From Kineosporia mesophila (GTDB lineage: Bacteria > Actinomycetota > Actinomycetes > Actinomycetales > Kineosporiaceae): a DNA stretch of 61,204 nucleotides. This document shows, one piece after another, positions 1-61,204 of this stretch. Positions within the stretch are counted from its first letter, which is position 1; each line of letters begins with the position of its first letter. The notes under the pieces are model-generated. The model saw only the letters and a program-made list of their open reading frames with translations, searched no databases and was not told the DNA's origin. Both the position numbers and the translations under genes were made by a program. Location: contig NZ_JAJOMA010000034.1 in the NCBI RefSeq assembly GCF_021129235.1, positions 1 through 61,204 of the forward strand. The letters are read 5' to 3'.

Positions 1-63
1 GATCTGCGCTAATCGTACGGCGATCTGCGCTAATCGTACGGCGATCTGCGCTAATCGTACGGC
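1..63. repeat. Three tandem copies of a 21-bp repeat
   Basis: Three exact head-to-tail copies of a 21-base unit beginning GATCTGCGCT open the window, so the array may extend upstream of it. No reading frame or hairpin explains it. Bases 64-313 hold nothing I can support as a gene. Confidence 0.95.
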
Positions 64-313
64 ACAGCGCTGTTCATCGAGGGGTTGTGCGACGCCTTCG
101 TCCGGGCTCGCTCGAGGAAATAGTCGAATGATTGCTGGACGGAGAAGCAGCAACGCGACGACCACCGCCAGGGCACAGGATGCGAGCGCCGGTGCCGAAC
201 TCGGCGGCGCCATTTTCACCGGACTTTCTCAAGCCGCTACCCCGCATTCACCCTGGCCGATCGGCCACATGAATACCGCAGCATCGCTTATTTCCACTCT
301 CGCACCGAAGATA

Positions 314-967
314 TTAATCAGACTCGATTTCTAGCGAGCTTTCTTCAATACTGTTGCGCATGCGGATGAAGTCGGGTTGCAACGTGTCTTTGGCTGCCAG
401 GATGGCGCCGACCGTGCCCCGATCGACCCACACGCACAGGTCCATTGTTGTGCCGATCCAGTCTACGGAACCACACTTTGCCTGCCCCCCGCGCCTTCCC
501 GGGTCCAAGGCAGTAAAGGGCGAGGTAGATATCCCGTCGCGGGACAGCGCATCCGTGAACCGATCAAGGATGCGCCAGTACGTGAAGGGCGATTCATGTT
601 GCGCAGTCGCTGCGAATAAAAATTGATTTTCGTCGGCATTGGTGTAGACGTCAACGTTCGCCGAGGGATATTCCCCAGCAATGGCGCTTTCCACCCGCCT
701 GCCCAACGGATCAACCTGCGCCGCGTAGGCCCGGTCCGTACCGTCGATCAGATGACGAAAGCCCGTCAATGTCTCTGGCGGTAGCGGGATCAGTGCAGAG
801 GCGCGGATGGTGATGACGACGGCACTTGCCATGATTGCCACGCCCGCGACACCCACGAACACGACGGCCGCCGCAACGAGCCATCGCCGGGACTCCGCCC
901 GTGGCTGGGCGGTTTCGCCGTGACGCTCCGTCGTCGGGGCTGGTTCCTCAGGGCTGGACCAGGACAT
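314..967 (-). CDS. Hypothetical single-pass membrane protein
   Basis: About 217 residues. A short Pro/Glu-rich cytoplasmic leader is followed by one strong membrane helix around residues 35-60 (Ala/Val/Ile-rich), then a soluble, probably extracytoplasmic domain of about 150 residues with no motif I recognise. The ORF can open at an ATG 21 bases upstream, but the ATG at 967 has a GGAGGA ribosome site five bases before it, so I choose that. It looks like one of the anchored lipoprotein-like actinobacterial proteins of unknown role. It stands alone with no operon partner. Confidence 0.75.
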   Translation of the reverse strand: MSWSSPEEPAPTTERHGETAQPRAESRRWLVAAAVVFVGVAGVAIMASAVVITIRASALIPLPPETLTGFRHLIDGTDRAYAAQVDPLGRRVESAIAGEYPSANVDVYTNADENQFLFAATAQHESPFTYWRILDRFTDALSRDGISTSPFTALDPGRRGGQAKCGSVDWIGTTMDLCVWVDRGTVGAILAAKDTLQPDFIRMRNSIEESSLEIESD

Positions 968-1238
968 GAATTCCTCCATGTTTGCCACGCCAGACTTCCG
1001 TGCCTGGAGGCAATCTGAACGAATGTTCTGAACGTGTGTTCAGGCTAGCACGCGCCTCTTCAGGAGACAGCGCGCATGACAGGTTTGATCGAGGCCCGTG
1101 ATTCCGGCGGTAGTGGGCTCTCCAGACGTGCAGCGGTACTGATCCGGACCGCAGCGCCATCAAGGCGGAGGCTGGCTCGAACGACGGCCAGCTGCGCGTC
1201 CGGCAGGCCAGCGGCGATCGCCGCGCTGCGCTCCACGG

Positions 1239-1535
1239 TCACCGAGTGGCACCAGTCTCGGCGCGGGCCGCGTCGGCCAAGGGGAAAACCTGGTCCAGCC
1301 GACCGCTGTCGACCAGGGCCGCCGGCTGGGTGAGCCCGTGTCCGTCCGGTTCGACGAAAGGCTCCGGCGCCACCCGCACCGAGGCTGCCTGCGCGCATTC
1401 GGCGAAACCCGGGGGCCGGCCGGGGGCGACCGCGACGAGGAGACCACCGGGACGCAGCCCGTCCAGTGACCGTAAAGCTTTCTCTGGCTGCGTCATTCCG
1501 ACGAGATCGAGGACGACGTCGATGGCTTTCATGCC
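1239..1535 (-). pseudogene. Fragment of a zinc-type alcohol dehydrogenase/quinone oxidoreductase
   Basis: The frame encodes the C-terminal part of an MDR-superfamily NADP-dependent oxidoreductase. Visible are the Rossmann-edge sequence DVVLDLVGM, the GLRPGGLLVAVAPG strand-turn-strand, and near the end QVFPLADAARA, the usual QVFPL-(S/A)-(D/E)-A-A-A signature. The N-terminal catalytic domain and the NADPH glycine motif are missing, and the frame stops just where family members continue with a short C-terminal strand. Its truncated 5' end abuts a damaged HxlR regulator pointing away, so the two look like the remains of one divergent regulator/oxidoreductase pair. Confidence 0.7.
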
Positions 1536-1546
1536 CGTTCGAAGGC

Positions 1547-1888
1547 CGTCGTGCGCCGATCGATGACGCCGCGCTCTGCCCCTGCCGGGAGGTTCTGGAC
1601 GTCCTGGTGAGCGAATGACGCGCGCCGGCGCTCGGAGCTCTCGGGTCAGGGCCTCAGCGCTTCGGGGAGCTCCAGCGACGACTGGACGGCGTCGGCCCGC
1701 CGGTCCTGACCCGTAACCCTCCGGCAGCTCGAGGGTTACGGGTTCGCCAGTCGCAGGGTCTACCCGGCCGCGCCGTCCCGGGTCGAATACGAGCTCACCG
1801 ATCTGGGGCGGGGTGCCGGGAAACCCCCGGCCGGACTACGCGGCCGGATCGAGGAGAACGTCGATCTCGTCCGGCCGGCTCACGGATG
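1547..1888 (+). pseudogene. Broken HxlR-family transcriptional regulator
   Basis: Three stretches in two frames line up with an HxlR winged-helix protein. First is CPCREVLDVLVSE at about 1577-1615, matching the N-terminal Cys region. An in-frame TGA at 1616 sits where the family has Trp. Next is LGSGPQRFGELQRRLDGV through VLTR, the recognition-helix region. A one-base frame change near 1715 then leads into RQLEGYGFASRRVYP and RVEYELTDLG, the wing. At least one nonsense change and one indel have therefore inactivated it. The tail overlaps the end of the convergent SDR gene by nine bases. Confidence 0.75.
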
Positions 1889-2773
1889 AACCCCGGCCCC
1901 GTCAGCCCCGTCCCCCTCCACGTCCTCGGACGAACGGAACACGTTCCCCTCGCTCTCCGGGCTCGGCTCACGAGCCAGGGCCAGCAGGTTGAACAGCGGG
2001 CCGACCAGCACGTCGTAGACCCACGGCACGGCCGTGAAACCGATTCGCATCAGCGGGTTCAGCGGGCCCACGGCGCCACCCCGGCGCTGGCTGTCGACCG
2101 TGCGCAGCACCTTGCGGGCGACGGCCTCAGGGCTGAGCACCGGCGGGGGCGGGGAGCCGGCCCGGCCGACGTAGGTGGCGGCCATCCGGTAGATGCGGGT
2201 GTCGATGCCGCCGGGCGAGACCAGCGACACGTGCACGCCGGGGGTCTGCCGGGCCTCCTGCTGCAGAGTGCGGGCCAGGCCGTGCACCGCCCACTTCGAG
2301 GTGGCGTACGCGCCCATCCGCGGCGCGGTGATCTGCCCGAGCACCGAGCCGATGATCACCAGGCTGCCGTGCCCGGCCGGCTCGAACACCCGCAGACTCT
2401 CGCGCGCGACGTTCGCCGTGCCCCGCACCCCCACGTCCACCACGCGATCCCACACCCGCTCCGGGACCTGTGACAGTCGTCCGTAAGCAACGACCGCAGC
2501 CGTGTGCACCACCACGTCGAGGCCCCCGAACTCCCGCACCGCCGTATCGACCGCATCGCGCACCGCGGCCGCGTCGCTGACGTCGGTGATGCGGGTGACG
2601 GCCTGACCGCCGGCCTGCTCGCAGGCCTGGGCCAGCTCCTCGAGCTTGCCGGCCGAGCGGGCGGTGAGCACGAGCCGGGCGCCGCGCCCGGCGTAGGCCA
2701 GCGCGACCGCGCCACCGATACCGCCGCTGGCCCCGGTGATCAGGACGACGGGTGCTGCCTGGGGGGAATTCAC
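1880..2773 (-). CDS. SDR family NAD(P)-dependent oxidoreductase
   Basis: A classical short-chain dehydrogenase. It has the cofactor motif GASGGIG near the N-terminus, TDVSDAA (adenine ring pocket), a catalytic Ser in VIIGSVLG, and the YATSK active-site Tyr/Lys. The C-terminal 90 residues carry a hydrophobic segment typical of the DltE/retinol-dehydrogenase-like subgroup. The substrate is unknown. The ORF can open at an ATG at 2866, but the family normally begins only a few residues before the cofactor strand, so I choose the GTG at 2773. It is divergent from a second SDR at 2865, suggesting a shared promoter. Confidence 0.85.
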   Translation of the reverse strand: MNSPQAAPVVLITGASGGIGGAVALAYAGRGARLVLTARSAGKLEELAQACEQAGGQAVTRITDVSDAAAVRDAVDTAVREFGGLDVVVHTAAVVAYGRLSQVPERVWDRVVDVGVRGTANVARESLRVFEPAGHGSLVIIGSVLGQITAPRMGAYATSKWAVHGLARTLQQEARQTPGVHVSLVSPGGIDTRIYRMAATYVGRAGSPPPPVLSPEAVARKVLRTVDSQRRGGAVGPLNPLMRIGFTAVPWVYDVLVGPLFNLLALAREPSPESEGNVFRSSEDVEGDGADGAGVHP

Positions 2774-2864
2774 CAGGTCAGCGTGACAAGGAACGCCGGG
2801 GACGGCGATTCGACCCACCCCCCTCGAGTTGCAGGCGCCCCGGGTGACTGCCTGACTGATCTTC

Positions 2865-3926
2865 ATGCCAGCCGAAACAGGTCACGTCGTCGTCATCACC
2901 GGAGCCAGCGCGGGAATCGGCCGGGCCACCGCCGTCGCCTTCGCCGAGCGCGGGGCCAAGGTGGCGTTGCTGGCCCGCGGTCAGGCCGGCCTGGACGGGG
3001 CCGCCGCCGAGGTGCGCGCGGCCGGCGGGCAGGCGCTGACGATCAGCGTGGACGTGGCCGACGCCGACGCCGTGCAGCGCGCCGCCGACCGGGCCGAGGC
3101 CGAGCTCGGGCCCATCGACATCTGGGTGAACTCGGCGTTCTCGTCGGTGTTCGCACCGTTCAGCGAGATCAGCGCCGAGGAGTTCCGGCGCATCACCGAG
3201 GTCTCCTACCTGGGCTTCGTCTACGGCACCCAGGCGGCCCTGCGGCTGATGCGCCCGCGCGACCGGGGCACGGTCATCCAGATCGGCTCGGCCCTGGCCT
3301 ACCGCGGAATCCCCCTGCAGAGTGCCTATTGCGGCGCCAAGCACGCCATCCAGGGCTTCCACGAGTCGCTGCGCATCGAGCTCATGCACGAAGGCAGTGG
3401 CATCAACACCACCATGGTGCAGATGCCCGCCGTGAACACCCCGCAGTTCTCCTGGGTGCTGTCGCGGCTGCCGAAGCAGGCCCAGCCGGTGGCCCCGATC
3501 TACCAGCCGGAGGTCGCCGCGCGCGCCGTGCTGTACGCCGCCGACCACCCCCAGCGCCGCGAGTACTGGGTCGGAACCGGCTCCGCGAAGACCATTCTCG
3601 GCAACGCCGTGATCCCCGCCGTGCTCGACCGATACCTGGCCCGCACCGGGTTCTCGTCGCAGCAGACCAGCGACCCGCGTCCGCCCGACCAGCCCTCGAA
3701 CCTCTGGGAGCCGGCCGACGGCGAGGGCGGCAAGGACTTCGGCTCGCACGGCATCTTCGACGACCAGGCCCGGACCTTCAGCAAGCAGCAGTGGGTCGCC
3801 CACCGCGTCGGCCCGGTCACCTCGAAGCTCGGCCCGGCCGTCAGCGGCGTCGGCGCCAGCCTGATCGGCTACGGCGACAGCCTGTCCAAGAAGGCCGGTG
3901 CCCTGGTCAGCAAGGCCCGCTCGTGA
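2865..3926 (+). CDS. SDR family oxidoreductase, C-terminally extended
   Basis: It has GASAGIG near residue 12, the SVDVADAD acidic turn, an INTERIOR IGSALAYRGI segment carrying the catalytic Ser, and YCGAKHA, the catalytic Tyr-x-x-x-Lys. At 353 residues it is about 100 longer than a core SDR. The extra C-terminal part is polar and ends in a Gly/Ser/Lys-rich tail (SLSKKAGALVSKARS). Its stop overlaps the GTG of the next small membrane gene, so the two are probably co-translated. It is divergent from the SDR at 1880-2773. The substrate cannot be inferred. Confidence 0.85.
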   Translation: MPAETGHVVVITGASAGIGRATAVAFAERGAKVALLARGQAGLDGAAAEVRAAGGQALTISVDVADADAVQRAADRAEAELGPIDIWVNSAFSSVFAPFSEISAEEFRRITEVSYLGFVYGTQAALRLMRPRDRGTVIQIGSALAYRGIPLQSAYCGAKHAIQGFHESLRIELMHEGSGINTTMVQMPAVNTPQFSWVLSRLPKQAQPVAPIYQPEVAARAVLYAADHPQRREYWVGTGSAKTILGNAVIPAVLDRYLARTGFSSQQTSDPRPPDQPSNLWEPADGEGGKDFGSHGIFDDQARTFSKQQWVAHRVGPVTSKLGPAVSGVGASLIGYGDSLSKKAGALVSKARS

Positions 3927-4279
3927 GAACCCAGGCTCTGCTGGGCGGCGGGTTCGGCGCCGCGCTGATCATCCGGCCCCGGACGGTCCTGCGCAGCGTC
4001 GGCGCCGACCCGGCCCTGCCCGGCCTGGTCCTCACCACCCGGGTGCTCGGCGCCCGCCATCTGGTGCAGGCCGCGGCCCTCGGGCTGGCACCCGCCCGGG
4101 TGGCGCCCTGGGCGGTGCGGGTCGACGGCCTGCACGTCGCCAGCATGCTCGCCCTCGCCGGACTGCCCGGGCTGAACCCCGGCTACCGGCGGGCCGCGCT
4201 CGCCAGCGCCGGCGTCGCGACCGCCCTGGGCACCGGGGCCTTCACCACCCACGCCAGGTCGTCGTCCGCCGCAGGGTAA
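3923..4279 (+). CDS. Small hypothetical membrane protein
   Basis: 118 residues beginning at a GTG that overlaps the stop of the upstream SDR (GTGA), which decides the start. It is rich in Ala, Leu and Gly, with about three hydrophobic segments and a conserved-looking GARHLVQAAAL stretch, as in small actinobacterial membrane proteins accompanying SDRs. The last codons lie inside a 20-base direct duplication (4264-4303), so the present C-terminus may result from that duplication. Confidence 0.7.
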   Translation: MRTQALLGGGFGAALIIRPRTVLRSVGADPALPGLVLTTRVLGARHLVQAAALGLAPARVAPWAVRVDGLHVASMLALAGLPGLNPGYRRAALASAGVATALGTGAFTTHARSSSAAG

Positions 4280-4303
4280 AGAGGTCCGCCGCAGGGTAAA
4301 GAG
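4264..4303. repeat. 20-bp tandem duplication across a stop codon
   Basis: Two exact adjacent copies of a 20-base unit GTCCGCCGCAGGGTAAAGAG. The first copy holds the stop codon of the small membrane gene. Bases 4304-4513 show no gene. Confidence 0.95.
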
Positions 4304-4513
4304 GCAGGAGCCGCACCGACGGCCAGTCGATGCGCAGCCGCCACCGGTTCCCCTCCCGCGGGCGCCCGACATCAAAAGGGTGGACGCCCGCCCGCTCGGC
4401 AACCGTGTCGGCATCGGGTGCGGACACGCGTCCCTGGAACGACCCGTAACCGGATCAATGCCCTTCTCGGCCACGAGCACGAGCGCCGGGACGACCGGCT
4501 CATCCGGGTGGGC

Positions 4514-5305
4514 TCAGCTCAGGTTCTCCACCCACACGTCGTGACTCACCTTGACGATCAGGGCCAGGACCACGACGAGGAAGACGGCCCGGATGAACCG
4601 GGTACCGCTGGAGACGGCCATCCGGGCACCCAGGTAGCTGCCGCTCAGGTTGGCCACGCCGAGCAGGAGGCCCAGGCCCCAGACCACGGCACCGCTGGGT
4701 GCGAAGAACAGCAGCGCACCGATGTTGGTGGCGAAGTTGACGATCTTGGCCTTGGCGCTGGCCTGGAGGAAGTCGTACCCGATCAGGCTGACCAGGGCCA
4801 TCACCAGGAAGGTGCCGGTACCCGGGCCGAGCACCCCGTCGTAGACCCCGATGGCCAGACCCACCGCCACCGCCGCACGGTAGTGGGCGTGCCCCGAGTA
4901 GCGCAGCGCGGTGGCCTGTCCCAGGGCCGGGCGGGCCAGGGTCAGGGCGGCCACCACGACCAGCGCCACCACGATGACGGGCTTGAACACGGCGACGGGC
5001 AGCGACGAGGCGATGGACGCCCCGGCGAAACTGCCGACCAGGGCGACAGCCGCCATCGGCAGCGCCGTGCGCAGATCGGGCCGGGCACGGCGGTAGTAGG
5101 TCAGCGCGCTGGTGGCGGTCCCGAAGACCGACCCCAGCTTGTTCGTCGCGAGAACCTGCACCGGGGCCAGGCCGGGCACCAGGAGCAGCGCCGGCAGCTG
5201 GAGCAGGCCGCCGCCCCCGACGACGGCGTCGATCCAGCCCGCGGCGAACGCGGCCAGCAACAGGAGGGCCAGGGCGGGCAGCCCCAGCTCAGGAGGGAAG
5301 AACAT
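4514..5305 (-). CDS. TSUP (TauE/SafE) family permease
   Basis: 263 residues with about eight hydrophobic segments and the hallmark first-repeat sequence AGWIDAVVGGGGLLQLPAL. An equivalent second repeat (YDGVLGPGTGTF) lies in the C-terminal half. This is the standard inverted-repeat pattern of the sulfite/organosulfonate exporter family. The substrate is not predictable, as family members move sulfite, sulfoacetate or other organic anions. It starts three bases after the stop of the HAD phosphatase upstream, so the pair forms an operon. Confidence 0.9.
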   Translation of the reverse strand: MFFPPELGLPALALLLLAAFAAGWIDAVVGGGGLLQLPALLLVPGLAPVQVLATNKLGSVFGTATSALTYYRRARPDLRTALPMAAVALVGSFAGASIASSLPVAVFKPVIVVALVVVAALTLARPALGQATALRYSGHAHYRAAVAVGLAIGVYDGVLGPGTGTFLVMALVSLIGYDFLQASAKAKIVNFATNIGALLFFAPSGAVVWGLGLLLGVANLSGSYLGARMAVSSGTRFIRAVFLVVVLALIVKVSHDVWVENLS

Positions 5306-5308
5306 CGG

Positions 5309-6190
5309 TCAGATCCGGCCGTCGGCCAGCAGCGCACCCAGCGTGGTGAGCACGCCGTTCTCGGTGTTGGACGGGGCCACGGCCGCGGCCCGGGCCAGCA
5401 CCTCCGGGTGGGCGTTGGCCATCGCGAACGACCAGCGGGCGGCGTCGAGCATCTCCAGGTCGTTGAGGTAGTCCCCGAACACCACGGTCTGCTCGCGGGT
5501 CACCCCGAGCCGGTCCTGCAGGCGCCGGACCGCGTCGCCCTTGTTGACGCCGGCGGCCATGACGTCGACCCAGTGCTCGTTCGACACCACGACCTGCTGG
5601 GTCCGGCGGAACCGCTCCAGCCGGGGCCCGGCCCCGGTCTCGGCGTCGTCGAAGTCGAAGACCGCGATCTTCAGCATCTGATCGTCCACGGCGAGAAGGT
5701 CGTCCACGACCTCCAGTGCGGCGTAGTACTTGCGCACCTCGCCCACGAACGGCTCGTCCGTGCGCTCGACGTACGCCGAGCGCTTCCCGCACAGCACCAC
5801 GCCCAGGTCCAGCTCACCGGCCGCCAGGTCCCGCAGGAGCGCGACCGCGTCCTGCACGACCGCCGGGTCCAGGGTGGTCGAGGCCAGCTCGACGCCCTCC
5901 TGCACCACGAAGGTGCCGTTCTCGGCCACGAACGGCATGTCCGCCGGGGCCCTCTCGAAGAGGTTCGCCAGGGTGGCGTACTGGCGGCCGCTGGCGGGGA
6001 CGAAGACGATGCCCCGCTCGTGCATCTGTTCCAGCAGCGGCCAGAAGCCGGCCGGGATGTTCCCGGATCCGTCCAGCAGCGTCCCGTCCATGTCCGCGAC
6101 CACCAGCCGCAGGTCGAGGTCTTCCGTCCCGGGCCGGGCGTCGGCCTCCAGGATCGGGGACGCGGGGACAGATCCGGCGGTGCTCGACAC
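5309..6190 (-). CDS. HAD-superfamily (Cof-type) sugar phosphatase
   Basis: Motif I DMDGTLLD gives the nucleophile Asp and the acid/base Asp. VPASGRQ is motif II. KGDAVRRLQDRLGV carries the motif III Lys, and GDYLNDLEML is motif IV with its Mg-binding acids. The cap between motifs II and III is of the C2B type seen in Cof/SupH phosphatases acting on hexose or other phosphometabolites. I choose the GTG at 6190 because GAGGAG lies five bases upstream; the ORF could otherwise begin at 6229. It precedes the TSUP permease by three bases, so the two products may act together. Confidence 0.87.
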   Translation of the reverse strand: MSSTAGSVPASPILEADARPGTEDLDLRLVVADMDGTLLDGSGNIPAGFWPLLEQMHERGIVFVPASGRQYATLANLFERAPADMPFVAENGTFVVQEGVELASTTLDPAVVQDAVALLRDLAAGELDLGVVLCGKRSAYVERTDEPFVGEVRKYYAALEVVDDLLAVDDQMLKIAVFDFDDAETGAGPRLERFRRTQQVVVSNEHWVDVMAAGVNKGDAVRRLQDRLGVTREQTVVFGDYLNDLEMLDAARWSFAMANAHPEVLARAAAVAPSNTENGVLTTLGALLADGRI

Positions 6191-6342
6191 TTCACTCCTC
6201 GGTACGACGGCAAAGGGCTGGACGGCCAAACTAGTTGCCCGGTGAACGTGTCCGGAGCCCTCCTCGTGGTGGGCCCGGACGTGAGTCCCGTCACCGCCGC
6301 GGCTGCGCCATCATGGCTGCCCCCGTTCCTCAGGAGACCTGC

Positions 6343-6753
6343 ATGAGCAAACGCACCCGCACCACGCCCGCGAAGTCGGCCGATGCCGCCCGCTGCACGG
6401 TCACGATCTGCCGGGGATGCTGCTGCGGATCGTCGGCCAAGGTCCCCCACCTGGATCATGAGGCCCAGTTCGCCGGCCTGCGCACCTCGCTGGAGTCCGT
6501 CGCCCGGATCCGGCGTACCGACTGCCTCGATGCCTGCGAGCGCGCCAACGTCATCGTCGTGCAGCCCTCGGCCGAAGGGCGCCGGGCCGGCGGGCGCCCG
6601 GTCTGGCTCGGCCAGGTCAACGATCCGGACGCGGCCGCCGACATCACCGCCTGGGTCGACAACGGGGGCCCCGGCCTGGCCGAACCTCCCGGCGTCATCG
6701 ATCTGTACCTCTTTCAGCCCTCCCGCCGCGTCCGGCACGAACTCGAGGGCTGA
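6343..6753 (+). CDS. (2Fe-2S) ferredoxin domain-containing protein
   Basis: 136 residues. The cysteine pattern TICRGCCCG near residue 20 and TDCLDACERANV near residue 65 fits the thioredoxin-like 2Fe-2S ferredoxin family, in which four Cys bind the cluster. The C-terminal half (WLGQVNDPDAAADI) matches the small actinobacterial members. AGGAG seven bases before the ATG at 6343 decides the start. It is a single gene, probably an electron carrier or regulator of unknown partner. Confidence 0.8.
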   Translation: MSKRTRTTPAKSADAARCTVTICRGCCCGSSAKVPHLDHEAQFAGLRTSLESVARIRRTDCLDACERANVIVVQPSAEGRRAGGRPVWLGQVNDPDAAADITAWVDNGGPGLAEPPGVIDLYLFQPSRRVRHELEG

Positions 6754-6788
6754 GGCGGCCCTGCCGGCCCGGGGTGAAGAATCTGCCC

Positions 6789-7903
6789 ATGAGTGACACC
6801 GCCACGCCGTTCGTCACCTTCACCGACGACGGTCATCCCGCCCGCTTCCATCACCCGGCGCTGCCGGAGCACCCGTTCGTGCTGCAGGAGGGCCGCGACC
6901 GCTGGCACACCGCCGAGCACCGCTGCGGCCCGCGCCCGACTGCCACGCGCTCGTCCCGTTCGACAACGCCACCGGGCTGACCCAGACCACCTCGGCCTGG
7001 TCCGACTGGTCCGACGGCGCCGAGCGCCTGGCCATGCCCTCCCTGCTGCAGCAGGCCCGGCTGCGGGGCTGGGGAGACGCCGACGCACTGGACGCGGCCC
7101 TGCACGGCTGGGCCGCCTACGCCCGGGCCCGGCTGATCACCGCCGACCACGACGTGCTCTGGGGCAGCGACACCCCGCAGGAGAAGATCCGGCTCTACAA
7201 CTTTCCCTGGATGGCAAGGTTCTTCGCCGACCAGTACGTGCTCTACCGGCAGCCCGGCGACCTGGAACTGGCCGCCACCCTGATCGAGCGCGTCTATCAC
7301 CTCGGCGCCGACCAGCACCTGCTCATCGGCCATCCCGAGGCTGTGCTTCAGGTCGCGGACCTGCTGCCCGACCAGGCCCGCGCCGACGCCCTGCGCGAGC
7401 GGCTGCGCCGGCACGCCCTCAACTTCGCCGACCTGGGTACTGACCTGCCCGCGCACGAGGTCAACTACGAGCAGTCGATGGTCGCTCCCCTGGTCAGCCT
7501 GCTGTCCCTGGCCGCCCCCGAGAGCCCCGCCCTGCCCACGGCCCTGCGCTGGCTGCGCGCCTTCGGTGGCCCCCAGCCGCACGTGCGCCTGCACGACATC
7601 GGCATCCGGCACTGGGACGGCTACTGGTTCGGCCGAAACCGCCAGTGGGGCGACACCTTCCCGCACTACTGGAGCGTGCTCAGCGCCGTCGCGATGCTGC
7701 AGAACCCGCACCGCACACCCGCCGACGAGCAGGCCGCCGACGGCATCTTCCGGGCCAACACCATCGACTTCGCCGACGCCGGCTCGGCCAGCTGCGGTTT
7801 CGTCATGCCCAGCTGCGTCGACGGCCGCCCCGCCCACACCGCCGACCCCCTGGCCAACGATCAGGACTGGGCGCTGGTGCTCTGGCTTCGCTCCATCCCC
7901 TGA
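6789..7903 (+). pseudogene. Internally deleted, frameshifted glycosidase-like hypothetical gene
   Basis: From an ATG at 6789 the first frame reads about 45 sensible residues, including FHHPALPEHPFVLQEG and RWHTAEHRCG. Near 6930 sense passes to another frame, which then runs without a break to 7903 with PFDNATGLTQTTSAW, RLYNFPWMARFFADQ and QWGDTFPHYWSVL. The C-terminal part is Trp/His/Asp-rich and looks like an alpha/alpha-barrel. From memory of the family, full proteins have several hundred residues between these two ends, so I infer a large internal deletion with frame change rather than a simple base error. The function is unknown; a glycoside-hydrolase-like fold is only a suspicion. Confidence 0.6.
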
Positions 7904-7936
7904 TCCGTCAGCGTCCGCCCCGGAACCGCAGCGTCT

Positions 7937-9256
7937 TCACCAGCCGGCCCCTACCCGGTCAAGGAAGTCCCGGGCCAGGCGGGCGGCGTCCTCCGCCTGA
8001 TCGGGGCGCACCGGCACCAGCCCGTAGGTCACCCCACCGATCGTGGCCGCCACCGCGCGGGGGAGCACCGCGCTCAGGTGCATGGCAAAAGCATCGCCCA
8101 GGCGTTCCTGTTCGTCGGAACCCGTCACGGATCCCACCACCCCGAGCACCAGCAGCGGCGACCTGGCCAGCCCGAGCCGCTCCGGTGCGTCCGTTGCCCC
8201 CGCTCCCCCGGTCAGTGCCGTGCCGAGCCGGTCGGTGCGCATTCGGCGCTGGACATCCGCTCCGGACCGCACCCGGAACATATGCAGGGCAACGAGTTTC
8301 GCCGCCTCCGGGAACGTCTGACAGCGAGCCTGGTTGAGCGGGCCGGTCACCGTCGCCCAGATCGAGCCGAGCACCTCGTCACCGGCCCGCACCGCGATCG
8401 CCAGCCGCGGAATCTGCACGACCCCGGCGAACGTCACCGGGTCGACGAGGATCGGCTCGTGCGAGCGGTGCAGGTCACGGAAGACACCCCTCCGGGCCAG
8501 GAGCTCACGCACCGGCTCGGGCACCCGCCGGCCCAGCACCGTCTCCACCCGCGAGGCGTCCGCCTCGTTCTGCCGGCCGGAGAAGACCGAGAGCGACCGA
8601 CGCCCCGGCAGCTTCCTGGTTCGTCGCGGGTCCAGCAGATCCCAGCGCACCCGGAGCCGGTCCGAGGCGTCGGTGCCGTTGATGTCGTCACCCATCGGCC
8701 CGTAGAAGTCGGGCAGGTACTCCACCGCCCGGGCGCCCAGCCTGGCCAGGTCGAAGTAGGCGTTGCGGCCGATCAGCGGGTCGAAGGTCCAGGTGCTCTC
8801 GGTGACGCCGCGCGCCGGGGCCCAGTCGCGCTGGCGCATCTTCAGCGCGTGCCCGGCGCCGCGCCCGGCCGGGGTGCCAGCGACCCCGGCGATGTGGCTG
8901 TGCCGGCCGGCCTCGGCGGGCGCGTGGAAGAACCCGATGCCGGCGCCGGCCAGAACCGTTCCCGGGAAGGCCCCGGTGACGTAGTGACCGGCCTTGCTCG
9001 GCGCGCTCATCAGGTCGATGGTGGCCGGCAGGCGGTCGCCGCCCCCGATCGAGACGAACAGGTCCTCGACCTGGCTCATCTCGGTGAGGCCAACGATCTC
9101 GCGCACCTCGGCACCAAGGATGCCCGGCCTGCCGGGCTGTGTCCTCATGTCGCAGAAGGCCAGGAAACCCGGCCCGCCCCTGGTTCGTGCGCCCGGACGA
9201 ATCCGGCGGCGGGATTCGTCCGGGACGACGACGTCCGCCTCCGGATCACCCTCCAC
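7937..9256 (-). CDS. Chimeric ORF: GNAT-like domain joined to truncated PucR-type regulator
   Basis: Residues about 50-205 match predicted GNAT acetyltransferases of the COG3375 type: GHYVTGAFPG, SHIAGVAGTPAGRGAGHAL, TWTFDPLIGRNAYFDLARLG, VEYLPDFYGPMGD and SDRLRVRWDLL. From about residue 215 the sequence changes to the sensor region of PucR/CdaR regulators (ELLARRGVFRDLHRS, LAIAVRAGDEVLGSIW, AAKLVALHMFRVRSGADV). It ends with DAFAMHLSAVLPRAVA and a final FLDRVGAGW, before the C-terminal helix-turn-helix such proteins need. The unbroken frame thus fuses a nearly whole GNAT with a headless and tailless regulator. It may be a pseudogene product, and the start is uncertain. Confidence 0.7.
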   Translation of the reverse strand: MEGDPEADVVVPDESRRRIRPGARTRGGPGFLAFCDMRTQPGRPGILGAEVREIVGLTEMSQVEDLFVSIGGGDRLPATIDLMSAPSKAGHYVTGAFPGTVLAGAGIGFFHAPAEAGRHSHIAGVAGTPAGRGAGHALKMRQRDWAPARGVTESTWTFDPLIGRNAYFDLARLGARAVEYLPDFYGPMGDDINGTDASDRLRVRWDLLDPRRTRKLPGRRSLSVFSGRQNEADASRVETVLGRRVPEPVRELLARRGVFRDLHRSHEPILVDPVTFAGVVQIPRLAIAVRAGDEVLGSIWATVTGPLNQARCQTFPEAAKLVALHMFRVRSGADVQRRMRTDRLGTALTGGAGATDAPERLGLARSPLLVLGVVGSVTGSDEQERLGDAFAMHLSAVLPRAVAATIGGVTYGLVPVRPDQAEDAARLARDFLDRVGAGW

Positions 9257-9438
9257 GCCCGGGAGCCGGAACCCGTTCAGCAGGAACAGGACCGGCCGGG
9301 CCCGGCGCGGTCGGCGTCCCGTACATCACATTTTCGCGTTATTCACAGTGTTCGCACAGAAAGGGTGGACGTGCGTGGCTAGGTTGACCTTCGTCATCCG
9401 CGACATGAGGTCGCGGGATCGACGACACGGAGGTCTGT

Positions 9439-11769
9439 GTGCGAAGGGTTCTCACGAGCCTGGTGGTTGCTTCAGTGGTATCGGGGGCGGTGCTGGGACT
9501 TCCCGGCACCGCGCAGGCAGCCGCCGGGCCGGATCGCCGGCCCACGGGGTCGGACCATCTCACCAGCCCGATGCAGGAGAAGGCCACGACCCTACGGGAG
9601 GAGGCGGTCAAGCAGGTGCTGGACGGGGAGGCGACCGTCCAGGAGCGCAACGGCAGCCAGGTGGTGAAACTGGCCGCCGCGGGCGATGACCGGTATGTCG
9701 AGCTGTCCCGGCAGCGCACCGACCGGGTCTTCGTGATCCTCGCGGAGTTCGGTAACAAGCGGCACCCGAGTTACCCGGACAAGAACACCGACAAGGCCAC
9801 GCCGGGCCCGAAGAAGTTCGCCGGGCCGCTGCACAACCAGGTGGTCAAGCCGGGAAAGACCGACAACACCACGATCTGGCGCTCGAACTTCAGCCAGAAG
9901 TACTTCCAGCAGCTGTACTTCGGCGTCGGTAAGGGCGTCGAGTCACTGCGGACGTACTACCAGACCCAGTCCTCGGGCCGGTACAGCCTCGAGGGCAAGG
10001 TCACCGACTGGGTGAAGCTGCCGTACAACGAGGCCCGGTACGGCCGCTCGGACGGTTATCCGTGCGCGGCCAGCGTCTGCGGCAACACCTGGGCGATGGT
10101 CACGGACGCGGTCAAGGTGTGGGTCGCGGCCGAGAAGGCCAAGGGCCGCACCGACGCCCAGATCAAGGCCGAGCTGGCCACGTTCGACCAGTGGGACCGG
10201 TACGACCACGACGGGGACGGCGACTTCAACGAGCCGGACGGATACATCGACCACTTCCAGATCCTGCACGCCGGCAGCGACCAGGCCTCCGGCGACGCCA
10301 CGCAGGGTGAGGACGCGGTCTGGAGCCACCGCTGGTACGTCTCGGCGGCGGACGCCGGGGTCAAGGGCCCGGCCGGGAACCCGCTGGGCGGGACCCAGAT
10401 CGGCAGCACCGGGATCTGGGTCGGCGACTACACCACCCAGGCCGAGAACAGCGGCCTGAGCACGATCGCGCACGAGTACGGTCACGACCTGAACCTGCCG
10501 GACGACTATGACGTCTCCGGCGGCGAGGGCGACCCGGTGGAGTTCTGGTCACTGATGGCCCAGAGCCGGCTCAACGCCAAGGGAGAGGGCCTCGGTACCC
10601 GGGCCGGCGACCTCGGCGCCTGGAACAAGCTGATGCTGGGCTGGCTCGACTACACCGTGGTCAAGGCGGCCAAGGGCACGAACAAGGCCGTGGCGCTCGG
10701 GCCTTCGGAGTACAACACGAAGCTGGCCCAGGCCGCCCTGGTGGTGCTGCCCCAGAAACAGGTCACGCAGTACCTGGCCGACCCGGTCTCGGGGAAGTAC
10801 TCCTGGTGGGGTGGGACGGGGAACAACCTCGACAACACCCTGACCCGCACCCTCACCCTGCCCGCGGGCAGCCCTCGCCTGTCGTTCTCGGCGGCCTGGG
10901 ACATCGAGGACTGCGGGACCGCGGCCTGTGACTACGCCTTCGTCGAGGTCGACGACGGCAGCGGGTTCACGGCCGTTCCGGGCACGATCACCAGCCCGGA
11001 CGAGGGGAACGGCATCGACGGCTTCAGCGACTGGCGCACCGCCGGTTTCGACCTCTCGGCCTACGCCGGGCAGAAGGTGAAGCTGCGGTTCCGTTACACC
11101 ACCGACGCCTCCGGCAACGGGGCGACCGGCTCCAAGCCGGCCGGTCTGTTCCTCGACCGGATCTCGCTGAAGGCCGGTAGTACCACGGTGTTCAGCGACG
11201 GTGCGGAGACGCTGGACAAGGCCTGGACCGCGAAGGGTTTCAAGCGGTCCACCGGCACCGAGAAGGTCGGGTACGAGCAGTACTACATCGCGGCCAACCG
11301 CACGTACGCCAGCTTCGACAAGTACCTGAAGACCGGCCCGTACAACTTCGGCTGGTCGACGAAGCCCAACTACGTGGAGCACTTCGCCTACCGGCCGGGC
11401 CTGCTCGTCACCTACTGGGACACCTCGCAGACCGACAACGACGTCAGTGTGCACCCCGGTCGCGGCCGCAACCTCACGGTCGACGCCCACCCCCGGACGC
11501 TGTACCGGGTGGACAAGAAGCCGTGGCGCTCGCGCGTCCAGCTCTACGACGCGGCCTTCGGACTCAAGAACACCGGCGCCCTGAGCCTGCACCTCAACGG
11601 CAAGGTGTCGAAGATCAAGAGCCTGAAGGGGAACCCGCTGTTCGACGACACGAAGAACTACTACGACTCGGTGAAGCGTGACCACGGCGTGAAGGTCGCC
11701 GGATCCGGGGTGAAGATCAAGGTGCTGAAGCAGTCGGGTGTCTCGATGACCATTCGCGTCACCCGCTGA
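9439..11769 (+). CDS. Secreted M6-family metalloprotease (immune inhibitor A-like)
   Basis: 776 residues. A Sec signal peptide (two Arg, hydrophobic core, cleavage near AQAAAG) is followed by a propeptide-like region, then the M6 peptidase domain with the zinc motif HEYGHDLNLPD at about residue 345. A C-terminal part holds a concanavalin-like module with FDLSAYAGQKVKLRFRY and GLFLDRISL. These features match immune inhibitor A proteases, which degrade extracellular proteins. GGAGG five bases before the GTG at 9439 decides the start. A strong hairpin terminator follows four bases after the stop. Confidence 0.92.
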   Translation: MRRVLTSLVVASVVSGAVLGLPGTAQAAAGPDRRPTGSDHLTSPMQEKATTLREEAVKQVLDGEATVQERNGSQVVKLAAAGDDRYVELSRQRTDRVFVILAEFGNKRHPSYPDKNTDKATPGPKKFAGPLHNQVVKPGKTDNTTIWRSNFSQKYFQQLYFGVGKGVESLRTYYQTQSSGRYSLEGKVTDWVKLPYNEARYGRSDGYPCAASVCGNTWAMVTDAVKVWVAAEKAKGRTDAQIKAELATFDQWDRYDHDGDGDFNEPDGYIDHFQILHAGSDQASGDATQGEDAVWSHRWYVSAADAGVKGPAGNPLGGTQIGSTGIWVGDYTTQAENSGLSTIAHEYGHDLNLPDDYDVSGGEGDPVEFWSLMAQSRLNAKGEGLGTRAGDLGAWNKLMLGWLDYTVVKAAKGTNKAVALGPSEYNTKLAQAALVVLPQKQVTQYLADPVSGKYSWWGGTGNNLDNTLTRTLTLPAGSPRLSFSAAWDIEDCGTAACDYAFVEVDDGSGFTAVPGTITSPDEGNGIDGFSDWRTAGFDLSAYAGQKVKLRFRYTTDASGNGATGSKPAGLFLDRISLKAGSTTVFSDGAETLDKAWTAKGFKRSTGTEKVGYEQYYIAANRTYASFDKYLKTGPYNFGWSTKPNYVEHFAYRPGLLVTYWDTSQTDNDVSVHPGRGRNLTVDAHPRTLYRVDKKPWRSRVQLYDAAFGLKNTGALSLHLNGKVSKIKSLKGNPLFDDTKNYYDSVKRDHGVKVAGSGVKIKVLKQSGVSMTIRVTR

Positions 11770-11773
11770 ACCA

Positions 11774-11817
11774 CGCGGGCCCGGATCTCCCTGTCACCAG
11801 GGAGATCCGGGCCCGCG
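11774..11817. terminator. Bidirectional hairpin terminator
   Basis: A perfect 20-bp GC-rich stem with a four-base TCAC loop lies between the convergent metalloprotease and SpoOM genes. There is no long T-run, as is usual in actinobacteria. Confidence 0.85.
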
Positions 11818-11832
11818 CGGGTTCAGGCCGGC

Positions 11833-12861
11833 TCAGTCCTCCTCGCCGCCACCCTCGTCCTCACTGTCGTCCTCGAAGATCTCTTCCATGACCTCGTTGG
11901 CCACGTACCCGGCGGCCAGGCCTCCGGCCACACCCATCGCGACGCCACCCAGGCCGCCCATCCCGGAACTGCGGTGCTGGTCGTGGTGGCCGTACTGGCC
12001 GTGGCCACCACCGAACCCGGCGCCCCGCCCGTAGGACGGGGCCCCGTACCCGCCACCGAAACCCCCCGAGTGCCCGGCCATACTCTGGCGGCCCTCAATC
12101 GCCTGGCGGATCCAGCCGTCGACCGTCCCCGCCCAGTCCGTGGACTCGGCGTCGGCGTGCGACACGGTGTAGCGGCCGTAACTGTCCTGGCCGCTGCGGA
12201 ACAGGCCGCCGCGCTTGTCCAGCTCCAGCACCACCTGCACGGCGTGCGGGCCGGTGACGAAAGTCAGCTCGACCTCGTTGATCGCGTGCGCGTACTGCTG
12301 GGCCGGGAAGAACTCGATCTCCTGGTAGAACGGCAGCGTCTGCTGCGCGCCCATGATCTGCCCGTACTCCAGGTCGGCCGACTTGAACACGAAACCGAGC
12401 TTCAGGAAGGCATCCAGGATGCGCTCCTGCACCGGCAGCGCGTGCACCTGGACCGGGTCGAGGTCACCCTTGTCGACGGCCCGGGCGATGGCCACCTCGG
12501 TGCGCACGCCCATCACCATGCCGTGCAGCGACTGCCCGTAGACCGCCGTGATCGGGGTCTCCCAGGGCAGCACGATCTGAAAGGGCAGGGACAGGTTCTG
12601 GCCCTCGGCCAGGCGCATCGGGCCACTGACCGCCACCCGGTGGAACTCCCCGACGGCGTCCCGGTCGCCGTGACCCGACTCGATCTCCATCCGCGTGATC
12701 AGGCCGAGATTGATGTGCTCGATCTGCACGTCGGCGCCGCCGCCGACGAGGTTGACCTGCCCGGTCAGGATGCCACCGGGCTGGGCGCCCGGCTGGGACA
12801 GCACGGTGTCGACCTTCGGACCGCCGACCCCGAGAGCACCCAGCATTTTCTTGAAGACCAC
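11833..12861 (-). CDS. Sporulation-control protein SpoOM family
   Basis: 342 residues. The N-terminal 250 residues are the arrestin-like Spo0M fold: MLGALGVGG, KVDTVLSQPGAQPGG, LPFQIVLPWETPITA, a G(V/M)RTEVAIARAVDKGDLDP strand pair and FFPAQQYAHAINEVELTF. The C-terminal 90 residues are Gly/His/Tyr-rich and low in complexity, ending in an acidic EDDSEDEGGGEED tail. Spo0M regulates sporulation in Bacillus; the actinobacterial role is unclear. The start is a GTG with GGAGC seven bases upstream, and a shared terminator lies downstream. Confidence 0.9.
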   Translation of the reverse strand: MVFKKMLGALGVGGPKVDTVLSQPGAQPGGILTGQVNLVGGGADVQIEHINLGLITRMEIESGHGDRDAVGEFHRVAVSGPMRLAEGQNLSLPFQIVLPWETPITAVYGQSLHGMVMGVRTEVAIARAVDKGDLDPVQVHALPVQERILDAFLKLGFVFKSADLEYGQIMGAQQTLPFYQEIEFFPAQQYAHAINEVELTFVTGPHAVQVVLELDKRGGLFRSGQDSYGRYTVSHADAESTDWAGTVDGWIRQAIEGRQSMAGHSGGFGGGYGAPSYGRGAGFGGGHGQYGHHDQHRSSGMGGLGGVAMGVAGGLAAGYVANEVMEEIFEDDSEDEGGGEED

Positions 12862-13175
12862 GTCATTGCTCCTGCGGTGAGAGGAGACGGTAGTAAATCA
12901 TGATCAACCCGGCCCCCAAGTGACACGATCTGCCAGTCGCACTCACTCAATACCGCACCCAGAGCGCTATTTTGCCCGCCTGCACACCGTCCAGCACAGT
13001 ACGGTGCGCCTCCGGCAGAAAGACGTCCGGGGCACCCAGCGGCTCCTCCGGCTGGGCGAGGGTCCGGGCCCAACCTCCGCGACCCGGCGACCCGGCGACC
13101 CGGCGATCCGGCGATCCGGCGCGAATTCGGCGACCTGCGGGACAGCCGGGTGGACGAGTCGGCGCGGCCTCTGGC
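12862..13175. other. Non-coding gap with five 8-bp tandem repeats
   Basis: No convincing gene. Bases 13081-13120 are five head-to-tail copies of GAC/T-CCGGC (three GACCCGGC, two GATCCGGC). The gap separates the divergent-side end of SpoOM from the end of the reductase gene. Confidence 0.8.
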
Positions 13176-14525
13176 TCAGGCGGTTTTTACGACCGGCTGA
13201 CGGCTCACCTCGGCCACCCTCTCCGTCAGGCAGGTCCGGAAGTCCTGGTCGTCGCGCAGGTCCGGACCGAAGACCAGGTCCAGTCCCAGCAATGACTCCA
13301 CCAGACCGGTGGGACGGGCCACGGCCTCGCGCAGAGCCTGCGCGTGCGGATCGTCCAGCGGTAGAACACCCTCCTGGCAGGCCTTCCCGACGTAGACCAT
13401 CCAGGCCGCGACCCCGAGCACCGCGCCCTGCGGCATCCGGCCCGCGGCACGCGCGTCGCGGATCGTGCCCAGCAGCCGGGGGCCGAGTTTCAGGCTCCCG
13501 TCCATCGCGACCTGCGTGGTCAGATGCGGCAGCGCGGGATTCGTGAACCGCTCCAGCACCGTGCGGCCGTAGTCGAGCACCTCCAGCCCGTCGGACGCCA
13601 GGGTGGGAGCGACGTCCTGCTCGATCAGCCGCCAGGCCGCCTGCGCCAGATCGTCGTCGGAGGCCGCCTGCGCGATCGTGCGGTAGCCCCGCAGGGCTCC
13701 GAGATAGGCCAGCAGTGAATGGCTCCCGTTCAGCACCCGGATTTTGCGGCGCTCATAGGGGGCCACGTCGGCCACCAGCTCGGCCCCGGCCTTCTCCCAG
13801 GCCGGCCGCCCGGCGGCGAAGTCGTCCTGGATCACCCACTGCCGGAACGGTTCCGCGACCACCAGCCCGGCGTCCTGCGCCCCCAGCCGCGCCCCGGCCT
13901 CGGCCCGGTCGGCGTCGGTGGTCGCCGGCACGATCCGGTCGACCATCGAGCAGGGATAACGGACGTTGTTCTCCACCCAGTCGGCCAGGTCACCGGAGAG
14001 GTTCTCACGCACCAGGTCACGCAGCACCTCACCGTTGCCGTTGAGGTTGTCGCAGGGCAGGACGGTGAGGGGACCGGCATCCCGTTCCGCCCGCGCGCCA
14101 AGGCCTGTTATCAACCGGTCCAGGGCACCGCCGGGCCCGGACCGGTAGCCCTTCTCGGTGATGGTCAGGGTCACTACGCGCACGGCCGGGTCGGCGAGAC
14201 GGGCGATCAGGCGGCCGGTCTCGGTACGACCGTCGACGACGTCGCGAATCTGGCCGATGATCTCGAGCCGGGTCTGCGAAGGCCCCCGCTCCATCACCGA
14301 GTACAGGCCTCCCTGCGGGCGCAACTGCTCCACCACGGTCGCCGACCGCTGGGTGGCGCCACAGATCCCCCACTCGCCCGCGTCGTCCACCATCTGGGTG
14401 TAGACGGCCTGGTGAGCGCGGTGGAAGGCACCCAGGCCCAGGTGCACGATGCCCACCGGGGCCTGCGGCCCGAACGGGCGCCGGGGTGTGCCCGCCGGAG
14501 CCGATTCCGGTGAAAGCCGTTTCAC
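13176..14525 (-). CDS. uxuB: Mannitol dehydrogenase family protein, probable fructuronate reductase
   Basis: 449 residues of the polyol-specific long-chain dehydrogenase family. HLGLGAFHRAHQAVYT is the N-terminal NAD-binding sequence. VTLTITEKGY, CDNLNGNG and VDRIVPAT follow, and RKIRVLNGSHSLLAYLG carries the catalytic Lys/Asn/His set. The GTG start overlaps the stop of altronate dehydratase by four bases. That context, with glucuronate isomerase divergent, favours reduction of D-fructuronate to D-mannonate or of D-tagaturonate to D-altronate over a mannitol role. Which epimer is used cannot be seen. Confidence 0.87.
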   Translation of the reverse strand: MKRLSPESAPAGTPRRPFGPQAPVGIVHLGLGAFHRAHQAVYTQMVDDAGEWGICGATQRSATVVEQLRPQGGLYSVMERGPSQTRLEIIGQIRDVVDGRTETGRLIARLADPAVRVVTLTITEKGYRSGPGGALDRLITGLGARAERDAGPLTVLPCDNLNGNGEVLRDLVRENLSGDLADWVENNVRYPCSMVDRIVPATTDADRAEAGARLGAQDAGLVVAEPFRQWVIQDDFAAGRPAWEKAGAELVADVAPYERRKIRVLNGSHSLLAYLGALRGYRTIAQAASDDDLAQAAWRLIEQDVAPTLASDGLEVLDYGRTVLERFTNPALPHLTTQVAMDGSLKLGPRLLGTIRDARAAGRMPQGAVLGVAAWMVYVGKACQEGVLPLDDPHAQALREAVARPTGLVESLLGLDLVFGPDLRDDQDFRTCLTERVAEVSRQPVVKTA

Positions 14526-16039
14526 AGCACCGCCCCGATCTGCCAGGGCACGATCTCTTCCTGGCCCGCGCCGAGTTCCTCGCTACGGGTGGGTTCGCCG
14601 GAGGCCACCGCGATCATCCGGTCGTAGATGCGCCGCCCCACCTCGGCGACGTCGGTGCCCTCCTCCACGATGTCCGAGCAGTCGATGTCGATGTCGTCGG
14701 CCATGGTGCGGGCCAGGTGCGCGTTGGTGGCGAGCTTCAGCGTCGGGGCCGGGCGGCTGCCGAGCACCGAGCCCCGCCCGGTGGTGAAGCACAGCACGTT
14801 CGCTCCCCCGGCGACCATGCCGGTGACCGAGACCGGGTCGTAGCCGGGGGTGTCCATGAACACCAGCCCGGGCCGCGGCACCTGCTCGGCGTACCCGACG
14901 ACGGCCGACAGCGGGCTGTGCCCGGCCTTGGCCACCGCGCCCAGCGACTTCTCCAGGATGGTGGTGATGCCCCCGGCCTTGTTGCCCGGCGAGGGGTTGC
15001 CGTCCAGCGTCGTACCGAGCGAGGCGGTGTACTCGCGCCACCACTCGATGCGCCCGCGCAGGTCGCCGGACACCTCCTGGGTCAGCGCGCGCCGCATGAG
15101 CAGCATCTCCGCACCGTAGATCTCGGGCGTCTCCCCCAGGATACTCGTGCCTCCGGCCGCCACCAGCAGGTCGCTGGCCACGCCGAGCGCCGGGTTCGCG
15201 GTCAGCCCCGACCAGCCGTCCGACCCGCCGCACTGCAGCCCCAGCACCAGGTGCTCGACCCCGGCCTCGCGCCGTTGCGTCGGCGCCAGCGCGGCGGCCA
15301 GGTCCCGCACCACACCGGCGCCCTTGGCGACCGCCGCCCTGGTGCCCCCGGCGTCCTGAATCGTGAAGGAGACCAGCGGAACTTCCGGCGAGAGGTCGAG
15401 ATCGGCCAGCACGCCCGTCATCTCGTTGATCTCGCAGCCCAGGCCGACCACCACCAGCCCACCGATGTTGGCGTGGCGCGCGTAGCCGGTCAGGGTGCGG
15501 CGCAGGAGGTCCCAGCCCGGGCCGCGGTTCGCCATCCCGCAGCCGGTGCCGTGGGTCAGGGCCACCACCCCGTCCACCCGGCCGCCGGTCTGCTCGCGCA
15601 CGTCGTCGTCGGTGCGGCGGGCGATCGCCTTCGCCACCCCGGCCGAGCAGTTCACCGTGGTCAGCACCGCGATGCTGTTGCGGGTGCCGACCCGGCCGTC
15701 GGCGCGGTGGTACCCGGCGAAGGTGCGGCGCAGCCCGGCCGGCAGATCCATCACCGTGCCCTGGCCGATCACCCCCGCCTGGGCGGCGCCGCCGTCGACG
15801 AAGGCCAGGTTACCGGTGTGCAGGTGCGAGCCGGCCGGTACGGCGCGCGTGGTCACGCCGATCACCTGGCCGTACTTGTGCACCTCGGCCCCGGAGGGCA
15901 GGTCGCGCAGGGCGGTCTTGTGGCCGGCCGGGATCGGGTCGAGGGCGGCCAGGCCGGGGCTCAGCCGGTCGCCGGGCCCCACCTCCCGGCGCACGATCGC
16001 CACGTCGTCGTCGGGGGCCAGTCGCAGCAGGAGGCTCAC
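14522..16039 (-). CDS. uxaA: Altronate dehydratase family protein
   Basis: About 505 residues, joining the SAF-like N-terminal part (ALDPIPAGHKTALRDLPSG, YGQVIGV) with the large catalytic part. The latter shows FAGYHRADGRVGTRN, THGTGCGM, VVVGLGCEIN, LQCGGSDGWSG and FMDTPGYDPVSVTGMVAGG. The enzyme dehydrates D-altronate (or a related aldonate) to 2-keto-3-deoxygluconate. The start is the GTG at 16039, overlapping the LacI stop by four bases; longer upstream frames lie inside lacI and are spurious. It forms a tightly coupled operon of regulator, dehydratase and reductase. Confidence 0.9.
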   Translation of the reverse strand: MSLLLRLAPDDDVAIVRREVGPGDRLSPGLAALDPIPAGHKTALRDLPSGAEVHKYGQVIGVTTRAVPAGSHLHTGNLAFVDGGAAQAGVIGQGTVMDLPAGLRRTFAGYHRADGRVGTRNSIAVLTTVNCSAGVAKAIARRTDDDVREQTGGRVDGVVALTHGTGCGMANRGPGWDLLRRTLTGYARHANIGGLVVVGLGCEINEMTGVLADLDLSPEVPLVSFTIQDAGGTRAAVAKGAGVVRDLAAALAPTQRREAGVEHLVLGLQCGGSDGWSGLTANPALGVASDLLVAAGGTSILGETPEIYGAEMLLMRRALTQEVSGDLRGRIEWWREYTASLGTTLDGNPSPGNKAGGITTILEKSLGAVAKAGHSPLSAVVGYAEQVPRPGLVFMDTPGYDPVSVTGMVAGGANVLCFTTGRGSVLGSRPAPTLKLATNAHLARTMADDIDIDCSDIVEEGTDVAEVGRRIYDRMIAVASGEPTRSEELGAGQEEIVPWQIGAVL

Positions 16040-17037
16040 GTCGGTGTCCCATCGTCGGGTCGGGGTGCCCCGGTCGAGCCACGCACCTGGAGGGTGGTCG
16101 GGACCCGTTGCTGACGGGCGCGCGGCGCCGGGTCGGCCAGCTGGGCCAGGAGCAGGTCGACGGCCGCCCGCCCGGCCTCGCCCAGCGGCATGCCCACGGT
16201 GGTGAGCGAGGGGCGGATCATGCCGGCCATCGGGATGTCGTCGAAACCGGTGACGCTGAGCCGGCTGGGCACCGGCACCGACCGCTCGGCCAGGGCCTGG
16301 CACAGACCGATCGCGACCAGGTCGTTGTAGGCGATCACGGCGGTCACCGGCGCCGCCAGCACGGCGTCGGCGCAGGCCTGACCGCCGTCGTAGGTGGGTG
16401 GGACCGGCCCCAGTTCGTGCAGCTCGACGCTCTCCTGGAGGCAGCCCACCCGCACGCCGCGCAGGCGCTGCGCCCCCGACCAGCTATCGGCCGGGCCACC
16501 GATGTAACCGATACCGCGGTGGCCGAGCCCGGCCAGGTGGGTGACCAGGCGGATGGCGCCGTCCACGTCGGCGAAGGTGACCGACGAGGCCTCGGGCAGC
16601 GCCCGGTTCACCAGCACGGTCGGCACCAGGCCGATCGCCTCGCGCAGCGCGCCCGGGCGCATCCGGGGCGAGCACAGCAGCATCCCGTCGACCTGCTTGG
16701 CCAGCTGGCGCACCAGCTCCGGCTCGGCCGCGGCGTTCTCGTCGGTGTCGACGACGAACAGCTGGTAGTCGGACTCCAGGGCGCGGGCCTGGATGCCCTT
16801 GACCAGGCCGGGGAAGAACGGGTTGGCCAGGTCGGGCACCAGCAGGCCGAGATTGCCCGTGCGCCCGGTGATCAGGCCGCGGGCGGCGCGGTTGGGCCGG
16901 TAGCCGAGCTGGTCGGCCAGGGCCAGCACCCGCCGGCGGGTGTTCTCGTCCACCTTGCCCGGCACCGTCAGTGCCCGGGAGACCGTCGACGCCGAGACCC
17001 CGGCCGCCCGGGCCACGTCGCGGATCGTCACCGCCAT
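16036..17037 (-). CDS. LacI-family transcriptional regulator of hexuronate genes
   Basis: The N-terminal helix-turn-helix reads TIRDVARAAGVSASTVSRAL, followed by the hinge region (LGYRPNRAARGL) and a periplasmic-binding-like sugar domain (GLLVPDLANPFF, AVIAYNDLVAIGL, SVTGFDDIPMA). GAGGAGG six bases before the ATG at 17037 decides the start. It leads the operon with altronate dehydratase and fructuronate reductase and faces glucuronate isomerase. Two LacI-like palindromic sites lie in the gap, so it probably represses both directions until a hexuronate-derived ligand binds. Confidence 0.92.
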   Translation of the reverse strand: MAVTIRDVARAAGVSASTVSRALTVPGKVDENTRRRVLALADQLGYRPNRAARGLITGRTGNLGLLVPDLANPFFPGLVKGIQARALESDYQLFVVDTDENAAAEPELVRQLAKQVDGMLLCSPRMRPGALREAIGLVPTVLVNRALPEASSVTFADVDGAIRLVTHLAGLGHRGIGYIGGPADSWSGAQRLRGVRVGCLQESVELHELGPVPPTYDGGQACADAVLAAPVTAVIAYNDLVAIGLCQALAERSVPVPSRLSVTGFDDIPMAGMIRPSLTTVGMPLGEAGRAAVDLLLAQLADPAPRARQQRVPTTLQVRGSTGAPRPDDGTPT

Positions 17038-17081
17038 CAGGCACCTCCTCAGCACCGATCATGCCTCAGCCCCGGCCAAGC

Positions 17082-17167
17082 TGCAATCGTTTGCACGACC
17101 GGCGGCAGTTAACCGGCCGATTCCGGAAACAAGTCTTGACATCGATCTTTCAGATGCAATCGTTGGC
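17082..17167. promoter_or_regulatory. LacI-type operators in the divergent hexuronate promoter
   Basis: TGCAATCGTTTGCA at 17082-17095 is a 14-base near-palindrome with a central CG, typical of LacI-family sites. A second copy, TGCAATCGTTGGC, lies at 17155-17167 directly before the isomerase ATG. A TTGACA -35-like box at 17136-17141 lies between them. The second site would cover the -10/start region, so the isomerase mRNA may be leaderless and blocked by the repressor. Confidence 0.7.
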
Positions 17168-17169
17168 GG

Positions 17170-18573
17170 ATGGCGACGACGCTGACCCTGCATCCCGACC
17201 GCGCTCTCCCCGCCGACCCGACCGTCCGGGCCCTGGCCCGCACCCTCTACGCGCAGACCGCGTCCCTCCCCCTGGTCGGCATGCACGGGCATGTCGAGGC
17301 GCAGGCCCTGGCCGACGACGCGCCGTTCGGCGACCCGGCCTCCCTGCTGGTCACGCCCGACCACTACGTCACCCGCATGCTGTACTCGCAGGGGGTGGCG
17401 CCGCACCGGCTCGGCGTGGGGGAGCCGGCCGCCGGGCCCCGCGACATCTGGCGCACGTTCTGCGAGCACTGGCACCTGTTCCGCGGCACCCCCTCGCGGT
17501 ACTGGCTGGAGCACGAGCTGGTCGAGGTCTTCGGCGTCACCACCGTGCCCTCGGCGCAGACCGCCGACACCCTCTACGACCAGATCGCGGCGGTGCTCGA
17601 CGATCCCGCCTTCCGCCCCCGGACCCTGCTCGACCGTTTCCACATCGAGCTGATCGCCACCACCGATGCCGCCACCTCCCCCCTGGACCACCACGCGAAG
17701 CTGGCCGCCGACGGTTTCGGCGAGCGCGTCGTCCCCACGTTCCGCCCCGATGCCGTCACCCACCCGGCCCGATCGTCCTGGGCGGCCGACGTGGCCGAGC
17801 TGGGCCGGGTCGCCGGGGTCGACACCGGTGACTACGCCGGCTACCTGGAGGCCCTGCGCCGGCGCCGGGCCGCGTTCGTCGAGGCGGGTGCCCTGGCCAC
17901 CGACCACGGTCACCTCAGCGCCGACACCACCCCGTTGAACCCGGACGAGGCGGCGCGCATCTACCGGGACGCGCGCAACGGCGCGACCGCCGGGGCCGAC
18001 GCCTTCTCCGGGCACATGCTGCACGTGATGGCCGGGATGTCGGCGCAGGACGGGCTGGTGATGCAACTGCACCCGGGGGTGCTGCGCGACCACCACCGCG
18101 CCGCGGCCGCCGCGTACGGGCCCGACCGGGGCTGGGACATCCCGGTGGGCACCGAGTTCACCCGCTCGCTACGGCCCCTGCTGGACGACTTCGGCATGCA
18201 CCCGGGGTTCCGGCTGATCCTCTTCACGGTCGACGAGACCAGTTACAGCCGGGAGCTGGCGCCGCTGGCCGGTGTCTACCCGAGCGTGCGACTGGGAGCG
18301 CCCTGGTGGTTCCTCGACAGCCCGCACGCCATGCGGCGTTTCCGTGAGGCCGCGACCGAGACCGCGGGGTTCTACAACACCTCCGGGTTCGTCGACGACA
18401 CCCGCGCCTACGCCTCGATCCCGGCCCGGCACGACCTGTCCCGGCGGATCGACGCCGGCTACCTGGCCACGCTGGTGGCCGAGCACCGGCTGTCCGAGGA
18501 GGAGGCCGCGCAGACCGCGGTCGATCTGGCGTACCACCTGCCGAAGCTCGCCTACGCCCGCCGGTCCGCCTGA
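17170..18573 (+). CDS. uxaC: Glucuronate (uronate) isomerase
   Basis: 467 residues, the usual length of UxaC, an amidohydrolase-fold enzyme converting glucuronate to fructuronate and galacturonate to tagaturonate. Near the N-terminus GMHGHVEAQ gives the two metal-binding His. Further motifs are DRFHIELIATTDAATSPLDHH, VMQLHPGVLRDH and FTVDETSYSRELAPLAG. No Shine-Dalgarno is evident, and the second LacI site touches the start codon. The next gene begins 18 bases after its stop, so the two form a transcription unit divergent from the LacI operon. Confidence 0.9.
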   Translation: MATTLTLHPDRALPADPTVRALARTLYAQTASLPLVGMHGHVEAQALADDAPFGDPASLLVTPDHYVTRMLYSQGVAPHRLGVGEPAAGPRDIWRTFCEHWHLFRGTPSRYWLEHELVEVFGVTTVPSAQTADTLYDQIAAVLDDPAFRPRTLLDRFHIELIATTDAATSPLDHHAKLAADGFGERVVPTFRPDAVTHPARSSWAADVAELGRVAGVDTGDYAGYLEALRRRRAAFVEAGALATDHGHLSADTTPLNPDEAARIYRDARNGATAGADAFSGHMLHVMAGMSAQDGLVMQLHPGVLRDHHRAAAAAYGPDRGWDIPVGTEFTRSLRPLLDDFGMHPGFRLILFTVDETSYSRELAPLAGVYPSVRLGAPWWFLDSPHAMRRFREAATETAGFYNTSGFVDDTRAYASIPARHDLSRRIDAGYLATLVAEHRLSEEEAAQTAVDLAYHLPKLAYARRSA

Positions 18574-18591
18574 ACCTCAGGAGAAATCCTC

Positions 18592-20013
18592 GTGTCTGTC
18601 GACCAGAACCCCACGGCGCCGCGACCGCCGTCCAGCCGCAGCACCACGGCCTCGGCGAGCGTGATCCCGGATTTCGACCCGGTGCCGCCCGGGCGCCCGC
18701 GCCGCCGGTACGCGGTCGTGGGCACCGGCCACCGCGCCGGTCTGTACATCGAGGCGCTGCGCGGCGAGCACGCCGACGTCGGCCAGATCGTGGCCTGGTG
18801 CGACCCGAACCCCGGCCGCATCGACTACTACGACGAGCAGGACGGGCTGCCCCGGTTCCGGCCCGATCAGCTCGAGGAGATGGTGGCGCGGTGCCGGGTC
18901 GACGTCGTCATCGTCACCACGCCCGACCTGCACCACGCCGAGATGGTCGACCGGGCCCTGCGGGCGGGGGCCGACGTGGTGGTCGAGAAACCGCTGACGA
19001 TCGACGCCCCGGGGTGCCGGCGCATCACCCGGGCCGTGCGCGAGACCGGCCGGGACGTCGTGATGACGTTCAACTACCGTTACGCGCCGCGGAATTCGAG
19101 CCTGCGCGAGGTGATCGCCGCCGGGCTCGTCGGTGAGGTGACGAGCGTCCATTTCGAGTGGGCGCTGGACACGGTGCACGGCGCGGACTACTTCCGTCGC
19201 TGGCACCGGGACAAGGCCAACTCCGGCGGCCTGCTCGTGCACAAGTCCAGTCATCACTTCGACCTGGTCAACTGGTGGCTGAACGACGTGCCGGAAAGAG
19301 TTTTCGCCCTGGGTGGCCTGCGGTTCTACGGGGACGGCGCGGCCGCGCAGCGAGGGCTGGGCGACCGGCCGGAGCGCGGCACCGGCACGCCGGGCGACCC
19401 GTTCTCGCTCGACCTGCGCGACGACCCCCGGCTGAAGGCGCTGTACCTGGACGCCGAGCACCACGACGGCTACCGGCGCGACCTCGATCCGTTCGCCCCC
19501 GGGGTGAGCATCGAGGACAATCTGTCGCTGCTCGTCGAGTACGCCGGGGGTGCCGCCCTGACGTACTCCCTCAACGCCCACTCCCCCTGGGAGGGCTACC
19601 GGGTGACCGTGAACGGCACCGCCGGCCGGGCCGAGCTCGAGGTCATCGAGCGAAGTTTCGTCGAGCTGGACGTGAACGGCCGGGTGGTGCTGGACCCCTC
19701 GGCCACACCCGGGGCCACGGCTGACGACGGCCTGCGGCCGCAGCGCGACCGCCTGGTGGTGCAGCGTCACTGGGAACGGCCGCAGGAGTATGCGATTCCC
19801 GACGGGATCGGTGGGCACGGCGGTGGGGACGCGATCCTGCTCAAAGACGTCTTCCGCCGTGACCTGCGCCGGGGCTCCGACCCCCGGGCCCGCGCCGCCG
19901 GCTGTCTCGACGGGGTCCGGGCCGTGGCCGTCGGCATCGCCGCCAACCGATCCCTGCAGACCCGCCTGCCCGTCGACGTGACCGACCTGGAACTCGGGGT
20001 GGACCTGGTATGA
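18592..20013 (+). CDS. Gfo/Idh/MocA family oxidoreductase
   Basis: 473 residues. After a Ser/Pro-rich leader comes the Rossmann strand YAVVGTGHRAGLY, then VVIVTTPDLHHAEM and the family signature EKPLTID with its catalytic Lys. FNYRYAPRNSSLRE and GGLLVHKSSHHFDLVNWWL form the substrate side. Such enzymes oxidise or reduce sugars, inositols or sugar acids with NAD(P). Its place behind glucuronate isomerase suggests a hexuronate or oligouronide-related substrate. The GTG start has AGGAG eight bases upstream. Confidence 0.87.
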   Translation: MSVDQNPTAPRPPSSRSTTASASVIPDFDPVPPGRPRRRYAVVGTGHRAGLYIEALRGEHADVGQIVAWCDPNPGRIDYYDEQDGLPRFRPDQLEEMVARCRVDVVIVTTPDLHHAEMVDRALRAGADVVVEKPLTIDAPGCRRITRAVRETGRDVVMTFNYRYAPRNSSLREVIAAGLVGEVTSVHFEWALDTVHGADYFRRWHRDKANSGGLLVHKSSHHFDLVNWWLNDVPERVFALGGLRFYGDGAAAQRGLGDRPERGTGTPGDPFSLDLRDDPRLKALYLDAEHHDGYRRDLDPFAPGVSIEDNLSLLVEYAGGAALTYSLNAHSPWEGYRVTVNGTAGRAELEVIERSFVELDVNGRVVLDPSATPGATADDGLRPQRDRLVVQRHWERPQEYAIPDGIGGHGGGDAILLKDVFRRDLRRGSDPRARAAGCLDGVRAVAVGIAANRSLQTRLPVDVTDLELGVDLV

Positions 20014-20065
20014 GCCTGGATCCGGTGGTCGAGGAGAGACTGCGTGGTCCGGGCCGGGTGTCGTC

Positions 20066-21622
20066 CTAGGCGAAACCGCCGACGTGCACGCCCTTGTCCC
20101 TGAGGCCGGCCAGTCCGGAGAGGTTCGCCGGGTCGCTGCCTTCCAGGTCCAGTCCCCTCAGGGCGGGCAGGCGGGTCAGCGGTGTCAGGTCGCGCACCGG
20201 GTTCCCGCCGAGCCAGAGTTCGTCGATCCCCTTCAGCGTGGCCAGACCGGAAGCGGTGCGGATCCGGTTCCCGGAGATGTTCAGCATGTGCAGGAGCGGC
20301 AGCCCGGCCAGGGGTTTCACGTCACTGACCCGGTTGTCCCGGAGCGTCAGGCGGTACAGGCCGCTCATCCCGGCCAGGGGGTCGAGCGCGGTGATCCGGT
20401 TCCGGCTCAGGTCGACCTCGGTCACGGCGGTCAGGCTCGACAGAGGCGTCAGATCGGTGATCCGGTTGCCGGACAGACCCAGATCGGTCAGTCCTTTCAG
20501 CCCGGCGAGCGGGGTCAGGTCGTCGATCCGGTTGCTGGACAGTCCTAGGTTGCTCAGGCCGGTGAGACCGGCCAGCGGGGTCAGATCCCGGACGCGGTTG
20601 CCGGTCAGCGTCAGACTCGTCAGTGACGGCGTGTACTCCAGGGGCGACAGGTCGCTGATCTCGTTGGTGCGCAGGTCCAGCGAGGCCAGTTGCGGTAGGT
20701 GCTCGATCCCCTCCAGCCTCCGGATCCGGCCCGCGGTGTTGCGGTCACCGTTGCAGTCGAGGTCGAAGAGGTTCTCCAGGTCGTGTTCCGTGGTCGGGTC
20801 GTCCGCGTCCGGCAGACCGAGGCCCGTGGCCACACAGCCGGCCAGGGCCGGGTCCTCGAACAGGTCCGACACAATCACCCGCTCGCCGAACCGGTGGTAG
20901 GCCCAGACCCCGGCCCCGGCCACCAGGGCCAGAACGATGCCGGTGGACGCCAGACGCGTCAGGAACGGTCGGCCCACCGGGTCGGTGGGACGCTGGGCGG
21001 CCGGTTCCCCGGGCCCCCGCCGTACCGCCACGGCCACGAACAGCAGCGTCGCGAATCCCTCCAGCGCGGCCGCGGCCATCAGGTCGTTCTCGATCGTGCC
21101 GCCGTAGTAGTGCAGGCTCCTGACCGAATAGCCCAGCAGGGCCAGGGCGAACGTTCCGGAGGAGAACGCGGTGAGGACGATGGCCGCGACCCCGATCACG
21201 CGGTCGCCCGTGCGCTGCGCGGCACCGGCCAGCAACAGCGCGAACCCGATGAGGAGGACCCAGGCCGGAGCCCTCAGCCCGGCGGCGTTCGTGACCTCCT
21301 GGTCGAGCGGGAAGTCGTCCTGCAGCACGCCGAGCAGCTCCCAGCGCCAGGACAGGTACACGCCGGCCGCGAACACGGCCGTCCCGACCGGGATCGCGGC
21401 CCGGCCCCAGGCGTCCCGCGTGCGAGCGTTGCCCGCCCGGACCAGGGCCAGCAGGGCCGGCGTGCACCCGAAGGCCGGCACCAGCGCGAGCATGATCGGC
21501 AGGAACTCCTGGGACCGGCGCAGATACAGCGCCATCAGCACCGACACCACGGCCGTCAGGGCCGCTGCCCCCGGTGGTCCGGACCATGACCGATAGTTCG
21601 CGAAGAACCGGATTGCTGCCAT
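20066..21622 (-). CDS. Polytopic membrane protein with internalin-like leucine-rich repeats
   Basis: About 518 residues. The first 270 hold six or seven hydrophobic helices. Then a soluble domain carries a Cys-containing cap (LAGCVATGLGLPDAD, FDLDCNGD) and about nine 22-residue LRRs of the type LTPLAGLTGLSNLGLSSNRI, the SDS22/internalin class. The LRR domain probably faces outside and binds protein or polymer. The joining of LRRs to a multi-span membrane domain is unusual. The start is taken at the ATG at 21622; an upstream ATG at 21694 lies in a hairpin. The ligand is unknown. Confidence 0.8.
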   Translation of the reverse strand: MAAIRFFANYRSWSGPPGAAALTAVVSVLMALYLRRSQEFLPIMLALVPAFGCTPALLALVRAGNARTRDAWGRAAIPVGTAVFAAGVYLSWRWELLGVLQDDFPLDQEVTNAAGLRAPAWVLLIGFALLLAGAAQRTGDRVIGVAAIVLTAFSSGTFALALLGYSVRSLHYYGGTIENDLMAAAALEGFATLLFVAVAVRRGPGEPAAQRPTDPVGRPFLTRLASTGIVLALVAGAGVWAYHRFGERVIVSDLFEDPALAGCVATGLGLPDADDPTTEHDLENLFDLDCNGDRNTAGRIRRLEGIEHLPQLASLDLRTNEISDLSPLEYTPSLTSLTLTGNRVRDLTPLAGLTGLSNLGLSSNRIDDLTPLAGLKGLTDLGLSGNRITDLTPLSSLTAVTEVDLSRNRITALDPLAGMSGLYRLTLRDNRVSDVKPLAGLPLLHMLNISGNRIRTASGLATLKGIDELWLGGNPVRDLTPLTRLPALRGLDLEGSDPANLSGLAGLRDKGVHVGGFA

Positions 21623-21659
21623 GAGCGGCAGTCTGGCGCGCCCACCGGGGCCGGCTGCC

Positions 21660-21700
21660 GGAAAGGTGTGGAGATCCTGTGAAGATCTCCACACCTTTCC
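21660..21700 (-). terminator. Hairpin terminator after the arabinofuranosidase gene
   Basis: A perfect 17-bp stem (GGAAAGGTGTGGAGATC and its complement) with a seven-base loop begins about 20 bases after the stop of the upstream minus-strand gene. No T-run follows. Confidence 0.8.
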
Positions 21701-21721
21701 CCGGGCATCCCCGTCAGATCC

Positions 21722-23275
21722 TCATGGGGCCAGCCCGGAGGCCACCACCCAGCTCACGTCGTCCGGCCACAGCGACGCGGCGTCGAAGGTGTGCACCCCG
21801 CCGTTGCTCGCCAGGTAGACGTTGTAGTTGTAATGGCGGATGTCGCGCGTGCGGTAGTTGAACGACCGGAATGTGGTGCCCTGGCCGCTCTTACCGGTCT
21901 GCTGGCAGAACGTCGCGTCCTGGGCGAACAGCGCGGTGCCGTTGCTGGCGGCCAGACCCAGCTGGAAGTCCGAGTGCCGCAGGTAGCTTCCGGCCGTGTC
22001 CTTGGACTCGAACGAGACGCACTCACTGTTGGCCAGACCGGCCCGCACCGTCCAGGTGGCCTGGCCCCGGGCGGCCGCGGCGCTGGAAGAACTCACCGGG
22101 GCGAGTGACACCGTGGCCCCCGCGTGCGAGATGTAGCGGTCGGTGACGCCGGAGGTGGTGGCCCGCAGCGACACCGCCGAGCCGACCGTGGGTTTCGTGC
22201 CGCTGGTGATCGCCGTGGTGGCGTAACCGGCGGCCGCGATGTTGGCCTGCACCGCGTTCTCGGTCGCGGCCGTCGGATAGCCCGTCGTCATCACGCCCTC
22301 GTAGAAGGTGCCCTGGGCCGAGACGCTGTTGTCACCGCCGATACCGAGGATGATCGCGCCCTCCTTGTGCATCGGGTTGTACCCGGCCACGGCGGGCCGG
22401 GCGCCCTCGTAATACGTGGACAGGGCGCCGGACTGGGCGTTGCCACCCCGGATCGCCCACTGGTTCGCCTTGCCCTTGACCACGGCCGTGGTGAACCGGT
22501 GGGTGATGGTCGGGTCGCCGGCGTTGTTGCCCGCGGACTGCCCGGAGAACAGGCCGTTCTCGAGGTCGGCCATGATCCAGGGGCCGCTGCCGGCACCGGA
22601 GCCCCAGCCGGTGCTGTTGCCGAAGTAGATGGCCTCCATGTGCCCGTTGCCGGTGTCCAGGCTGTTGGTCTCGGCATTGCCGTAGTCGAAGCAGCAGCCC
22701 CCGTTGTAGTGGGTGCCGTCGATGACCGCGTACATGCCCTCGGCCGCGTCACCGGTGGCGATGCCGCTGGTGCTGTTGTTCCGGTAGCCGGTGCCCGGTG
22801 ACACGAAGACGCCGTAGGCCTTCTGGCCCCCGACGGTCACCGGGGCCGCGTCGGCTCCGGCCAGGTTGTCGTACCCGTTGACGTCGGGCCCCTGGAACCC
22901 GCCGGGAGGCGCCTGGGTGAGGTGGTTGCCGCGGCCGGACTGGTCGTAGATCTTCGTGATCAGGCAGGTGGTGCCCGCGCAGAAGGTGTCTTGCGCGGCG
23001 GCGTTCGCCACCCCGCCCGCGGCCAGCGGGGAGATGTCCCGGGTGGTGCCGTCGGAGGCCCGTTTCACCTGGTAAAGAGCACCGTTGTAAGCGCCGTAGA
23101 GGGCTCGGGTGGTGCTGTGCGCGGCGACACAGGCGGTGCCGCCCGAGGCGTAGAGGTCGCAGGGGCCGGTGCCGGCGGCCTGGGCCCCCGTCGCGGGCAG
23201 GGCCAGACCGGCCAGGGCCAGCAGGGCGGCGGAGGCCAGCAGGAGGGCAGGCCTCAGAGGTGAGCGTGTTCGCAT
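21722..23275 (-). CDS. abfB: Secreted alpha-L-arabinofuranosidase, GH54 with CBM42
   Basis: 517 residues with a Sec signal ending in ATGAQAAG. The GH54 catalytic domain shows GPCDLYASGGTACVAAHSTTRALY, split here as ACVAAHSTTRALYGAYNGALY, then CLITKIYDQSGRGNHL, NGGCCFDYGNAETN (nucleophile region and vicinal Cys) and MEAIYFGN. The C-terminal CBM42 has the three-fold SFESKDTAGSYLRHSDF, FRSFNYRTRDIRHYNYN and LWPDDVSW pattern that binds arabinose side chains. It releases arabinose from arabinoxylan or arabinan. I choose the ATG at 23275 directly before the signal peptide. A palindrome lies 40 bases upstream. Confidence 0.93.
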   Translation of the reverse strand: MRTRSPLRPALLLASAALLALAGLALPATGAQAAGTGPCDLYASGGTACVAAHSTTRALYGAYNGALYQVKRASDGTTRDISPLAAGGVANAAAQDTFCAGTTCLITKIYDQSGRGNHLTQAPPGGFQGPDVNGYDNLAGADAAPVTVGGQKAYGVFVSPGTGYRNNSTSGIATGDAAEGMYAVIDGTHYNGGCCFDYGNAETNSLDTGNGHMEAIYFGNSTGWGSGAGSGPWIMADLENGLFSGQSAGNNAGDPTITHRFTTAVVKGKANQWAIRGGNAQSGALSTYYEGARPAVAGYNPMHKEGAIILGIGGDNSVSAQGTFYEGVMTTGYPTAATENAVQANIAAAGYATTAITSGTKPTVGSAVSLRATTSGVTDRYISHAGATVSLAPVSSSSAAAARGQATWTVRAGLANSECVSFESKDTAGSYLRHSDFQLGLAASNGTALFAQDATFCQQTGKSGQGTTFRSFNYRTRDIRHYNYNVYLASNGGVHTFDAASLWPDDVSWVVASGLAP

Positions 23276-23314
23276 GGGTATCCATTCCTGTGCGGCGTTG
23301 CAGGGGAATGACAG

Positions 23315-23330
23315 CTGTGTGCGCACACAG
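23315..23330. promoter_or_regulatory. 16-bp perfect palindrome upstream of abfB
   Basis: CTGTGTGCGCACACAG is fully palindromic and lies 40 bases before the arabinofuranosidase start, in the right place for an operator. The cognate regulator is not in the window. Confidence 0.5.
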
Positions 23331-23511
23331 GCGACCCGGCCCGGTCAGGGATGGGCGGCCGGTCCAGAGTAACGCTCACATCGGACGCCGATACGTCCGG
23401 TTTGCGCGATGGCGACCAGCGGTCGTCCTCTGCCGTTCCACCTTGTCCCACTGGCCAATTCGTCGGACGAACCGGCGGGCAGACCATTCGGCTCTGCGAT
23501 GTTAACGTTCA

Positions 23512-23967
23512 CTACTCGAGCAGGTGGTCCATGCGGTAGGGCAGCAGTTCACGCAGAACGATAGACGTGGCCGTGCGCCGGATCCCGCGGCACCGCATCA
23601 GTTGCTGGGTGATCGAGTAGAGGTGGTCGGGGTCGCGCGCCGCGACCTGGATCATCAGGTCGGCCTCACCGGAGATGCCCAGGCACTCGATCACCTCCGG
23701 GATCTTCGAGAGGTCGGCCAGCAGCCCCTCGAACTCGCTCTGCTCGACCCCCGCCGTCACCATCGCGCGCATGGGCAGCCCCACCCGGGCCGGCGCCACG
23801 CGCGTGGAGTTGGCCCGCAGCGCACCGCTCGCGGCGAGCTTGTCCAGGCGGGTGTGCACGGTGCCCCGGGCCAGGCCCAGGTCCATGGCGAGCTTGGCCA
23901 CGGTGGCGCGCTGGTCGTGGTCCAGAGCGCGAAGAATCCGCCGGTCCGTGTCGTCGAGGATGAACAC
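23512..23967 (-). CDS. Lrp/AsnC family transcriptional regulator
   Basis: About 151 residues. The N-terminal helix-turn-helix (LDDTDRRILRALDHDQRATVAKLAMDLG region) is followed by the RAM effector domain (VTAGVEQSEFEGLL, VIECLGISGEADLMIQVAARD, CRGIRRTATSIVL). I take the GTG at 23967 because TAGAGT lies seven bases before it, which would give a leaderless message; a longer frame to 24096 is possible. It is divergent from the 2-ketoacid decarboxylase 100 bases away, which it probably controls in response to an amino acid, as Lrp proteins do for Ehrlich-type pathways. Confidence 0.9.
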   Translation of the reverse strand: MFILDDTDRRILRALDHDQRATVAKLAMDLGLARGTVHTRLDKLAASGALRANSTRVAPARVGLPMRAMVTAGVEQSEFEGLLADLSKIPEVIECLGISGEADLMIQVAARDPDHLYSITQQLMRCRGIRRTATSIVLRELLPYRMDHLLE

Positions 23968-24070
23968 ATCGATCACTCTACGCAGGTGTTCGCGGCGCCG
24001 ATTGATCGGATCGACCGGTGTCAACGGTGTCACTTGCTCAAAGTGACCGCGATGCCGTGTCATCGCAGTC

Positions 24071-25750
24071 ATGACGTCCACGACTGCACGGCCCAATGTC
24101 AGCGTCGGCGGCTACCTCGCCCGCCGCCTGGAGCAGCTCGGCCTGGAGCACCTGTTCGGTCTGCCCGGCGACTTCAACCTGGCCCTGCTCGACGAGATGC
24201 TCGCCACGACGAACCTGAACTGGGTGGGCTCCGGCAACGAGCTGAACGCCGGCTACGCGGCGGACGGCTACGCGCGCCTGCGCCGGGGCCCGGCCGCCTT
24301 CGTCACCACGTTCGGCGTCGGGGAGCTGTCCGCCGTCAACGCCCTGGCCGGCAGTTTCGCCGAGGACGTGCCGGTCGTGCACATCGTCGGGCTGCCCTCG
24401 ACCACGGTCATCAACCACGGCACGCTGGTGCACCACTCGCTGGCCGACGGCGACTTCGGGCACTTCGTGCGGATGGCCGCGGAGGTCACCGCCACCGCCG
24501 TCGTCGTGCGCGCCCACAACGCGGCCACCGCCATCGACCAGGCCCTGCTGACCGCCGTCGGCTCGTCGAAGCCCGTCTACCTGGGCATCCCCGCCGACGT
24601 CGCCGTCGCCCCGATCTCGGCCACGCCCCTGTCCCGCCCCTTGCGGGTCCTGCGCAGCGACCCGGCGGCCGCCGAGGACTTCCGCGACGCGCTCACCGAG
24701 TTCCTCGGCGGGGCGGCCGAGGTCACCGTGCTGGCCGGCCCGCGCCTGTACCGGCGGCAGCTGGAGCAGCGCATCCGGGCTATCGCCGCCCAGAACGGCG
24801 TGCGCATCGCCACCCAGTCGGCATCCAAAGCCCTTCTCGACGAATCACATCCGGCCAATCTCGGGGTATATGCCGGCGCCTTCACCGACAACGCCGAGAC
24901 CCGCCGGCACATCGACGAGGCCACTCCCCTGGTGCTCTCGGGCGTCGTGCTCACCGACTTCCTGACCGGCTCCTTCACCCACGGGTTCGACCCCGAGCAC
25001 GCCGTCGACCTCCAGCTCGACCACGCGCGCATCGCCGGGAACGCCTTCTACGGGCTGTATCTGGAGGAGTCGCTGCGCATCCTCGAAGAGGTGCTGGAGT
25101 CCCGCGCACCGCGACCGGCGCCCCTGCCGCGCCGCCCGGTACCCGCGGCCTGTGTCCACGAACCGGCCGACCCGCGGGGACAGCTCACCCACGCCGACCT
25201 GTGGCCCCTGCTGCAGGACCACCTGGCACCCGGCACCCTGCTGGTCGCCGAGGCCGGCACCTCCTTCTACGGCGCCCTGGAGATGACCCTCCCCGACGGC
25301 TGCGACCTGCTCGGCCAGCCCGTCTGGTCGTCCATCGGCTACACCCTGCCCGCCACCGTCGGCGCGATGCTGGCCGAACCCGACCGCGAGACCGTGCTGG
25401 TCATCGGCGACGGCTCGGCCCAGCTGACCATCCAGGAACTCGGCCGGCTGCTGGCCCTGGGCCTCAAGCCGACCATCCTGCTGATCAACAACAACGGCTA
25501 CACGGTCGAACGGGCCATCCGCAGCCCCGAGGCCGCCTACCAGGACATCGTCGCGTGGAACTGGACCAGCCTGCCCGCCGCCCTGGGCGCCCCGACCACC
25601 CCGGTGTACCGGGTCGACACCCCGGCCGCCCTCGTCGAGGTGCTCGAAAAGGTGCGCGCCGAGACCGATCAGGCCGCCCTGGTGGAGGTCGTCCTGCCCC
25701 GCGACGACGCCCCGGAGTCCCTGCTGCACATCGCCCGCTCGGTGCGCTGA
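24071..25750 (+). CDS. ipdC: Indolepyruvate/2-keto-acid decarboxylase (TPP-dependent)
   Basis: 559 residues, the standard size of PDC/IPDC enzymes. The N-terminus has FGLPGDFNLALLDEM, the TPP-activating Glu in GNELNAGYAADGYAR and FGVGELSAVNALAGSFAE. HHSLADGDFGHF holds the active-site His pair, and the TPP-Mg motif is GDGSAQLT ending in NNNGYTVERAI. These mark a non-oxidative decarboxylase of 2-keto acids such as indolepyruvate, phenylpyruvate or branched-chain keto acids. The exact substrate cannot be decided. It is divergently paired with an Lrp regulator. Confidence 0.88.
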   Translation: MTSTTARPNVSVGGYLARRLEQLGLEHLFGLPGDFNLALLDEMLATTNLNWVGSGNELNAGYAADGYARLRRGPAAFVTTFGVGELSAVNALAGSFAEDVPVVHIVGLPSTTVINHGTLVHHSLADGDFGHFVRMAAEVTATAVVVRAHNAATAIDQALLTAVGSSKPVYLGIPADVAVAPISATPLSRPLRVLRSDPAAAEDFRDALTEFLGGAAEVTVLAGPRLYRRQLEQRIRAIAAQNGVRIATQSASKALLDESHPANLGVYAGAFTDNAETRRHIDEATPLVLSGVVLTDFLTGSFTHGFDPEHAVDLQLDHARIAGNAFYGLYLEESLRILEEVLESRAPRPAPLPRRPVPAACVHEPADPRGQLTHADLWPLLQDHLAPGTLLVAEAGTSFYGALEMTLPDGCDLLGQPVWSSIGYTLPATVGAMLAEPDRETVLVIGDGSAQLTIQELGRLLALGLKPTILLINNNGYTVERAIRSPEAAYQDIVAWNWTSLPAALGAPTTPVYRVDTPAALVEVLEKVRAETDQAALVEVVLPRDDAPESLLHIARSVR

Positions 25751-25791
25751 GGTCAGCTTCGCCGAGAGCAGCCCGCCTCCATCCTGAACGG

Positions 25792-26235
25792 ATGGACGCG
25801 ATCGTGCACGCATCGTTCGAGGTTCCCCCACCGCTCACCTCGCCCCGGTTCCGGTTCGAGCCACTGGCCGGGCACCACAACGACGTGGACCTGCCCGCCT
25901 GGACCTCCAGCATCGAGCACATCCGCGCGAGCCCGGGTTTCGCCGGGCGCGGGTGGCCCGCCGGACCGGTCTCCGCGCAAGAGAACCTGCGTGATCTCCT
26001 CCGCCACGAACGGCACCGGCAGGAGCGCAGCGGATTCACCTACGCCGTGTTCTCCGGTGACGAGTACGTGGGCTGCGTCTACTTCTACCCGCCGCGCACG
26101 CCCACCCACGACGTGGACGTCCGGTCGTGGGTCACCCAGGAACGCGCCGACCTCGACCGGCCGCTGTACGAGGCCGTCAGCCGCTGGCTCCGGGAGTGCT
26201 GGCCCTGGAAGCAGCCCGACTACGCCGAACGCTGA
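25792..26235 (+). CDS. GNAT-like N-acetyltransferase family protein
   Basis: 147 residues. The C-terminal half, FTYAVFSGDEYVGCVYFYPPR followed by DVDVRSWVTQERADLDRPLY and WLRECWPW, has the beta-strand/pyrophosphate-loop layout of small actinobacterial GNAT relatives, although the Q/RxxGxG loop is degenerate. The start ATG at 25792 lacks a strong ribosome site. It ends with its stop codon directly against the stop of the convergent lipoprotein gene, so no terminator separates them. The substrate is unknown. Confidence 0.72.
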   Translation: MDAIVHASFEVPPPLTSPRFRFEPLAGHHNDVDLPAWTSSIEHIRASPGFAGRGWPAGPVSAQENLRDLLRHERHRQERSGFTYAVFSGDEYVGCVYFYPPRTPTHDVDVRSWVTQERADLDRPLYEAVSRWLRECWPWKQPDYAER

Positions 26236-26814
26236 TCAGCCACCCGCGCCGACGCCGTTGTCCGGGGCGTTGTCGCCGGTGATGTCGCCCCGCTCCACGA
26301 TCTCGGGGGCCGGGGGCAGCAGCGCCTCCAGTTCGTCGGCCCCCGCCGGGTGGGCGTCCTGCGCCGCCGACCGCACCACGTCGGCGCTCGTCCCGCTCAC
26401 CCGCACCAGGGCGTCGCCCCGGGTCAGCGCGTACTCCTGCCGGCCACCGGACTCCCGCCGCCAGCCGTCGCCGTCCCGCGTGCACGTCACCGTCGCGTCG
26501 GCCGTGGTTGCGCCCGGGATCGGCAGCGCCGCGCAGGAACTCGCGTCGATGGAGCCGCGCTCGACGGTGAGCCGCAGGTCGTCGCCCCGGGCCGAGGCGT
26601 AGATGCCCTGGTACCCGGCGTCGCCGTAGACCCCGCTGCCCCCGGCCACGGCCTGGTACCCGTCCACCTCGGTCACGTACACCAGGTCGACGTCGAAACC
26701 GGCCGCCTGCGCCCGCTCCTGCTGGGCCGGGGACGGGTCGGCCCCCTCCTCACCGCACCCGGCCAGACCGAGGAGGAGACCCACTGCCACGACTACCAGC
26801 AACCGTTTCGTCAC
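26236..26814 (-). CDS. Hypothetical lipoprotein
   Basis: 192 residues. A type II signal with lipobox LAGC (LLLGLAGCGEE) is followed by an acidic linker and a beta-rich globular domain with two further Cys (SIDASSCAALP, ATVTCTRDGDGW) that may pair. I choose the GTG at 26814 because it leaves a normal-length signal peptide. It is probably anchored on the outer face of the membrane. I do not recognise the family. Confidence 0.78.
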   Translation of the reverse strand: MTKRLLVVVAVGLLLGLAGCGEEGADPSPAQQERAQAAGFDVDLVYVTEVDGYQAVAGGSGVYGDAGYQGIYASARGDDLRLTVERGSIDASSCAALPIPGATTADATVTCTRDGDGWRRESGGRQEYALTRGDALVRVSGTSADVVRSAAQDAHPAGADELEALLPPAPEIVERGDITGDNAPDNGVGAGG

Positions 26815-26932
26815 ACTATGAACGATAGAGCGGCCGGGGCCCCTCCCTCCCCCGGCGCGCCGTCGGCCGGACCAGACCCGCACTTCTCCCGGATGTCCCC
26901 CCTGGGGCCCAAATGACGTGCGTCACGACCTT

Positions 26933-28723
26933 TCAGGAGCGGCCGAGGGAGAACGTTCCCGGGCCGACACCCGTGAGGACGCGGGTGTACTGCCTCAGGT
27001 AGGTGTCCAGGAACGGGGACCGGTCGCCCTGGGTCGGGACGTCGGTGCGGGGATCCTGCCGGGACAGGGCGAGTTTCGCCCCGGTGACCGCGATCGTGTT
27101 GCCGCTCGGGGTGTCTCGCCAGCTCCCGCTGCCGATGGTGCCGATCTGGACGCCCAGCTGGTGGCCCACCTCGAAGGTCCAGTCGGTGGACTTCAGGTCG
27201 AACGCGACCCGGCCCTTCTTCTCGATCAGCGCGACGTTCTCGTCGAACATCACCGCGGTGCCGTCCGGGGCCACGTCCCACAGCCGCACCATCACGTTGC
27301 CGGTCGCACCGGCCTTCAGGGTGATGCCCGGCGTCGCGGTCAGCCGGACCCGGGACGTGACCGGCTTCGACCAGCTCAGGTAGCTGTTCGTCGTCGATGC
27401 CGCGAGGCTCCGGGCCGCGGGCGGGGCGGGGTCGGCGGCGTGTTCCGTGTCCCACTGCTGATCCCCGGGTGCAGCTTTCGCCGCCAGGGTGGACGCGGCG
27501 CCGTCGTCGACGTACTGCCCGTCCGGCAGAGTGGCGCTCAACTCCGACGTCGCCGCCGGCCAGGTCGCCTGCGCCCGCCAGGCGCCGGTGCTGTCCTCGA
27601 TCGCGTACGCGGGGTCCTTCACCTGCGGCCGGATGCCCTTGAGGTAGTGGTCGTAGAAGCGCATGACCTCGTCGAAGAAGCCGGCGCGGCCCTGCAGTAG
27701 TTGCCCCTGCCCGTTGGTCTCGTTGCCCCGCACGTGTTCCCACTGCCCCAGCCAGCCCCGCTCGACGCCGCGGTGGTTGTCGAGGTAGAGCTCGATGTCC
27801 TCGGGCTTGGTGTTGTTCTCGATGAATCCCTGGGTGACGAACAGCGGCGTGTTCGTGCCGGCCGCCTTCGCCGCGAGATTGCGCGAGCGCCAGTAGGCCG
27901 AGTCCGGGTCGGGCTCGTTGTTGTTCGTCAGGTTGGCGGCCAGGCACTCGGGGTGCGTCGCCTCGTAGGCCGCGTTGGCCTGGTACCGGGCGGAGTCGTC
28001 GGGCATCGCGGCCATCGTGGCGATGCCGTTGTAGGCGTTGGGTGTCCCGGTGACGTTGGGCCGGGGGACGCCGTTGCTGAACAGGTAGTCGTACATGTTC
28101 CACACCGGCTCCTGGGCGACGACCGCCTTCAGGGCCGGCTGGCGCAGGTCGTTGCCGACCAGGCCGGTCGAGGCGTCGTACGACTTCCCGTACATCCCGA
28201 CCTTGCCCGTCGACCACGACTGGCTCGCCGACCACTGGATCGCGGCCTTCACGTCGGCCTGCTCACCGGGCCCCACCCAGTCCAGGCAGCCGGTGCTCCC
28301 GCCGAATCCCCGCAGGTCGACCGTGACGTAGGTGTAGCCGCGGGCGAAGAGGTCGGTGCCGCTGGTGAAATCGGCGAACCGGGCGGACGGGCCGGTCCGG
28401 TCGAAGCCCTCCGGTCCGGTCTGCCCGGCGTGACCGAAGTACGGGCCGACCGCGAGGATCACCGGGGTCTTCGCGCGGGCCGGCCGGTCGGCCGGGCGCA
28501 GCACGTCGGCATGGAGCTGGACGCCGCTGTGGTCGGAGGATGGGAAGTAGGCCTCGGTCCACACCGAACCCTCCGGCACGCGGGGGTTCTGCTCATGGGT
28601 GACACCCGCAGGAGCTGGTGCCGACGACGGGGTGGCGGCCTCGGCCGCACCACCGACCGCGAGATTCCCGACGACGATCAGCGCACCGGCAACGGCGGCT
28701 GTCATCCCGTGGCGCAGGTTCAC
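26933..28723 (-). CDS. Secreted S15/CocE-family hydrolase (Xaa-Pro dipeptidyl-peptidase-like)
   Basis: 596 residues with a Sec signal (GGAAEAATP). The alpha/beta-hydrolase domain has VTVDLRGFGGSTGCLDW, the nucleophile elbow GKSYDAS (Ser181) and a lid. A typical acid/His half follows (LFVTQGFIENNTKPEDI, with LPDGQ later), then the C-terminal jelly-roll of the PepX_C type (LTATPGITLKAGATGNVMVRLWDV and EVGHQLGVQIG). Family members cleave Xaa-Pro peptides or esters; the substrate is not predictable. GGGAGG just before the GTG fixes the start. Confidence 0.9.
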   Translation of the reverse strand: MNLRHGMTAAVAGALIVVGNLAVGGAAEAATPSSAPAPAGVTHEQNPRVPEGSVWTEAYFPSSDHSGVQLHADVLRPADRPARAKTPVILAVGPYFGHAGQTGPEGFDRTGPSARFADFTSGTDLFARGYTYVTVDLRGFGGSTGCLDWVGPGEQADVKAAIQWSASQSWSTGKVGMYGKSYDASTGLVGNDLRQPALKAVVAQEPVWNMYDYLFSNGVPRPNVTGTPNAYNGIATMAAMPDDSARYQANAAYEATHPECLAANLTNNNEPDPDSAYWRSRNLAAKAAGTNTPLFVTQGFIENNTKPEDIELYLDNHRGVERGWLGQWEHVRGNETNGQGQLLQGRAGFFDEVMRFYDHYLKGIRPQVKDPAYAIEDSTGAWRAQATWPAATSELSATLPDGQYVDDGAASTLAAKAAPGDQQWDTEHAADPAPPAARSLAASTTNSYLSWSKPVTSRVRLTATPGITLKAGATGNVMVRLWDVAPDGTAVMFDENVALIEKKGRVAFDLKSTDWTFEVGHQLGVQIGTIGSGSWRDTPSGNTIAVTGAKLALSRQDPRTDVPTQGDRSPFLDTYLRQYTRVLTGVGPGTFSLGRS

Positions 28724-28961
28724 AGGACCTCCCGGAACAAGGAAAGGGACACCTCTCGGAAGGCGACACGTTAACCCGCGAAAGTCCTTTTTGTCCCGTT
28801 CTCAAGATGGTGCGGGAGATCACGCACCGGGGACCTCGTCCCCCGCCGGCACCCGGCGCCCGTACGACGACCCGCGCGAGCTGCTGGTGAGCCGATCGCC
28901 CGGAGTCGCCCGCCGGTTCCCCGGCGTGGGGCGCTCGCCATCACCGTCCCGGCACGGGATC

Positions 28962-28979
28962 ATCATCGGTTCCGATGAT
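28962..28979. promoter_or_regulatory. 18-bp palindrome upstream of the AI-2E family gene
   Basis: ATCATCGG-TT-CCGATGAT has perfect 8-bp arms and ends 53 bases before the transporter start. It may be an operator. The rest of 28724-29032 shows no gene. Confidence 0.45.
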
Positions 28980-29032
28980 CATGCCGGCCACGTTCAGGAT
29001 GCGGGGCCGGCGCCGTGCCTGGAGACTCACCT

Positions 29033-30166
29033 GTGACGCAAAGAGCAATGAACCCCGACAGGACCCAGTCCGCCCTGCGGACCGCGGCCTGGACCTCAGC
29101 CCAGTTACTGGTCGTTCTGCTCGCCGTCTGGGTGGGACTGAAGCTGCTGGGATCCGCGTGGTCGATCATCTGGCCCCTGGTCCTCGCGCTCCTCTTCACC
29201 ACCCTGACAGAACCCCTCGCCCGGTTCCTGCGCAACCACGGCTGGCCGGCCACCGCGGCGGCTGCCGCGGTCACGGTCACCGCGCTGCTGATCGTCGTCG
29301 GTGCGCTGGTGCTGATCGTGGTGCCGGTGGCCGCGCAGTCCGACCAGCTGGTCGACGGGGTGACCCAGGGCATCCAGCAGGCCCGCGACTGGGCCGCCGG
29401 ACCGCCGCTCAACATCGGTGACGACCAGGTGACCAAGGGCGTCGACTCCGCCGTCGCCAAGGTCCAGAGCAGCGTCAACGACATCATCAACGTCACCCTC
29501 TCCGGCGTGAGCACCATCGTGAACGGTGTCGTGACACTGGTTCTCGCGGTGTTCCTGATGTTCTTCTTCCTCAAGGACGGCACCCGGTTCCTGCCCTGGC
29601 TCTCGCAGCAGCTGCCCGGCCGGCTCTCCCGCGACGTGCCGATCGTGGCCCTGCGCAGCTGGACCATGCTCGGGTCGTTCGTACGCTCGCAGGCGTTCGT
29701 CGGCATGCTCGACGCCGTCTTCATCGGGATCGGGCTGTGGCTGGTCAAGGTGCCCCTGGTGCTGCCGCTGTCGGTGCTGACGTTCGTGGCGGCGTTCGTG
29801 CCGATCGTCGGTGCGCTCTTCGCGGGCTTCGTGGCCGTGCTCATCGCCCTGGTCTTCAACGGTTTCACCGCGGCCCTGATCGTGCTGGGCATCATCCTGC
29901 TGGTGCAGCAGCTCGAGGGAAACGTGTTCCAGCCGATGATCCAGAGCCGCGGCCTGGGGCTGCACGCCGCGGTCGTGCTGCTGGCGGTGACCCTCGGCGG
30001 CACCCTGGCCGGGATCGTCGGCAGCCTGCTCGCGGTGCCGGTGGCCGGGGTGGTCGCCGTGCTCTGGGCCTACCTGCGCGAGGAACTCTCCGACCCGGTC
30101 TCCGAACCCGAGATGACGGCGGAACAGGTGGCCGAGGAGGACGACGGCGAAGCTGCCCCGGCCTGA
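29033..30166 (+). CDS. AI-2E family transporter
   Basis: About 377 residues with the family layout: two N-terminal helices (LVVLLAVWVGLKLL, LVLALLFTTLTEPLA), a cytoplasmic region, then five or more C-terminal helices. These include FLMFFFLKDGTRFLPWL, SVLTFVAAFVPIVGALFAGF and LVQQLEGNVFQPMIQSRGLGLHAAVVLLAV, the most conserved stretch. The tail is acidic. Members export autoinducer-2 or act as Na+/H+ antiporters; the function here is open. GTG at 29033 (GGAG upstream) and ATG at 29048 are both possible starts. Confidence 0.9.
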   Translation: MTQRAMNPDRTQSALRTAAWTSAQLLVVLLAVWVGLKLLGSAWSIIWPLVLALLFTTLTEPLARFLRNHGWPATAAAAAVTVTALLIVVGALVLIVVPVAAQSDQLVDGVTQGIQQARDWAAGPPLNIGDDQVTKGVDSAVAKVQSSVNDIINVTLSGVSTIVNGVVTLVLAVFLMFFFLKDGTRFLPWLSQQLPGRLSRDVPIVALRSWTMLGSFVRSQAFVGMLDAVFIGIGLWLVKVPLVLPLSVLTFVAAFVPIVGALFAGFVAVLIALVFNGFTAALIVLGIILLVQQLEGNVFQPMIQSRGLGLHAAVVLLAVTLGGTLAGIVGSLLAVPVAGVVAVLWAYLREELSDPVSEPEMTAEQVAEEDDGEAAPA

Positions 30167-30202
30167 GAGCCGGGAGGCCTGATCGTCGGGTGGACGAGGC
30201 GC

Positions 30203-30745
30203 TTACGGGGTGACGGGGCGTGCCCCGATGTTCGCGCACGCCTCACAGGTCGAGGCGGGGATCAGTCCCAGCCGCATGAGAACGGCGAAGATCCGGCAGC
30301 CCACGCAGAACCCGAGGGCCGACTCCAGCCCGGCGAACACGATCATCATGCCGAGCAGCACCTGCGCGACGCCCGCCGCACCGGTGGCGGTGGTGACCAC
30401 GGCCACCGTGGTCACCACCGCACCGATGCCCTGGGCGAACCGCTTGGGCGGGCCCGCCACCAGCCGGGCCGGGCCCAGACGCGGTGCGATCACCCGGGTC
30501 GCGAGCTGCCCCAGCGGGCTGAACCGGGGGCCGGCCAGTACACGGGCGATGAAGCCGTACGCCAGCAGCACACTCAGCCACAGCCAGCCGGTGCCGGCCA
30601 CCAGGCTGAGCCCGAGTGTCAGAGCCGACAGCACCACCACCCCGGCAGCCACCGACCGCGCGGCCAGTTCGTTCACCGGGTTCGGGAACGAGAACAGGCC
30701 GGGGGAGACGGAGACGACGGGAACGGGGGCGAACTGGCCTGTCAT
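30203..30745 (-). CDS. DUF4395 domain-containing membrane protein
   Basis: 180 residues and four hydrophobic helices. The start of the family domain (FPNPVNELAARSVAAGVVVL), GPRFSPLGQLATRVIAPRLG and the C-terminal ALGFCVGCRIFAVLMRLGLIP with its conserved CxxC are visible. Some actinobacterial homologues sit beside thioredoxin-like proteins, so a redox role of the CxxC is plausible but unproved. ATG at 30745 fits the family N-terminus. It is convergent with the AI-2E gene 36 bases away. Confidence 0.85.
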   Translation of the reverse strand: MTGQFAPVPVVSVSPGLFSFPNPVNELAARSVAAGVVVLSALTLGLSLVAGTGWLWLSVLLAYGFIARVLAGPRFSPLGQLATRVIAPRLGPARLVAGPPKRFAQGIGAVVTTVAVVTTATGAAGVAQVLLGMMIVFAGLESALGFCVGCRIFAVLMRLGLIPASTCEACANIGARPVTP

Positions 30746-30791
30746 CGTCTGATCCTTCGGCTGGCACGGTGGAGCGACCGGGCCATCATGC

Positions 30792-32960
30792 CTACTCATC
30801 CGGCAGGAAAGAAAGTGGCTCCTCGCCGGTGAGACGCAGCTGACCCAGTTCTTGCGTACACCGGGTGAGCGCCACGTACAGTCCGTTCCAGCCCCGGGGC
30901 TGGCGGGTGATGCCGTGCGGGTCGACCACCAGCGTCGCGTCCCACTCCAGACCCTTCGCCCCGGTCGCCGTCAGCACCGGCACATCGCCGGCCGCGGCCG
31001 CCCGCAGGGCCTTCGACACCGGGACGACCCAGCGGTCCGGGGCCACCACTCCCACCGTGCCGCCGGCCCATCGCTCGCCCAGAGCCGTGACCGCCTGGAC
31101 CACAGCGGCCGGCAACCCGGCCTCGTCCACTGCTGATTCCCACGGGCTCACCCCGGACGAACGCACCCCCCGGGGCGGGTCGTTACGGCTGCCGGCCCTC
31201 GCGAGCACCGGGCCGGTGAGTTCCATGACCTCGCGCGGGGTGCGGTAGCAGATGGTGAGATCGGCCTGGGTCCAGCGCTCGCCCAGGGTGGCCCGCACCG
31301 CCTCGTCCCAGCTGGTGTGCCGGTGCGCCGCCTCGGTCTGGTCGATGTCGCCGACCGCCGTCACCGATCCGGTCGGACAGCGCCGCACCACCATGTGCCA
31401 CTGCATCTCCGAGAGTTCCTGGGCCTCGTCGATCACCACGTGCCCGTAGATCCAGCCCCGGTCGGCCCGGGCTCGATCGGCGACGAAATCCTCGGTGCCG
31501 TGGTTTTCTCCGGCCCCTTCGGCCACACTGCCGAGCTGGTCGGCCACCGCGTCGAGCAGGGGCACGTCACTCGGCGCCCAGCCCGCGGGTTCACCGGTGA
31601 CGAGGGCGATCTCGTCGTCGTCCAGGGGGGCCGCGCTCGCGTGCCGGCGCAGCCGGGCCTCGTCGTGGAGCAGCTGGGCCAGCACGGTCTGCGGGTCGAG
31701 GTCGGGCCACCACCCCCGCAGGAACGTGGCGATGTCGGCGCTGCCCGCGATGCGCTCGCGCAGGTCGTCCACCTCGTCGTCGGACATCGTCCCGTCGATC
31801 TCGGCCCCCACCGCCGTACCGGCCGGGGCGATCGACTTCTTCGCGCCGCGGTCGAAGACGGCCAGCACGTCTTCCAGACCTTCCTCGACCTCGGTGAGCA
31901 TCGCCTCCCGGCGCTCCACCACGGCCTCGGTGAGGATCTGCCGGACGTGCTCGGTGAACACCCGCCGGGCGTGGTGGTAGGGCCGGCCGGACACCGACCG
32001 CAGGGCCTGCCGCACAGCCTCCTCGGACACCGTGTACGACTCCCCCTCCCAGCGCAGGGTCAGGTCTTGCGGCTGCGGCCGCAGCGAGGCGACGTGGCTC
32101 TCGATCGCGGGCTGCCATCCGGCCCGGCCCTTGATCTCCGCGGCCCGCCGGCTCTCCGCCCGGCCCACGGCGATCCCGGGGATCAGGGCGTCGAGCGTGC
32201 TCGACACCACCGCGGTCTCCCCCAGCGCGGGCAGGACCTGGGCGATGTAGTCGAGGAACCGGGCCGAGGGGCCGAGCACCAGCACGGCCTGGTCGGCCAT
32301 CTGCCGATGGGTGAACAGCAGGTAGGCCACCCGGTGCAGGGCCACGACCGTCTTGCCCGTGCCAGGACCGCCCTGGACGATCAGGGGGCTGGTCGCCGGG
32401 GCCCGGACGATGTCGTCCTGTTCGCGTTGCAGGGTCGCGATCGCGGTGGACATCTGCCCGGTGCGGCGCTGCCCCAGGGCCGCCAGCAGGGCACCCTCGC
32501 CGACGATGTCGCCGCCCGGCTCCGCCGACTGCGCGTCGAGCGGCTCGTCGTTCACGCCGACGACGGTGGCCCCGTCGACGCGCAGGTGCCGGCGCCGGGC
32601 CTGACCCTGCGGATCCAGCGGCGTGGCGGTGTAGAAGGCCCGCGCAGCCTCGGCCCGCCAGTCCACGACCAGCGGATCGGCGTCCTCGTCCTCCTCGCGC
32701 AGACCGGTCCGGCCGATCCGCCGCACCGTCCCGTCCTGCGCGTCGAGGCGCCCGAAGACCAGTCCGTCGCGGGACCGGCGCAGCTCCTCGTACCGTTGCC
32801 GCAGGCCCCGGGCGCGCGCCTTCCCGGCGTGATCATTGGATGTGTCTCGGATTTCGCGTTCCAGATGCACGAGCAGCTGATCGTGGCGCAGCAGGGCCCG
32901 GTCGAGGAACTCCTGTTCCCGGGCGACGGCGAGTCGCTCGGGGCCGGACAGATCGCGCAT
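30792..32960 (-). CDS. helR: RNA polymerase recycling motor ATPase HelR (HelD-like)
   Basis: 722 residues. The N-terminal coiled-coil arm (EQEFLDRALLRHDQLLVHLERE) inserts in the polymerase channel. The UvrD-like helicase core has Walker A GGPGTGKTVVALHR, Walker B VIDEAQELSEMQW and late motifs GAKGLEWDATLVVDPHGI and YVALTRCTQELGQL. HelR displaces rifamycins and recycles stalled RNA polymerase. I take the ATG at 32960, which has GAGG seven bases upstream. I find no 19-bp rifamycin-associated element in the upstream gap, so it may not be drug-inducible in the usual way. Confidence 0.9.
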   Translation of the reverse strand: MRDLSGPERLAVAREQEFLDRALLRHDQLLVHLEREIRDTSNDHAGKARARGLRQRYEELRRSRDGLVFGRLDAQDGTVRRIGRTGLREEDEDADPLVVDWRAEAARAFYTATPLDPQGQARRRHLRVDGATVVGVNDEPLDAQSAEPGGDIVGEGALLAALGQRRTGQMSTAIATLQREQDDIVRAPATSPLIVQGGPGTGKTVVALHRVAYLLFTHRQMADQAVLVLGPSARFLDYIAQVLPALGETAVVSSTLDALIPGIAVGRAESRRAAEIKGRAGWQPAIESHVASLRPQPQDLTLRWEGESYTVSEEAVRQALRSVSGRPYHHARRVFTEHVRQILTEAVVERREAMLTEVEEGLEDVLAVFDRGAKKSIAPAGTAVGAEIDGTMSDDEVDDLRERIAGSADIATFLRGWWPDLDPQTVLAQLLHDEARLRRHASAAPLDDDEIALVTGEPAGWAPSDVPLLDAVADQLGSVAEGAGENHGTEDFVADRARADRGWIYGHVVIDEAQELSEMQWHMVVRRCPTGSVTAVGDIDQTEAAHRHTSWDEAVRATLGERWTQADLTICYRTPREVMELTGPVLARAGSRNDPPRGVRSSGVSPWESAVDEAGLPAAVVQAVTALGERWAGGTVGVVAPDRWVVPVSKALRAAAAGDVPVLTATGAKGLEWDATLVVDPHGITRQPRGWNGLYVALTRCTQELGQLRLTGEEPLSFLPDE

Positions 32961-33170
32961 GAGAAGCCTCGTCACGTAGGAGCGGATGCGCGGTCACAGT
33001 AACGGCCCACCGCACCCGGCCGCCAATCCGGAATCCGGCCAATTCTCCTGGGAAGAAAGAGGTCTCAGATCCTTGCCATCACCCCGAGAGCCGTGTCCTC
33101 GAGATTTTCCCGATCGCCGGCCGAGTCTTGACACCGGCCCTCGCGGCTGATCGCACACCAGCCCCGGGAA

Positions 33171-33578
33171 TCAGGTGAGGAACAGCCCGACGGCGACGAC
33201 GAGCGCAGATAACCCACTACGGTGCAACAGATTACGTGCGTCAGTGACGTCCGGGCCCGACGCGCCCCGGTCAACCGGACCCGGAGCGCCGTCGACCACC
33301 ACCGTGGTCACGCCGACGACGGCGGAGCAAACGTTCTTCGGGGCGCCGATGCGGCGTAGCGGCTCGTCGGGGGCGGGGATGCCAGGCCGGCGGCGAGCAG
33401 CAGGAACGGCACCACGACGCCGAAGGCGGCCCGGAGCGTGAAGAGCAGCAGAACTCTGCCGCGCCCGGCACCACGACGACCCTGGGGACGATGCCCACGA
33501 CCCGCCTCCGCAGATCGCGTTCACCACCCCGGCCACCCGACCGCCGCCGAACCGGGCAGCCACTTCCTGCGGCGTCAT
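33171..33578 (-). pseudogene. TauE/SafE permease remnant
   Basis: From an ATG at 33578 with GGGAG upstream, the frame gives [22 protein letters not shown], seen here as [12 protein letters not shown], the hallmark of the TSUP first repeat. Sense is then lost. In another frame [23 protein letters not shown] follows, matching the mid-protein TPEAVF-VPFL segment. The intact family protein is about 250 residues, so roughly half is missing and at least one frameshift is present. It is a second TSUP locus besides the intact one at 4514-5305. Confidence 0.6.
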
Positions 33579-33740
33579 CAGAATTACTCCCCGGCTTTCT
33601 CGGCTAACAGACGAAAAGGCCTCATCGATCGTTCCCCGGATCGCGCGCAACGATCCGCGTGCGGATCTACGCCAGATCCGGACGACCCGCCGGGGCGCGA
33701 CACGGGAAATATTGGGGCAAAATGTCGGTCTGGCCAGGCA

Positions 33741-33828
33741 AAACACCAGGTGTTTCCCCCTGATGAGCCAATCTGGCGCCATGTACCTGGTGGGTAACCC
33801 ACCAGAAAGCCCGAGAAGGCTCTATGCT
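33741..33828 (+). promoter_or_regulatory. Twin palindromes and promoter region of the cold-shock gene
   Basis: A 15-bp palindrome AAACACC-A-GGTGTTT (33741-33755) and a 19-bp one CTGGTGGGT-A-ACCCACCAG (33787-33805) stand before a -10-like TATGCT (33823-33828). The leader to the ATG is about 55 bases and holds a short AAGGCAAT repeat. The palindromes may be operators or, in RNA, leader hairpins. Confidence 0.5.
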
Positions 33829-33885
33829 GGTGCGAGCCCCGCTAAGGCAATAAGGCAAGAGCGGGCGTCTGGGTTTGGGAGAAAC

Positions 33886-34092
33886 ATGGCACAGGGCACC
33901 GTCAAGTGGTTCAACGCCGAAAAGGGATTCGGCTTCATCTCGGTCGACGAGGGCGGCGCCGACGTCTTCGTCCACTGGTCGGCCATCCAGATGGACGGCT
34001 ACCGCTCGCTGGACGAAGGCCAGCGTGTGGAGTTCGAGGTCACGCAGGGCCAGAAGGGCCCGCAGGCCGAGGCCGTGCGGGCAGCTTCCTGA
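33886..34092 (+). CDS. Cold-shock protein (CspA family)
   Basis: 68 residues, one cold-shock domain: [17 protein letters not shown] with RNP1 KGFGFI, then [10 protein letters not shown] with RNP2, and a basic/Gln tail. It is a single-stranded nucleic-acid binding protein acting as RNA chaperone or anti-terminator. GGGAGA five bases before the ATG fixes the start. It is monocistronic, with no gene for 1 kb downstream. Confidence 0.95.
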
Positions 34093-34278
34093 CCGCAGCC
34101 TTCCAAAGGCTTCGCGGCTCGGCTCTGCCGTAGCCGCAGCTCATGACAGTTCTCGCTTGGTGCTGGCTCCACCACGCCAGGCATAGACCCTGCTCATTCA
34201 AGGGCTGACCTAGTCGCCCCGAGCAGACCAGACGTATCCCGGCGCGGAGTCTGACCAGGGCTGTTGATGAGCAAACCG

Positions 34279-34312
34279 GAAGTGCGTCCGGCCTTCGGGC
34301 CGGGCGCACTTC
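34279..34312 (+). terminator. Possible hairpin terminator
   Basis: Inverted arms GAAGTGCG and CGCACTTC enclose a GGCC-TTCG-GGCC inner stem. It lies 187 bases after the cold-shock stop, so its link to that gene is uncertain. Confidence 0.5.
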
Positions 34313-35032
34313 TACGTTCCGGGGTTGTACGTTGCTCGCAGTTCTACGTTCGGGTGGGCCCTCCGAGATCGAGGTCGGCCCCTGGCCGGCCCACCGGACA
34401 CTGCTGAGCCGTGGCCAGGAGCCTGGTCCCCACCGGAAGCGGCGACTCTTCACGGCCCGCAGCCTCGCTCCTGTGACCACCGACCTGCACTGGTCACCCG
34501 CTTCCCCGTTCGACGCGACGCATCCGGGGAAGGTTCACATGATCACGAACTGGGTGGAGGGCGAGTCGTCACCACTCCCGGTCAGCTGCTTCCGGCCCTT
34601 GCGACATCCGCTCGGCCGCGACCCGGCATCTGCTCTGCACCCACGCCGCATGCGGCAGGCATCCGGCTGGCACCGGTCCGGCGTCTGCCCGGCATCGGCT
34701 CGGTGTACTTCGGGGCAGCATCGGAGAGTCCTCGGGGCACTACTGACCTGGGTCGAAACCTGAGAGGTGTTCGGGCGGGGTTCTTTCGAGTCGCTGTCTT
34801 CACCGGCTTACTTGTTCGCCGAAAGCCGAGGAGATGAGTGGCCGGAAATCCCGGTCCGGCATTGTTGATCAAGGCAATGCCTCTGCCCAGTTCCTTCACA
34901 GCCCCGAAATGATGCGTTCATTCACCGGGCTTCTTCTACGGCTGTAGGAGTCGCGGCTCAAGACCGGACCACTACCCGCGCCATTTCGCCGCCGGGCGCC
35001 CGGGGGGTGGTGGCCAACCCGCGCGCCGGTAC

Positions 35033-35065
35033 CTACAGTGGGGTTGCGAAACCGTTACACAACGG
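35033..35065 (+). promoter_or_regulatory. Promoter and palindrome before the PQQ-island regulator
   Basis: A -10-like TACAGT near 35033 is followed by CCGTT-ACAC-AACGG (35052-35065), 44 bases before the regulator ATG. GTT-containing half sites are reminiscent of LytTR targets, so autoregulation is possible. Confidence 0.4.
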
Positions 35066-35108
35066 CGGATGTCACCCCGTGCCGGCGAACCAAAGGCGGT
35101 TCTCCACC

Positions 35109-36500
35109 ATGAATGTCGGGCAGCGGCGCGAACCCCTGGTCACCACCGGGGGTGCCGTCTACGAGGCGTGGGAACGGTTCGTCCAGGGTGACGACCGGGT
35201 GCTGGGGGTGAGGCCGGAGGTCGCGATCTCCTGGCACCGCTGCCGGGAGCAGTACCGGGTCGACCCGCACCTGCGCCAGGCACCGATCGCCGTGACCGAG
35301 ATCGAGCACACCCCCGAACACGACGGGGTGTTCGCCGAGCTGGGGTTCCGGGCCGCGAGTGTGGCCCAGGACGTGAGTTTCGCCGGCGGGGTGGTCACCG
35401 TCACCGATTCCACCGGGCGCATCCTGGCCGCCTGGGGTGATCCGGCCACACTGGGCCGGGCCACCGAGGCGAACATGGCCCCGTGGTTCTGCTGGTCGGA
35501 GTCGGCGGTCGGCACGAACGGCATGGGCATGGCCCTCCAGACGCACGGGCCGGTACTGGTGAAGGGCGCCGAGCACTGGTGCCGGGCCTTTCACGACTGG
35601 ACCTGCGCCGGTGTCGCGGTGCGCGACGTGGTGACCCGGGAGCCGATCGCGGTGCTGAACGTCTCCTGCTGGCGCAGCCGTCTGCCCTCGTTCGCGGGCA
35701 ACTGGCTCGCCAACGCGGCCGCCACCACCCAGGGTGTGCTGCGGCAGAGGGCCCGCAACAGCGGCGCCGAGCTGGTCGCCGTCTACACCCAGGCCTGCTC
35801 GAACCGGGGTGGGACGACGACCGCCCTGGCCGCGATGGATCCGGCCGGCAAGGTGGTGATCGCCGACGACACCGCGAGCGTGCTGCTCGGGGTACCGGCC
35901 TCGACCCCCGCCCTGGACGCGACCGTGCGCTGGAATCCCGGTCTGCCGGAACTGATCAGCGCCGTGCGGTACGGCTGCACGCAGGCCGCGCGCAATCCCG
36001 GCTGGGTCGGGTCCACGCAGATCTTCACGCATCTGACGGATGAGCCGATCCCGATCGTCATCCGCCCGGTCTTCCTGTCCGGCCACCTGATCGGCAGCCT
36101 GGTGTCGTTCGGCGACCATCACGAGGTCCCGATGACCCCGGCCCCGGAGGAATCACCGCCGCCCCCGCGCCGGGTGGTCGCGACCCGGGAGAACCGGATG
36201 GTGCTGCTGCGCCTGCCCGAGGTCAGTTTCGCCGAGTCCGACGGCAGCGAGGTGTGGCTGTCGACCGATCAGGGACGCCTGCGGGCGGCCTCCCCGAGTC
36301 TGGACCGGCTCGGCGGCGAGCTGACCGAGGCCGGGTTCCTGCGGGTGCACCGCCGGTATGTGGTCAATCTCAGCCGGATCCGCGAGATCGAACGCGGCCG
36401 CGGGGGCGAACTGCTCCTGATCATGGACGACGCCTCCGACGACCCGGTGCCGGTCTCCCGGCGCAACGCCCCGGCCGTGCGGCGCGCCCTGGACTTCTGA
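35109..36500 (+). CDS. GAF-type sensor regulator with LytTR DNA-binding domain
   Basis: 463 residues. Residues 1-340 resemble the sensory half of AcoR/DhaR activators: [55 protein letters not shown] and [18 protein letters not shown]. Instead of the sigma-54 AAA module, the C-terminus (about 370-463) is a LytTR domain ([39 protein letters not shown]). It heads the PQQ island and lies 35 bases before katG, so it probably controls alcohol-oxidation genes in response to a small molecule. A Pro-rich linker joins the two parts. Confidence 0.85.
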
Positions 36501-36535
36501 GAACTCCGAGATACCCCGAGCCGGAAAGGATCTCC

Positions 36536-38731
36536 GTGGAAGGACAGGCGAACGGGGGCGGGCTCGGCCTGCCGCCGACCCCACCGGACCGGCGCCCGCG
36601 GGCGTCCTCCAGCAACCGGGACTGGTGGCCCGACCACCTCGACCTGACCGCCCTGCGGCGGCAGCCACCCGACACCGAAGGCTACGCACAGGCTTTCGCC
36701 ACCCTCGACCTGGACGCGCTGGCCGCCGACATCGACGCCGTGCTCACCACCTCCCAGGACTGGTGGCCCGCGGACTTCGGTCACTACGGGCCGCTGGTGC
36801 TGCGCATGGTCTGGCACTGCGCGGGCACCTACCGGGCCCAGGACGGGCGCGGCGGCGCGCGGGCGGGCCTGCAGCGCTTCGCCCCGGTGGACAGCTGGCC
36901 GGACAACCGGAACCTCGACAAGGCCCGGCGCCTGCTGTGGCCGGTCAAGAAGAAGTACGGACGCAGCATCTCCTGGCCCGATCTCATGGTCCTGGCCGGC
37001 AACCGGGCCCTGGAGTCGATGGGATTCACCACCGCCGGGTTCGCCGGTGGGCGCCCCGAGGTACTCGAACCCGAGCCGGTCTACTGGGGCCCGGAACGCG
37101 CCTGGCTCGGCGACCAGCGGCACACCAACGTCCGTGATCTCGAGAATCCGCTGGCGGCTGACCAGCTCGGCCTGATCTACGTGAACCCGGAGGGGCCGAA
37201 CACCGTACCCGACCCGGTGATGTCGGCGCGCGACATCCGGCGCTCGTTCGCGCGGATGGGGATGGACGACGAGGAGACCGTGGCCCTGATCGCCGGGGGC
37301 CACTCCTTCGGCAAGACCCACGGTGCGGCCGATCCGGAGAAACACCTGGGCCCCGAACCTGCTGCCGCCGGGCCCGAGAACCGCGGAACGGGCTGGCGCA
37401 ACCGCTACCGCACGGGTAAGGGTGAAGACACGATCACCAGCGGCCTGGAGGGAACCTGGACCGCGACCCCGACAACGTGGGACAACAGCTACCTGGAGAA
37501 CCTGTTCCGCTTCGAGTGGGACGTGGCGCTGAGCCCGGCCGGGCTGTGGCAGTGGATTCCCCGGGCGGGTGAGGGCGCGGGAACCGTCCCGGATGCCCAT
37601 GACCCCGGACGCACCCACGCGCCGACCTTCCTGACCACCGATCTGGCACTGCGTTTCGACCCGGCCTACGAACGCGTGTCCCGGCGGTTCCTGGAACATC
37701 CCGACCAGCTGGCCGACTCGTTCGCCCGCGCCTGGTTCAAGCTGACCCACCTCGACCTGGGACCGGCCGAGAACTACTGGGGACCGCTGGCCCCGCGCGA
37801 TCCCCTCCCCTGGCAGGACCCGGTACCGCCCGCCGAAGCCGCACCGGTCGGGGCCGAGGACGTCGCCGAACTGCGCCGCCGCATCCTCGATTCCGGTCTA
37901 CTGGCCACCGATCTGGTGCTCACGGCCTGGGCGTCCGCCGCGACGTTCCGCGACAGCGACCGGCGCGGCGGGACGAACGGCGCCCGCGTGCGCCTGGAGC
38001 CCCAGCGCGACTGGGCGGTCAACGACCCGCAGATGCTCATGGACGTGGTGCGCACCCTGGAGGAGATCCGGGAGTCCTTCAGTGGTGACCCGGTCTCGCT
38101 GGCCGATCTCATCGTGCTGGGCGGCTGCGCCGCCGTGGAGAAGGCCAGCGGGTTCCGGGTGCGGGTGCCGTTCACCCCCGGGCGTACGGACGCGTGCGCA
38201 CAGTCGACCGACCCGGTCTGGTTCGGCTGGCTGGAACCGGTGGCGGACGGATTCCGGAACTACCGGGGCCCGCACGCCCGCCGTCCGTCCGAGCACCTGC
38301 TCGTCGACCGCGCGTCCCTGCTCACCCTGAACGTGGCCGAGACCACCGTGCTGGTGGGCGGTCTGCGCGCGCTGGGGGCCGTGCCGGGCGGATCGTCGCT
38401 GGGTGTGCTCACCGGCACCCCCGGCGTGCTGAGCAACGACTTCTTCGTGAACCTGCTGGACAACGATACGCAATGGACGATGGTCCCCGGCCGGGGAGGG
38501 ACCGAGGAGACGTTCGAGGGCTGGGTCGGCAGCCGGCGCCGGTGGACCGCGAGCCGGGCCGACCTGGTGTTCGCCGCGAATCCGGAACTGCGGGCGGTCG
38601 CGGAGACCTACGCGAGCGACGATGCCGGGGAACGGTTCCTGCGGGACTTCGCCGCCGCGTGGGACAAGATGATGAACCTGGGCCGGAACCTGGGACGGTC
38701 CGGGCGGCCCGCATCGGGGTGTGAACGGTAG
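36536..38731 (+). CDS. katG: Catalase-peroxidase HPI (KatG)
   Basis: 731 residues, full length. The distal haem side is [12 protein letters not shown] (Arg90, Trp93, His94). The Tyr of the Met-Tyr-Trp adduct lies in LIYVNPEGP and its Met in [25 protein letters not shown], split here as [10 protein letters not shown] with proximal His256. The C-terminal inactive peroxidase domain is complete ([31 protein letters not shown]). It breaks down H2O2. AAAGGA before the GTG at 36536 fixes the start. Sitting between the PQQ regulator and the PQQ enzyme, it may remove peroxide made by PqqC or by dehydrogenase turnover. Confidence 0.95.
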
Positions 38732-38844
38732 CGGACGGCGGCTGGGCGGTGACGCCCGCGAGAACCTGTTTCATCAGCGTAAAGTCGCCCACGACCGATG
38801 AATTGATCACGCGGAGAGCCGACGCCGATCAGGAGTTGAGGTCG

Positions 38845-39306
38845 ATGACGACCATGCACGAGCGGGACACGCTGCTGGAGAACCTGGGGCTGGACGGCCA
38901 GAACAAGGCAGCGCTGGGAAAAGTACTCAACACCGGGAACATCGCGCAGGCCGCCGAGGACGAGGACGGCCGGATGAGCGCGACGATCCGGATCAATCGC
39001 GACGAGATCTGCTGGGATCCCTCCATTCTGGTGCTGCCGCACGGTGGCGACCTGGATCTTGAGATCATCAACGACGACCAGAACACGCACTGCGCGCTGC
39101 TTCCGAGCAACGGCGACAGGAAGTTCATCTGGCTGGTGAACCATTCGAAGGGCCGGGCCAGCCTGAACCTCGACGGGCCGGGCTACTACTGGTACAGCTC
39201 CCCCTCCGGCAACGACGAGGGCCGCGGGCTGACCGGTGTGATCGTCGTGCTCGGTGACGTACCGCCCGAGGCCCGCCTCGACCGCCCCGACCAGCCCCGG
39301 CCGTAG
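38845..39306 (+). CDS. MSMEG_3727-family PQQ-associated protein
   Basis: 153 residues. The N-terminus is polar, with no signal peptide or lipobox. The rest is a cupredoxin-like beta-sandwich (RDEICWDPSILVLPHGGDL, NDDQNTHCALLPSNGDRKF, GPGYYWYSSPSGNDEGRGL) that lacks the Cys-His-Met copper set, so copper binding is unlikely. The family is known next to actinobacterial PQQ dehydrogenases and is presumed to be an accessory or redox partner. AGGAG nine bases upstream supports the ATG at 38845. The dehydrogenase follows after 15 bases. Confidence 0.82.
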   Translation: MTTMHERDTLLENLGLDGQNKAALGKVLNTGNIAQAAEDEDGRMSATIRINRDEICWDPSILVLPHGGDLDLEIINDDQNTHCALLPSNGDRKFIWLVNHSKGRASLNLDGPGYYWYSSPSGNDEGRGLTGVIVVLGDVPPEARLDRPDQPRP

Positions 39307-39321
39307 GGAAGGAAAACTCCC

Positions 39322-41040
39322 ATGACGACTTCGGACTACATCGACGCCGGTGAGGCCATCGAGCAGGGCCGTCTGAGCGGCAAGGTCGCGGGCGGTGAGG
39401 TCGCCCCACCGGTGACGGAGAACCTCACCTACGAGCGCATTCTCGACGCCCGGAACGAGCCGGAGAACTGGCTCACCTACTACGGCACCTACGACGGGCA
39501 GCGGTACAGCTCGCTCGATCAGATCAACACCGGGAACGTGCAACGCATCGGGCCCGCCTGGATCTTCCAGGCCGGGGTCAGCGGCATCATCGCCGGCACC
39601 TCGACCTACTCGTTCGAGGCCACCCCCATCGTGGTCGACGGCGTCATGTTCCTGTCCGGCTGGGACGGCTGGGTGTGGGCCCTGAACGCCAGGACCGGTC
39701 AGGAGATCTGGCGGTACAAGCACGCCGTGCCCTTCGACGTGTCGCTGTGCTGCGGCAACGTCAACCGCGGGGTGGCCGTGGCTCAGGGCAAGGTCTTCTT
39801 CGTGACGGCCAACGCCCACGTGATCGCCCTGGACGCCGCCACCGGCCGCCGGGTGTGGGACCGGACCTACGGAGACGTCCGGGCCGGTGAGAGCGGCACC
39901 CTGGCCCCGATCGTGGTGAAGAACCTGGTGATCGTGGGTAGTTCCGGCGGGGAGTTCGGGGTGCGCGGTCACCTCGACGCCTTCGACCTGGACAGCGGCG
40001 AGCACCAGTGGCGCTGCTACATGGTGCCCAAGCCCGGGGAACCGGGGTCGCAGAGCTGGCCCGCCGACGGCGAGGCCTGGACCCGGGGCGGCGGCAACTG
40101 CTGGCTGACCGGCACTTTCGACCCGGAGACGAACCTGCTCTACTGGGGCACCGGAAACCCCGCGCCGGACTTCGACGGTGCCGTGCGCGAGGGTGACAAC
40201 CTCTACACCGACAGCATCGTCGCGGTGGACGTGGACGCCGGGCAGATCCGCTGGCACTACCAGTGCACCCCGCACGACGTGTGGGACTACGACAGCATGA
40301 GTGAGTGCATCCTGTTCGACCGGGACGGCCGGAAACTGCTGGCCCACTTCGACAAGAACGGGTACCTGTTCGTGCTCGACCGCACCACCGGGGAGCGGGT
40401 CTCGATCACGCCGTTCGTCGACCGGATCACCTGGGGCGCCATCACCCGCGACGGTCAGGTGACCCCGAAGATCTACCCGCAGGACGAGGGGGTCCCGGTG
40501 CACTTCTACCCCGGCCCGGCCGGGGCCAAGGAGTGGACGCACGCGGCCTACAGCCCGAAGACGGAGCTGTTCTACGTGCCGGTCCAGGATGTCGGGGCCA
40601 CCGCCGCCCGGCGGCGCCGGGAGTTCAAGGAAGGCATCCCCTACTGGGGCGCCGGGGTCTCCGTCGACATCGACGAGGCCGTCGGATACATCAGCGCCTT
40701 CGACGCCGACGGCGAGGAGAAGTGGCGCTGGCGCAACGAACTGCCGATGTGCGCGTCCGTGCTCGCGACCGGTGGTGACCTGGTGTTCGCCGGTGAGCCC
40801 TCGGGCGAGTTCAACGCCTACGACGCCCGCACCGGCGAGCTGCTGTGGCAGTTCCAGTGCGGCAGCGGCCATCACAGCAGCCCGGTGACCTATCTGGTGG
40901 ACGGCCGCCAGTACATCGCCGTGCCGGTCGGCTGGGGCGGCTGGGCCGAGGGATTCCTGCCCGGCATGCTCGGCGCGGGCCACGGCAGCGCGCTGATCGT
41001 GTTCGCCCTGCCCGAGGAGACCCCCTCCCGGGGCCTCTGA
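39322..41040 (+). CDS. PQQ-dependent alcohol dehydrogenase, predicted lanthanide type
   Basis: 572 residues, an eight-bladed propeller with repeated W-docking motifs (VWALNARTGQEIWRYK, IALDAATGRRVWD). The vicinal disulfide is SLCCGNVNRG (Cys143-Cys144). Metal/PQQ ligands are Glu211 (GGEFGVRG), Asn279 (GTGNPAPD) and catalytic Asp322 in HDVWDYDSMSE. Asp324, two residues on, is the extra carboxylate found in XoxF/ExaF-type lanthanide enzymes and replaced by Ala/Ser in calcium enzymes. GGAAGGA seven bases before the ATG fixes the start, and the protein begins TTSDYIDAGEAIEQGR with no export signal, which is odd for this periplasm- or surface-acting class. pqqA follows after 25 bases. Confidence 0.92.
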   Translation: MTTSDYIDAGEAIEQGRLSGKVAGGEVAPPVTENLTYERILDARNEPENWLTYYGTYDGQRYSSLDQINTGNVQRIGPAWIFQAGVSGIIAGTSTYSFEATPIVVDGVMFLSGWDGWVWALNARTGQEIWRYKHAVPFDVSLCCGNVNRGVAVAQGKVFFVTANAHVIALDAATGRRVWDRTYGDVRAGESGTLAPIVVKNLVIVGSSGGEFGVRGHLDAFDLDSGEHQWRCYMVPKPGEPGSQSWPADGEAWTRGGGNCWLTGTFDPETNLLYWGTGNPAPDFDGAVREGDNLYTDSIVAVDVDAGQIRWHYQCTPHDVWDYDSMSECILFDRDGRKLLAHFDKNGYLFVLDRTTGERVSITPFVDRITWGAITRDGQVTPKIYPQDEGVPVHFYPGPAGAKEWTHAAYSPKTELFYVPVQDVGATAARRRREFKEGIPYWGAGVSVDIDEAVGYISAFDADGEEKWRWRNELPMCASVLATGGDLVFAGEPSGEFNAYDARTGELLWQFQCGSGHHSSPVTYLVDGRQYIAVPVGWGGWAEGFLPGMLGAGHGSALIVFALPEETPSRGL

Positions 41041-41065
41041 CATCGTCCGGAAAGGAGGTACCCCG

Positions 41066-41161
41066 ATGGAACCGCAGCTCATCGCCTGGGAAACACCCGT
41101 GTTCGACGAGATCGCCGTCGCCCCCGAAGTGACCATGTACATCGCCCAGCTGGACGACTAG
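41066..41161 (+). CDS. pqqA: PQQ precursor peptide PqqA
   Basis: A 31-residue peptide ending PEVTMYIAQLDD. The Glu-x-x-x-Tyr pair (Glu21, Tyr25) is the substrate pair that PqqE cross-links and that becomes PQQ. AAAGGAGG precedes the ATG at a good distance. It follows the dehydrogenase by 25 bases and is separated from pqqB by a 128-base gap containing a hairpin. Confidence 0.93.
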   Translation: MEPQLIAWETPVFDEIAVAPEVTMYIAQLDD

Positions 41162-41194
41162 CAGACGCCGCGCACGTCGTCCGTCCACTTCGCT

Positions 41195-41242
41195 CGTGAT
41201 CATGCGGTCCCCAGCCTTCGGCCGGGAGACTGCATGATCACG
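41195..41242 (+). promoter_or_regulatory. Hairpin between pqqA and pqqB
   Basis: Perfect 11-base arms CGTGATCATGC and GCATGATCACG enclose a partly paired 26-base loop (inner TCCCC/GGGAG and GCCTTCGGC). It probably attenuates transcription or stabilises the pqqA message, giving more peptide than enzyme. Confidence 0.65.
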
Positions 41243-41289
41243 GGGAGAAGGTGGCTGCGATCAGCGGCAGAGGAGGGGAGGGCCTTCGC

Positions 41290-42159
41290 ATGTTCGTCCG
41301 GGTTCTCGGGTCGGCGGCCGGGGGTGGTTCACCGCAGTGGAACTGCGGCTGTCGCGTCTGCTCGGCCGTACGGGCCGGCGCCGCTCCCCCGCGCAGCCAG
41401 TCGTCCGTCGTGGTGAGCACCGACCGCGAACGGTGGTTCCTGATCAACGCGAGCCCGGACGTCCGTACGCAGTTCGACGCCTTCACCGATCTGCACCCGC
41501 GCCGGGGTCGGGAGACACCGCTGGCCGGAGTTCTTCTCACCGACGCCGAACTCGACCACACGCTGGGGCTGCTCCAGCTGCGGGAGGCGTCGTCGGTACA
41601 GCTGTTCACCACCCCGGCCATCCACAAGACGCTGCGCGACGGTTCCGGGCTGCTGCGCCTGCTGGAACGGTACTGCCCGGTCGAATGGCAGGAGGTTTTG
41701 CCCGGCACCGAGATGTCCCTGGCCGGAGGGCTGTGTGCCCGGGCGTTCGACGTGCCCACCACGAAACGCGACCGGTTCCGCACCGGTCTGGAGCACGGCC
41801 GGGTGGTGGGGTACCGGATGGTCCACGCCGGCCGGACGCTGGTGTACCTGCCCGGGGTGCAGTCGCTCACACCGGCCCTGCTGTCCGTGATCGGCGACTG
41901 CGACTGTCTCCTGATCGACGGGACCTGCTGGAGCGACGACGAACTGGTGCGGCTCGGCCTGGGCAGCAAGACCTCGCGGCAGATGGGCCACCTTCCCGTC
42001 GCCGAGAGCCTGCCGCTGCTGGGCGACCGGGGCGGACGGACGATCTACGTGCACATGAACAACACCAACCCGATCCTGCTGACCGACTCCCCACAGCGAC
42101 GTCGTGTGGAGGCCGGCGGCCTGGAGGTGGCGGTGGACGGTCTTGAGCTGGAGGTGTAG
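41290..42159 (+). CDS. pqqB: PQQ biosynthesis protein PqqB
   Basis: 289 residues of the metallo-beta-lactamase fold. It begins FVRVLGSAAGGGSPQWNCGC with the structural zinc CxCxxC (CGCRVC). LINASPDVRTQ, LTDAELDHTLGLLQLRE and GTCWSDDEL follow, and YVHMNNTNPIL carries a late His. PqqB is thought to hydroxylate the cross-linked Glu-Tyr intermediate. GGAGGGGAGGG upstream of the ATG at 41290 decides the start. It is followed four bases later by pqqC. Confidence 0.95.
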   Translation: MFVRVLGSAAGGGSPQWNCGCRVCSAVRAGAAPPRSQSSVVVSTDRERWFLINASPDVRTQFDAFTDLHPRRGRETPLAGVLLTDAELDHTLGLLQLREASSVQLFTTPAIHKTLRDGSGLLRLLERYCPVEWQEVLPGTEMSLAGGLCARAFDVPTTKRDRFRTGLEHGRVVGYRMVHAGRTLVYLPGVQSLTPALLSVIGDCDCLLIDGTCWSDDELVRLGLGSKTSRQMGHLPVAESLPLLGDRGGRTIYVHMNNTNPILLTDSPQRRRVEAGGLEVAVDGLELEV

Positions 42160-42162
42160 GTC

Positions 42163-42852
42163 ATGACGGCGACAATCGGTACCGAAGATCTGGTCACACG
42201 TCTGCGGGCGCACTCGCGCAGTTACCACGACCAGCACCCGTTCCACGTGCGGATGAACGCGGGCACGCTGAGTCCGGAACAGATCCGCGGCTGGGTGGCC
42301 AATCGCTTCTACTACCAGGAGAACATCCCGCTCAAGGACGCCGCGATCCTGTCCCGCTGCCCCGATCCCGCCGTGCGCCGGCGCTGGATCCGCCGCATCA
42401 CCGATCACGACGGCACAGCTCCCGGGCAGGGCGGGATCGAGGCCTGGCTGCGCCTGGGCGAGGCGGCCGGGCTGAGCCGCGAGGAGATCCTCGACCACCG
42501 GCACCTGGTGCCCGGCGTGCGGTTCGCGGTGGACGCGTACGTCACCTTCGCGCGGACGCGTCCGTGGGTGGAGTCGGTGGCGTCGTCGCTCACCGAACTG
42601 TTCGCCCCCGACCTGATGGCCGAGCGACTCCTCGCCTTCGAGCGGTACTACGGCTGGATCGAGCCCTCCGGCCTGGCCTACTTCCGCGACCGTCTGCACC
42701 AGGCTCCCCGCGACAGTGAACACGCGCTGGAAGTGGTCACCACACACTGTCTCTCGGAGCAGGACCAGAGCGCGGCGGTGGATGCCCTGTCGTTCAAGTG
42801 CGACGTGCTGTGGAGCATGATGGACGCCATCGACCGGGCCTTCACCGCATGA
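42163..42852 (+). CDS. pqqC: Pyrroloquinoline-quinone synthase PqqC
   Basis: 229 residues, TENA/haem-oxygenase-like fold. It has [39 protein letters not shown], the catalytic His in [19 protein letters not shown] and HCLSEQDQ. It catalyses the last eight-electron oxidation and ring closure to PQQ using O2, giving H2O2, which makes katG in the same run of genes meaningful. Its stop overlaps the pqqD start (ATGA). Confidence 0.96.
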
Positions 42853-43121
42853 TTCCCGGCAGCGACCGGCCTCGGCTGGCCCGTCACGTGCGGCTGGTCT
42901 GGTCGCCGGCCCGGCAGCAGCACGTGCTGCAGCTGCCGGAGACGGTGGTGGTGCTGAACCCCACGGGTGCGGCCGTTCTCGGCCTGTGTGACGGCCGGAC
43001 GACGGTCGGGGCGATCGTCGACGAGCTGGCCACCCGCTACCGGGACGTGCCCGGCGACGAGGTCCGGCTCTTCCTGAAGAGCCTGGTGGCGCGGCGTTGT
43101 GTGGAGATGGCCGATGACTGA
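42849..43121 (+). CDS. pqqD: PQQ biosynthesis chaperone PqqD
   Basis: 90 residues, the RiPP recognition element that brings PqqA to Pqq[42 protein letters not shown] and the C-terminal [12 protein letters not shown] are typical. The ATG overlaps the pqqC stop (ATGA), and its 3' end overlaps pqqE by eight bases, so the C-D-E trio is translationally coupled. Confidence 0.95.
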
Positions 43122-44202
43122 CGACCCGATGGTGGACGCGCCGTTCGGCCTGCTCGCGGAGCTCACCTACCGGTGTCCGCTGGCCTGCGCCTACTGCTCC
43201 AACCCGCTGAACCTGGACGATTACACCGAGGAGCTCGGCCCGGCCGACTGGATCCGGGTGCTGACGCAGGCCCGGGATCTGGGGGTACTGCAGTGCCACC
43301 TGTCCGGCGGGGAGCCCCTGCTGCGCCGTGACCTGCCCGAGATCGTCGCGGCCGCGCACGGTCTGGGTCTGTACACCAACCTCGTCACCAGTGCGGTCGG
43401 GTTCGGCCGCCGCAAGGCCGAGCAGCTGCGCGCCGCCGGACTGGACCACGTGCAGGTCAGCATCCAGGCCGACGCCCCGGCCCTGTCCGACCGGATCGCC
43501 GGCCTGCGGTCGTTCGACCGCAAGATCGACGCCATGCGCCTGGTCAAGGAGCTCGGCTGGCCCCTGACCGTGAACGTGGTGCTGCACCGGCAGAACATCG
43601 ACCGGATCGCCGAGGTGCTCGAGCTCGCGCAGGAGGCCGGCGCCGACCGGGTGGAACTGGCCAACACCCAGTACTACGGCTGGGCCTGGCGCAACCGCGA
43701 CGCGCTGCTGCCCAGCCGTGAGCAGCTGGCGCAGGCCGAGCTGGTGGTCCGGGAAGCGCGCGAGCGGTTACCGATGGACGTCCTCTACGTGATCCCCGAC
43801 TACTACAGCCGCTACCCGAAACCCTGTATGGGCGGCTGGGCGTCGCGTCAGCTGACCGTCACCCCGAACGGCGACGTACTGCCCTGCCCGGCGGCCCAGT
43901 CGCTGCCGTTGCCCCGGGCCAGCGTGCGCGAGGCGTCGCTCGCGCAGATCTGGGCGGACTCCCCGGTGATGAACGCCTTCCGGGGCACCTCCTGGATGCC
44001 CGACCCCTGCCACAGCTGTGAACGCCGGGAGATCGACTTCGGCGGGTGCCGATGCCAGGCCTTCCAGCTCACCGGCGACGCGGCGCGCACCGACCCGGTG
44101 TGCCACCTCTCGCCCGACCACGCCCTGGTGACCGACGCCGTGCGGGCGGCGAACCCGGGAGCCCCGGCCGGGAACCTCGTCCCCCGTCCCCATCGGGCCT
44201 GA
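43114..44202 (+). CDS. pqqE: PQQ radical SAM cross-linking enzyme PqqE
   Basis: 362 residues. The radical SAM cluster is CPLACAYC (CxxxCxxC) after ELTYR, followed by HLSGGEPLLR. The C-terminal SPASM domain keeps its Cys set: CMGG, LPCPAAQ, CHSCERR, GGCRCQAF and PVCHLSPDH. It forms the Glu-Tyr carbon-carbon bond in PqqA. GGAG eight bases before the ATG at 43114 supports the start. A cation transporter gene follows 17 bases later. Confidence 0.96.
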   Translation: MTDDPMVDAPFGLLAELTYRCPLACAYCSNPLNLDDYTEELGPADWIRVLTQARDLGVLQCHLSGGEPLLRRDLPEIVAAAHGLGLYTNLVTSAVGFGRRKAEQLRAAGLDHVQVSIQADAPALSDRIAGLRSFDRKIDAMRLVKELGWPLTVNVVLHRQNIDRIAEVLELAQEAGADRVELANTQYYGWAWRNRDALLPSREQLAQAELVVREARERLPMDVLYVIPDYYSRYPKPCMGGWASRQLTVTPNGDVLPCPAAQSLPLPRASVREASLAQIWADSPVMNAFRGTSWMPDPCHSCERREIDFGGCRCQAFQLTGDAARTDPVCHLSPDHALVTDAVRAANPGAPAGNLVPRPHRA

Positions 44203-44219
44203 CCAGCGGGAGCGCAGAC

Positions 44220-45233
44220 ATGACGTCCATCCTGATCTTCGTGGTCGGTGCGGCCCTGCTGGTCTACTGCGCGGAGAAACTCGTCACCCACCTCGTCGGC
44301 ACCGCGGCCGCGCTGCACATCTCGGTGTTCCTGCTGGCGATCGTGTTCACCGGCATCGAGTTCGACGACGTCGCGCTCGGGGTGGCCCTGAACCTCGAGG
44401 ACCTCGGCGGCGTGGCGCTGGGAACAGTCTTCGGGACTGCGATCTCGATGACCGGCATCGTGCTGGCGCTGGCCGCGATCGTCAGCCCGGTGCGGGTGGA
44501 CATCCCCCGCGACTACGTCGTGCTGTTCGCCGTCTCGCCCCTGCTCATGATCCCGTTCGTGCTGACCGGCCCGCTGACCACCGTGCACGGCGTGATCCTA
44601 GTGCTGCTGTTCGTCGCGTTCATCGGCTACGTCGCCTCCCGTGAGCTGCGCAGCACCACGCCGGTGTTCCGGAACGCCGAGGTCCTGGAACGGGTCGGTG
44701 CGGCTGGTTCTGCGGTGCCGCCGGTGCCGGCCATCGCGCCCTTCACTGAGGGGCGGCCACCCTCCCGCCGGGTCGCCCCCGCCCTGACCGTGCTGGCCCT
44801 GGCCGGGCTGGTGGTGGCGGCCGCGGTCACCAGCGAGGGGATCGAGGGCATCCTCGACGACTTCTCCATCGAGGGAACCCTGTTCGGCGCCACGATCGCC
44901 ACCCTGGTGCTGTCGCTGGAAGACCTGTTCCTCACCGTCGGCCCGAACCGTCGCGGCGCCCCCGAGATCGGCATCGGGAACGTCATCGGCAGCGTGGTCT
45001 TCGGCGTCACCGCCAAGCTCGGCATCATCCTGCTGACCGGCCACGACATCGCGGTCGGCGACGACGTGCTGACCTGGCACCTGCCGGTCCTGACCGTGAT
45101 GACCGGGCTGTCGGCCTACTTCATCTCGACCGGCCGGCTACGACGGTGGCACGGGGTGCTCCTGCTGACCCTGTACATCGCCTACTGGGCCATCAGCTTC
45201 GGGGTGCTCGGACAGGCTCCGGTGGGCGACTGA
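44220..45233 (+). CDS. Sodium/calcium exchanger-like (CaCA) membrane transporter with altered ion motifs
   Basis: 337 residues, about ten helices in two inverted halves. The two alpha-repeats are recognisable by VFTGIEFDDVALGVAL (44-59) with GTVFGTAIS, and by LVLSLEDLFLTV (229-240) with IGIGNVIGSVVFG. Where exchangers have GTS-x-PE, this protein has TGIEFDD and LSLEDLF, so the ion site is rebuilt with extra acids. GGGAG upstream fixes the ATG at 44220. As the last gene of the PQQ run, it may move Ca2+ or a lanthanide for the dehydrogenase; the direction is unknown. Confidence 0.8.
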   Translation: MTSILIFVVGAALLVYCAEKLVTHLVGTAAALHISVFLLAIVFTGIEFDDVALGVALNLEDLGGVALGTVFGTAISMTGIVLALAAIVSPVRVDIPRDYVVLFAVSPLLMIPFVLTGPLTTVHGVILVLLFVAFIGYVASRELRSTTPVFRNAEVLERVGAAGSAVPPVPAIAPFTEGRPPSRRVAPALTVLALAGLVVAAAVTSEGIEGILDDFSIEGTLFGATIATLVLSLEDLFLTVGPNRRGAPEIGIGNVIGSVVFGVTAKLGIILLTGHDIAVGDDVLTWHLPVLTVMTGLSAYFISTGRLRRWHGVLLLTLYIAYWAISFGVLGQAPVGD

Positions 45234-45238
45234 CCGGG

Positions 45239-45688
45239 TCAGGCCGGGAAACGACGCAGGAAGGCCGCGCCGATACGGGCGTTGCGCTCGACCTGTATCC
45301 ACACGGGCAAGAACAGCAGGGTCATGAACGCGGCGAAAATACCCGCCCATAGCCACCGGTTGACGAGGAAGTTGCCCCACCACGCCACCACCATGGCTGC
45401 CTGAACAACCACCAGGGCGCGAGTGGATCGTAGAGCCATGGCGTTCAGGCGCAGCTCGACCAGATGTTGTTCGGTCAGATCAACATTGTCGGGGTGTTCG
45501 AGAACATCCACCATGATGTTCTTCTGGGCCACACCTTTCGGCCGGTCCGGGGAAATGCCCGCAGCCCGACGTTTCTCGGCCTGGTCCATCAAATCCCGGT
45601 AGATCCGGACCACCGCGATCACCATCGCCACCAGACAGCCGGCGACCAGTACCAGCCCGCACCCGTCCAGGATCCCGATCTCGTCCAT
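45239..45688 (-). CDS. Small membrane protein, tandem paralogue 1
   Basis: 149 residues. An N-terminal helix (LVLVAGCLVAMVIAVV), a charged middle (DVLEHPDNVDLTEQHLVELRLNAMALRSTRAL) and two further helices end with VERNARIGAAFLRRFPA. The same R(L/A)-x-A-x-x-LRS and ERNAR-x-x-x-FLRR(Y/F)P elements recur in the next two upstream genes. Its family is unknown to me. It starts four bases after the stop of the second paralogue and is convergent with the CaCA gene five bases away, with no terminator seen. Confidence 0.75.
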   Translation of the reverse strand: MDEIGILDGCGLVLVAGCLVAMVIAVVRIYRDLMDQAEKRRAAGISPDRPKGVAQKNIMVDVLEHPDNVDLTEQHLVELRLNAMALRSTRALVVVQAAMVVAWWGNFLVNRWLWAGIFAAFMTLLFLPVWIQVERNARIGAAFLRRFPA

Positions 45689-45692
45689 CGTC

Positions 45693-46187
45693 TCAGGCGA
45701 CCGGTCCGCGATCGCCAGTCGTTTCGTCCCCCACCGGCTCTTTCTCGGGATACCGGCGCAGGAAGGCGTCGGCGGGTCGGGCGTTGCGCTCGGTCAGGAC
45801 GATGAAGGCAATCGAAAACAGGGTGAAGGCAAGGGCGAACGGGCCCCACCACCAGAAGGGCGCCTTGACCAGGAACCCCCACTGACCGAGGGTCATGCCC
45901 ACGCTCGTCAGCTCTAGCCATCGCTGGGATCGCAGCCACCGGGCGTACAACCGCAACCGAATCATCTGCTCACGGGGGCGGGGGCCGTGCTCGAGGGCCT
46001 CAAGAAGCTTTTGTCTTTGCTGGAAGTGGCCCGGCATGCTCTCGGGCAGACCTGCTTCCCGGCGCAATCTGCCCACCCGGACGGCGCTCAGGACCCCCAG
46101 AGCACCACCGACCACGGCCAGGGCGAAACCCACGACATTCAGGCCCAACGCCAGCCGGTCCAGATTGCCCCAATCGTCCATGGACAC
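45693..46187 (-). CDS. Small membrane protein, tandem paralogue 2
   Basis: 164 residues with the layout helix, charged cytoplasmic stretch (HFQQRQKLLEALEHG, IRLRLYARWLRSQRWLEL), two helices, and the tail TERNARPADAFLRRYPEKEPVGDETTGDRGPVA, here split as FLRRYPEKEPVGDE. The last 30 residues are almost the same as those of the third copy, so a recent duplication is likely. The start may be the GTG at 46187 or the ATG at 46181. No known function. Confidence 0.75.
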   Translation of the reverse strand: MSMDDWGNLDRLALGLNVVGFALAVVGGALGVLSAVRVGRLRREAGLPESMPGHFQQRQKLLEALEHGPRPREQMIRLRLYARWLRSQRWLELTSVGMTLGQWGFLVKAPFWWWGPFALAFTLFSIAFIVLTERNARPADAFLRRYPEKEPVGDETTGDRGPVA

Positions 46188-46245
46188 ACTTCACCGCCGG
46201 ATCCGCCCGGTCGCAACCCGAGCGATCAAGGAACCCCGGCCGGAC

Positions 46246-46721
46246 TCAGGCGACGGGACCCCGGTCGCCGGCCACCTCGTCCCCCACCGGCTCCCCCTCC
46301 GGATACCGGCGCAGGAATTCTTCGGCGATCCGGGCGTTGCGCTCGGTGAAGACGAGGAGGGGCAGGTAGATGACGGTCACCAGGCCGGCGACGCAGATCT
46401 GCCAGACGCTGGGCCTCTCCAGGAACCCATCAGGACTCCCGTCTGGAGCGGCAGCATCCACCGGCGCGACCGCAGGGCGAAGGCGTACAGCCACAACTCC
46501 GGCAGCCGATCGGGCGCGGCCCAGTTGGCCAGGGCTTCCCGCAGGGCTTTGGCCTGCCCGAAGTCGGTGGGCACCTTCGAGGTGGCGAGATCGGCCAGCC
46601 GGCGCCTGCTGCTCTCGCGCTGGATGCTTCTCAGCACCGCCACCACCCCGCCGAAGATCAGCGGGAGGCTGAGCAGGGTCAGGATGAATCCGGTGGGGTC
46701 CGCTATGCCTCTTTCGTCCAC
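46246..46721 (-). pseudogene. Small membrane protein, tandem paralogue 3, frameshifted
   Basis: From a GTG at 46721 one frame reads GFILTLLSLPLIFGGVVAVL and LWLYAFALRSRRWMLPLQTG, then loses sense near 46425. Another frame continues with VWQICVAGLVTVIYLPLLVF and TERNARIAEEFLRRYPEGEP to the stop at 46246. The span is not a multiple of three, in line with a single indel. The two halves together equal one paralogue of about 158 residues. Confidence 0.75.
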
Positions 46722-46854
46722 ACCACACCTTGATCGTTCGCGGGTCCCCGCGCAACCTCGGCCCGGACAGACATCGGCAATCCGATCGTCCGGGCGGCCG
46801 TTCCGGGCAGAATGCCCGGCGTAGGGGGAAGATCCACGGAGGGAGGAACACGGA

Positions 46855-47158
46855 TGGACGCGTTGTGCTACCGGGCGGCGAAAGTCGCCGCTGGCTGCGG
46901 GAGACGCCACTGGAGGCGACCCCGGCGCCGGAGGGACGCACCCGGATCACACCGCTGCTGCGCCGATGGGCCCCGCTGCCCGACCGCCTGGTGCCGACGC
47001 CCGCGGTGGTGACGAACGAGCAGCTCAGTGAACAGTTCGGCGAGATCACGCGGCCCGACGAGCTGAACGAAATCGTGCTGTCGGTGATCGGCCTGGGCAC
47101 ACAGCCCATCACCCGGCCCGAGTTCCACGTGCCGGACAGCACCTCGCAGATCACCTAA
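46855..47158 (+). CDS. Small hypothetical gene, start region frameshifted or uncertain
   Basis: An ATG at 46855 has an excellent GGAGGGAGGA ribosome site, but its frame soon becomes Arg-rich nonsense. Ten bases on, a GTG at 46865 opens a frame with clear coding bias that runs to 47158 and encodes about 97 residues: GGESRRWLRETPLEATP, WAPLPDRLVPTPAVVTNEQ, FGEITRPDELNEIVLSVIGL and a Thr/Ser-rich end. Removing two bases near 46866 would join MDAL to this frame. No family is recognised. It is divergent from the three paralogous membrane proteins. Confidence 0.5.
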
Positions 47159-47356
47159 TCCCCCGTAGAACTCGTTAGCCTGTAACGCTTTCCGCCGGAA
47201 CTCGACGGCACCGGGCAGCGGCTGGCCGTGATCTCGCTGGGTGGGACGTGCCGGTCGGCTACACCGGAGCATAGGCGACGCGGCCGGGCTGGGACCCGAA
47301 CCCCGGCCCGGGGTCACCGCACGGCGAAGCGCTGCCGGCGGCGTTGCCGCATCGGA

Positions 47357-48277
47357 TCAGCTGAACCGGGCCCGCCGGGCGTCCTGGCGGATCCGGGCGA
47401 TCTGCTCTGGATCCAGTCCGACATCGTTTGTGGCGCGTTCAAATTCGCCGGACAGGGTGATCGCCGACGCGCGCGGGTCGTCGGTGGCCAGGGCCACCGG
47501 CACGCCGGCGGCGAGCAGAGCGTGCACCGGGTGCCCCCGGTAACTGCGGGCCACACCGGTGTGCAGGTTGCTCGTCAGGGCCACCTCCAGCGTAATACCT
47601 TTCCCGGCCAGGTGTTCCATCAGCTGAGGGTCCTCGGCGGAGCGCACCCCGTGCCCGATCCGTTCCGCCCCGAGGTGCCGGACCGCCTCCCACACGCTGG
47701 CCGGTCCGGCTCCCTCACCCGCATGGACGGTGACGTGGAGCCCGGCGTCGCGGGCACGGGCGAAGGCCGGCACGAACTCCCGGGCCGGCACGCCCGCCTC
47801 GTTGCCCGCGAGATCGACGGCACAGAACGTCTCCCGCCGGCTCAGGAGCGTTTCGACCTGATCCAGGCCGCGTTCCGGGCCCAGGTCACGCAGGAGGATG
47901 CCGATCAGGCCCACCTCGACGCGATGCTCCGTCTTGATCCCGTCGGCGACGGCATCGATGACGGCCTCGGGGGCCAGGCCGGTCTCCTGACTGATGAACC
48001 ACGGGCTGAAACGCAGTTCCAGATAATCCAGACCGTCGGCGGCGGCGTCGTCGACCGCCTCGCGGGCGGCCCGGTTCCAGTCGTCGGGACCGGGGAAGGC
48101 CGAGGCCGCCACGTCAACCTTGGTGAGGAACGGCACCAGGCCGCCCAGCGGGCCCCGGGCGACGAGCAGGTCTTCGGGATCGGGCACCAGAGCCAGCGGG
48201 TGCCCGTCCCGGTGGGCGAGTTCGAGGATCGTCGAGACCCGCAGCGAACCCTCGAGGTGCCGGTGCAGGTCGATCAT
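47357..48277 (-). CDS. Adenosine deaminase family protein
   Basis: 306 residues, amidohydrolase fold. Metal and catalytic motifs are complete: DLHRHLEGS near the N-terminus, LRFSPWF, DLAGNEAGVPA, HAGEGAGP, ERIGHGVRSAED and LATDDPRASAI. It deaminates adenosine or a related aminopurine/aminodeoxyfutalosine-like substrate; the short length and missing N-terminal helix make the exact substrate unsure. ATG at 48277 leaves the metal motif in the usual place. An open stretch upstream in another frame ends in an ATGA overlap with this start. Confidence 0.88.
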   Translation of the reverse strand: MIDLHRHLEGSLRVSTILELAHRDGHPLALVPDPEDLLVARGPLGGLVPFLTKVDVAASAFPGPDDWNRAAREAVDDAAADGLDYLELRFSPWFISQETGLAPEAVIDAVADGIKTEHRVEVGLIGILLRDLGPERGLDQVETLLSRRETFCAVDLAGNEAGVPAREFVPAFARARDAGLHVTVHAGEGAGPASVWEAVRHLGAERIGHGVRSAEDPQLMEHLAGKGITLEVALTSNLHTGVARSYRGHPVHALLAAGVPVALATDDPRASAITLSGEFERATNDVGLDPEQIARIRQDARRARFS

Positions 48278-48426
48278 GCCGCCACCACCGCAGTGAAGTC
48301 CTCCGCGACCGGCGAGGCCACCCACCGAAGATCGGGATGGGCGTGACGGGACAGCAAGGAATCAGGTAGCACGAAGAACAGCCTTTCGACAGGAAACGAC
48401 CATGACAGTGAGGCGAACGGATTCGC

Positions 48427-48510
48427 CTACTGGTAGAAGTCCTGCCGGAACGAGTGGTCCCCGAAGACGACAGCACTGCGCACCTCGTGCGCGACTGATG
48501 TCTGGATCAC
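48427..48510 (-). CDS. Possible 27-residue peptide
   Basis: A GTG-initiated frame encodes VIQTSVAHEVRSAVVFGDHS and seven more residues (RQDFYQ is the end). After its TAG the same frame stays open for about 50 residues with protein-like sequence and ends in an ATGA overlap with the deaminase start. AGGAGG is present but about 18 bases before the GTG, too far for normal use. It could be a leader peptide or the remnant of a gene upstream of the deaminase with a nonsense codon. Confidence 0.25.
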   Translation of the reverse strand: MIQTSVAHEVRSAVVFGDHSFRQDFYQ

Positions 48511-48910
48511 GGCGCGACTTTAGCGCATGCCTCCTGGTACCAGCGCCGACAGTTCGCGGAATCATCACGAAAACGGGCATTCCCCCCAATAGTTACTCTG
48601 ATGTAGCATCGGGCTGGATCGATGGGGTGAGCGGTCGATCAGCACTGCCACCGGCAGACCACCGCGTGGCAGTGGCAGTGACGCGCGGGTCCAGTATCTG
48701 CGCCGCTGCCGACAATGGGGACGCACCATCAATTCCAGGGGGCCGTCAATGCTGACGTACGACCGGATATTCATTTCCGCTCATCCGAGCTGAATTTCTC
48801 ACTTACCTAAGACATCTCACGTTCGCCTGTCCGACAGCACTTTTCGCTGCCCGGAAGCGTCGTCCTGCCTGCACACCGTGAAAGATCTTCTTCGGGAAGG
48901 AATCCGACGG
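48511..48910. promoter_or_regulatory. Promoter region of the biosynthetic cluster
   Basis: About 400 bases without a supportable gene and with lower GC than the surroundings (for example near 48585-48620 and 48740-48800). No clear -35/-10 pair or palindrome stands out. It separates the deaminase from the acyl-AMP ligase, so the cluster promoter must lie here. Confidence 0.5.
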
Positions 48911-50653
48911 GTGCCAGAAACCTTCACCACAGCAGATCCACCGACTGCCGACGAGCCACTGCTGCGGTGGCTCACCCAGGCCTCCGGCGACGCCGGCCTG
49001 CACGTGGCCACCCCGACCTCCGGCTGGAACTACACCTCCTACCGCGACCTGGCCGTCCGGGTGAAGGTCTTCGCCGCGGGCCTGCAGGCGCAGGACCTGC
49101 GCCACGGCGACGTGGTGACCCTCATGGTCAGCGAGTCGGAGCAGTTCGTCGTCTCCTTCTTCGGCTGTCTGCTGGCCGGCGTCACCCCCTCGACCGTCAT
49201 GCCCCGGGGGCTGTTCCGCAAGGCCGACGGCTACATCTCGCACGTCTCCGGCATCCTCACCGCCGCCGACCCGGCCCTCGTAGTGGCCGGGGAAGAGTCG
49301 CAAGCGTATGCCGAGGAGGCTGTCAAGGTCTCCGGACTGCCCTCTCCCGTCGTCACTTTCACGGCCGTCCGGGAGTCCGGTGCGCAGGGGCCACCGGTCC
49401 GGGTGCCGGACGACCGCCCGCCCGGGCGCACGGCGCTGCTGCAGTTCACCTCCGGATCCAGCGGCGACCCCAAGGGCGTGCGGGTGAGCTGGGGCGCGCT
49501 CACGGCGAACGTCGGTGCCATCCGGGACTGGCTGGGCCTGACGCCGCAGGACCGATTCGCCGGGTGGCTGCCGTTGTTCCACGACATGGGGCTGATCGGC
49601 CAGATGCTGACGAGCATCACCAGCGGCGTGGACACCTGGATCCTCAGCCCGGAGCAGTTCATCCGCAATCCCGGGCGCTGGGTGGAGTGCTTCGGGAAGT
49701 ACGGCGCGACCATCACCACCTCGCCGAGTTTCGGCTACTCCTATGCCGCCCGCCGGGTCTCCCCCGACGACCTGGCCGGCTACGACTTCTCCCGCTGGCG
49801 CATCGCGATCCTCGGCGCCGAGCGCATCGACCCGGTCGGGGTCAACGACTTCACCCGGCTGGCCGCGCCCTTCGGCTTCGACCCGCACGCGCTGGTGGGT
49901 GCCTACGGCCTGGCCGAGGCGACCCTGGCCGTCACCGGGGCCCGGCCGGCCGACGGCTCACCCCTGGCGACGGCGCACAGCACCGTGGTCGAACCCGGGT
50001 CACCGGTCGGGGCGCGGCGCGACGGGCTGCTCGGGCGCGACCGCGGGACCGGTGAGCACCTGGTGGGCTGCGGCCGCCCGCTCTCCGGCCTGGTGGTGCG
50101 GGTGCTCGACGACGAGGGCGCGGAGGTGCCCGACGGGGCCCTGGGCGAGATCACCATCAGCGGTACTTCGCTGGCGGACGGCTACGTGCTGGGCGACCGC
50201 CGCCGGATCGACTTCGACCCCGCCGGTCACCGCACCGGTGATGCCGGTTTCCTGCTCGACGGGGATCTTTTCGTGGTCGGACGGATCGGCGACGGCATCA
50301 AGGTACGCGGCGCGATGGTGTTCGCCGAAGACCTGGAGGCCGAGCTGGAGCGGGTCTCGGGGACCCGGGCCGGCCAGGTCGCGGTGCTGCTGGGCCGCTC
50401 CGGCGGTTGCGACCGGGCTGTGGTGCTGATCGAGAGTTCTTCCCCGGAACGATGGAACGACCGGATCGGCACGATCGTCTCCACCGTGCGCGCCCGCACC
50501 AGCCCGGAGTTCGACTGCCCGGTGTACGCCGGCCGCTCCGGGGCCATTGCCCGCACCTCGAGCGGAAAGCCGCGCCGGCGCGTGCTGTGGCGTGACTATC
50601 TGGCCGGTGGCCTCACCGACTGGCAGCTCGCGACCCAGGAAGGCCGGTCATGA
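48911..50653 (+). CDS. Fatty acyl-AMP ligase (FAAL-type adenylating enzyme)
   Basis: About 580 residues. ANL-superfamily motifs are LLQFTSGSSGDPKGV (P-loop A3), WLPLFHDMGLIGQML (diagnostic of FAALs), VGAYGLAEATLAV (A5), HRTGDAGFLLDGDLFVVGR (A7-A8) and a C-terminal ARTSSGKPRR with the catalytic Lys. FAALs activate a carboxylic or fatty acid as acyl-AMP and pass it to a carrier protein, here most likely the ACP at 51650. A GTG at 48878 gives eleven more residues, but GGAAGGA nine bases before the GTG at 48911 favours the latter. The stop overlaps the next gene by four bases. Confidence 0.9.
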   Translation: MPETFTTADPPTADEPLLRWLTQASGDAGLHVATPTSGWNYTSYRDLAVRVKVFAAGLQAQDLRHGDVVTLMVSESEQFVVSFFGCLLAGVTPSTVMPRGLFRKADGYISHVSGILTAADPALVVAGEESQAYAEEAVKVSGLPSPVVTFTAVRESGAQGPPVRVPDDRPPGRTALLQFTSGSSGDPKGVRVSWGALTANVGAIRDWLGLTPQDRFAGWLPLFHDMGLIGQMLTSITSGVDTWILSPEQFIRNPGRWVECFGKYGATITTSPSFGYSYAARRVSPDDLAGYDFSRWRIAILGAERIDPVGVNDFTRLAAPFGFDPHALVGAYGLAEATLAVTGARPADGSPLATAHSTVVEPGSPVGARRDGLLGRDRGTGEHLVGCGRPLSGLVVRVLDDEGAEVPDGALGEITISGTSLADGYVLGDRRRIDFDPAGHRTGDAGFLLDGDLFVVGRIGDGIKVRGAMVFAEDLEAELERVSGTRAGQVAVLLGRSGGCDRAVVLIESSSPERWNDRIGTIVSTVRARTSPEFDCPVYAGRSGAIARTSSGKPRRRVLWRDYLAGGLTDWQLATQEGRS

Positions 50654-51624
50654 CCGCTACGAACGAGACGGCGCCCGTCGTCGGTCTCCTCGATGTCGAG
50701 GACACGCCCGCGGCCCGGGACAGCCGTCTGCCTGAACCCCGCGCCCTGTACAACCAGTGGGAGAAGCAGCAGTGGGCGATCGCGCAGGTGAACGTGCGAC
50801 GCGACCACGAGCAGTGGGAGACGCTCCGGCCGTTCGCCCGCCAGGAACTGCTGGGCGCGCTCAACGAGCTGGAGACCGGTGAGGTCTTCGTCAGCCGCAC
50901 CCTCAGCACCCTGGTCGGTTTCGCCCCCTCCGACCCCGACCGCCTGTTCCTCAGCACCCAGGTCGCCGACGAGGCCCGGCACGCCCAGTTCTTCCAGGAC
51001 TACCGGCTGGAGGCCGTGGGTCTGGAGGATGCCGCCGACGATGACGACTCGGCCTACGCCCAGCTGTTCGAGCCGACGCTGCGAACGAGCCTGGAGCAGG
51101 TGGCGGCCACGGGTGGGGACGTGGGCTGGTGGCACACGGCGGTGGTCGAGTATCACCTCGTCACCGAGGGCATCCTGGCCGCCGCCGCGCTGCACCTGAC
51201 CCGGCGCATCGCCCGTCGGTTCAGCCTGCCCGCACTGGAAGAAGGGCTGGGCAATGTGATCCGCGACGAGTCGCGGCATTTCACCTACGGTCTGGCCGTC
51301 ACCCGGCAGGCCGCCGAGGGTCCGCTACGCGACCGGATCACGCAGGTGTACCTGAACGGCGTCGAGGCCTCGGCCCGGATCATGGTGAACCCGCAGCGCA
51401 AGAGCGCGGCGCCGGTCCTGCGCCCGGCCCTGCTGCAACGGGCCGCCCTGCTCAGTACCCAGTGGGATCTCACCCGCACCCGGGCCCTACGTCAGCTGCG
51501 CCTGATGGGTCTTCCGGAACTACGGGAGGACGCCGAGAAGATCTGGGACCGCACCCTGGAGACCGCACTGTCGGAGTACGCGGACGTCTGGGGCACACCG
51601 CACCCGGTCGCCGCCGCCCGCTGA
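50650..51624 (+). CDS. R2/ferritin-like diiron oxidase
   Basis: 324 residues, an all-helical protein related to ribonucleotide-reductase R2 and R2lox proteins (LYNQWEKQQWAIAQVNVRRD). The metal set is a Glu in LNELETGEVF (75-80), DEARH (Glu108, His111), a Glu in VVEYHLVTEG (167-173) and RDESRH (Glu207, His210), all that a diiron site needs. It probably uses O2 to desaturate, hydroxylate or cleave an acyl group held on the neighbouring carrier protein. The ATG overlaps the ligase stop (ATGA). The reaction cannot be read from sequence. Confidence 0.82.
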   Translation: MTATNETAPVVGLLDVEDTPAARDSRLPEPRALYNQWEKQQWAIAQVNVRRDHEQWETLRPFARQELLGALNELETGEVFVSRTLSTLVGFAPSDPDRLFLSTQVADEARHAQFFQDYRLEAVGLEDAADDDDSAYAQLFEPTLRTSLEQVAATGGDVGWWHTAVVEYHLVTEGILAAAALHLTRRIARRFSLPALEEGLGNVIRDESRHFTYGLAVTRQAAEGPLRDRITQVYLNGVEASARIMVNPQRKSAAPVLRPALLQRAALLSTQWDLTRTRALRQLRLMGLPELREDAEKIWDRTLETALSEYADVWGTPHPVAAAR

Positions 51625-51649
51625 ACCGCCCTACCCACAGGAGACAGAC

Positions 51650-51949
51650 ATGGCTCAGAACACCGAGATCGGCGAGAACACCACCTCATCCGCGGACATC
51701 GGCGCCCGGGTGCGGGACGTCGTGGGCAGTCTGGTGCCCGGCGGGCGGCGCGAGGTCGAGACCGGCGACCAGCTGACCGACCTGGGTTTCGACTCGCTCG
51801 GCACGCTGGAACTGGCGATGGCGCTGGAGACCGAGTTCGACCTCGCGGAGGTGCCGGAGGGGCAGGCCGTGGAGATGGCCACGGTCGGCGACATCGAGAG
51901 GCTGGTCAGCTCCCTGGTCGGCCCGACGGCAGCGCCGGGCCCGGAGTGA
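51650..51949 (+). CDS. Acyl carrier protein 1
   Basis: 99 residues. The phosphopantetheine site is LTDLGFDSLGTLELAMALE with Ser at about residue 50. Helices before and after are normal (IGARVRDVVGSLVPGG, ATVGDIERLVSSL), with a Pro/Ala tail. It probably carries the acyl chain loaded by the acyl-AMP ligase and oxidised by the diiron protein. AGGAG six bases before the ATG; its stop overlaps the GTG of the next gene. Confidence 0.92.
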   Translation: MAQNTEIGENTTSSADIGARVRDVVGSLVPGGRREVETGDQLTDLGFDSLGTLELAMALETEFDLAEVPEGQAVEMATVGDIERLVSSLVGPTAAPGPE

Positions 51950-52920
51950 CGGCTGAACGCGAGGCCTGGCTGACCGCCCTCTCCCGGCTCTACCCGGTAC
52001 CCGACGGCTACCGGGTGCCGCTGCTGGACGAGGACGCGGCCCAGGACGTGCTGCGCTGCGGCCCGGAGGTCTTCGCCGACCTGGTCGCCGCCGGCCTGCC
52101 CCACGACGGGGGCCGGTTCGACCGTAACGACCTCACCAACCTCGCCCTCGACGCCGGGACCGGGCGCTCCCGCCCCGAGCGGGCCGTCCGTTACGCCCTG
52201 CGCTGGATGCGGGAAGACCCCAGCACCTGGGAAACCCCGATGCAGTGGTCGTTCTCGATCGAGATGTCAGCACCGGACGAGGTGGCGGGGTCGTGGTCGC
52301 ACACCCGGTTCCTGCCCGAGCTGAACGGCGGGCTGCTGGAGAACTGGGAGAGCTCGTCCGCGGTGCGGATCACGCCCACGCACTTCGAGTTCGACGGGCC
52401 CGGCCCGGTGACGTTCTCGGGCAGCATCAGCACCGCCGGCAAGGTGCGGGGCCTGGTCTCCCCGCACCTGCGCAAGATCACCGAGGAGTTCCTCGACCGC
52501 GGGTACCGCTGGGTCCGGCTGCCGGAAGACTGCCAGCACGACTACGCACCGATTCTGGACGCGGGGGTCGCCCCGTGCGTCGCGGCGTCCACCTACCTGC
52601 GGAAAGAGTTCCAGGCGGCCGGTTACGAGGCCCGCACCCGGGGCGGGTGGATCCTCGGCATGCTCGACCTGGCGCACTCCTGGGTCGAGGTGGTGGACGA
52701 CGACGGGGTCACCAAACCCGTCGACGCGGTCTTCGAGCGGCTCTCGAACCTCGCCGAGCACCCGCATCCCGGTATCCCCGCGGCCTGCGTGGGGTCGCGC
52801 ATCAACCGGATGCTGCCGGGCGCGATCGGCGCCGGGGCCCCCGAGTCGCTGCACCACACAGCCGGCGGCGTGCGCCCGGCGACCACCCGCACCGTGATCA
52901 GAAGGGTAGGAGCCAGATGA
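51946..52920 (+). CDS. Transglutaminase-like protein of unknown function
   Basis: 324 residues. The N-terminal 100 residues resemble no family I know. In the C-terminal half a possible transglutaminase/papain-like triad is visible: Cys211 in GVAPCVAASTYLRKEFQAAG, His244 in AHSWVEVVDDDG and Asp260 in KPVDAVF, with the usual spacing and HxW motif. Such enzymes form or break amides by acyl transfer. Between two carrier proteins it could join the acyl and aminoacyl parts. It starts at a GTG overlapping the ACP stop and ends in an ATGA overlap with the N-oxygenase gene. Confidence 0.65.
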   Translation: MTAEREAWLTALSRLYPVPDGYRVPLLDEDAAQDVLRCGPEVFADLVAAGLPHDGGRFDRNDLTNLALDAGTGRSRPERAVRYALRWMREDPSTWETPMQWSFSIEMSAPDEVAGSWSHTRFLPELNGGLLENWESSSAVRITPTHFEFDGPGPVTFSGSISTAGKVRGLVSPHLRKITEEFLDRGYRWVRLPEDCQHDYAPILDAGVAPCVAASTYLRKEFQAAGYEARTRGGWILGMLDLAHSWVEVVDDDGVTKPVDAVFERLSNLAEHPHPGIPAACVGSRINRMLPGAIGAGAPESLHHTAGGVRPATTRTVIRRVGAR

Positions 52921-53846
52921 CCGCCACCTACGCCAGCGTCCGGGAACGGCTCGATCAGGACCCCGGGTTCCGCGACGTGCTCAAGCGCCTGGTGGATCTG
53001 TCGGAGCGGGACTACTACAACCCGTACCGGGAGTTCCAGTGGCCCGACAGCCTGCCGGAGCAGCGCTGGTGGATGACGCCGGAGATGATGGTCGAGCACG
53101 GCACGGCCGTCGGCGCCACCCTGAGTGAGCAGCAGCTGCAGACCATCTCGCGCTGGGAGAGCATCAACTTCTACAGCCTCAACGTGCACGGCATCCGCGA
53201 GCTGCTGCACGAGATCATCGCGCGGATCCACACCACCGATTTCGTGGCGCCCTCGGCGTACTTCCACCACATCATCGGCGAGGAGAACGAGCACATGTGG
53301 TTCTTCGCCGAGTTCTGCCTGCGGTACGGCGGCAAGATCTACCCCTCCCGGGCCATGAGCCTGGCCGGGCCGGGGGTGGCCGAGGCCGACCACTTCCTGG
53401 TCTTCTCCCGGCTGCTGATCTTCGAGGAGCTGGTGGACGTGTTCAACCAGCGGATGGGCCAGGACGAGCGCCTCGACCCGACGATCCGCAAGGTCAACGA
53501 GGTGCACCACCGGGACGAGTCGCGCCACATCGCGTTCGGGCGGCAGATCGTCGCGATGCTCTGGTCGGACCTGCGCGACCGTATCGACCAGAGTCAGCAG
53601 GCCGTGCTGGAGGCCTACATCAAGCGCTACATGATCGCCTCGATCGACAGCCTGGTCGACCCGCTCATCTACAAGGACGCGGGGATCCCCGACCCCTACG
53701 AGGTGCGCCGTCAGGTGCTGGCCGACCCGTCCCACCCGGCCTACGTGGAGCGGATCCTCAAGCGCAGCATCTCGTTCATGACCAACACCGGTGTGTTCAC
53801 CTCGCCGCTGTTCGAGGAGCCGCGCCGGGCCGGGGCGGCCTCGTGA
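52917..53846 (+). CDS. AurF-type diiron N-oxygenase
   Basis: 309 residues. The ligand pattern of p-aminobenzoate N-oxygenase AurF is present. EENEH gives Glu123 and His126, Glu170 lies in LLIFEELVD, and HHRDESRH gives His197, Glu201 and His204, the characteristic additional His four residues before the Glu. The first Glu is at 81, 95 or 99. AurF relatives turn amines into hydroxylamines or nitro groups. With the adjacent aminoacyl carrier protein, the substrate may be a carrier-bound amino acid. ATGA overlap upstream and GTGA overlap downstream show strict coupling. Confidence 0.85.
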   Translation: MTATYASVRERLDQDPGFRDVLKRLVDLSERDYYNPYREFQWPDSLPEQRWWMTPEMMVEHGTAVGATLSEQQLQTISRWESINFYSLNVHGIRELLHEIIARIHTTDFVAPSAYFHHIIGEENEHMWFFAEFCLRYGGKIYPSRAMSLAGPGVAEADHFLVFSRLLIFEELVDVFNQRMGQDERLDPTIRKVNEVHHRDESRHIAFGRQIVAMLWSDLRDRIDQSQQAVLEAYIKRYMIASIDSLVDPLIYKDAGIPDPYEVRRQVLADPSHPAYVERILKRSISFMTNTGVFTSPLFEEPRRAGAAS

Positions 53847-54091
53847 GCAACGGTTTCGACGTCGTCGCCGAGAACCTGCGCACGCGCTACCAGAAGGTGC
53901 AGGGCAACGGCGAGCAGATCCCGCCGGGCTACGACCTGATCGAGAACCGGGTGCTCGACTCGCTCGGGTTCGTCGAGTTCATCCTGCTGCTCGAGGAGCA
54001 CTCGGGCCGGGAGATCTCGATCGACTCGGTGAGCCGGGAGGACTTCCGGACCGTCGAGTCGATCAGGAAGAGGTTCTTCGATGGCGTCTGA
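53843..54091 (+). CDS. Carrier protein 2 (probable aminoacyl carrier)
   Basis: 82 residues. RVLDSLGFVEFILLLEEHSG holds the phosphopantetheine Ser (DSL), with a long charged first helix (VVAENLRTRYQKVQ) and a C-terminal REDFRTVESIRKRFF helix. The shape resembles the small stand-alone carriers that partner amino acid:[carrier protein] ligases. It starts inside the stop of the N-oxygenase (GTGA) and overlaps the ligase start by eleven bases, so the three are a unit. Confidence 0.88.
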   Translation: MSNGFDVVAENLRTRYQKVQGNGEQIPPGYDLIENRVLDSLGFVEFILLLEEHSGREISIDSVSREDFRTVESIRKRFFDGV

Positions 54092-54944
54092 AACCCTGCT
54101 GACGGGAACCGGTGTCACCGGCGACGGCCGGGCCACCCTCGGCCCGGCCGCGATCGGGCTGCTGGGCCGCCTGGACCGGACCTTCGCCGGGTGGGGTCTG
54201 GAGGCGGGGGCACAGGAGTACCGCTTCCCGCCCCTGCTCACCGTCGGCGACCTGGCGAAGATGGACTACTTCGACAACTTCCCGCACCTGGCCTCACCCG
54301 TCTCCGCGCTGAACCGCACGCTGATGAGTGACGCCGGGCTCGCCGAGGGCACGGTCGCGGACGGTGCGGTGGTGGCGTCGGCTCTCGTCGACGCCGAGTA
54401 CGTTCTGCCCTCGGCTGCCTGCTACGGCGCCTACTTCGACCTGGCCGACTCCGCGGTCGAGGGCGGGAACCGGGCGATCACCACGGTGGCCACGTGTTTC
54501 CGGCGGGAAGACCACTACGAGGGCCTGCGGCGGCTGTTCGGTTTCACCATGCGGGAGGTCATTCTCGTCGGTGACCGCGACACCGTGCTGGAGCACCTGG
54601 GTGCGTTCAGGACGCGGATCGCGGCGTTCCTGGAACAGCTGGGCCTGCCGCACCATGTCGACGTGGCGACCGACCCGTTCTTCGATCCGAACGGCGCCAA
54701 GAGCCAGATGCAGAAGCTCTTCCCGACCAAGGAGGAGTTCCTGTACGACGGCACGCTGGCCATCGCGTCGGTGAACTTCCACCGCAACTTCTTCGGTGAC
54801 CGGTACCGGATCCGGCTGCCGGACGGCTCGCCGGCCTTCACCGGCTGTGTGGCCTTCGGCCTGGAGCGCTGGATCAGCGCCCTGGGCCGGCAGTACCCCG
54901 ACCTCGCCTCCGTCGACCAGCGACTCACCACTTCTGGAGCGTGA
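54081..54944 (+). CDS. Class-II synthetase-like amino acid:[carrier protein] ligase
   Basis: 287 residues, a stripped-down seryl-tRNA-synthetase-like catalytic domain without the tRNA-binding arm. Motif 2 is TCFRREDHYEGL plus FGFTMREVILVG, and motif 3 is GCVAFGLERWISAL. The zinc ligands known for this family (Cys, Glu, Cys) appear as Cys114, Glu143 and Cys256. The enzymes activate a small amino acid such as glycine or alanine and load it on a carrier protein, here the one just upstream. This gives the cluster a non-NRPS amino-acid entry point. Confidence 0.85.
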   Translation: MASETLLTGTGVTGDGRATLGPAAIGLLGRLDRTFAGWGLEAGAQEYRFPPLLTVGDLAKMDYFDNFPHLASPVSALNRTLMSDAGLAEGTVADGAVVASALVDAEYVLPSAACYGAYFDLADSAVEGGNRAITTVATCFRREDHYEGLRRLFGFTMREVILVGDRDTVLEHLGAFRTRIAAFLEQLGLPHHVDVATDPFFDPNGAKSQMQKLFPTKEEFLYDGTLAIASVNFHRNFFGDRYRIRLPDGSPAFTGCVAFGLERWISALGRQYPDLASVDQRLTTSGA

Positions 54945-54947
54945 CCC

Positions 54948-55772
54948 ATGACGTCATCGACACAACCCGAACCGGGCTGGGTGGTGGAGGGCGCGGACCT
55001 GTCCCGCCCCAGCATCGCGCGGATGTACGACTACCTGATGGGTGGTGACCGCCACGTCGAGGAGGACCGCGACGTGGCGCACGCCGCCCGCAACGCCGCC
55101 CCGATGATCCGGCTGACCATCTGGGAGAACCGCAAGCTCATCAAACGGGTGGTGCGCGAGCTGGTCGCGGGCGGGGTCACGCAGATCCTCGACATCGGTT
55201 CCGGCATCCCGGCCCGGGCGTCCGTGCACGAGGTGGCCCACGCCGTCAACCCGGACGTGAAGGTGGTCTACGCCGACATCGACCCGGTGGCGGCGGCCCG
55301 GGGCCGCGAGCTGCTCGCGGACCTGCCGCACTGCGGATCGTTCCAGGGCGACCTGACCAAGCCGCAGGAGATTCTCCAGCACCCGGACGTGATCTCGCGG
55401 CTCGATCTCTCGCAGCCGGTGGCGCTGTTCTTCTTCAACGTGCTGCACTTCCTCGACCGGGATGAGGTGACCGCCGCGCTGGAGGTCTACCGCGACGCGC
55501 TGGCGCCCGGCAGCCACCTGGCCATCAGCCACGGAACCAGCGAGCTGGACGGCCGGGGGCAGGCGATCGGAAAGGTCTACGCCGGCGCCTACGGTCACCT
55601 GGACTACCGCACGAAAGACCAGCTGGCCCTGCTGTTCGGCGATTTCGGGCTGCTGGAACCCGGGATCGTGCTGCTGCCGGACTGGCGGCCGGAACCCTCA
55701 CCGCTGAGCAGCCGGCTGGGTGCGCGGGGCGCTCCGGTGAACTGTTACGCGGGGGTCGCGGTCAAGCCCTGA
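54948..55772 (+). CDS. SAM-dependent methyltransferase, PF04672 (DUF574) family
   Basis: 274 residues. It has the family opening RPSIARMYDYLMGGDRHVEED, SAM-binding ILDIGSGIPARASVHEVAH, VYADIDPVAAARGRELLAD, and FFFNVLHFLDRDEV with AISHGTSEL. This family is abundant in actinomycetes, with few known substrates. It follows the ligase by three bases, so it is likely the last gene of the cluster and may methylate the product, for example an N-hydroxyl or carboxyl group. A strong terminator follows. Confidence 0.88.
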   Translation: MTSSTQPEPGWVVEGADLSRPSIARMYDYLMGGDRHVEEDRDVAHAARNAAPMIRLTIWENRKLIKRVVRELVAGGVTQILDIGSGIPARASVHEVAHAVNPDVKVVYADIDPVAAARGRELLADLPHCGSFQGDLTKPQEILQHPDVISRLDLSQPVALFFFNVLHFLDRDEVTAALEVYRDALAPGSHLAISHGTSELDGRGQAIGKVYAGAYGHLDYRTKDQLALLFGDFGLLEPGIVLLPDWRPEPSPLSSRLGARGAPVNCYAGVAVKP

Positions 55773-55779
55773 AAGCAGG

Positions 55780-55822
55780 CCCGTACGGTCCGGCTCCGGG
55801 AACCGGACCGTACGGGATTTTT
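55780..55822. terminator. Bidirectional terminator with T-run
   Basis: A perfect 14-bp stem CCCGTACGGTCCGG with a nine-base loop is followed by ATTTTT. It separates the convergent cluster end and the SGNH hydrolase. Confidence 0.9.
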
Positions 55823-56481
55823 CAGTTCTGCTCGCTCAGCCGGACCACTGTGGCGGACGCGACCACCGCGTGGCCCCGGGTGGTGAGGTGCTGGAAGTCG
55901 CTGGCGTACACGTCGTCCTGGGCCGCTGCGGGGTGGGTGCCGAAGTCGATGTGGAGGGTGCCGTTGCGTTCGGCGACGCCGCCCACGATCGCGTAGAGCT
56001 CGTCGAGCTGGGCCTTCAGCGACGGCTTGAACTCGTCGGGCAGCAGCCCGGAGCGGGTGATGTCGAACAGGCCCATGGTGACCACCGTCGCGCCGCTCTC
56101 GCGCAACGGCCCGACGATCTGGTCGAGCTCGGCGGCGACCCCGTCGAACGAGCCGCGCAGCAGGTCGTTCCCGCCGCACAGCACCACGGCCAGGTCGGGC
56201 TCGAACTCCAGCGCCGGTTTCACCTGCTTGGCCCGCACCTCGCGGGCGAGAAGGCCCTTCTGGCCCAAGTTCTTGGCCTGCAGATCGGGCTGGGACAGCA
56301 GCAGGCTCTCGCTCAGCCAGTCGAACCACGACTTGTCCGGGTACCCCTCGACCACCTCCCGGATGCCCGCGGCGTGGCTGTCACCGAGCACCGCCAGACG
56401 CTTCCAGGGGGCCTTGGCGAGCAGGTCGCCGGCGCGGGTCAGGTCCTGGGTGTAGAGGTCCTGTGCGATGTTGTCGCTCAA
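55822..56481 (-). CDS. SGNH/GDSL hydrolase family protein
   Basis: 219 residues. Block I is RLAVLGDSHAAGIRE (Ser nucleophile), block III LCGGNDLLRG, and block V DFQHLTTRGHAVVA with the catalytic His. No signal peptide is present, so it is cytoplasmic. Such enzymes are esterases, thioesterases or acyltransferases, and it could release or transfer the cluster product. The likely start is a TTG overlapping the stop of the exporter gene by four bases; no ATG lies in the right place. Confidence 0.85.
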   Translation of the reverse strand: MSDNIAQDLYTQDLTRAGDLLAKAPWKRLAVLGDSHAAGIREVVEGYPDKSWFDWLSESLLLSQPDLQAKNLGQKGLLAREVRAKQVKPALEFEPDLAVVLCGGNDLLRGSFDGVAAELDQIVGPLRESGATVVTMGLFDITRSGLLPDEFKPSLKAQLDELYAIVGGVAERNGTLHIDFGTHPAAAQDDVYASDFQHLTTRGHAVVASATVVRLSEQN

Positions 56482-57935
56482 CGGACGGTCCCTTCGGTGG
56501 CTGGCGTCGCCTCGCTGCGAGGCGCCGGAGCGGGTACGTACTTCGGGAAGTGGAATCCGGCGCTGGCCGCAGCCGCCGCGAGTGCGCACAGGCCGCAGAC
56601 CAGGTAGACGAGCTGATAGCCGGACAGGCCCGGCTCGGCGGCGATGACGGCCGTCATGGCGGCGATGCCGAGGGCGCCGCCGACCTGGCGGCAGGCGATG
56701 TTCATGCCGGTGGCGCTGGCGAACTTGACCGGGCTGGCCGACATCACCGCGGCCACCGAGAGGCTCCACGACATCAGGCCGATGCCGAAGCCGATGACAA
56801 AGCTCAGCGGCAGCCAGAAGGTGGTGAAGTGCGGGTTCTCGGGCAGGAAGACCCAGCAGAACACCCCGACCGCGAAGATCGTCAACGACCCGACGACCGA
56901 GATGACGCGCGGCCCCACCCGTTCCCCGACCCGCGAGGCGATGATCGCCGTCACCGAGGCGACCAGGGCGCCCGGGCTCATGGCGAGACCGGCCTTCAGC
57001 GTGGAGTAGTGCCACTGTTCGGTCAGGACCAGCACGCCGACCAGCAGCCAGGTGAACAGGGCCGCGCCGTAGACCATCGCGGCGAGGTTGGCGCGCAGGA
57101 AGGTGCGGTTGCGCCACAGCGTGGTCTCGACCACGGGGACGGCGTGCCGGGTGGAGCGCAGCAGCACGAGGGCGACCAGGACCGGTCCGAGCCCCAGGGC
57201 CAGGAGGGTGGAAGGGCTGCTCCAGCCCCACTCCTCGCCCTTGGTGGCGCCCAGGACGGTCAGGCCGACGCCGAGCACCAGGATCACGGTGCCGATCGGG
57301 TCGGGCACTCGCCCGCCCCGCAGGCCGGTGCCGATCCGGCGCAGGCCGGCGACGAACAGGACGATGCCGATCGGCACGTTGATGAGGAAGAGCGAGCGCC
57401 AGCCCACCCATTCGACCAGGACGCCGCCCAGGCCCGGGCCGATGGCCGCGGCCAGGGCGCCGGCGGCGCTCCACAGGCCGATGGTCTTCGTGCGCTGGGA
57501 GGAGGGGGTGTCGGTGAGCACCACGGCGAGCGAGGCCGGCACCATCGCCGCCGCGCCGATGGCCTGCAGGCCGCGGCCCACGACCAGCACGTCGAGGTTC
57601 GGCGCGAGGGCGCACAGCAGCGACATCACGGTGAACACCGCGACGCCGGAACAGAACAGGGCCCGCCTGCCGATCACGTCGGAAAACCGGCCGGCCGGTG
57701 CGAGCAGGGCGGCGAACACGATGGCGTACAGCGTGATCACCCAGGAGATGCCGCTCAGGGTGCCGGCGGGGGTGTCCCCGGGAAAGTCACCGGCGAGCGA
57801 GGGGACGGCGAGGTTCGCGACCGTCGAGTCGAGCATGGCCAGGAATGTGGCACCGGCGGCGAGCAGTCCCGTGGTGCGGGAGCCCGTTGCTCGGGAGCCG
57901 GCTGTTCGGGCTGTTCGGGACCCTGTGGTGGACAC
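56478..57935 (-). CDS. MFS transporter, DHA2 (EmrB/QacA) family
   Basis: About 485 residues, fourteen predicted helices. The first-helix motif is FLAMLDSTVANLAVPSLAGDF, motif A GRFSDVIGRRALFCSG, motif C AAIGPGLGGVLVEWVGWRSLF. It is a proton-driven exporter of drugs or metabolites. The Ser/Arg/Thr-rich N-terminus is not membrane-like. GGAAGG eight bases before the GTG at 57935 makes it a better start than the GTG at 57944. It is coupled to the SGNH gene, with a TetR gene behind it and an operator-like site in front. Confidence 0.9.
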   Translation of the reverse strand: MSTTGSRTARTAGSRATGSRTTGLLAAGATFLAMLDSTVANLAVPSLAGDFPGDTPAGTLSGISWVITLYAIVFAALLAPAGRFSDVIGRRALFCSGVAVFTVMSLLCALAPNLDVLVVGRGLQAIGAAAMVPASLAVVLTDTPSSQRTKTIGLWSAAGALAAAIGPGLGGVLVEWVGWRSLFLINVPIGIVLFVAGLRRIGTGLRGGRVPDPIGTVILVLGVGLTVLGATKGEEWGWSSPSTLLALGLGPVLVALVLLRSTRHAVPVVETTLWRNRTFLRANLAAMVYGAALFTWLLVGVLVLTEQWHYSTLKAGLAMSPGALVASVTAIIASRVGERVGPRVISVVGSLTIFAVGVFCWVFLPENPHFTTFWLPLSFVIGFGIGLMSWSLSVAAVMSASPVKFASATGMNIACRQVGGALGIAAMTAVIAAEPGLSGYQLVYLVCGLCALAAAAASAGFHFPKYVPAPAPRSEATPATEGTVR

Positions 57936-57959
57936 CAATCGCACCTTCCCCCGGAAATA

Positions 57960-57975
57960 GCGAACGGTCGTTTGC
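57960..57975. promoter_or_regulatory. Candidate TetR operator before the exporter gene
   Basis: GCGAACGGTCGTTTGC is a 16-base near-perfect palindrome placed just upstream of the exporter start. The half-site CGAACG recurs before the tetR gene. Confidence 0.6.
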
Positions 57976-58029
57976 CAACCCGAACTTATCCGGACGCCAC
58001 CCGTGCGTCAACGAATCGGGCGAAACCGC

Positions 58030-58626
58030 TCACAGACCCGCGGTCTCGCGCAGCAGCCGGATCGTGCGGTCGCGGGTGTCGGCGTCGTCCAGCTGCACGG
58101 CCTGGTTCAGGGACAGGCCCAGGGCGATCAGCAGGGCGGCCGTGTCGGGCACGTCGTGGGGCAGCCGGTGGCCCGCCGCCACCGCCTCGGACAGCTGGGC
58201 CCGCAGGAAGTGGCGCCACTGCCGGGCCGCCTCGACCATGTGGTCACGCAGCGGCCCGGACTGCCCGTCCAGCTCGAAAGAGGCACTGGTGAGAAGGCAT
58301 CCGCCGCGGAACGGGCTGTTGACCAGGTAGTCGGTCCAGCCCTCGACGATCACCCGCAGACGCTGCTCCCCCGGGCCCAGGTGCAGGACCAGGGCCGGGT
58401 CGATGACCCGCTCGCGCAGCGCGGCCACCCCGAGGTCGAACGCGGCCAGGAGCAGGGCCTCACGGGTGCGGAAGGGCCCGACGACGCCGGCCTTGCTCAT
58501 GTTCAGGGTGGTGGCGATACCTCCCAGGGAGATGCCACCGGCGCCGTGCACGGACATCTGCTGCACGGTCTCGGCGAGAATCGCACGGCGGGTCTGCTCG
58601 GCTTCGGCCGCTGAACTACGGGGCAT
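58030..58626 (-). CDS. TetR/AcrR family transcriptional regulator
   Basis: 198 residues. The N-terminal helix-turn-helix (QTRRAILAETVQQMSVHG, GGIATTLNMSKAGVVGPF) is followed by a TetR C-terminal ligand domain (GWTDYLVNSPFRGGCLLTSA, LRDHMVEAARQW). It lies directly upstream of the exporter and SGNH genes on the same strand, and the CGAACG sites at both promoters suggest it represses itself and the exporter. ATG at 58626 fits the family; ATGs at 58632 and 58635 are alternatives. Confidence 0.9.
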   Translation of the reverse strand: MPRSSAAEAEQTRRAILAETVQQMSVHGAGGISLGGIATTLNMSKAGVVGPFRTREALLLAAFDLGVAALRERVIDPALVLHLGPGEQRLRVIVEGWTDYLVNSPFRGGCLLTSASFELDGQSGPLRDHMVEAARQWRHFLRAQLSEAVAAGHRLPHDVPDTAALLIALGLSLNQAVQLDDADTRDRTIRLLRETAGL

Positions 58627-58640
58627 GACCATCATCTTAG

Positions 58641-58686
58641 CGTTCGGTCGTTCGGTCGTTCGCTTCCCGTCTTCCCGTCTTCCCGC
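58641..58686. repeat. Two short 8-bp tandem arrays at the tetR promoter
   Basis: CGTTCGGT is repeated nearly three times (58641-58663), and CTTCCCGT/C three times (58663-58686). The first array repeats the half-site seen in the exporter operator. Confidence 0.75.
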
Positions 58687-58907
58687 CGGCCAGGAGGTCC
58701 TCGCTCATGTGTACACATGGCACACCTGGTACACCTTCAACGGCCGGATCGTTGTCCCCCCGCTCGTGCGCACCGGGAGGCCGCCGGGTCCTGATCAAGA
58801 CTGTCGGTGGGCGGCGCTACGTTCTGGGATGTGAATCAGGACCCCCGCTGCCTGCGCGCCGGCCATACTGCTGCTCTCCTTCCCTCCGCCCTGCCCGGGA
58901 AGTCCCG

Positions 58908-61043
58908 ATGAGCCAGATCACGGCGGGCCGGGTGCTGTCGCGCGAGGCGTACGAGCAGGCGATCGGGACCGCCCGGGCCGCGTCGAGCCTCTACTACGGC
59001 ACCGGTGAGGCGGCCGACGCCGCGCTCGACGAGGCCGCCGAGGTGACGGTGCTCGACGATGCCACCTACGACCAGCTGGTGCGCGACATCGCGGTCACCG
59101 AGACCGAGCACCCCGACTGGCGGGTGGAGGCCTCGCCGACCCAGGTGGTGGGCGGTGACGCCGGCGACGTGGAGCATTCCGCGCCCATGCTCAGCCTCGA
59201 CAACGTGTTCTCGGCCGACGAGCTGGCCGAGTGGCACGCGAGCCTGGGCAAGCGGCTGGGCCGGGCCCCGCGCTACGTGGTGGAGCCCAAGCTCGACGGC
59301 CTGGCCCTGGCCGCCCGCTACCAGCAGGGGTCGCTGGTGCAGCTGATCACCCGGGGTGACGGTGTGCACGGCGAAGACGTCACCTTCGCGGCCGCGGCCA
59401 TCGCCGGGCTGCCCCAGCAGCTCGCCCAGCCGCTGACCCTGGAGGTGCGTGGTGAGGTGATGCTGACCGACGGGCAGTTCACCGCGGCGAACGAGCTGCG
59501 CCTGGCCAACGGCGACAAACCGTTCGTGAACCCGCGCAACGGGGTGGCCGGCGCCCTGCGGGGCTCGAAAGACCGCACCTACGTCATCCCCATGACGTTC
59601 TTCGCCTACCAGGTGCTGGCGCTGTTCGGCACCCCCGCCGGCGCGGGACCGAATGCGGACAGCGACTATTCAGCCGCCATCGCACTGCTGGGCGAGCTCG
59701 GGGTCTCCACCGCCGCGACCTCGCCCGCGCAGATCGCGGTGGTCGACACGATCGAGGCCGCGCAGGAGTACATCGACTCGCTGCTGGCCCGGCGCGCCGA
59801 TCTTGGTTTCGGCATCGACGGGGCCGTGATCAAGGCCGACTCCCCCGCCGACCGGGAGCAGGCCGGATCCTCGTCCCGGGCGCCGCGGTGGGGCATCGCG
59901 TTCAAGTTCCCGGCCGACTCCCGGCTGACCACGCTGGAAGAGGTCATCTGGCAGCTCGGCCGCACCGGGGTGATCACGCCCCGGGCCCGGGTGAAACCGG
60001 TTTTCGTGGGCGGCACCACGGTCACCTACGCGACTCTGCACAACCCGAACGACCTGGCCCGGCAGGGCCTGATGATCGGTGACACGGTGATGGTGCTGCG
60101 GGCGGGTGAGGTCATCCCGCGCATCGAGGGGGCCGTCGTCTCGGCCCGCACCGGGGCCGAGATCCCGATCGAGGCACCGCAGATGTGCCCGAACTGTGGC
60201 AGCGAGATCGACCGTTCACAGGAACGGTGGCGCTGCACGCGGGGCCGTAAGTGCGCTCTGCCGCAGTCCATCCGCTACGCGGTGGCCCGTGACTGCTGGG
60301 ACATCGAGTCGGTCGGCGAGAAGCTCGTGCGCCAGCTCGTCGACAACGGCCTGGTGACCGACGTCGCCGACGTGTTCACCCTGACCGAGGAGCAGTTGCT
60401 GACCCTCGAGCGGATGGGGAAGACCAGTGCCGCGAAGGTGCTCGCCGAGGTCGAGAAGGCCAAGACCCAGCCGCTGGCCCGCACACTGACCGCGCTGGGG
60501 GTGCGCGGCACCGGCCGCTCGATGAGCCGCCGCATCGCGCGGTACTTCGCCACGATGGACGCGATCCAGTCCGCCGACGCCGCGGCCTTCGAAGAGGTCG
60601 ACGGGATCGGGCCGGAGAGGGCACCGGTCATCGTGGAGGAACTGATCGAGCTCGCCCCGGTGATCGCGAAGCTGCGGGAGGCCGGGGTCTCGATGACCGA
60701 GCCGGGTGCCACCGGGCGGGTCGTGGCCGACGAGAATGAGGCCGGCGAAGGTGGGGAGGCCGGGGAAGCCGGGCCTTCGCTGCCTCTCACCGCCGAGAGC
60801 GGTAAGCCAATGAGCGTCGTGGTGACCGGCAAGATGACCGGGCCCCTGGCCGAGCTGTCCCGCAACGAGATGAACGAGCTGATCGAGCGGGCCGGGGGCA
60901 AGTCCAGCGGTTCGGTCTCGAAGAACACCGGCCTGCTGGTCGCAGCCGAGGAGGGCTCCAGCAAGTACACGAAGGCCCAGACTCTCGGCGTGCCGATCGA
61001 GAGCCCCGAGCAGTTCGCCGAGCGACTGGAGGGGTTCTTGTAA
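58908..61043 (+). CDS. ligA: NAD-dependent DNA ligase, divergent LigA
   Basis: 711 residues. The adenylation domain has the active-site Lys128 in VEPKLDGLAL, RGDGVHGEDVT, EVRGEVML and FKFPADSRLTTLEEV. OB-fold, Cys4 zinc finger (CPNCGSEI...WRCTRGRKC), helix-hairpin-helix (GVRGTGRSMSRRIA, VDGIGPERAPVI) and C-terminal BRCT (VVVTGKMTGPLAEL) follow. The zinc finger has five residues between its last two Cys where four are usual, and FDIEGLG is DIESVG, so this may be a second, accessory LigA. GGGAAG upstream of the ATG supports the start. The acidic linker before BRCT is Glu/Gly-rich. Confidence 0.92.
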   Translation: MSQITAGRVLSREAYEQAIGTARAASSLYYGTGEAADAALDEAAEVTVLDDATYDQLVRDIAVTETEHPDWRVEASPTQVVGGDAGDVEHSAPMLSLDNVFSADELAEWHASLGKRLGRAPRYVVEPKLDGLALAARYQQGSLVQLITRGDGVHGEDVTFAAAAIAGLPQQLAQPLTLEVRGEVMLTDGQFTAANELRLANGDKPFVNPRNGVAGALRGSKDRTYVIPMTFFAYQVLALFGTPAGAGPNADSDYSAAIALLGELGVSTAATSPAQIAVVDTIEAAQEYIDSLLARRADLGFGIDGAVIKADSPADREQAGSSSRAPRWGIAFKFPADSRLTTLEEVIWQLGRTGVITPRARVKPVFVGGTTVTYATLHNPNDLARQGLMIGDTVMVLRAGEVIPRIEGAVVSARTGAEIPIEAPQMCPNCGSEIDRSQERWRCTRGRKCALPQSIRYAVARDCWDIESVGEKLVRQLVDNGLVTDVADVFTLTEEQLLTLERMGKTSAAKVLAEVEKAKTQPLARTLTALGVRGTGRSMSRRIARYFATMDAIQSADAAAFEEVDGIGPERAPVIVEELIELAPVIAKLREAGVSMTEPGATGRVVADENEAGEGGEAGEAGPSLPLTAESGKPMSVVVTGKMTGPLAELSRNEMNELIERAGGKSSGSVSKNTGLLVAAEEGSSKYTKAQTLGVPIESPEQFAERLEGFL

Positions 61044-61070
61044 CGGTTGTTTGGCGAGTCGGGCCGGTCA

Positions 61071-61160
61071 GGACTGGCTGGGACTGGCTGGGACTGGCTG
61101 GGACTGGCTGGGACTGGCTGGGACTGGCTGGGACTGGCTGGGACTGGCTGGGGCTGGCTG
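61071..61160. repeat. Ten-base tandem repeat, eight exact copies plus one variant
   Basis: GGACTGGCTG is repeated eight times without change, then once as GGGCTGGCTG, starting 28 bases after the ligase stop. Such an array is prone to slippage. Confidence 0.97.
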
Positions 61161-61204
61161 GTTTGGGCTCGACCGAAACCGGCTGGCTTGGGCTCGACCG
61201 AAAC
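61158..61204. repeat. 25-bp repeat, two copies, running off the window
   Basis: The unit CTGG(T/C)TTGGGCTCGACCGAAACCGG occurs at 61158-61182 and again from 61183, cut by the window end. It follows directly on the ten-base array. Confidence 0.9.

Follow-up and report, generated by a model that had tools for sequence, protein, structure and literature searches.

A conserved bacterial gene cluster in Kineosporia mesophila with two carrier-protein lines, acyl and aminoacyl, probably joined by a transglutaminase-like protein

Eight co-directional genes at 48.9-55.8 kb of a Kineosporia mesophila contig (NZ_JAJOMA010000034.1; the 61,204 nucleotides analysed are referred to as the window) encode a fatty acyl-AMP ligase (FAAL)-like enzyme, an R2-like ligand-binding oxidase (R2lox)-like protein, an acyl carrier protein (ACP), a transglutaminase-like protein (TGl), an AurF-type oxygenase, a second carrier protein, an aminoacyl:carrier-protein ligase (aaCPL) and a methyltransferase. 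A Pfam scan of the operon genes and of the flanking genes that it covered detected neither a ketosynthase nor a condensation domain nor an NRPS module, in line with the initial annotation of this DNA. The position and families that it had given for the seven core genes and the methyltransferase were confirmed by coordinates and by Pfam, NCBIfam and PDB matches. The features are as follows, and loci compared with the window are designated by L-numbers.

48878..50653, + strand: fatty acyl-AMP ligase-like adenylating enzyme (AMP-binding, 1.3e-55)
50650..51624, + strand: R2-like ligand-binding-oxidase-type dimetal enzyme (Ribonuc_red_sm, 5e-9; R2lox models)
51650..51949, + strand: acyl carrier protein 1 (ACP1), GFDSL motif (PP-binding, 9.5e-7)
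51946..52920, + strand: TGl, triad C211-H244-D260, transglutaminase-like; proposed condensing enzyme
52917..53846, + strand: AurF-type ferritin-like diiron oxygenase (AurF, 8e-34; alignment)
53843..54091, + strand: carrier protein 2, LDSLG motif (PP-binding, 0.017, weak; DltC/AmcB-like in NCBIfam)
54081..54944, + strand: amino acid:[carrier protein] ligase, class II seryl-tRNA-synthetase-like (NF005479, 9.6e-40; PDB 3mey, Bll0957, 8.6e-31)
54948..55772, + strand: S-adenosylmethionine methyltransferase, Methyltransf_19 (PF04672, 6.6e-68)
55780..55816, + strand: hairpin and T-run between convergent genes (folding energy against shuffles)
55822..56481, - strand: GDSL lipase/acylhydrolase, LitG-like, start approximate (PF13472, 6.6e-18)
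56478..57944, - strand: MFS transporter, probable exporter (PF07690, 3.6e-51)
58030..58635, - strand: TetR-family regulator (PF16925, 7.3e-24)

The first gene may start at a GTG at 48911, with the Shine-Dalgarno-like GGGAAGGAAT, or at a GTG at 48878. The tight packing noted previously was borne out, since four of the six junctions within the core are 4-nt overlaps; the ACP2/aaCPL junction is an 11-nt overlap, a 25-nt gap separates R2 from ACP1, and the methyltransferase gene lies 3 nt beyond the aaCPL gene. The hairpin at 55780-55816, followed by a T-run, had a folding energy of -36.7 kcal/mol (z -4.84; none of 200 shuffles equally low) and is the probable terminator of the eight-gene operon; it was missing from the list of a simple consensus terminator scan because its loop exceeds the length permitted there. 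Rfam gave zero matches, and repeat and promoter scans gave nothing useful. The 3' limit first assigned was thus right for the operon, but the cluster is larger, as the GDSL, MFS and TetR genes up to 58635 belong with it. A GDSL match was found close to the cluster in L025, L097, L103, L104, L105, L106, L107 and L110, and a Methyltransf_19 gene in the first four of these; relatives of the TetR gene were present in L025, L103 and L105, and the MFS protein adjoining the A. fibrosa cluster (L103) was 57% identical to that of the window.

The co-occurrence of the seven families was then addressed. The full core was found in eight loci from six genera, with a single order in seven of them (the window, L025, L103, L105, L106, L107 and L110) and a rearranged one in L097; L104 holds six of the seven genes, FAAL being absent. 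About 1 kb separates FAAL and R2 in L105 and L106, occupied in L106 by a thioesterase-like gene, and a class III aminotransferase is encoded nearby in L106, L107 and L110. Among 28 TGl loci selected by hand, a carrier gene was located at most 6 kb from TGl in 26 (not in L028 and L029) and an AMP ligase gene in 25 (not in L029, L030 and L104), counts that are biased towards TGl loci because proteins from some of these served as seeds for the carrier and ligase models. With the same models, a carrier, AMP ligase or aaCPL was detected in none of eleven 12-kb control stretches, seven of which (L036-L041 and L044) were loci from weak partial TGl matches, negative with the TGl model, and four of which were stretches of the window. 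The shared order in six other loci, the rearranged seventh and the empty controls indicate an association exceeding chance. Scattering of the homologous genes in relatives, named beforehand as the result that would speak against a common pathway, was not what we observed: the core order was kept, and among six genomes of the host genus close relatives of TGl, FAAL and aaCPL were confined to the same two. The genes form a genuine and conserved bacterial cluster.

Regarding the lipid half, the first gene product is FAAL-like as judged by family scores: its top NCBIfam models are FAALs, scoring 318 bits where the cut-off is 600. The R2 protein conserves all six metal ligands in 11 of 11 aligned sequences, and likewise V81 and Y168, at the R2lox Val/Tyr cross-link positions, which align with the residues corresponding to V72/Y162 of Geobacillus kaustophilus R2lox in an alignment counted by hand (residue names from a passage of PMC6399176); it differs from R2lox in its linkage to FAAL and ACP and in scoring below the R2lox NCBIfam cut-offs (best model 81.8 bits, cut-off 194). 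It carries a Val where N-oxygenases have a seventh His. Assignment as a ribonucleotide reductase was rejected in view of the cross-link pair and the FAAL and ACP neighbours. In the passages concerned, R2lox is described as binding a fatty acid (PMC6399176) and one R2lox member as an alkane hydroxylase (PMC10867098). The tie of the R2 protein to FAAL and ACP suggests an ACP-bound acyl chain as its substrate.

The closest described relative of this half is the lipothrenin (lit) cluster of Streptomyces aureus LU18118, whose excerpted description (PMC10616846) lists genes for FAAL, an R2-like protein, ACP, GDSL, MFS, TetR and an AurF-type enzyme, and whose product lipothrenin A is a fatty diacyl N-hydroxy-threonine, that is, an N-oxidised lipo-amino acid. 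The window shares with it the FAAL, R2/RNR-like and ACP genes in the same order, together with GDSL lipase, MFS exporter, TetR and AurF-type N-oxygenase genes, and its FAAL and R2 proteins are about 45% identical to those of the lit-like loci L098 and L099. On the other hand, the lit gene table has no entry labelled as a TGl, a carrier 2 or an aaCPL (litI, litK and litL are given as 'hypothetical') and includes ThiF, GMC, acyl-CoA dehydrogenase and DUF4873 genes; no relatives of TGl, carrier 2 or aaCPL were found in L098/L099 at E 0.01, and the window AurF, of the same Pfam family, was about 26-27% identical to their LitN-like proteins and so not of LitN type. A simple lipothrenin orthologue was rejected on these grounds. 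According to the same excerpts, LitL is needed for lipothrenin production, deletion of litD (FAAL) had a partial effect and that of litE (R2 homologue) a minor effect only. The LitL candidate of L098 had zero Pfam matches, and none of the matches listed for it (E 1e-6) fell in the sibling locus L025 or the other compared loci.

In the amino half, E123, H126, E170, E201, H204 and probably E81 of the AurF protein, together with a seventh His (H197), were invariant in 14 of 14 sequences. If E81, a guess, is taken as first metal ligand, the protein displays the N-oxygenase pattern given in part of PMC12154687, in which six ligands are accompanied by a His placed four positions ahead of the Glu in the final ExxH. 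A single-sequence structure model of AurF was unusable (pLDDT 37). We propose carrier 2 as the aminoacyl carrier. The aaCPL resembles Bll0957-type ligases in its PDB match and in its zinc- and ATP-site residues, conserved in 92 of 92 sequences, but differs in being part of a natural-product-like operon that also encodes an N-oxygenase and in scoring 136.5 bits against the curated NF005479 cut-off of 357. Its residues C114, E159 and C256 share alignment columns with the Bll0957 zinc ligands, which we take to be C131/E176/C279.

He and Ryan (2021) are said to have described an enteromycin-type module consisting of an AurF-type diiron enzyme, an aaCPL, a carrier and a methyltransferase. The window resembles it in that the AurF-type enzyme adjoins an aaCPL and a stand-alone carrier and is about 48-54% identical to the AurF proteins of loci with LCM-family methyltransferases; it differs in its partner genes (FAAL/R2/ACP/TGl instead of A-PCP and KS-AT-KR-ACP) and in its methyltransferase, which is a Methyltransf_19 protein and not an LCM-family O-methyltransferase. 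Across 93 AurF loci, gathered mostly by AurF similarity and including two that overlap on one contig (L149 and L178), an aaCPL was encoded near AurF in 91 (not in L116 and L173), a carrier similar to carrier 2 in 90 and an LCM-family methyltransferase in 67. In an AurF tree from which 8 of 94 rows were dropped as translated BLAST hits with a stop (L110, L112, L114, L137, L153, L167, L171 and L084), the proteins from TGl loci formed one clade (100/100; 11 of 12 rows), which a fork at 95/84 joined to the LCM-methyltransferase loci; with midpoint rooting, nitronate-monooxygenase loci fell outside this fork. The grouping makes a common glycine-to-nitronate reaction plausible for the TGl-loci and LCM-loci enzymes.

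In L112 and L115 the AurF-aaCPL-carrier-LCM methyltransferase genes follow those for an A-PCP protein and a large PKS (its KS-AT-KR-ACP make-up confirmed in L112), an order of domains matching the one that PMC9967187 reports for the akazaoxime cluster. There, akazaoxime is an enteromycin-class product, glycine-derived by labelling, and glycine loading is given to an NRPS protein, not to an aaCPL. In akazaoxime/enteromycin-like loci, glycine is thought to be converted to an oxime or nitronate. A diazo/hydrazone (triacsin/azaserine) pathway, considered in view of PMC12154687, was rejected, as the operon contains neither a lysine hydroxylase nor a MetRS-cupin protein. Nocuolin was rejected likewise: its cluster has FAALs and AurF-like proteins but also PKS/NRPS genes, and 'tRNA' is absent from the main text (PMC5333925). 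Both halves are known from other pathways, but no named cluster combining them was among the search listings from open-licence PMC literature; the initial annotation, which likewise knew of no named cluster with this set, had missed the described relatives of either half, lipothrenin and the akazaoxime/enteromycin-like loci.

The TGl gene lies between the FAAL-R2-ACP and AurF-carrier-aaCPL genes, and such comparative evidence backs the two carrier lines read from the window at the outset. Pfam gave Transglut_core at 0.043 only, below cut-off, and a PDB profile search returned nothing significant (best E 0.12). The structure model was confident (pLDDT 90.9) and its top fold match was transglutaminase-like, with modest TM-scores of 0.37-0.44 against PDB structures. 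The Cys-His-Asp triad was invariant in 24 of 24 aligned sequences, an alignment that left out L034 (split reading frames), L043, L196 and L197. In the plasmid relative L197, by annotation, the order is AMP-binding protein, ACP, TGl, carrier and AMP-binding protein, and in L196 TGl adjoins an annotated amino acid adenylation protein and a carrier; a model search near TGl found no aaCPL in either. The andrimid enzyme AdmF is a transglutaminase-like amide synthase that joins acyl-S-ACP to aminoacyl-S-PCP. By description, TGl is alike in being a Cys-His-Asp enzyme of transglutaminase-like fold (the fold match being modest) between acyl and aminoacyl carriers where there is no condensation domain, and unlike in that the window carriers and ligases are all free-standing. 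TGl is likely the joining enzyme of the two carrier lines, as had been supposed, to judge from these sequence comparisons.

Altogether, we favor, at a probability of about 0.52, a convergent NRPS-free pathway in which TGl couples the fatty acyl unit of one carrier with the N-oxidised glycine of the other. A fatty acid would be activated by the FAAL-like enzyme and loaded on ACP1, and the chain would be oxidised by the R2lox-like dimetal oxidase, most simply by hydroxylation. The aaCPL would load carrier 2 with a small amino acid, for which glycine is the likeliest candidate, and the AurF-type enzyme would oxidise the carrier-bound amine, probably as far as an oxime or nitronate by analogy with the enteromycin-type module. 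Methylation of the N-oxidised unit or of the product may fall to the Methyltransf_19 protein. TGl would then move the acyl group from one carrier onto the unit held by the other, forming an amide or ester, while the GDSL enzyme may hydrolyse or recruit acyl chains, the MFS protein would export and the TetR protein regulate. Observed are the gene set and order, the active-site residues, the fold class of TGl and its proximity to carriers and ligases, and the AurF-branch phylogeny; from these we infer substrates, oxidation level, direction of TGl and product.

Several observations count against this pathway. A glycine nitrogen at the nitronate level is not acylatable, and no gene supplying an amine on the lipid side was found in the window cluster. 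To these are added the slight consequence of litE deletion and the partial one of litD deletion, the FAAL, R2lox and aaCPL scores under NCBIfam cut-offs, the modest TM-scores and weak amide-synthase matches of TGl, the AurF loci lacking aaCPL, the TGl loci lacking a nearby carrier or AMP ligase, the glycine loading by an NRPS protein in akazaoxime, and L108, L109 and L111, which have TGl-AurF-carrier-aaCPL without the FAAL-R2 half. A simple N-acyl amino acid is one possible product among several, because oxidation of the nitrogen may go as far as an oxime or nitronate and so abolish its nucleophilicity. A tentative and rather unlikely form of the joined pathway is an NRPS/PKS-free lipid enteromycin, where carrier-2 glycine would become an oxime or an O-methyl nitronate, the latter a reactive 1,3-dipole, and serve as acyl donor of TGl to the hydroxyl installed by the R2lox-type oxidase on the ACP-bound chain, or to an amine where an aminotransferase is present.

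Among the alternatives, a hydroxamate route survives best and is possible, though doubtful. AurF would stop at N-hydroxyglycine on carrier 2, or later hydroxylate the amide, and TGl would N-acylate from ACP1 to give N-acyl-N-hydroxyglycine, a small lipothrenin-like iron chelator that the methyltransferase could convert to a methyl ester or O-methyl hydroxamate. The AdmF precedent and the TGl neighbours in L196 and L197 agree with such an N-acylation, as does lipothrenin A itself, given the genes of its cluster; the window AurF is, however, much closer to the LCM-loci proteins than to the LitN-like protein of L098, and TGl and AurF also occur together with a nitronate monooxygenase (L026 and L185), a setting in which glycine would lose its nitrogen. 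It is improbable that TGl serves in hydrolysis or off-loading (as a cysteine thioesterase or protease-like enzyme), with any joining of the carrier lines left to chemistry or to a different enzyme: the structure closest to it in fold, 3isr, bears the annotation of a putative cysteine protease, and similarity to amide synthases was weak (E above 0.03), but the operon has no other recognised condensing enzyme and TGl keeps company with carriers and ligases across diverse clusters. It is very improbable that the FAAL-R2-ACP trio works independently of the TGl-AurF-carrier-aaCPL block and is no more than its neighbour, for although the trio stands alone in L096, L098 and L099 and the block in L108, L109 and L111, the four-base overlaps in the window, the single order across seven loci, the joint presence or absence within the genus and a KS/CLF/ACP set beside the block in L184, as if standing in for lipid supply, all argue against it.

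The cluster points to an uncharacterised family of compact clusters with two free-standing carriers, each with a ligase and an oxygenase, seemingly joined by a transglutaminase-like enzyme and lacking a condensation domain. Clusters without NRPS/PKS signatures may escape signature-based mining. The product is likely a reactive or iron-chelating lipid. Testable roles are offered for R2lox-like oxidases, aminoacyl:carrier ligases and TGl proteins, whose substrates are poorly known; if the product were a lipid enteromycin, R2lox-type enzymes would gain a biosynthetic, carrier-bound substrate and TGl would be a stand-alone carrier-to-carrier ester/amide synthase.

Examination of ORFs, sequence, Pfam and NCBIfam assignments and gene junctions located at 48911-55772 the gene set proposed in the initial annotation, whose list of parts was correct. 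The seven core genes encode, in order, a FAAL-like ligase, an R2lox-like oxidase (R2), a carrier protein (ACP1), a transglutaminase-like protein (TGl), an AurF-type oxygenase, a second carrier (ACP2) and an amino acid:[carrier protein] ligase (aaCPL). Four junctions show 4-nt overlaps, ACP2 and aaCPL overlap by 11 nt, R2 and ACP1 are 25 nt apart, and a methyltransferase gene starts 3 nt past aaCPL. Both carriers have a DSL motif with its serine. One further feature bears on the extent of the gene run:

55780-55816, 14-pair hairpin with a T-run (z -4.84)

This hairpin, missed by a consensus scan whose three hits were the number expected, is probably the end of the run, so that the methyltransferase would be the eighth gene of the operon. 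GDSL, MFS and TetR genes are convergent to it. Elsewhere in the window, a PQQ biosynthesis operon (39322-44202) encodes a PqqB-like protein of metallo-beta-lactamase fold, a PqqC-family protein, PqqD and PqqE (511 bits), and a protein upstream of it resembles, by eye, a PQQ-dependent dehydrogenase. At 45239-47154 on the minus strand, two tandem small proteins of 149 and 164 aa with no Pfam match have the ending ERNAR...FLRRYP in common with a third ORF (by eye); by the same judgement, these ORFs form a local paralogous family.

An AurF alignment searched against the species-genome collection matched 291 stretches, 279 of which were confirmed, and the best 80 of these 279 were combined with 13 loci from earlier searches into a set of 93 related loci (L-numbers). 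Within this selection, aaCPL was located at most 5.5 kb from AurF in 91 of the 93 loci and the second carrier in 90. The partner gene encoded an LCM-family methyltransferase in 67 loci, TGl in 12, a nitronate monooxygenase in 5, a peptidyl-arginine-deiminase-family protein in 3 and others in 6, with L026, which has both TGl and nitronate monooxygenase, counted among the 12 and not the 5. The seven-gene core order is kept in the sibling locus L025 and in loci of Actinomadura fibrosa (L103), A. rudentiformis (L105), Solihabitans fulvus (L106), Actinocorallia sp. (L107) and Lentzea californiensis (L110); in L097 (genome G897) the core is present with TGl shifted upstream of FAAL. No FAAL was found within the 17.8-kb stretch of L104, a TGl-AurF-carrier-aaCPL set without FAAL, R2 and ACP1 was present in L108, L109 and L111, and the plasmid relative L184 has TGl, AurF, carrier and aaCPL with KS, CLF and ACP genes. 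A Methyltransf_19 methyltransferase is encoded near the cluster in L025, L097, L103 and L104, and methyltransferases of other families in L105 and L106.

Molybdopterin-type oxidoreductases recur near TGl clusters, annotated in L184 (16998-19223) and recognized by eye in L110 (15430-17643) and L111 (13128-15437). The genome of the window contains a second, distant module (L084, G000:C9:59001-79000, at 8357-16263) with a KSIII-like protein, AurF (32-33%), carrier, aaCPL (38-40%), reductase, PPTase-carrier fusion and FAAL-like ligase. The AurF-aaCPL modules of L081, L082 and L083, with a carrier seen in the first two, adjoin a Porphyromonas-type peptidyl-arginine-deiminase-family protein, and their AurF proteins form their own clade. 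AurF, aaCPL and carrier also occur with nitronate monooxygenase in L076, L078, L079, L137 and L161 (Tistrella mobilis plasmid pTM2), one of them from an alphaproteobacterium; these modules are possibly glycine denitrification cassettes.

The aaCPL of the amino half can be aligned to Bll0957, and the residues matching the zinc and ATP sites of the latter are unchanged in 92 of 92 sequences. The AurF metal-ligand pattern, with E81 assumed as first ligand, and the seventh His were present in 14 of 14. In L112 and L115, the AurF-aaCPL-carrier-LCM genes are preceded by those for an A-PCP protein, confirmed with Pfam in both loci, and for a large PKS protein, which was confirmed as KS-AT-KR-ACP for L112 and is separated from AurF by a beta-lactamase-family gene in L115. 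This domain order is that reported for the akazaoxime cluster, in which glycine is thought to be oxidised to the aldoxime by the diiron oxygenase, or to give an O-methyl nitronate where the route includes a methyltransferase (PMC9967187). In that account glycine is attached to the NRPS protein (PMC9967187), and as the passages considered here name no aaCPL, the role of aaCPL in akazaoxime-type loci is inferred. In the AurF tree, 11 of the 12 TGl rows fall in one clade (support 100/100), which a fork at 95/84 unites with the LCM loci; nitronate monooxygenase loci lie outside this fork under a midpoint root used for drawing only, and L026 is distant, on a long branch.

Regarding the lipid half, the lipothrenin-like loci L098 and L099 have homologous FAAL, R2 and ACP genes in the order of the window, with FAAL and R2 at about 45%. 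By eye, their translations comprise ketosynthase-III-like, MFS, FAAL, R2, ACP, GDSL, GMC, acyl-CoA dehydrogenase, AurF, DUF4873-like and dienelactone-hydrolase-like proteins. This content agrees with the published lipothrenin (lit) cluster (PMC10616846), L098 being assigned to it from gene order and gene lengths rather than from the deposited sequence (ON169987). The six metal ligands and R2lox cross-link positions of R2 are kept in 11 of 11 sequences, and the seventh His of the N-oxygenases is absent, which would make oxidation of an acyl-chain carbon the natural reading. R2lox proteins have a long-chain fatty acid as ligand (PMC6399176), and one is reported to be an alkane hydroxylase (PMC10867098); counting against this reading, deletion of litE, the R2 homologue, affected lipothrenin only slightly (PMC10616846). 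No aminotransferase or GMC oxidoreductase-type gene for a lipid-side amine was found in the window cluster; the class III aminotransferase of L106, L107 and L110 and the GMC oxidoreductase of L106 would fit such an amine.

The Pfam signal of TGl is marginal (Transglut_core, 0.043) and its structure model is confident (pLDDT 90.9). At E <=0.001, Foldseek matched only 3isr (three chains), which is a putative cysteine protease of transglutaminase-like type; the amide synthase GdmF and arylamine N-acetyltransferases followed at E >0.03. All 24 relatives that were aligned, down to about 24% identity, keep Cys211, His244 and Asp260. Within 6 kb of TGl, at least one carrier was encoded in 26 of 28 selected loci and an AMP ligase in 25, with none of either in 11 controls, and at least two carriers in 16 of the 28. 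Such a neighbourhood would be expected of an enzyme condensing units from carrier to carrier, for which AdmF of andrimid is a precedent. The annotated order of L197 (AMP-binding protein, ACP, TGl, carrier, AMP-binding protein, ferritin-like protein) follows the logic of the window's arrangement, with another ligase replacing aaCPL. A different type of TGl cluster occurs in L027 and L035, where TGl is accompanied by FAAL, a small carrier-like protein, a different AurF-family oxygenase and a protein with a C-terminal haem-oxygenase-like domain, and in L027 also by a GDSL enzyme. On a plasmid of Mycobacterium intracellulare subsp. chimaera (L196), the neighbours of TGl include an ACP, a carrier and two proteins annotated as an amino acid adenylation protein and a chlorinating enzyme.

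The direction of joining was considered from the partner genes. TGl, AurF and nitronate monooxygenase occur together in L026 and L185, from which it can be argued that TGl can act with a unit whose nitrogen is unavailable, so that the acyl group in the TGl step may come from N-oxidised glycine. In L196 and L197, TGl is accompanied by amino-acid-type or AMP ligases of other kinds in place of aaCPL, which fits the opposite direction of transfer. Overall, we favour, with a probability of roughly 0.5, a scheme of two carriers whose units are joined by TGl, within which the oxime or nitronate level is the likelier one; the hydroxamate route is a less likely alternative. The N-oxidised lipo-amino acid or amide initially proposed as product remains one of two good candidates.

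Within the genus, one of five other genomes contains a TGl relative at 94% identity, and the surrounding locus comprises the complete set at 92-98%, the GDSL, MFS and TetR genes among it. FAAL and aaCPL were present at 92% or more in the same two of six genus genomes as TGl, and absent or distant (<=50%) in the other four; the three tested genes are thus present or absent together. Counting the window's own genome, the order yielded TGl relatives in 3 of 297 genomes and the class in 16 of 394, and many of these matches were weak or partial. The initial view of the cluster as undescribed holds for the combination of genes, no named product for it being found in the literature searched, and does not extend beyond that combination, the modules being known. 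Altogether, the cluster is real and conserved, it is a new hybrid of known modules, and it is probably a biosynthetic pathway.
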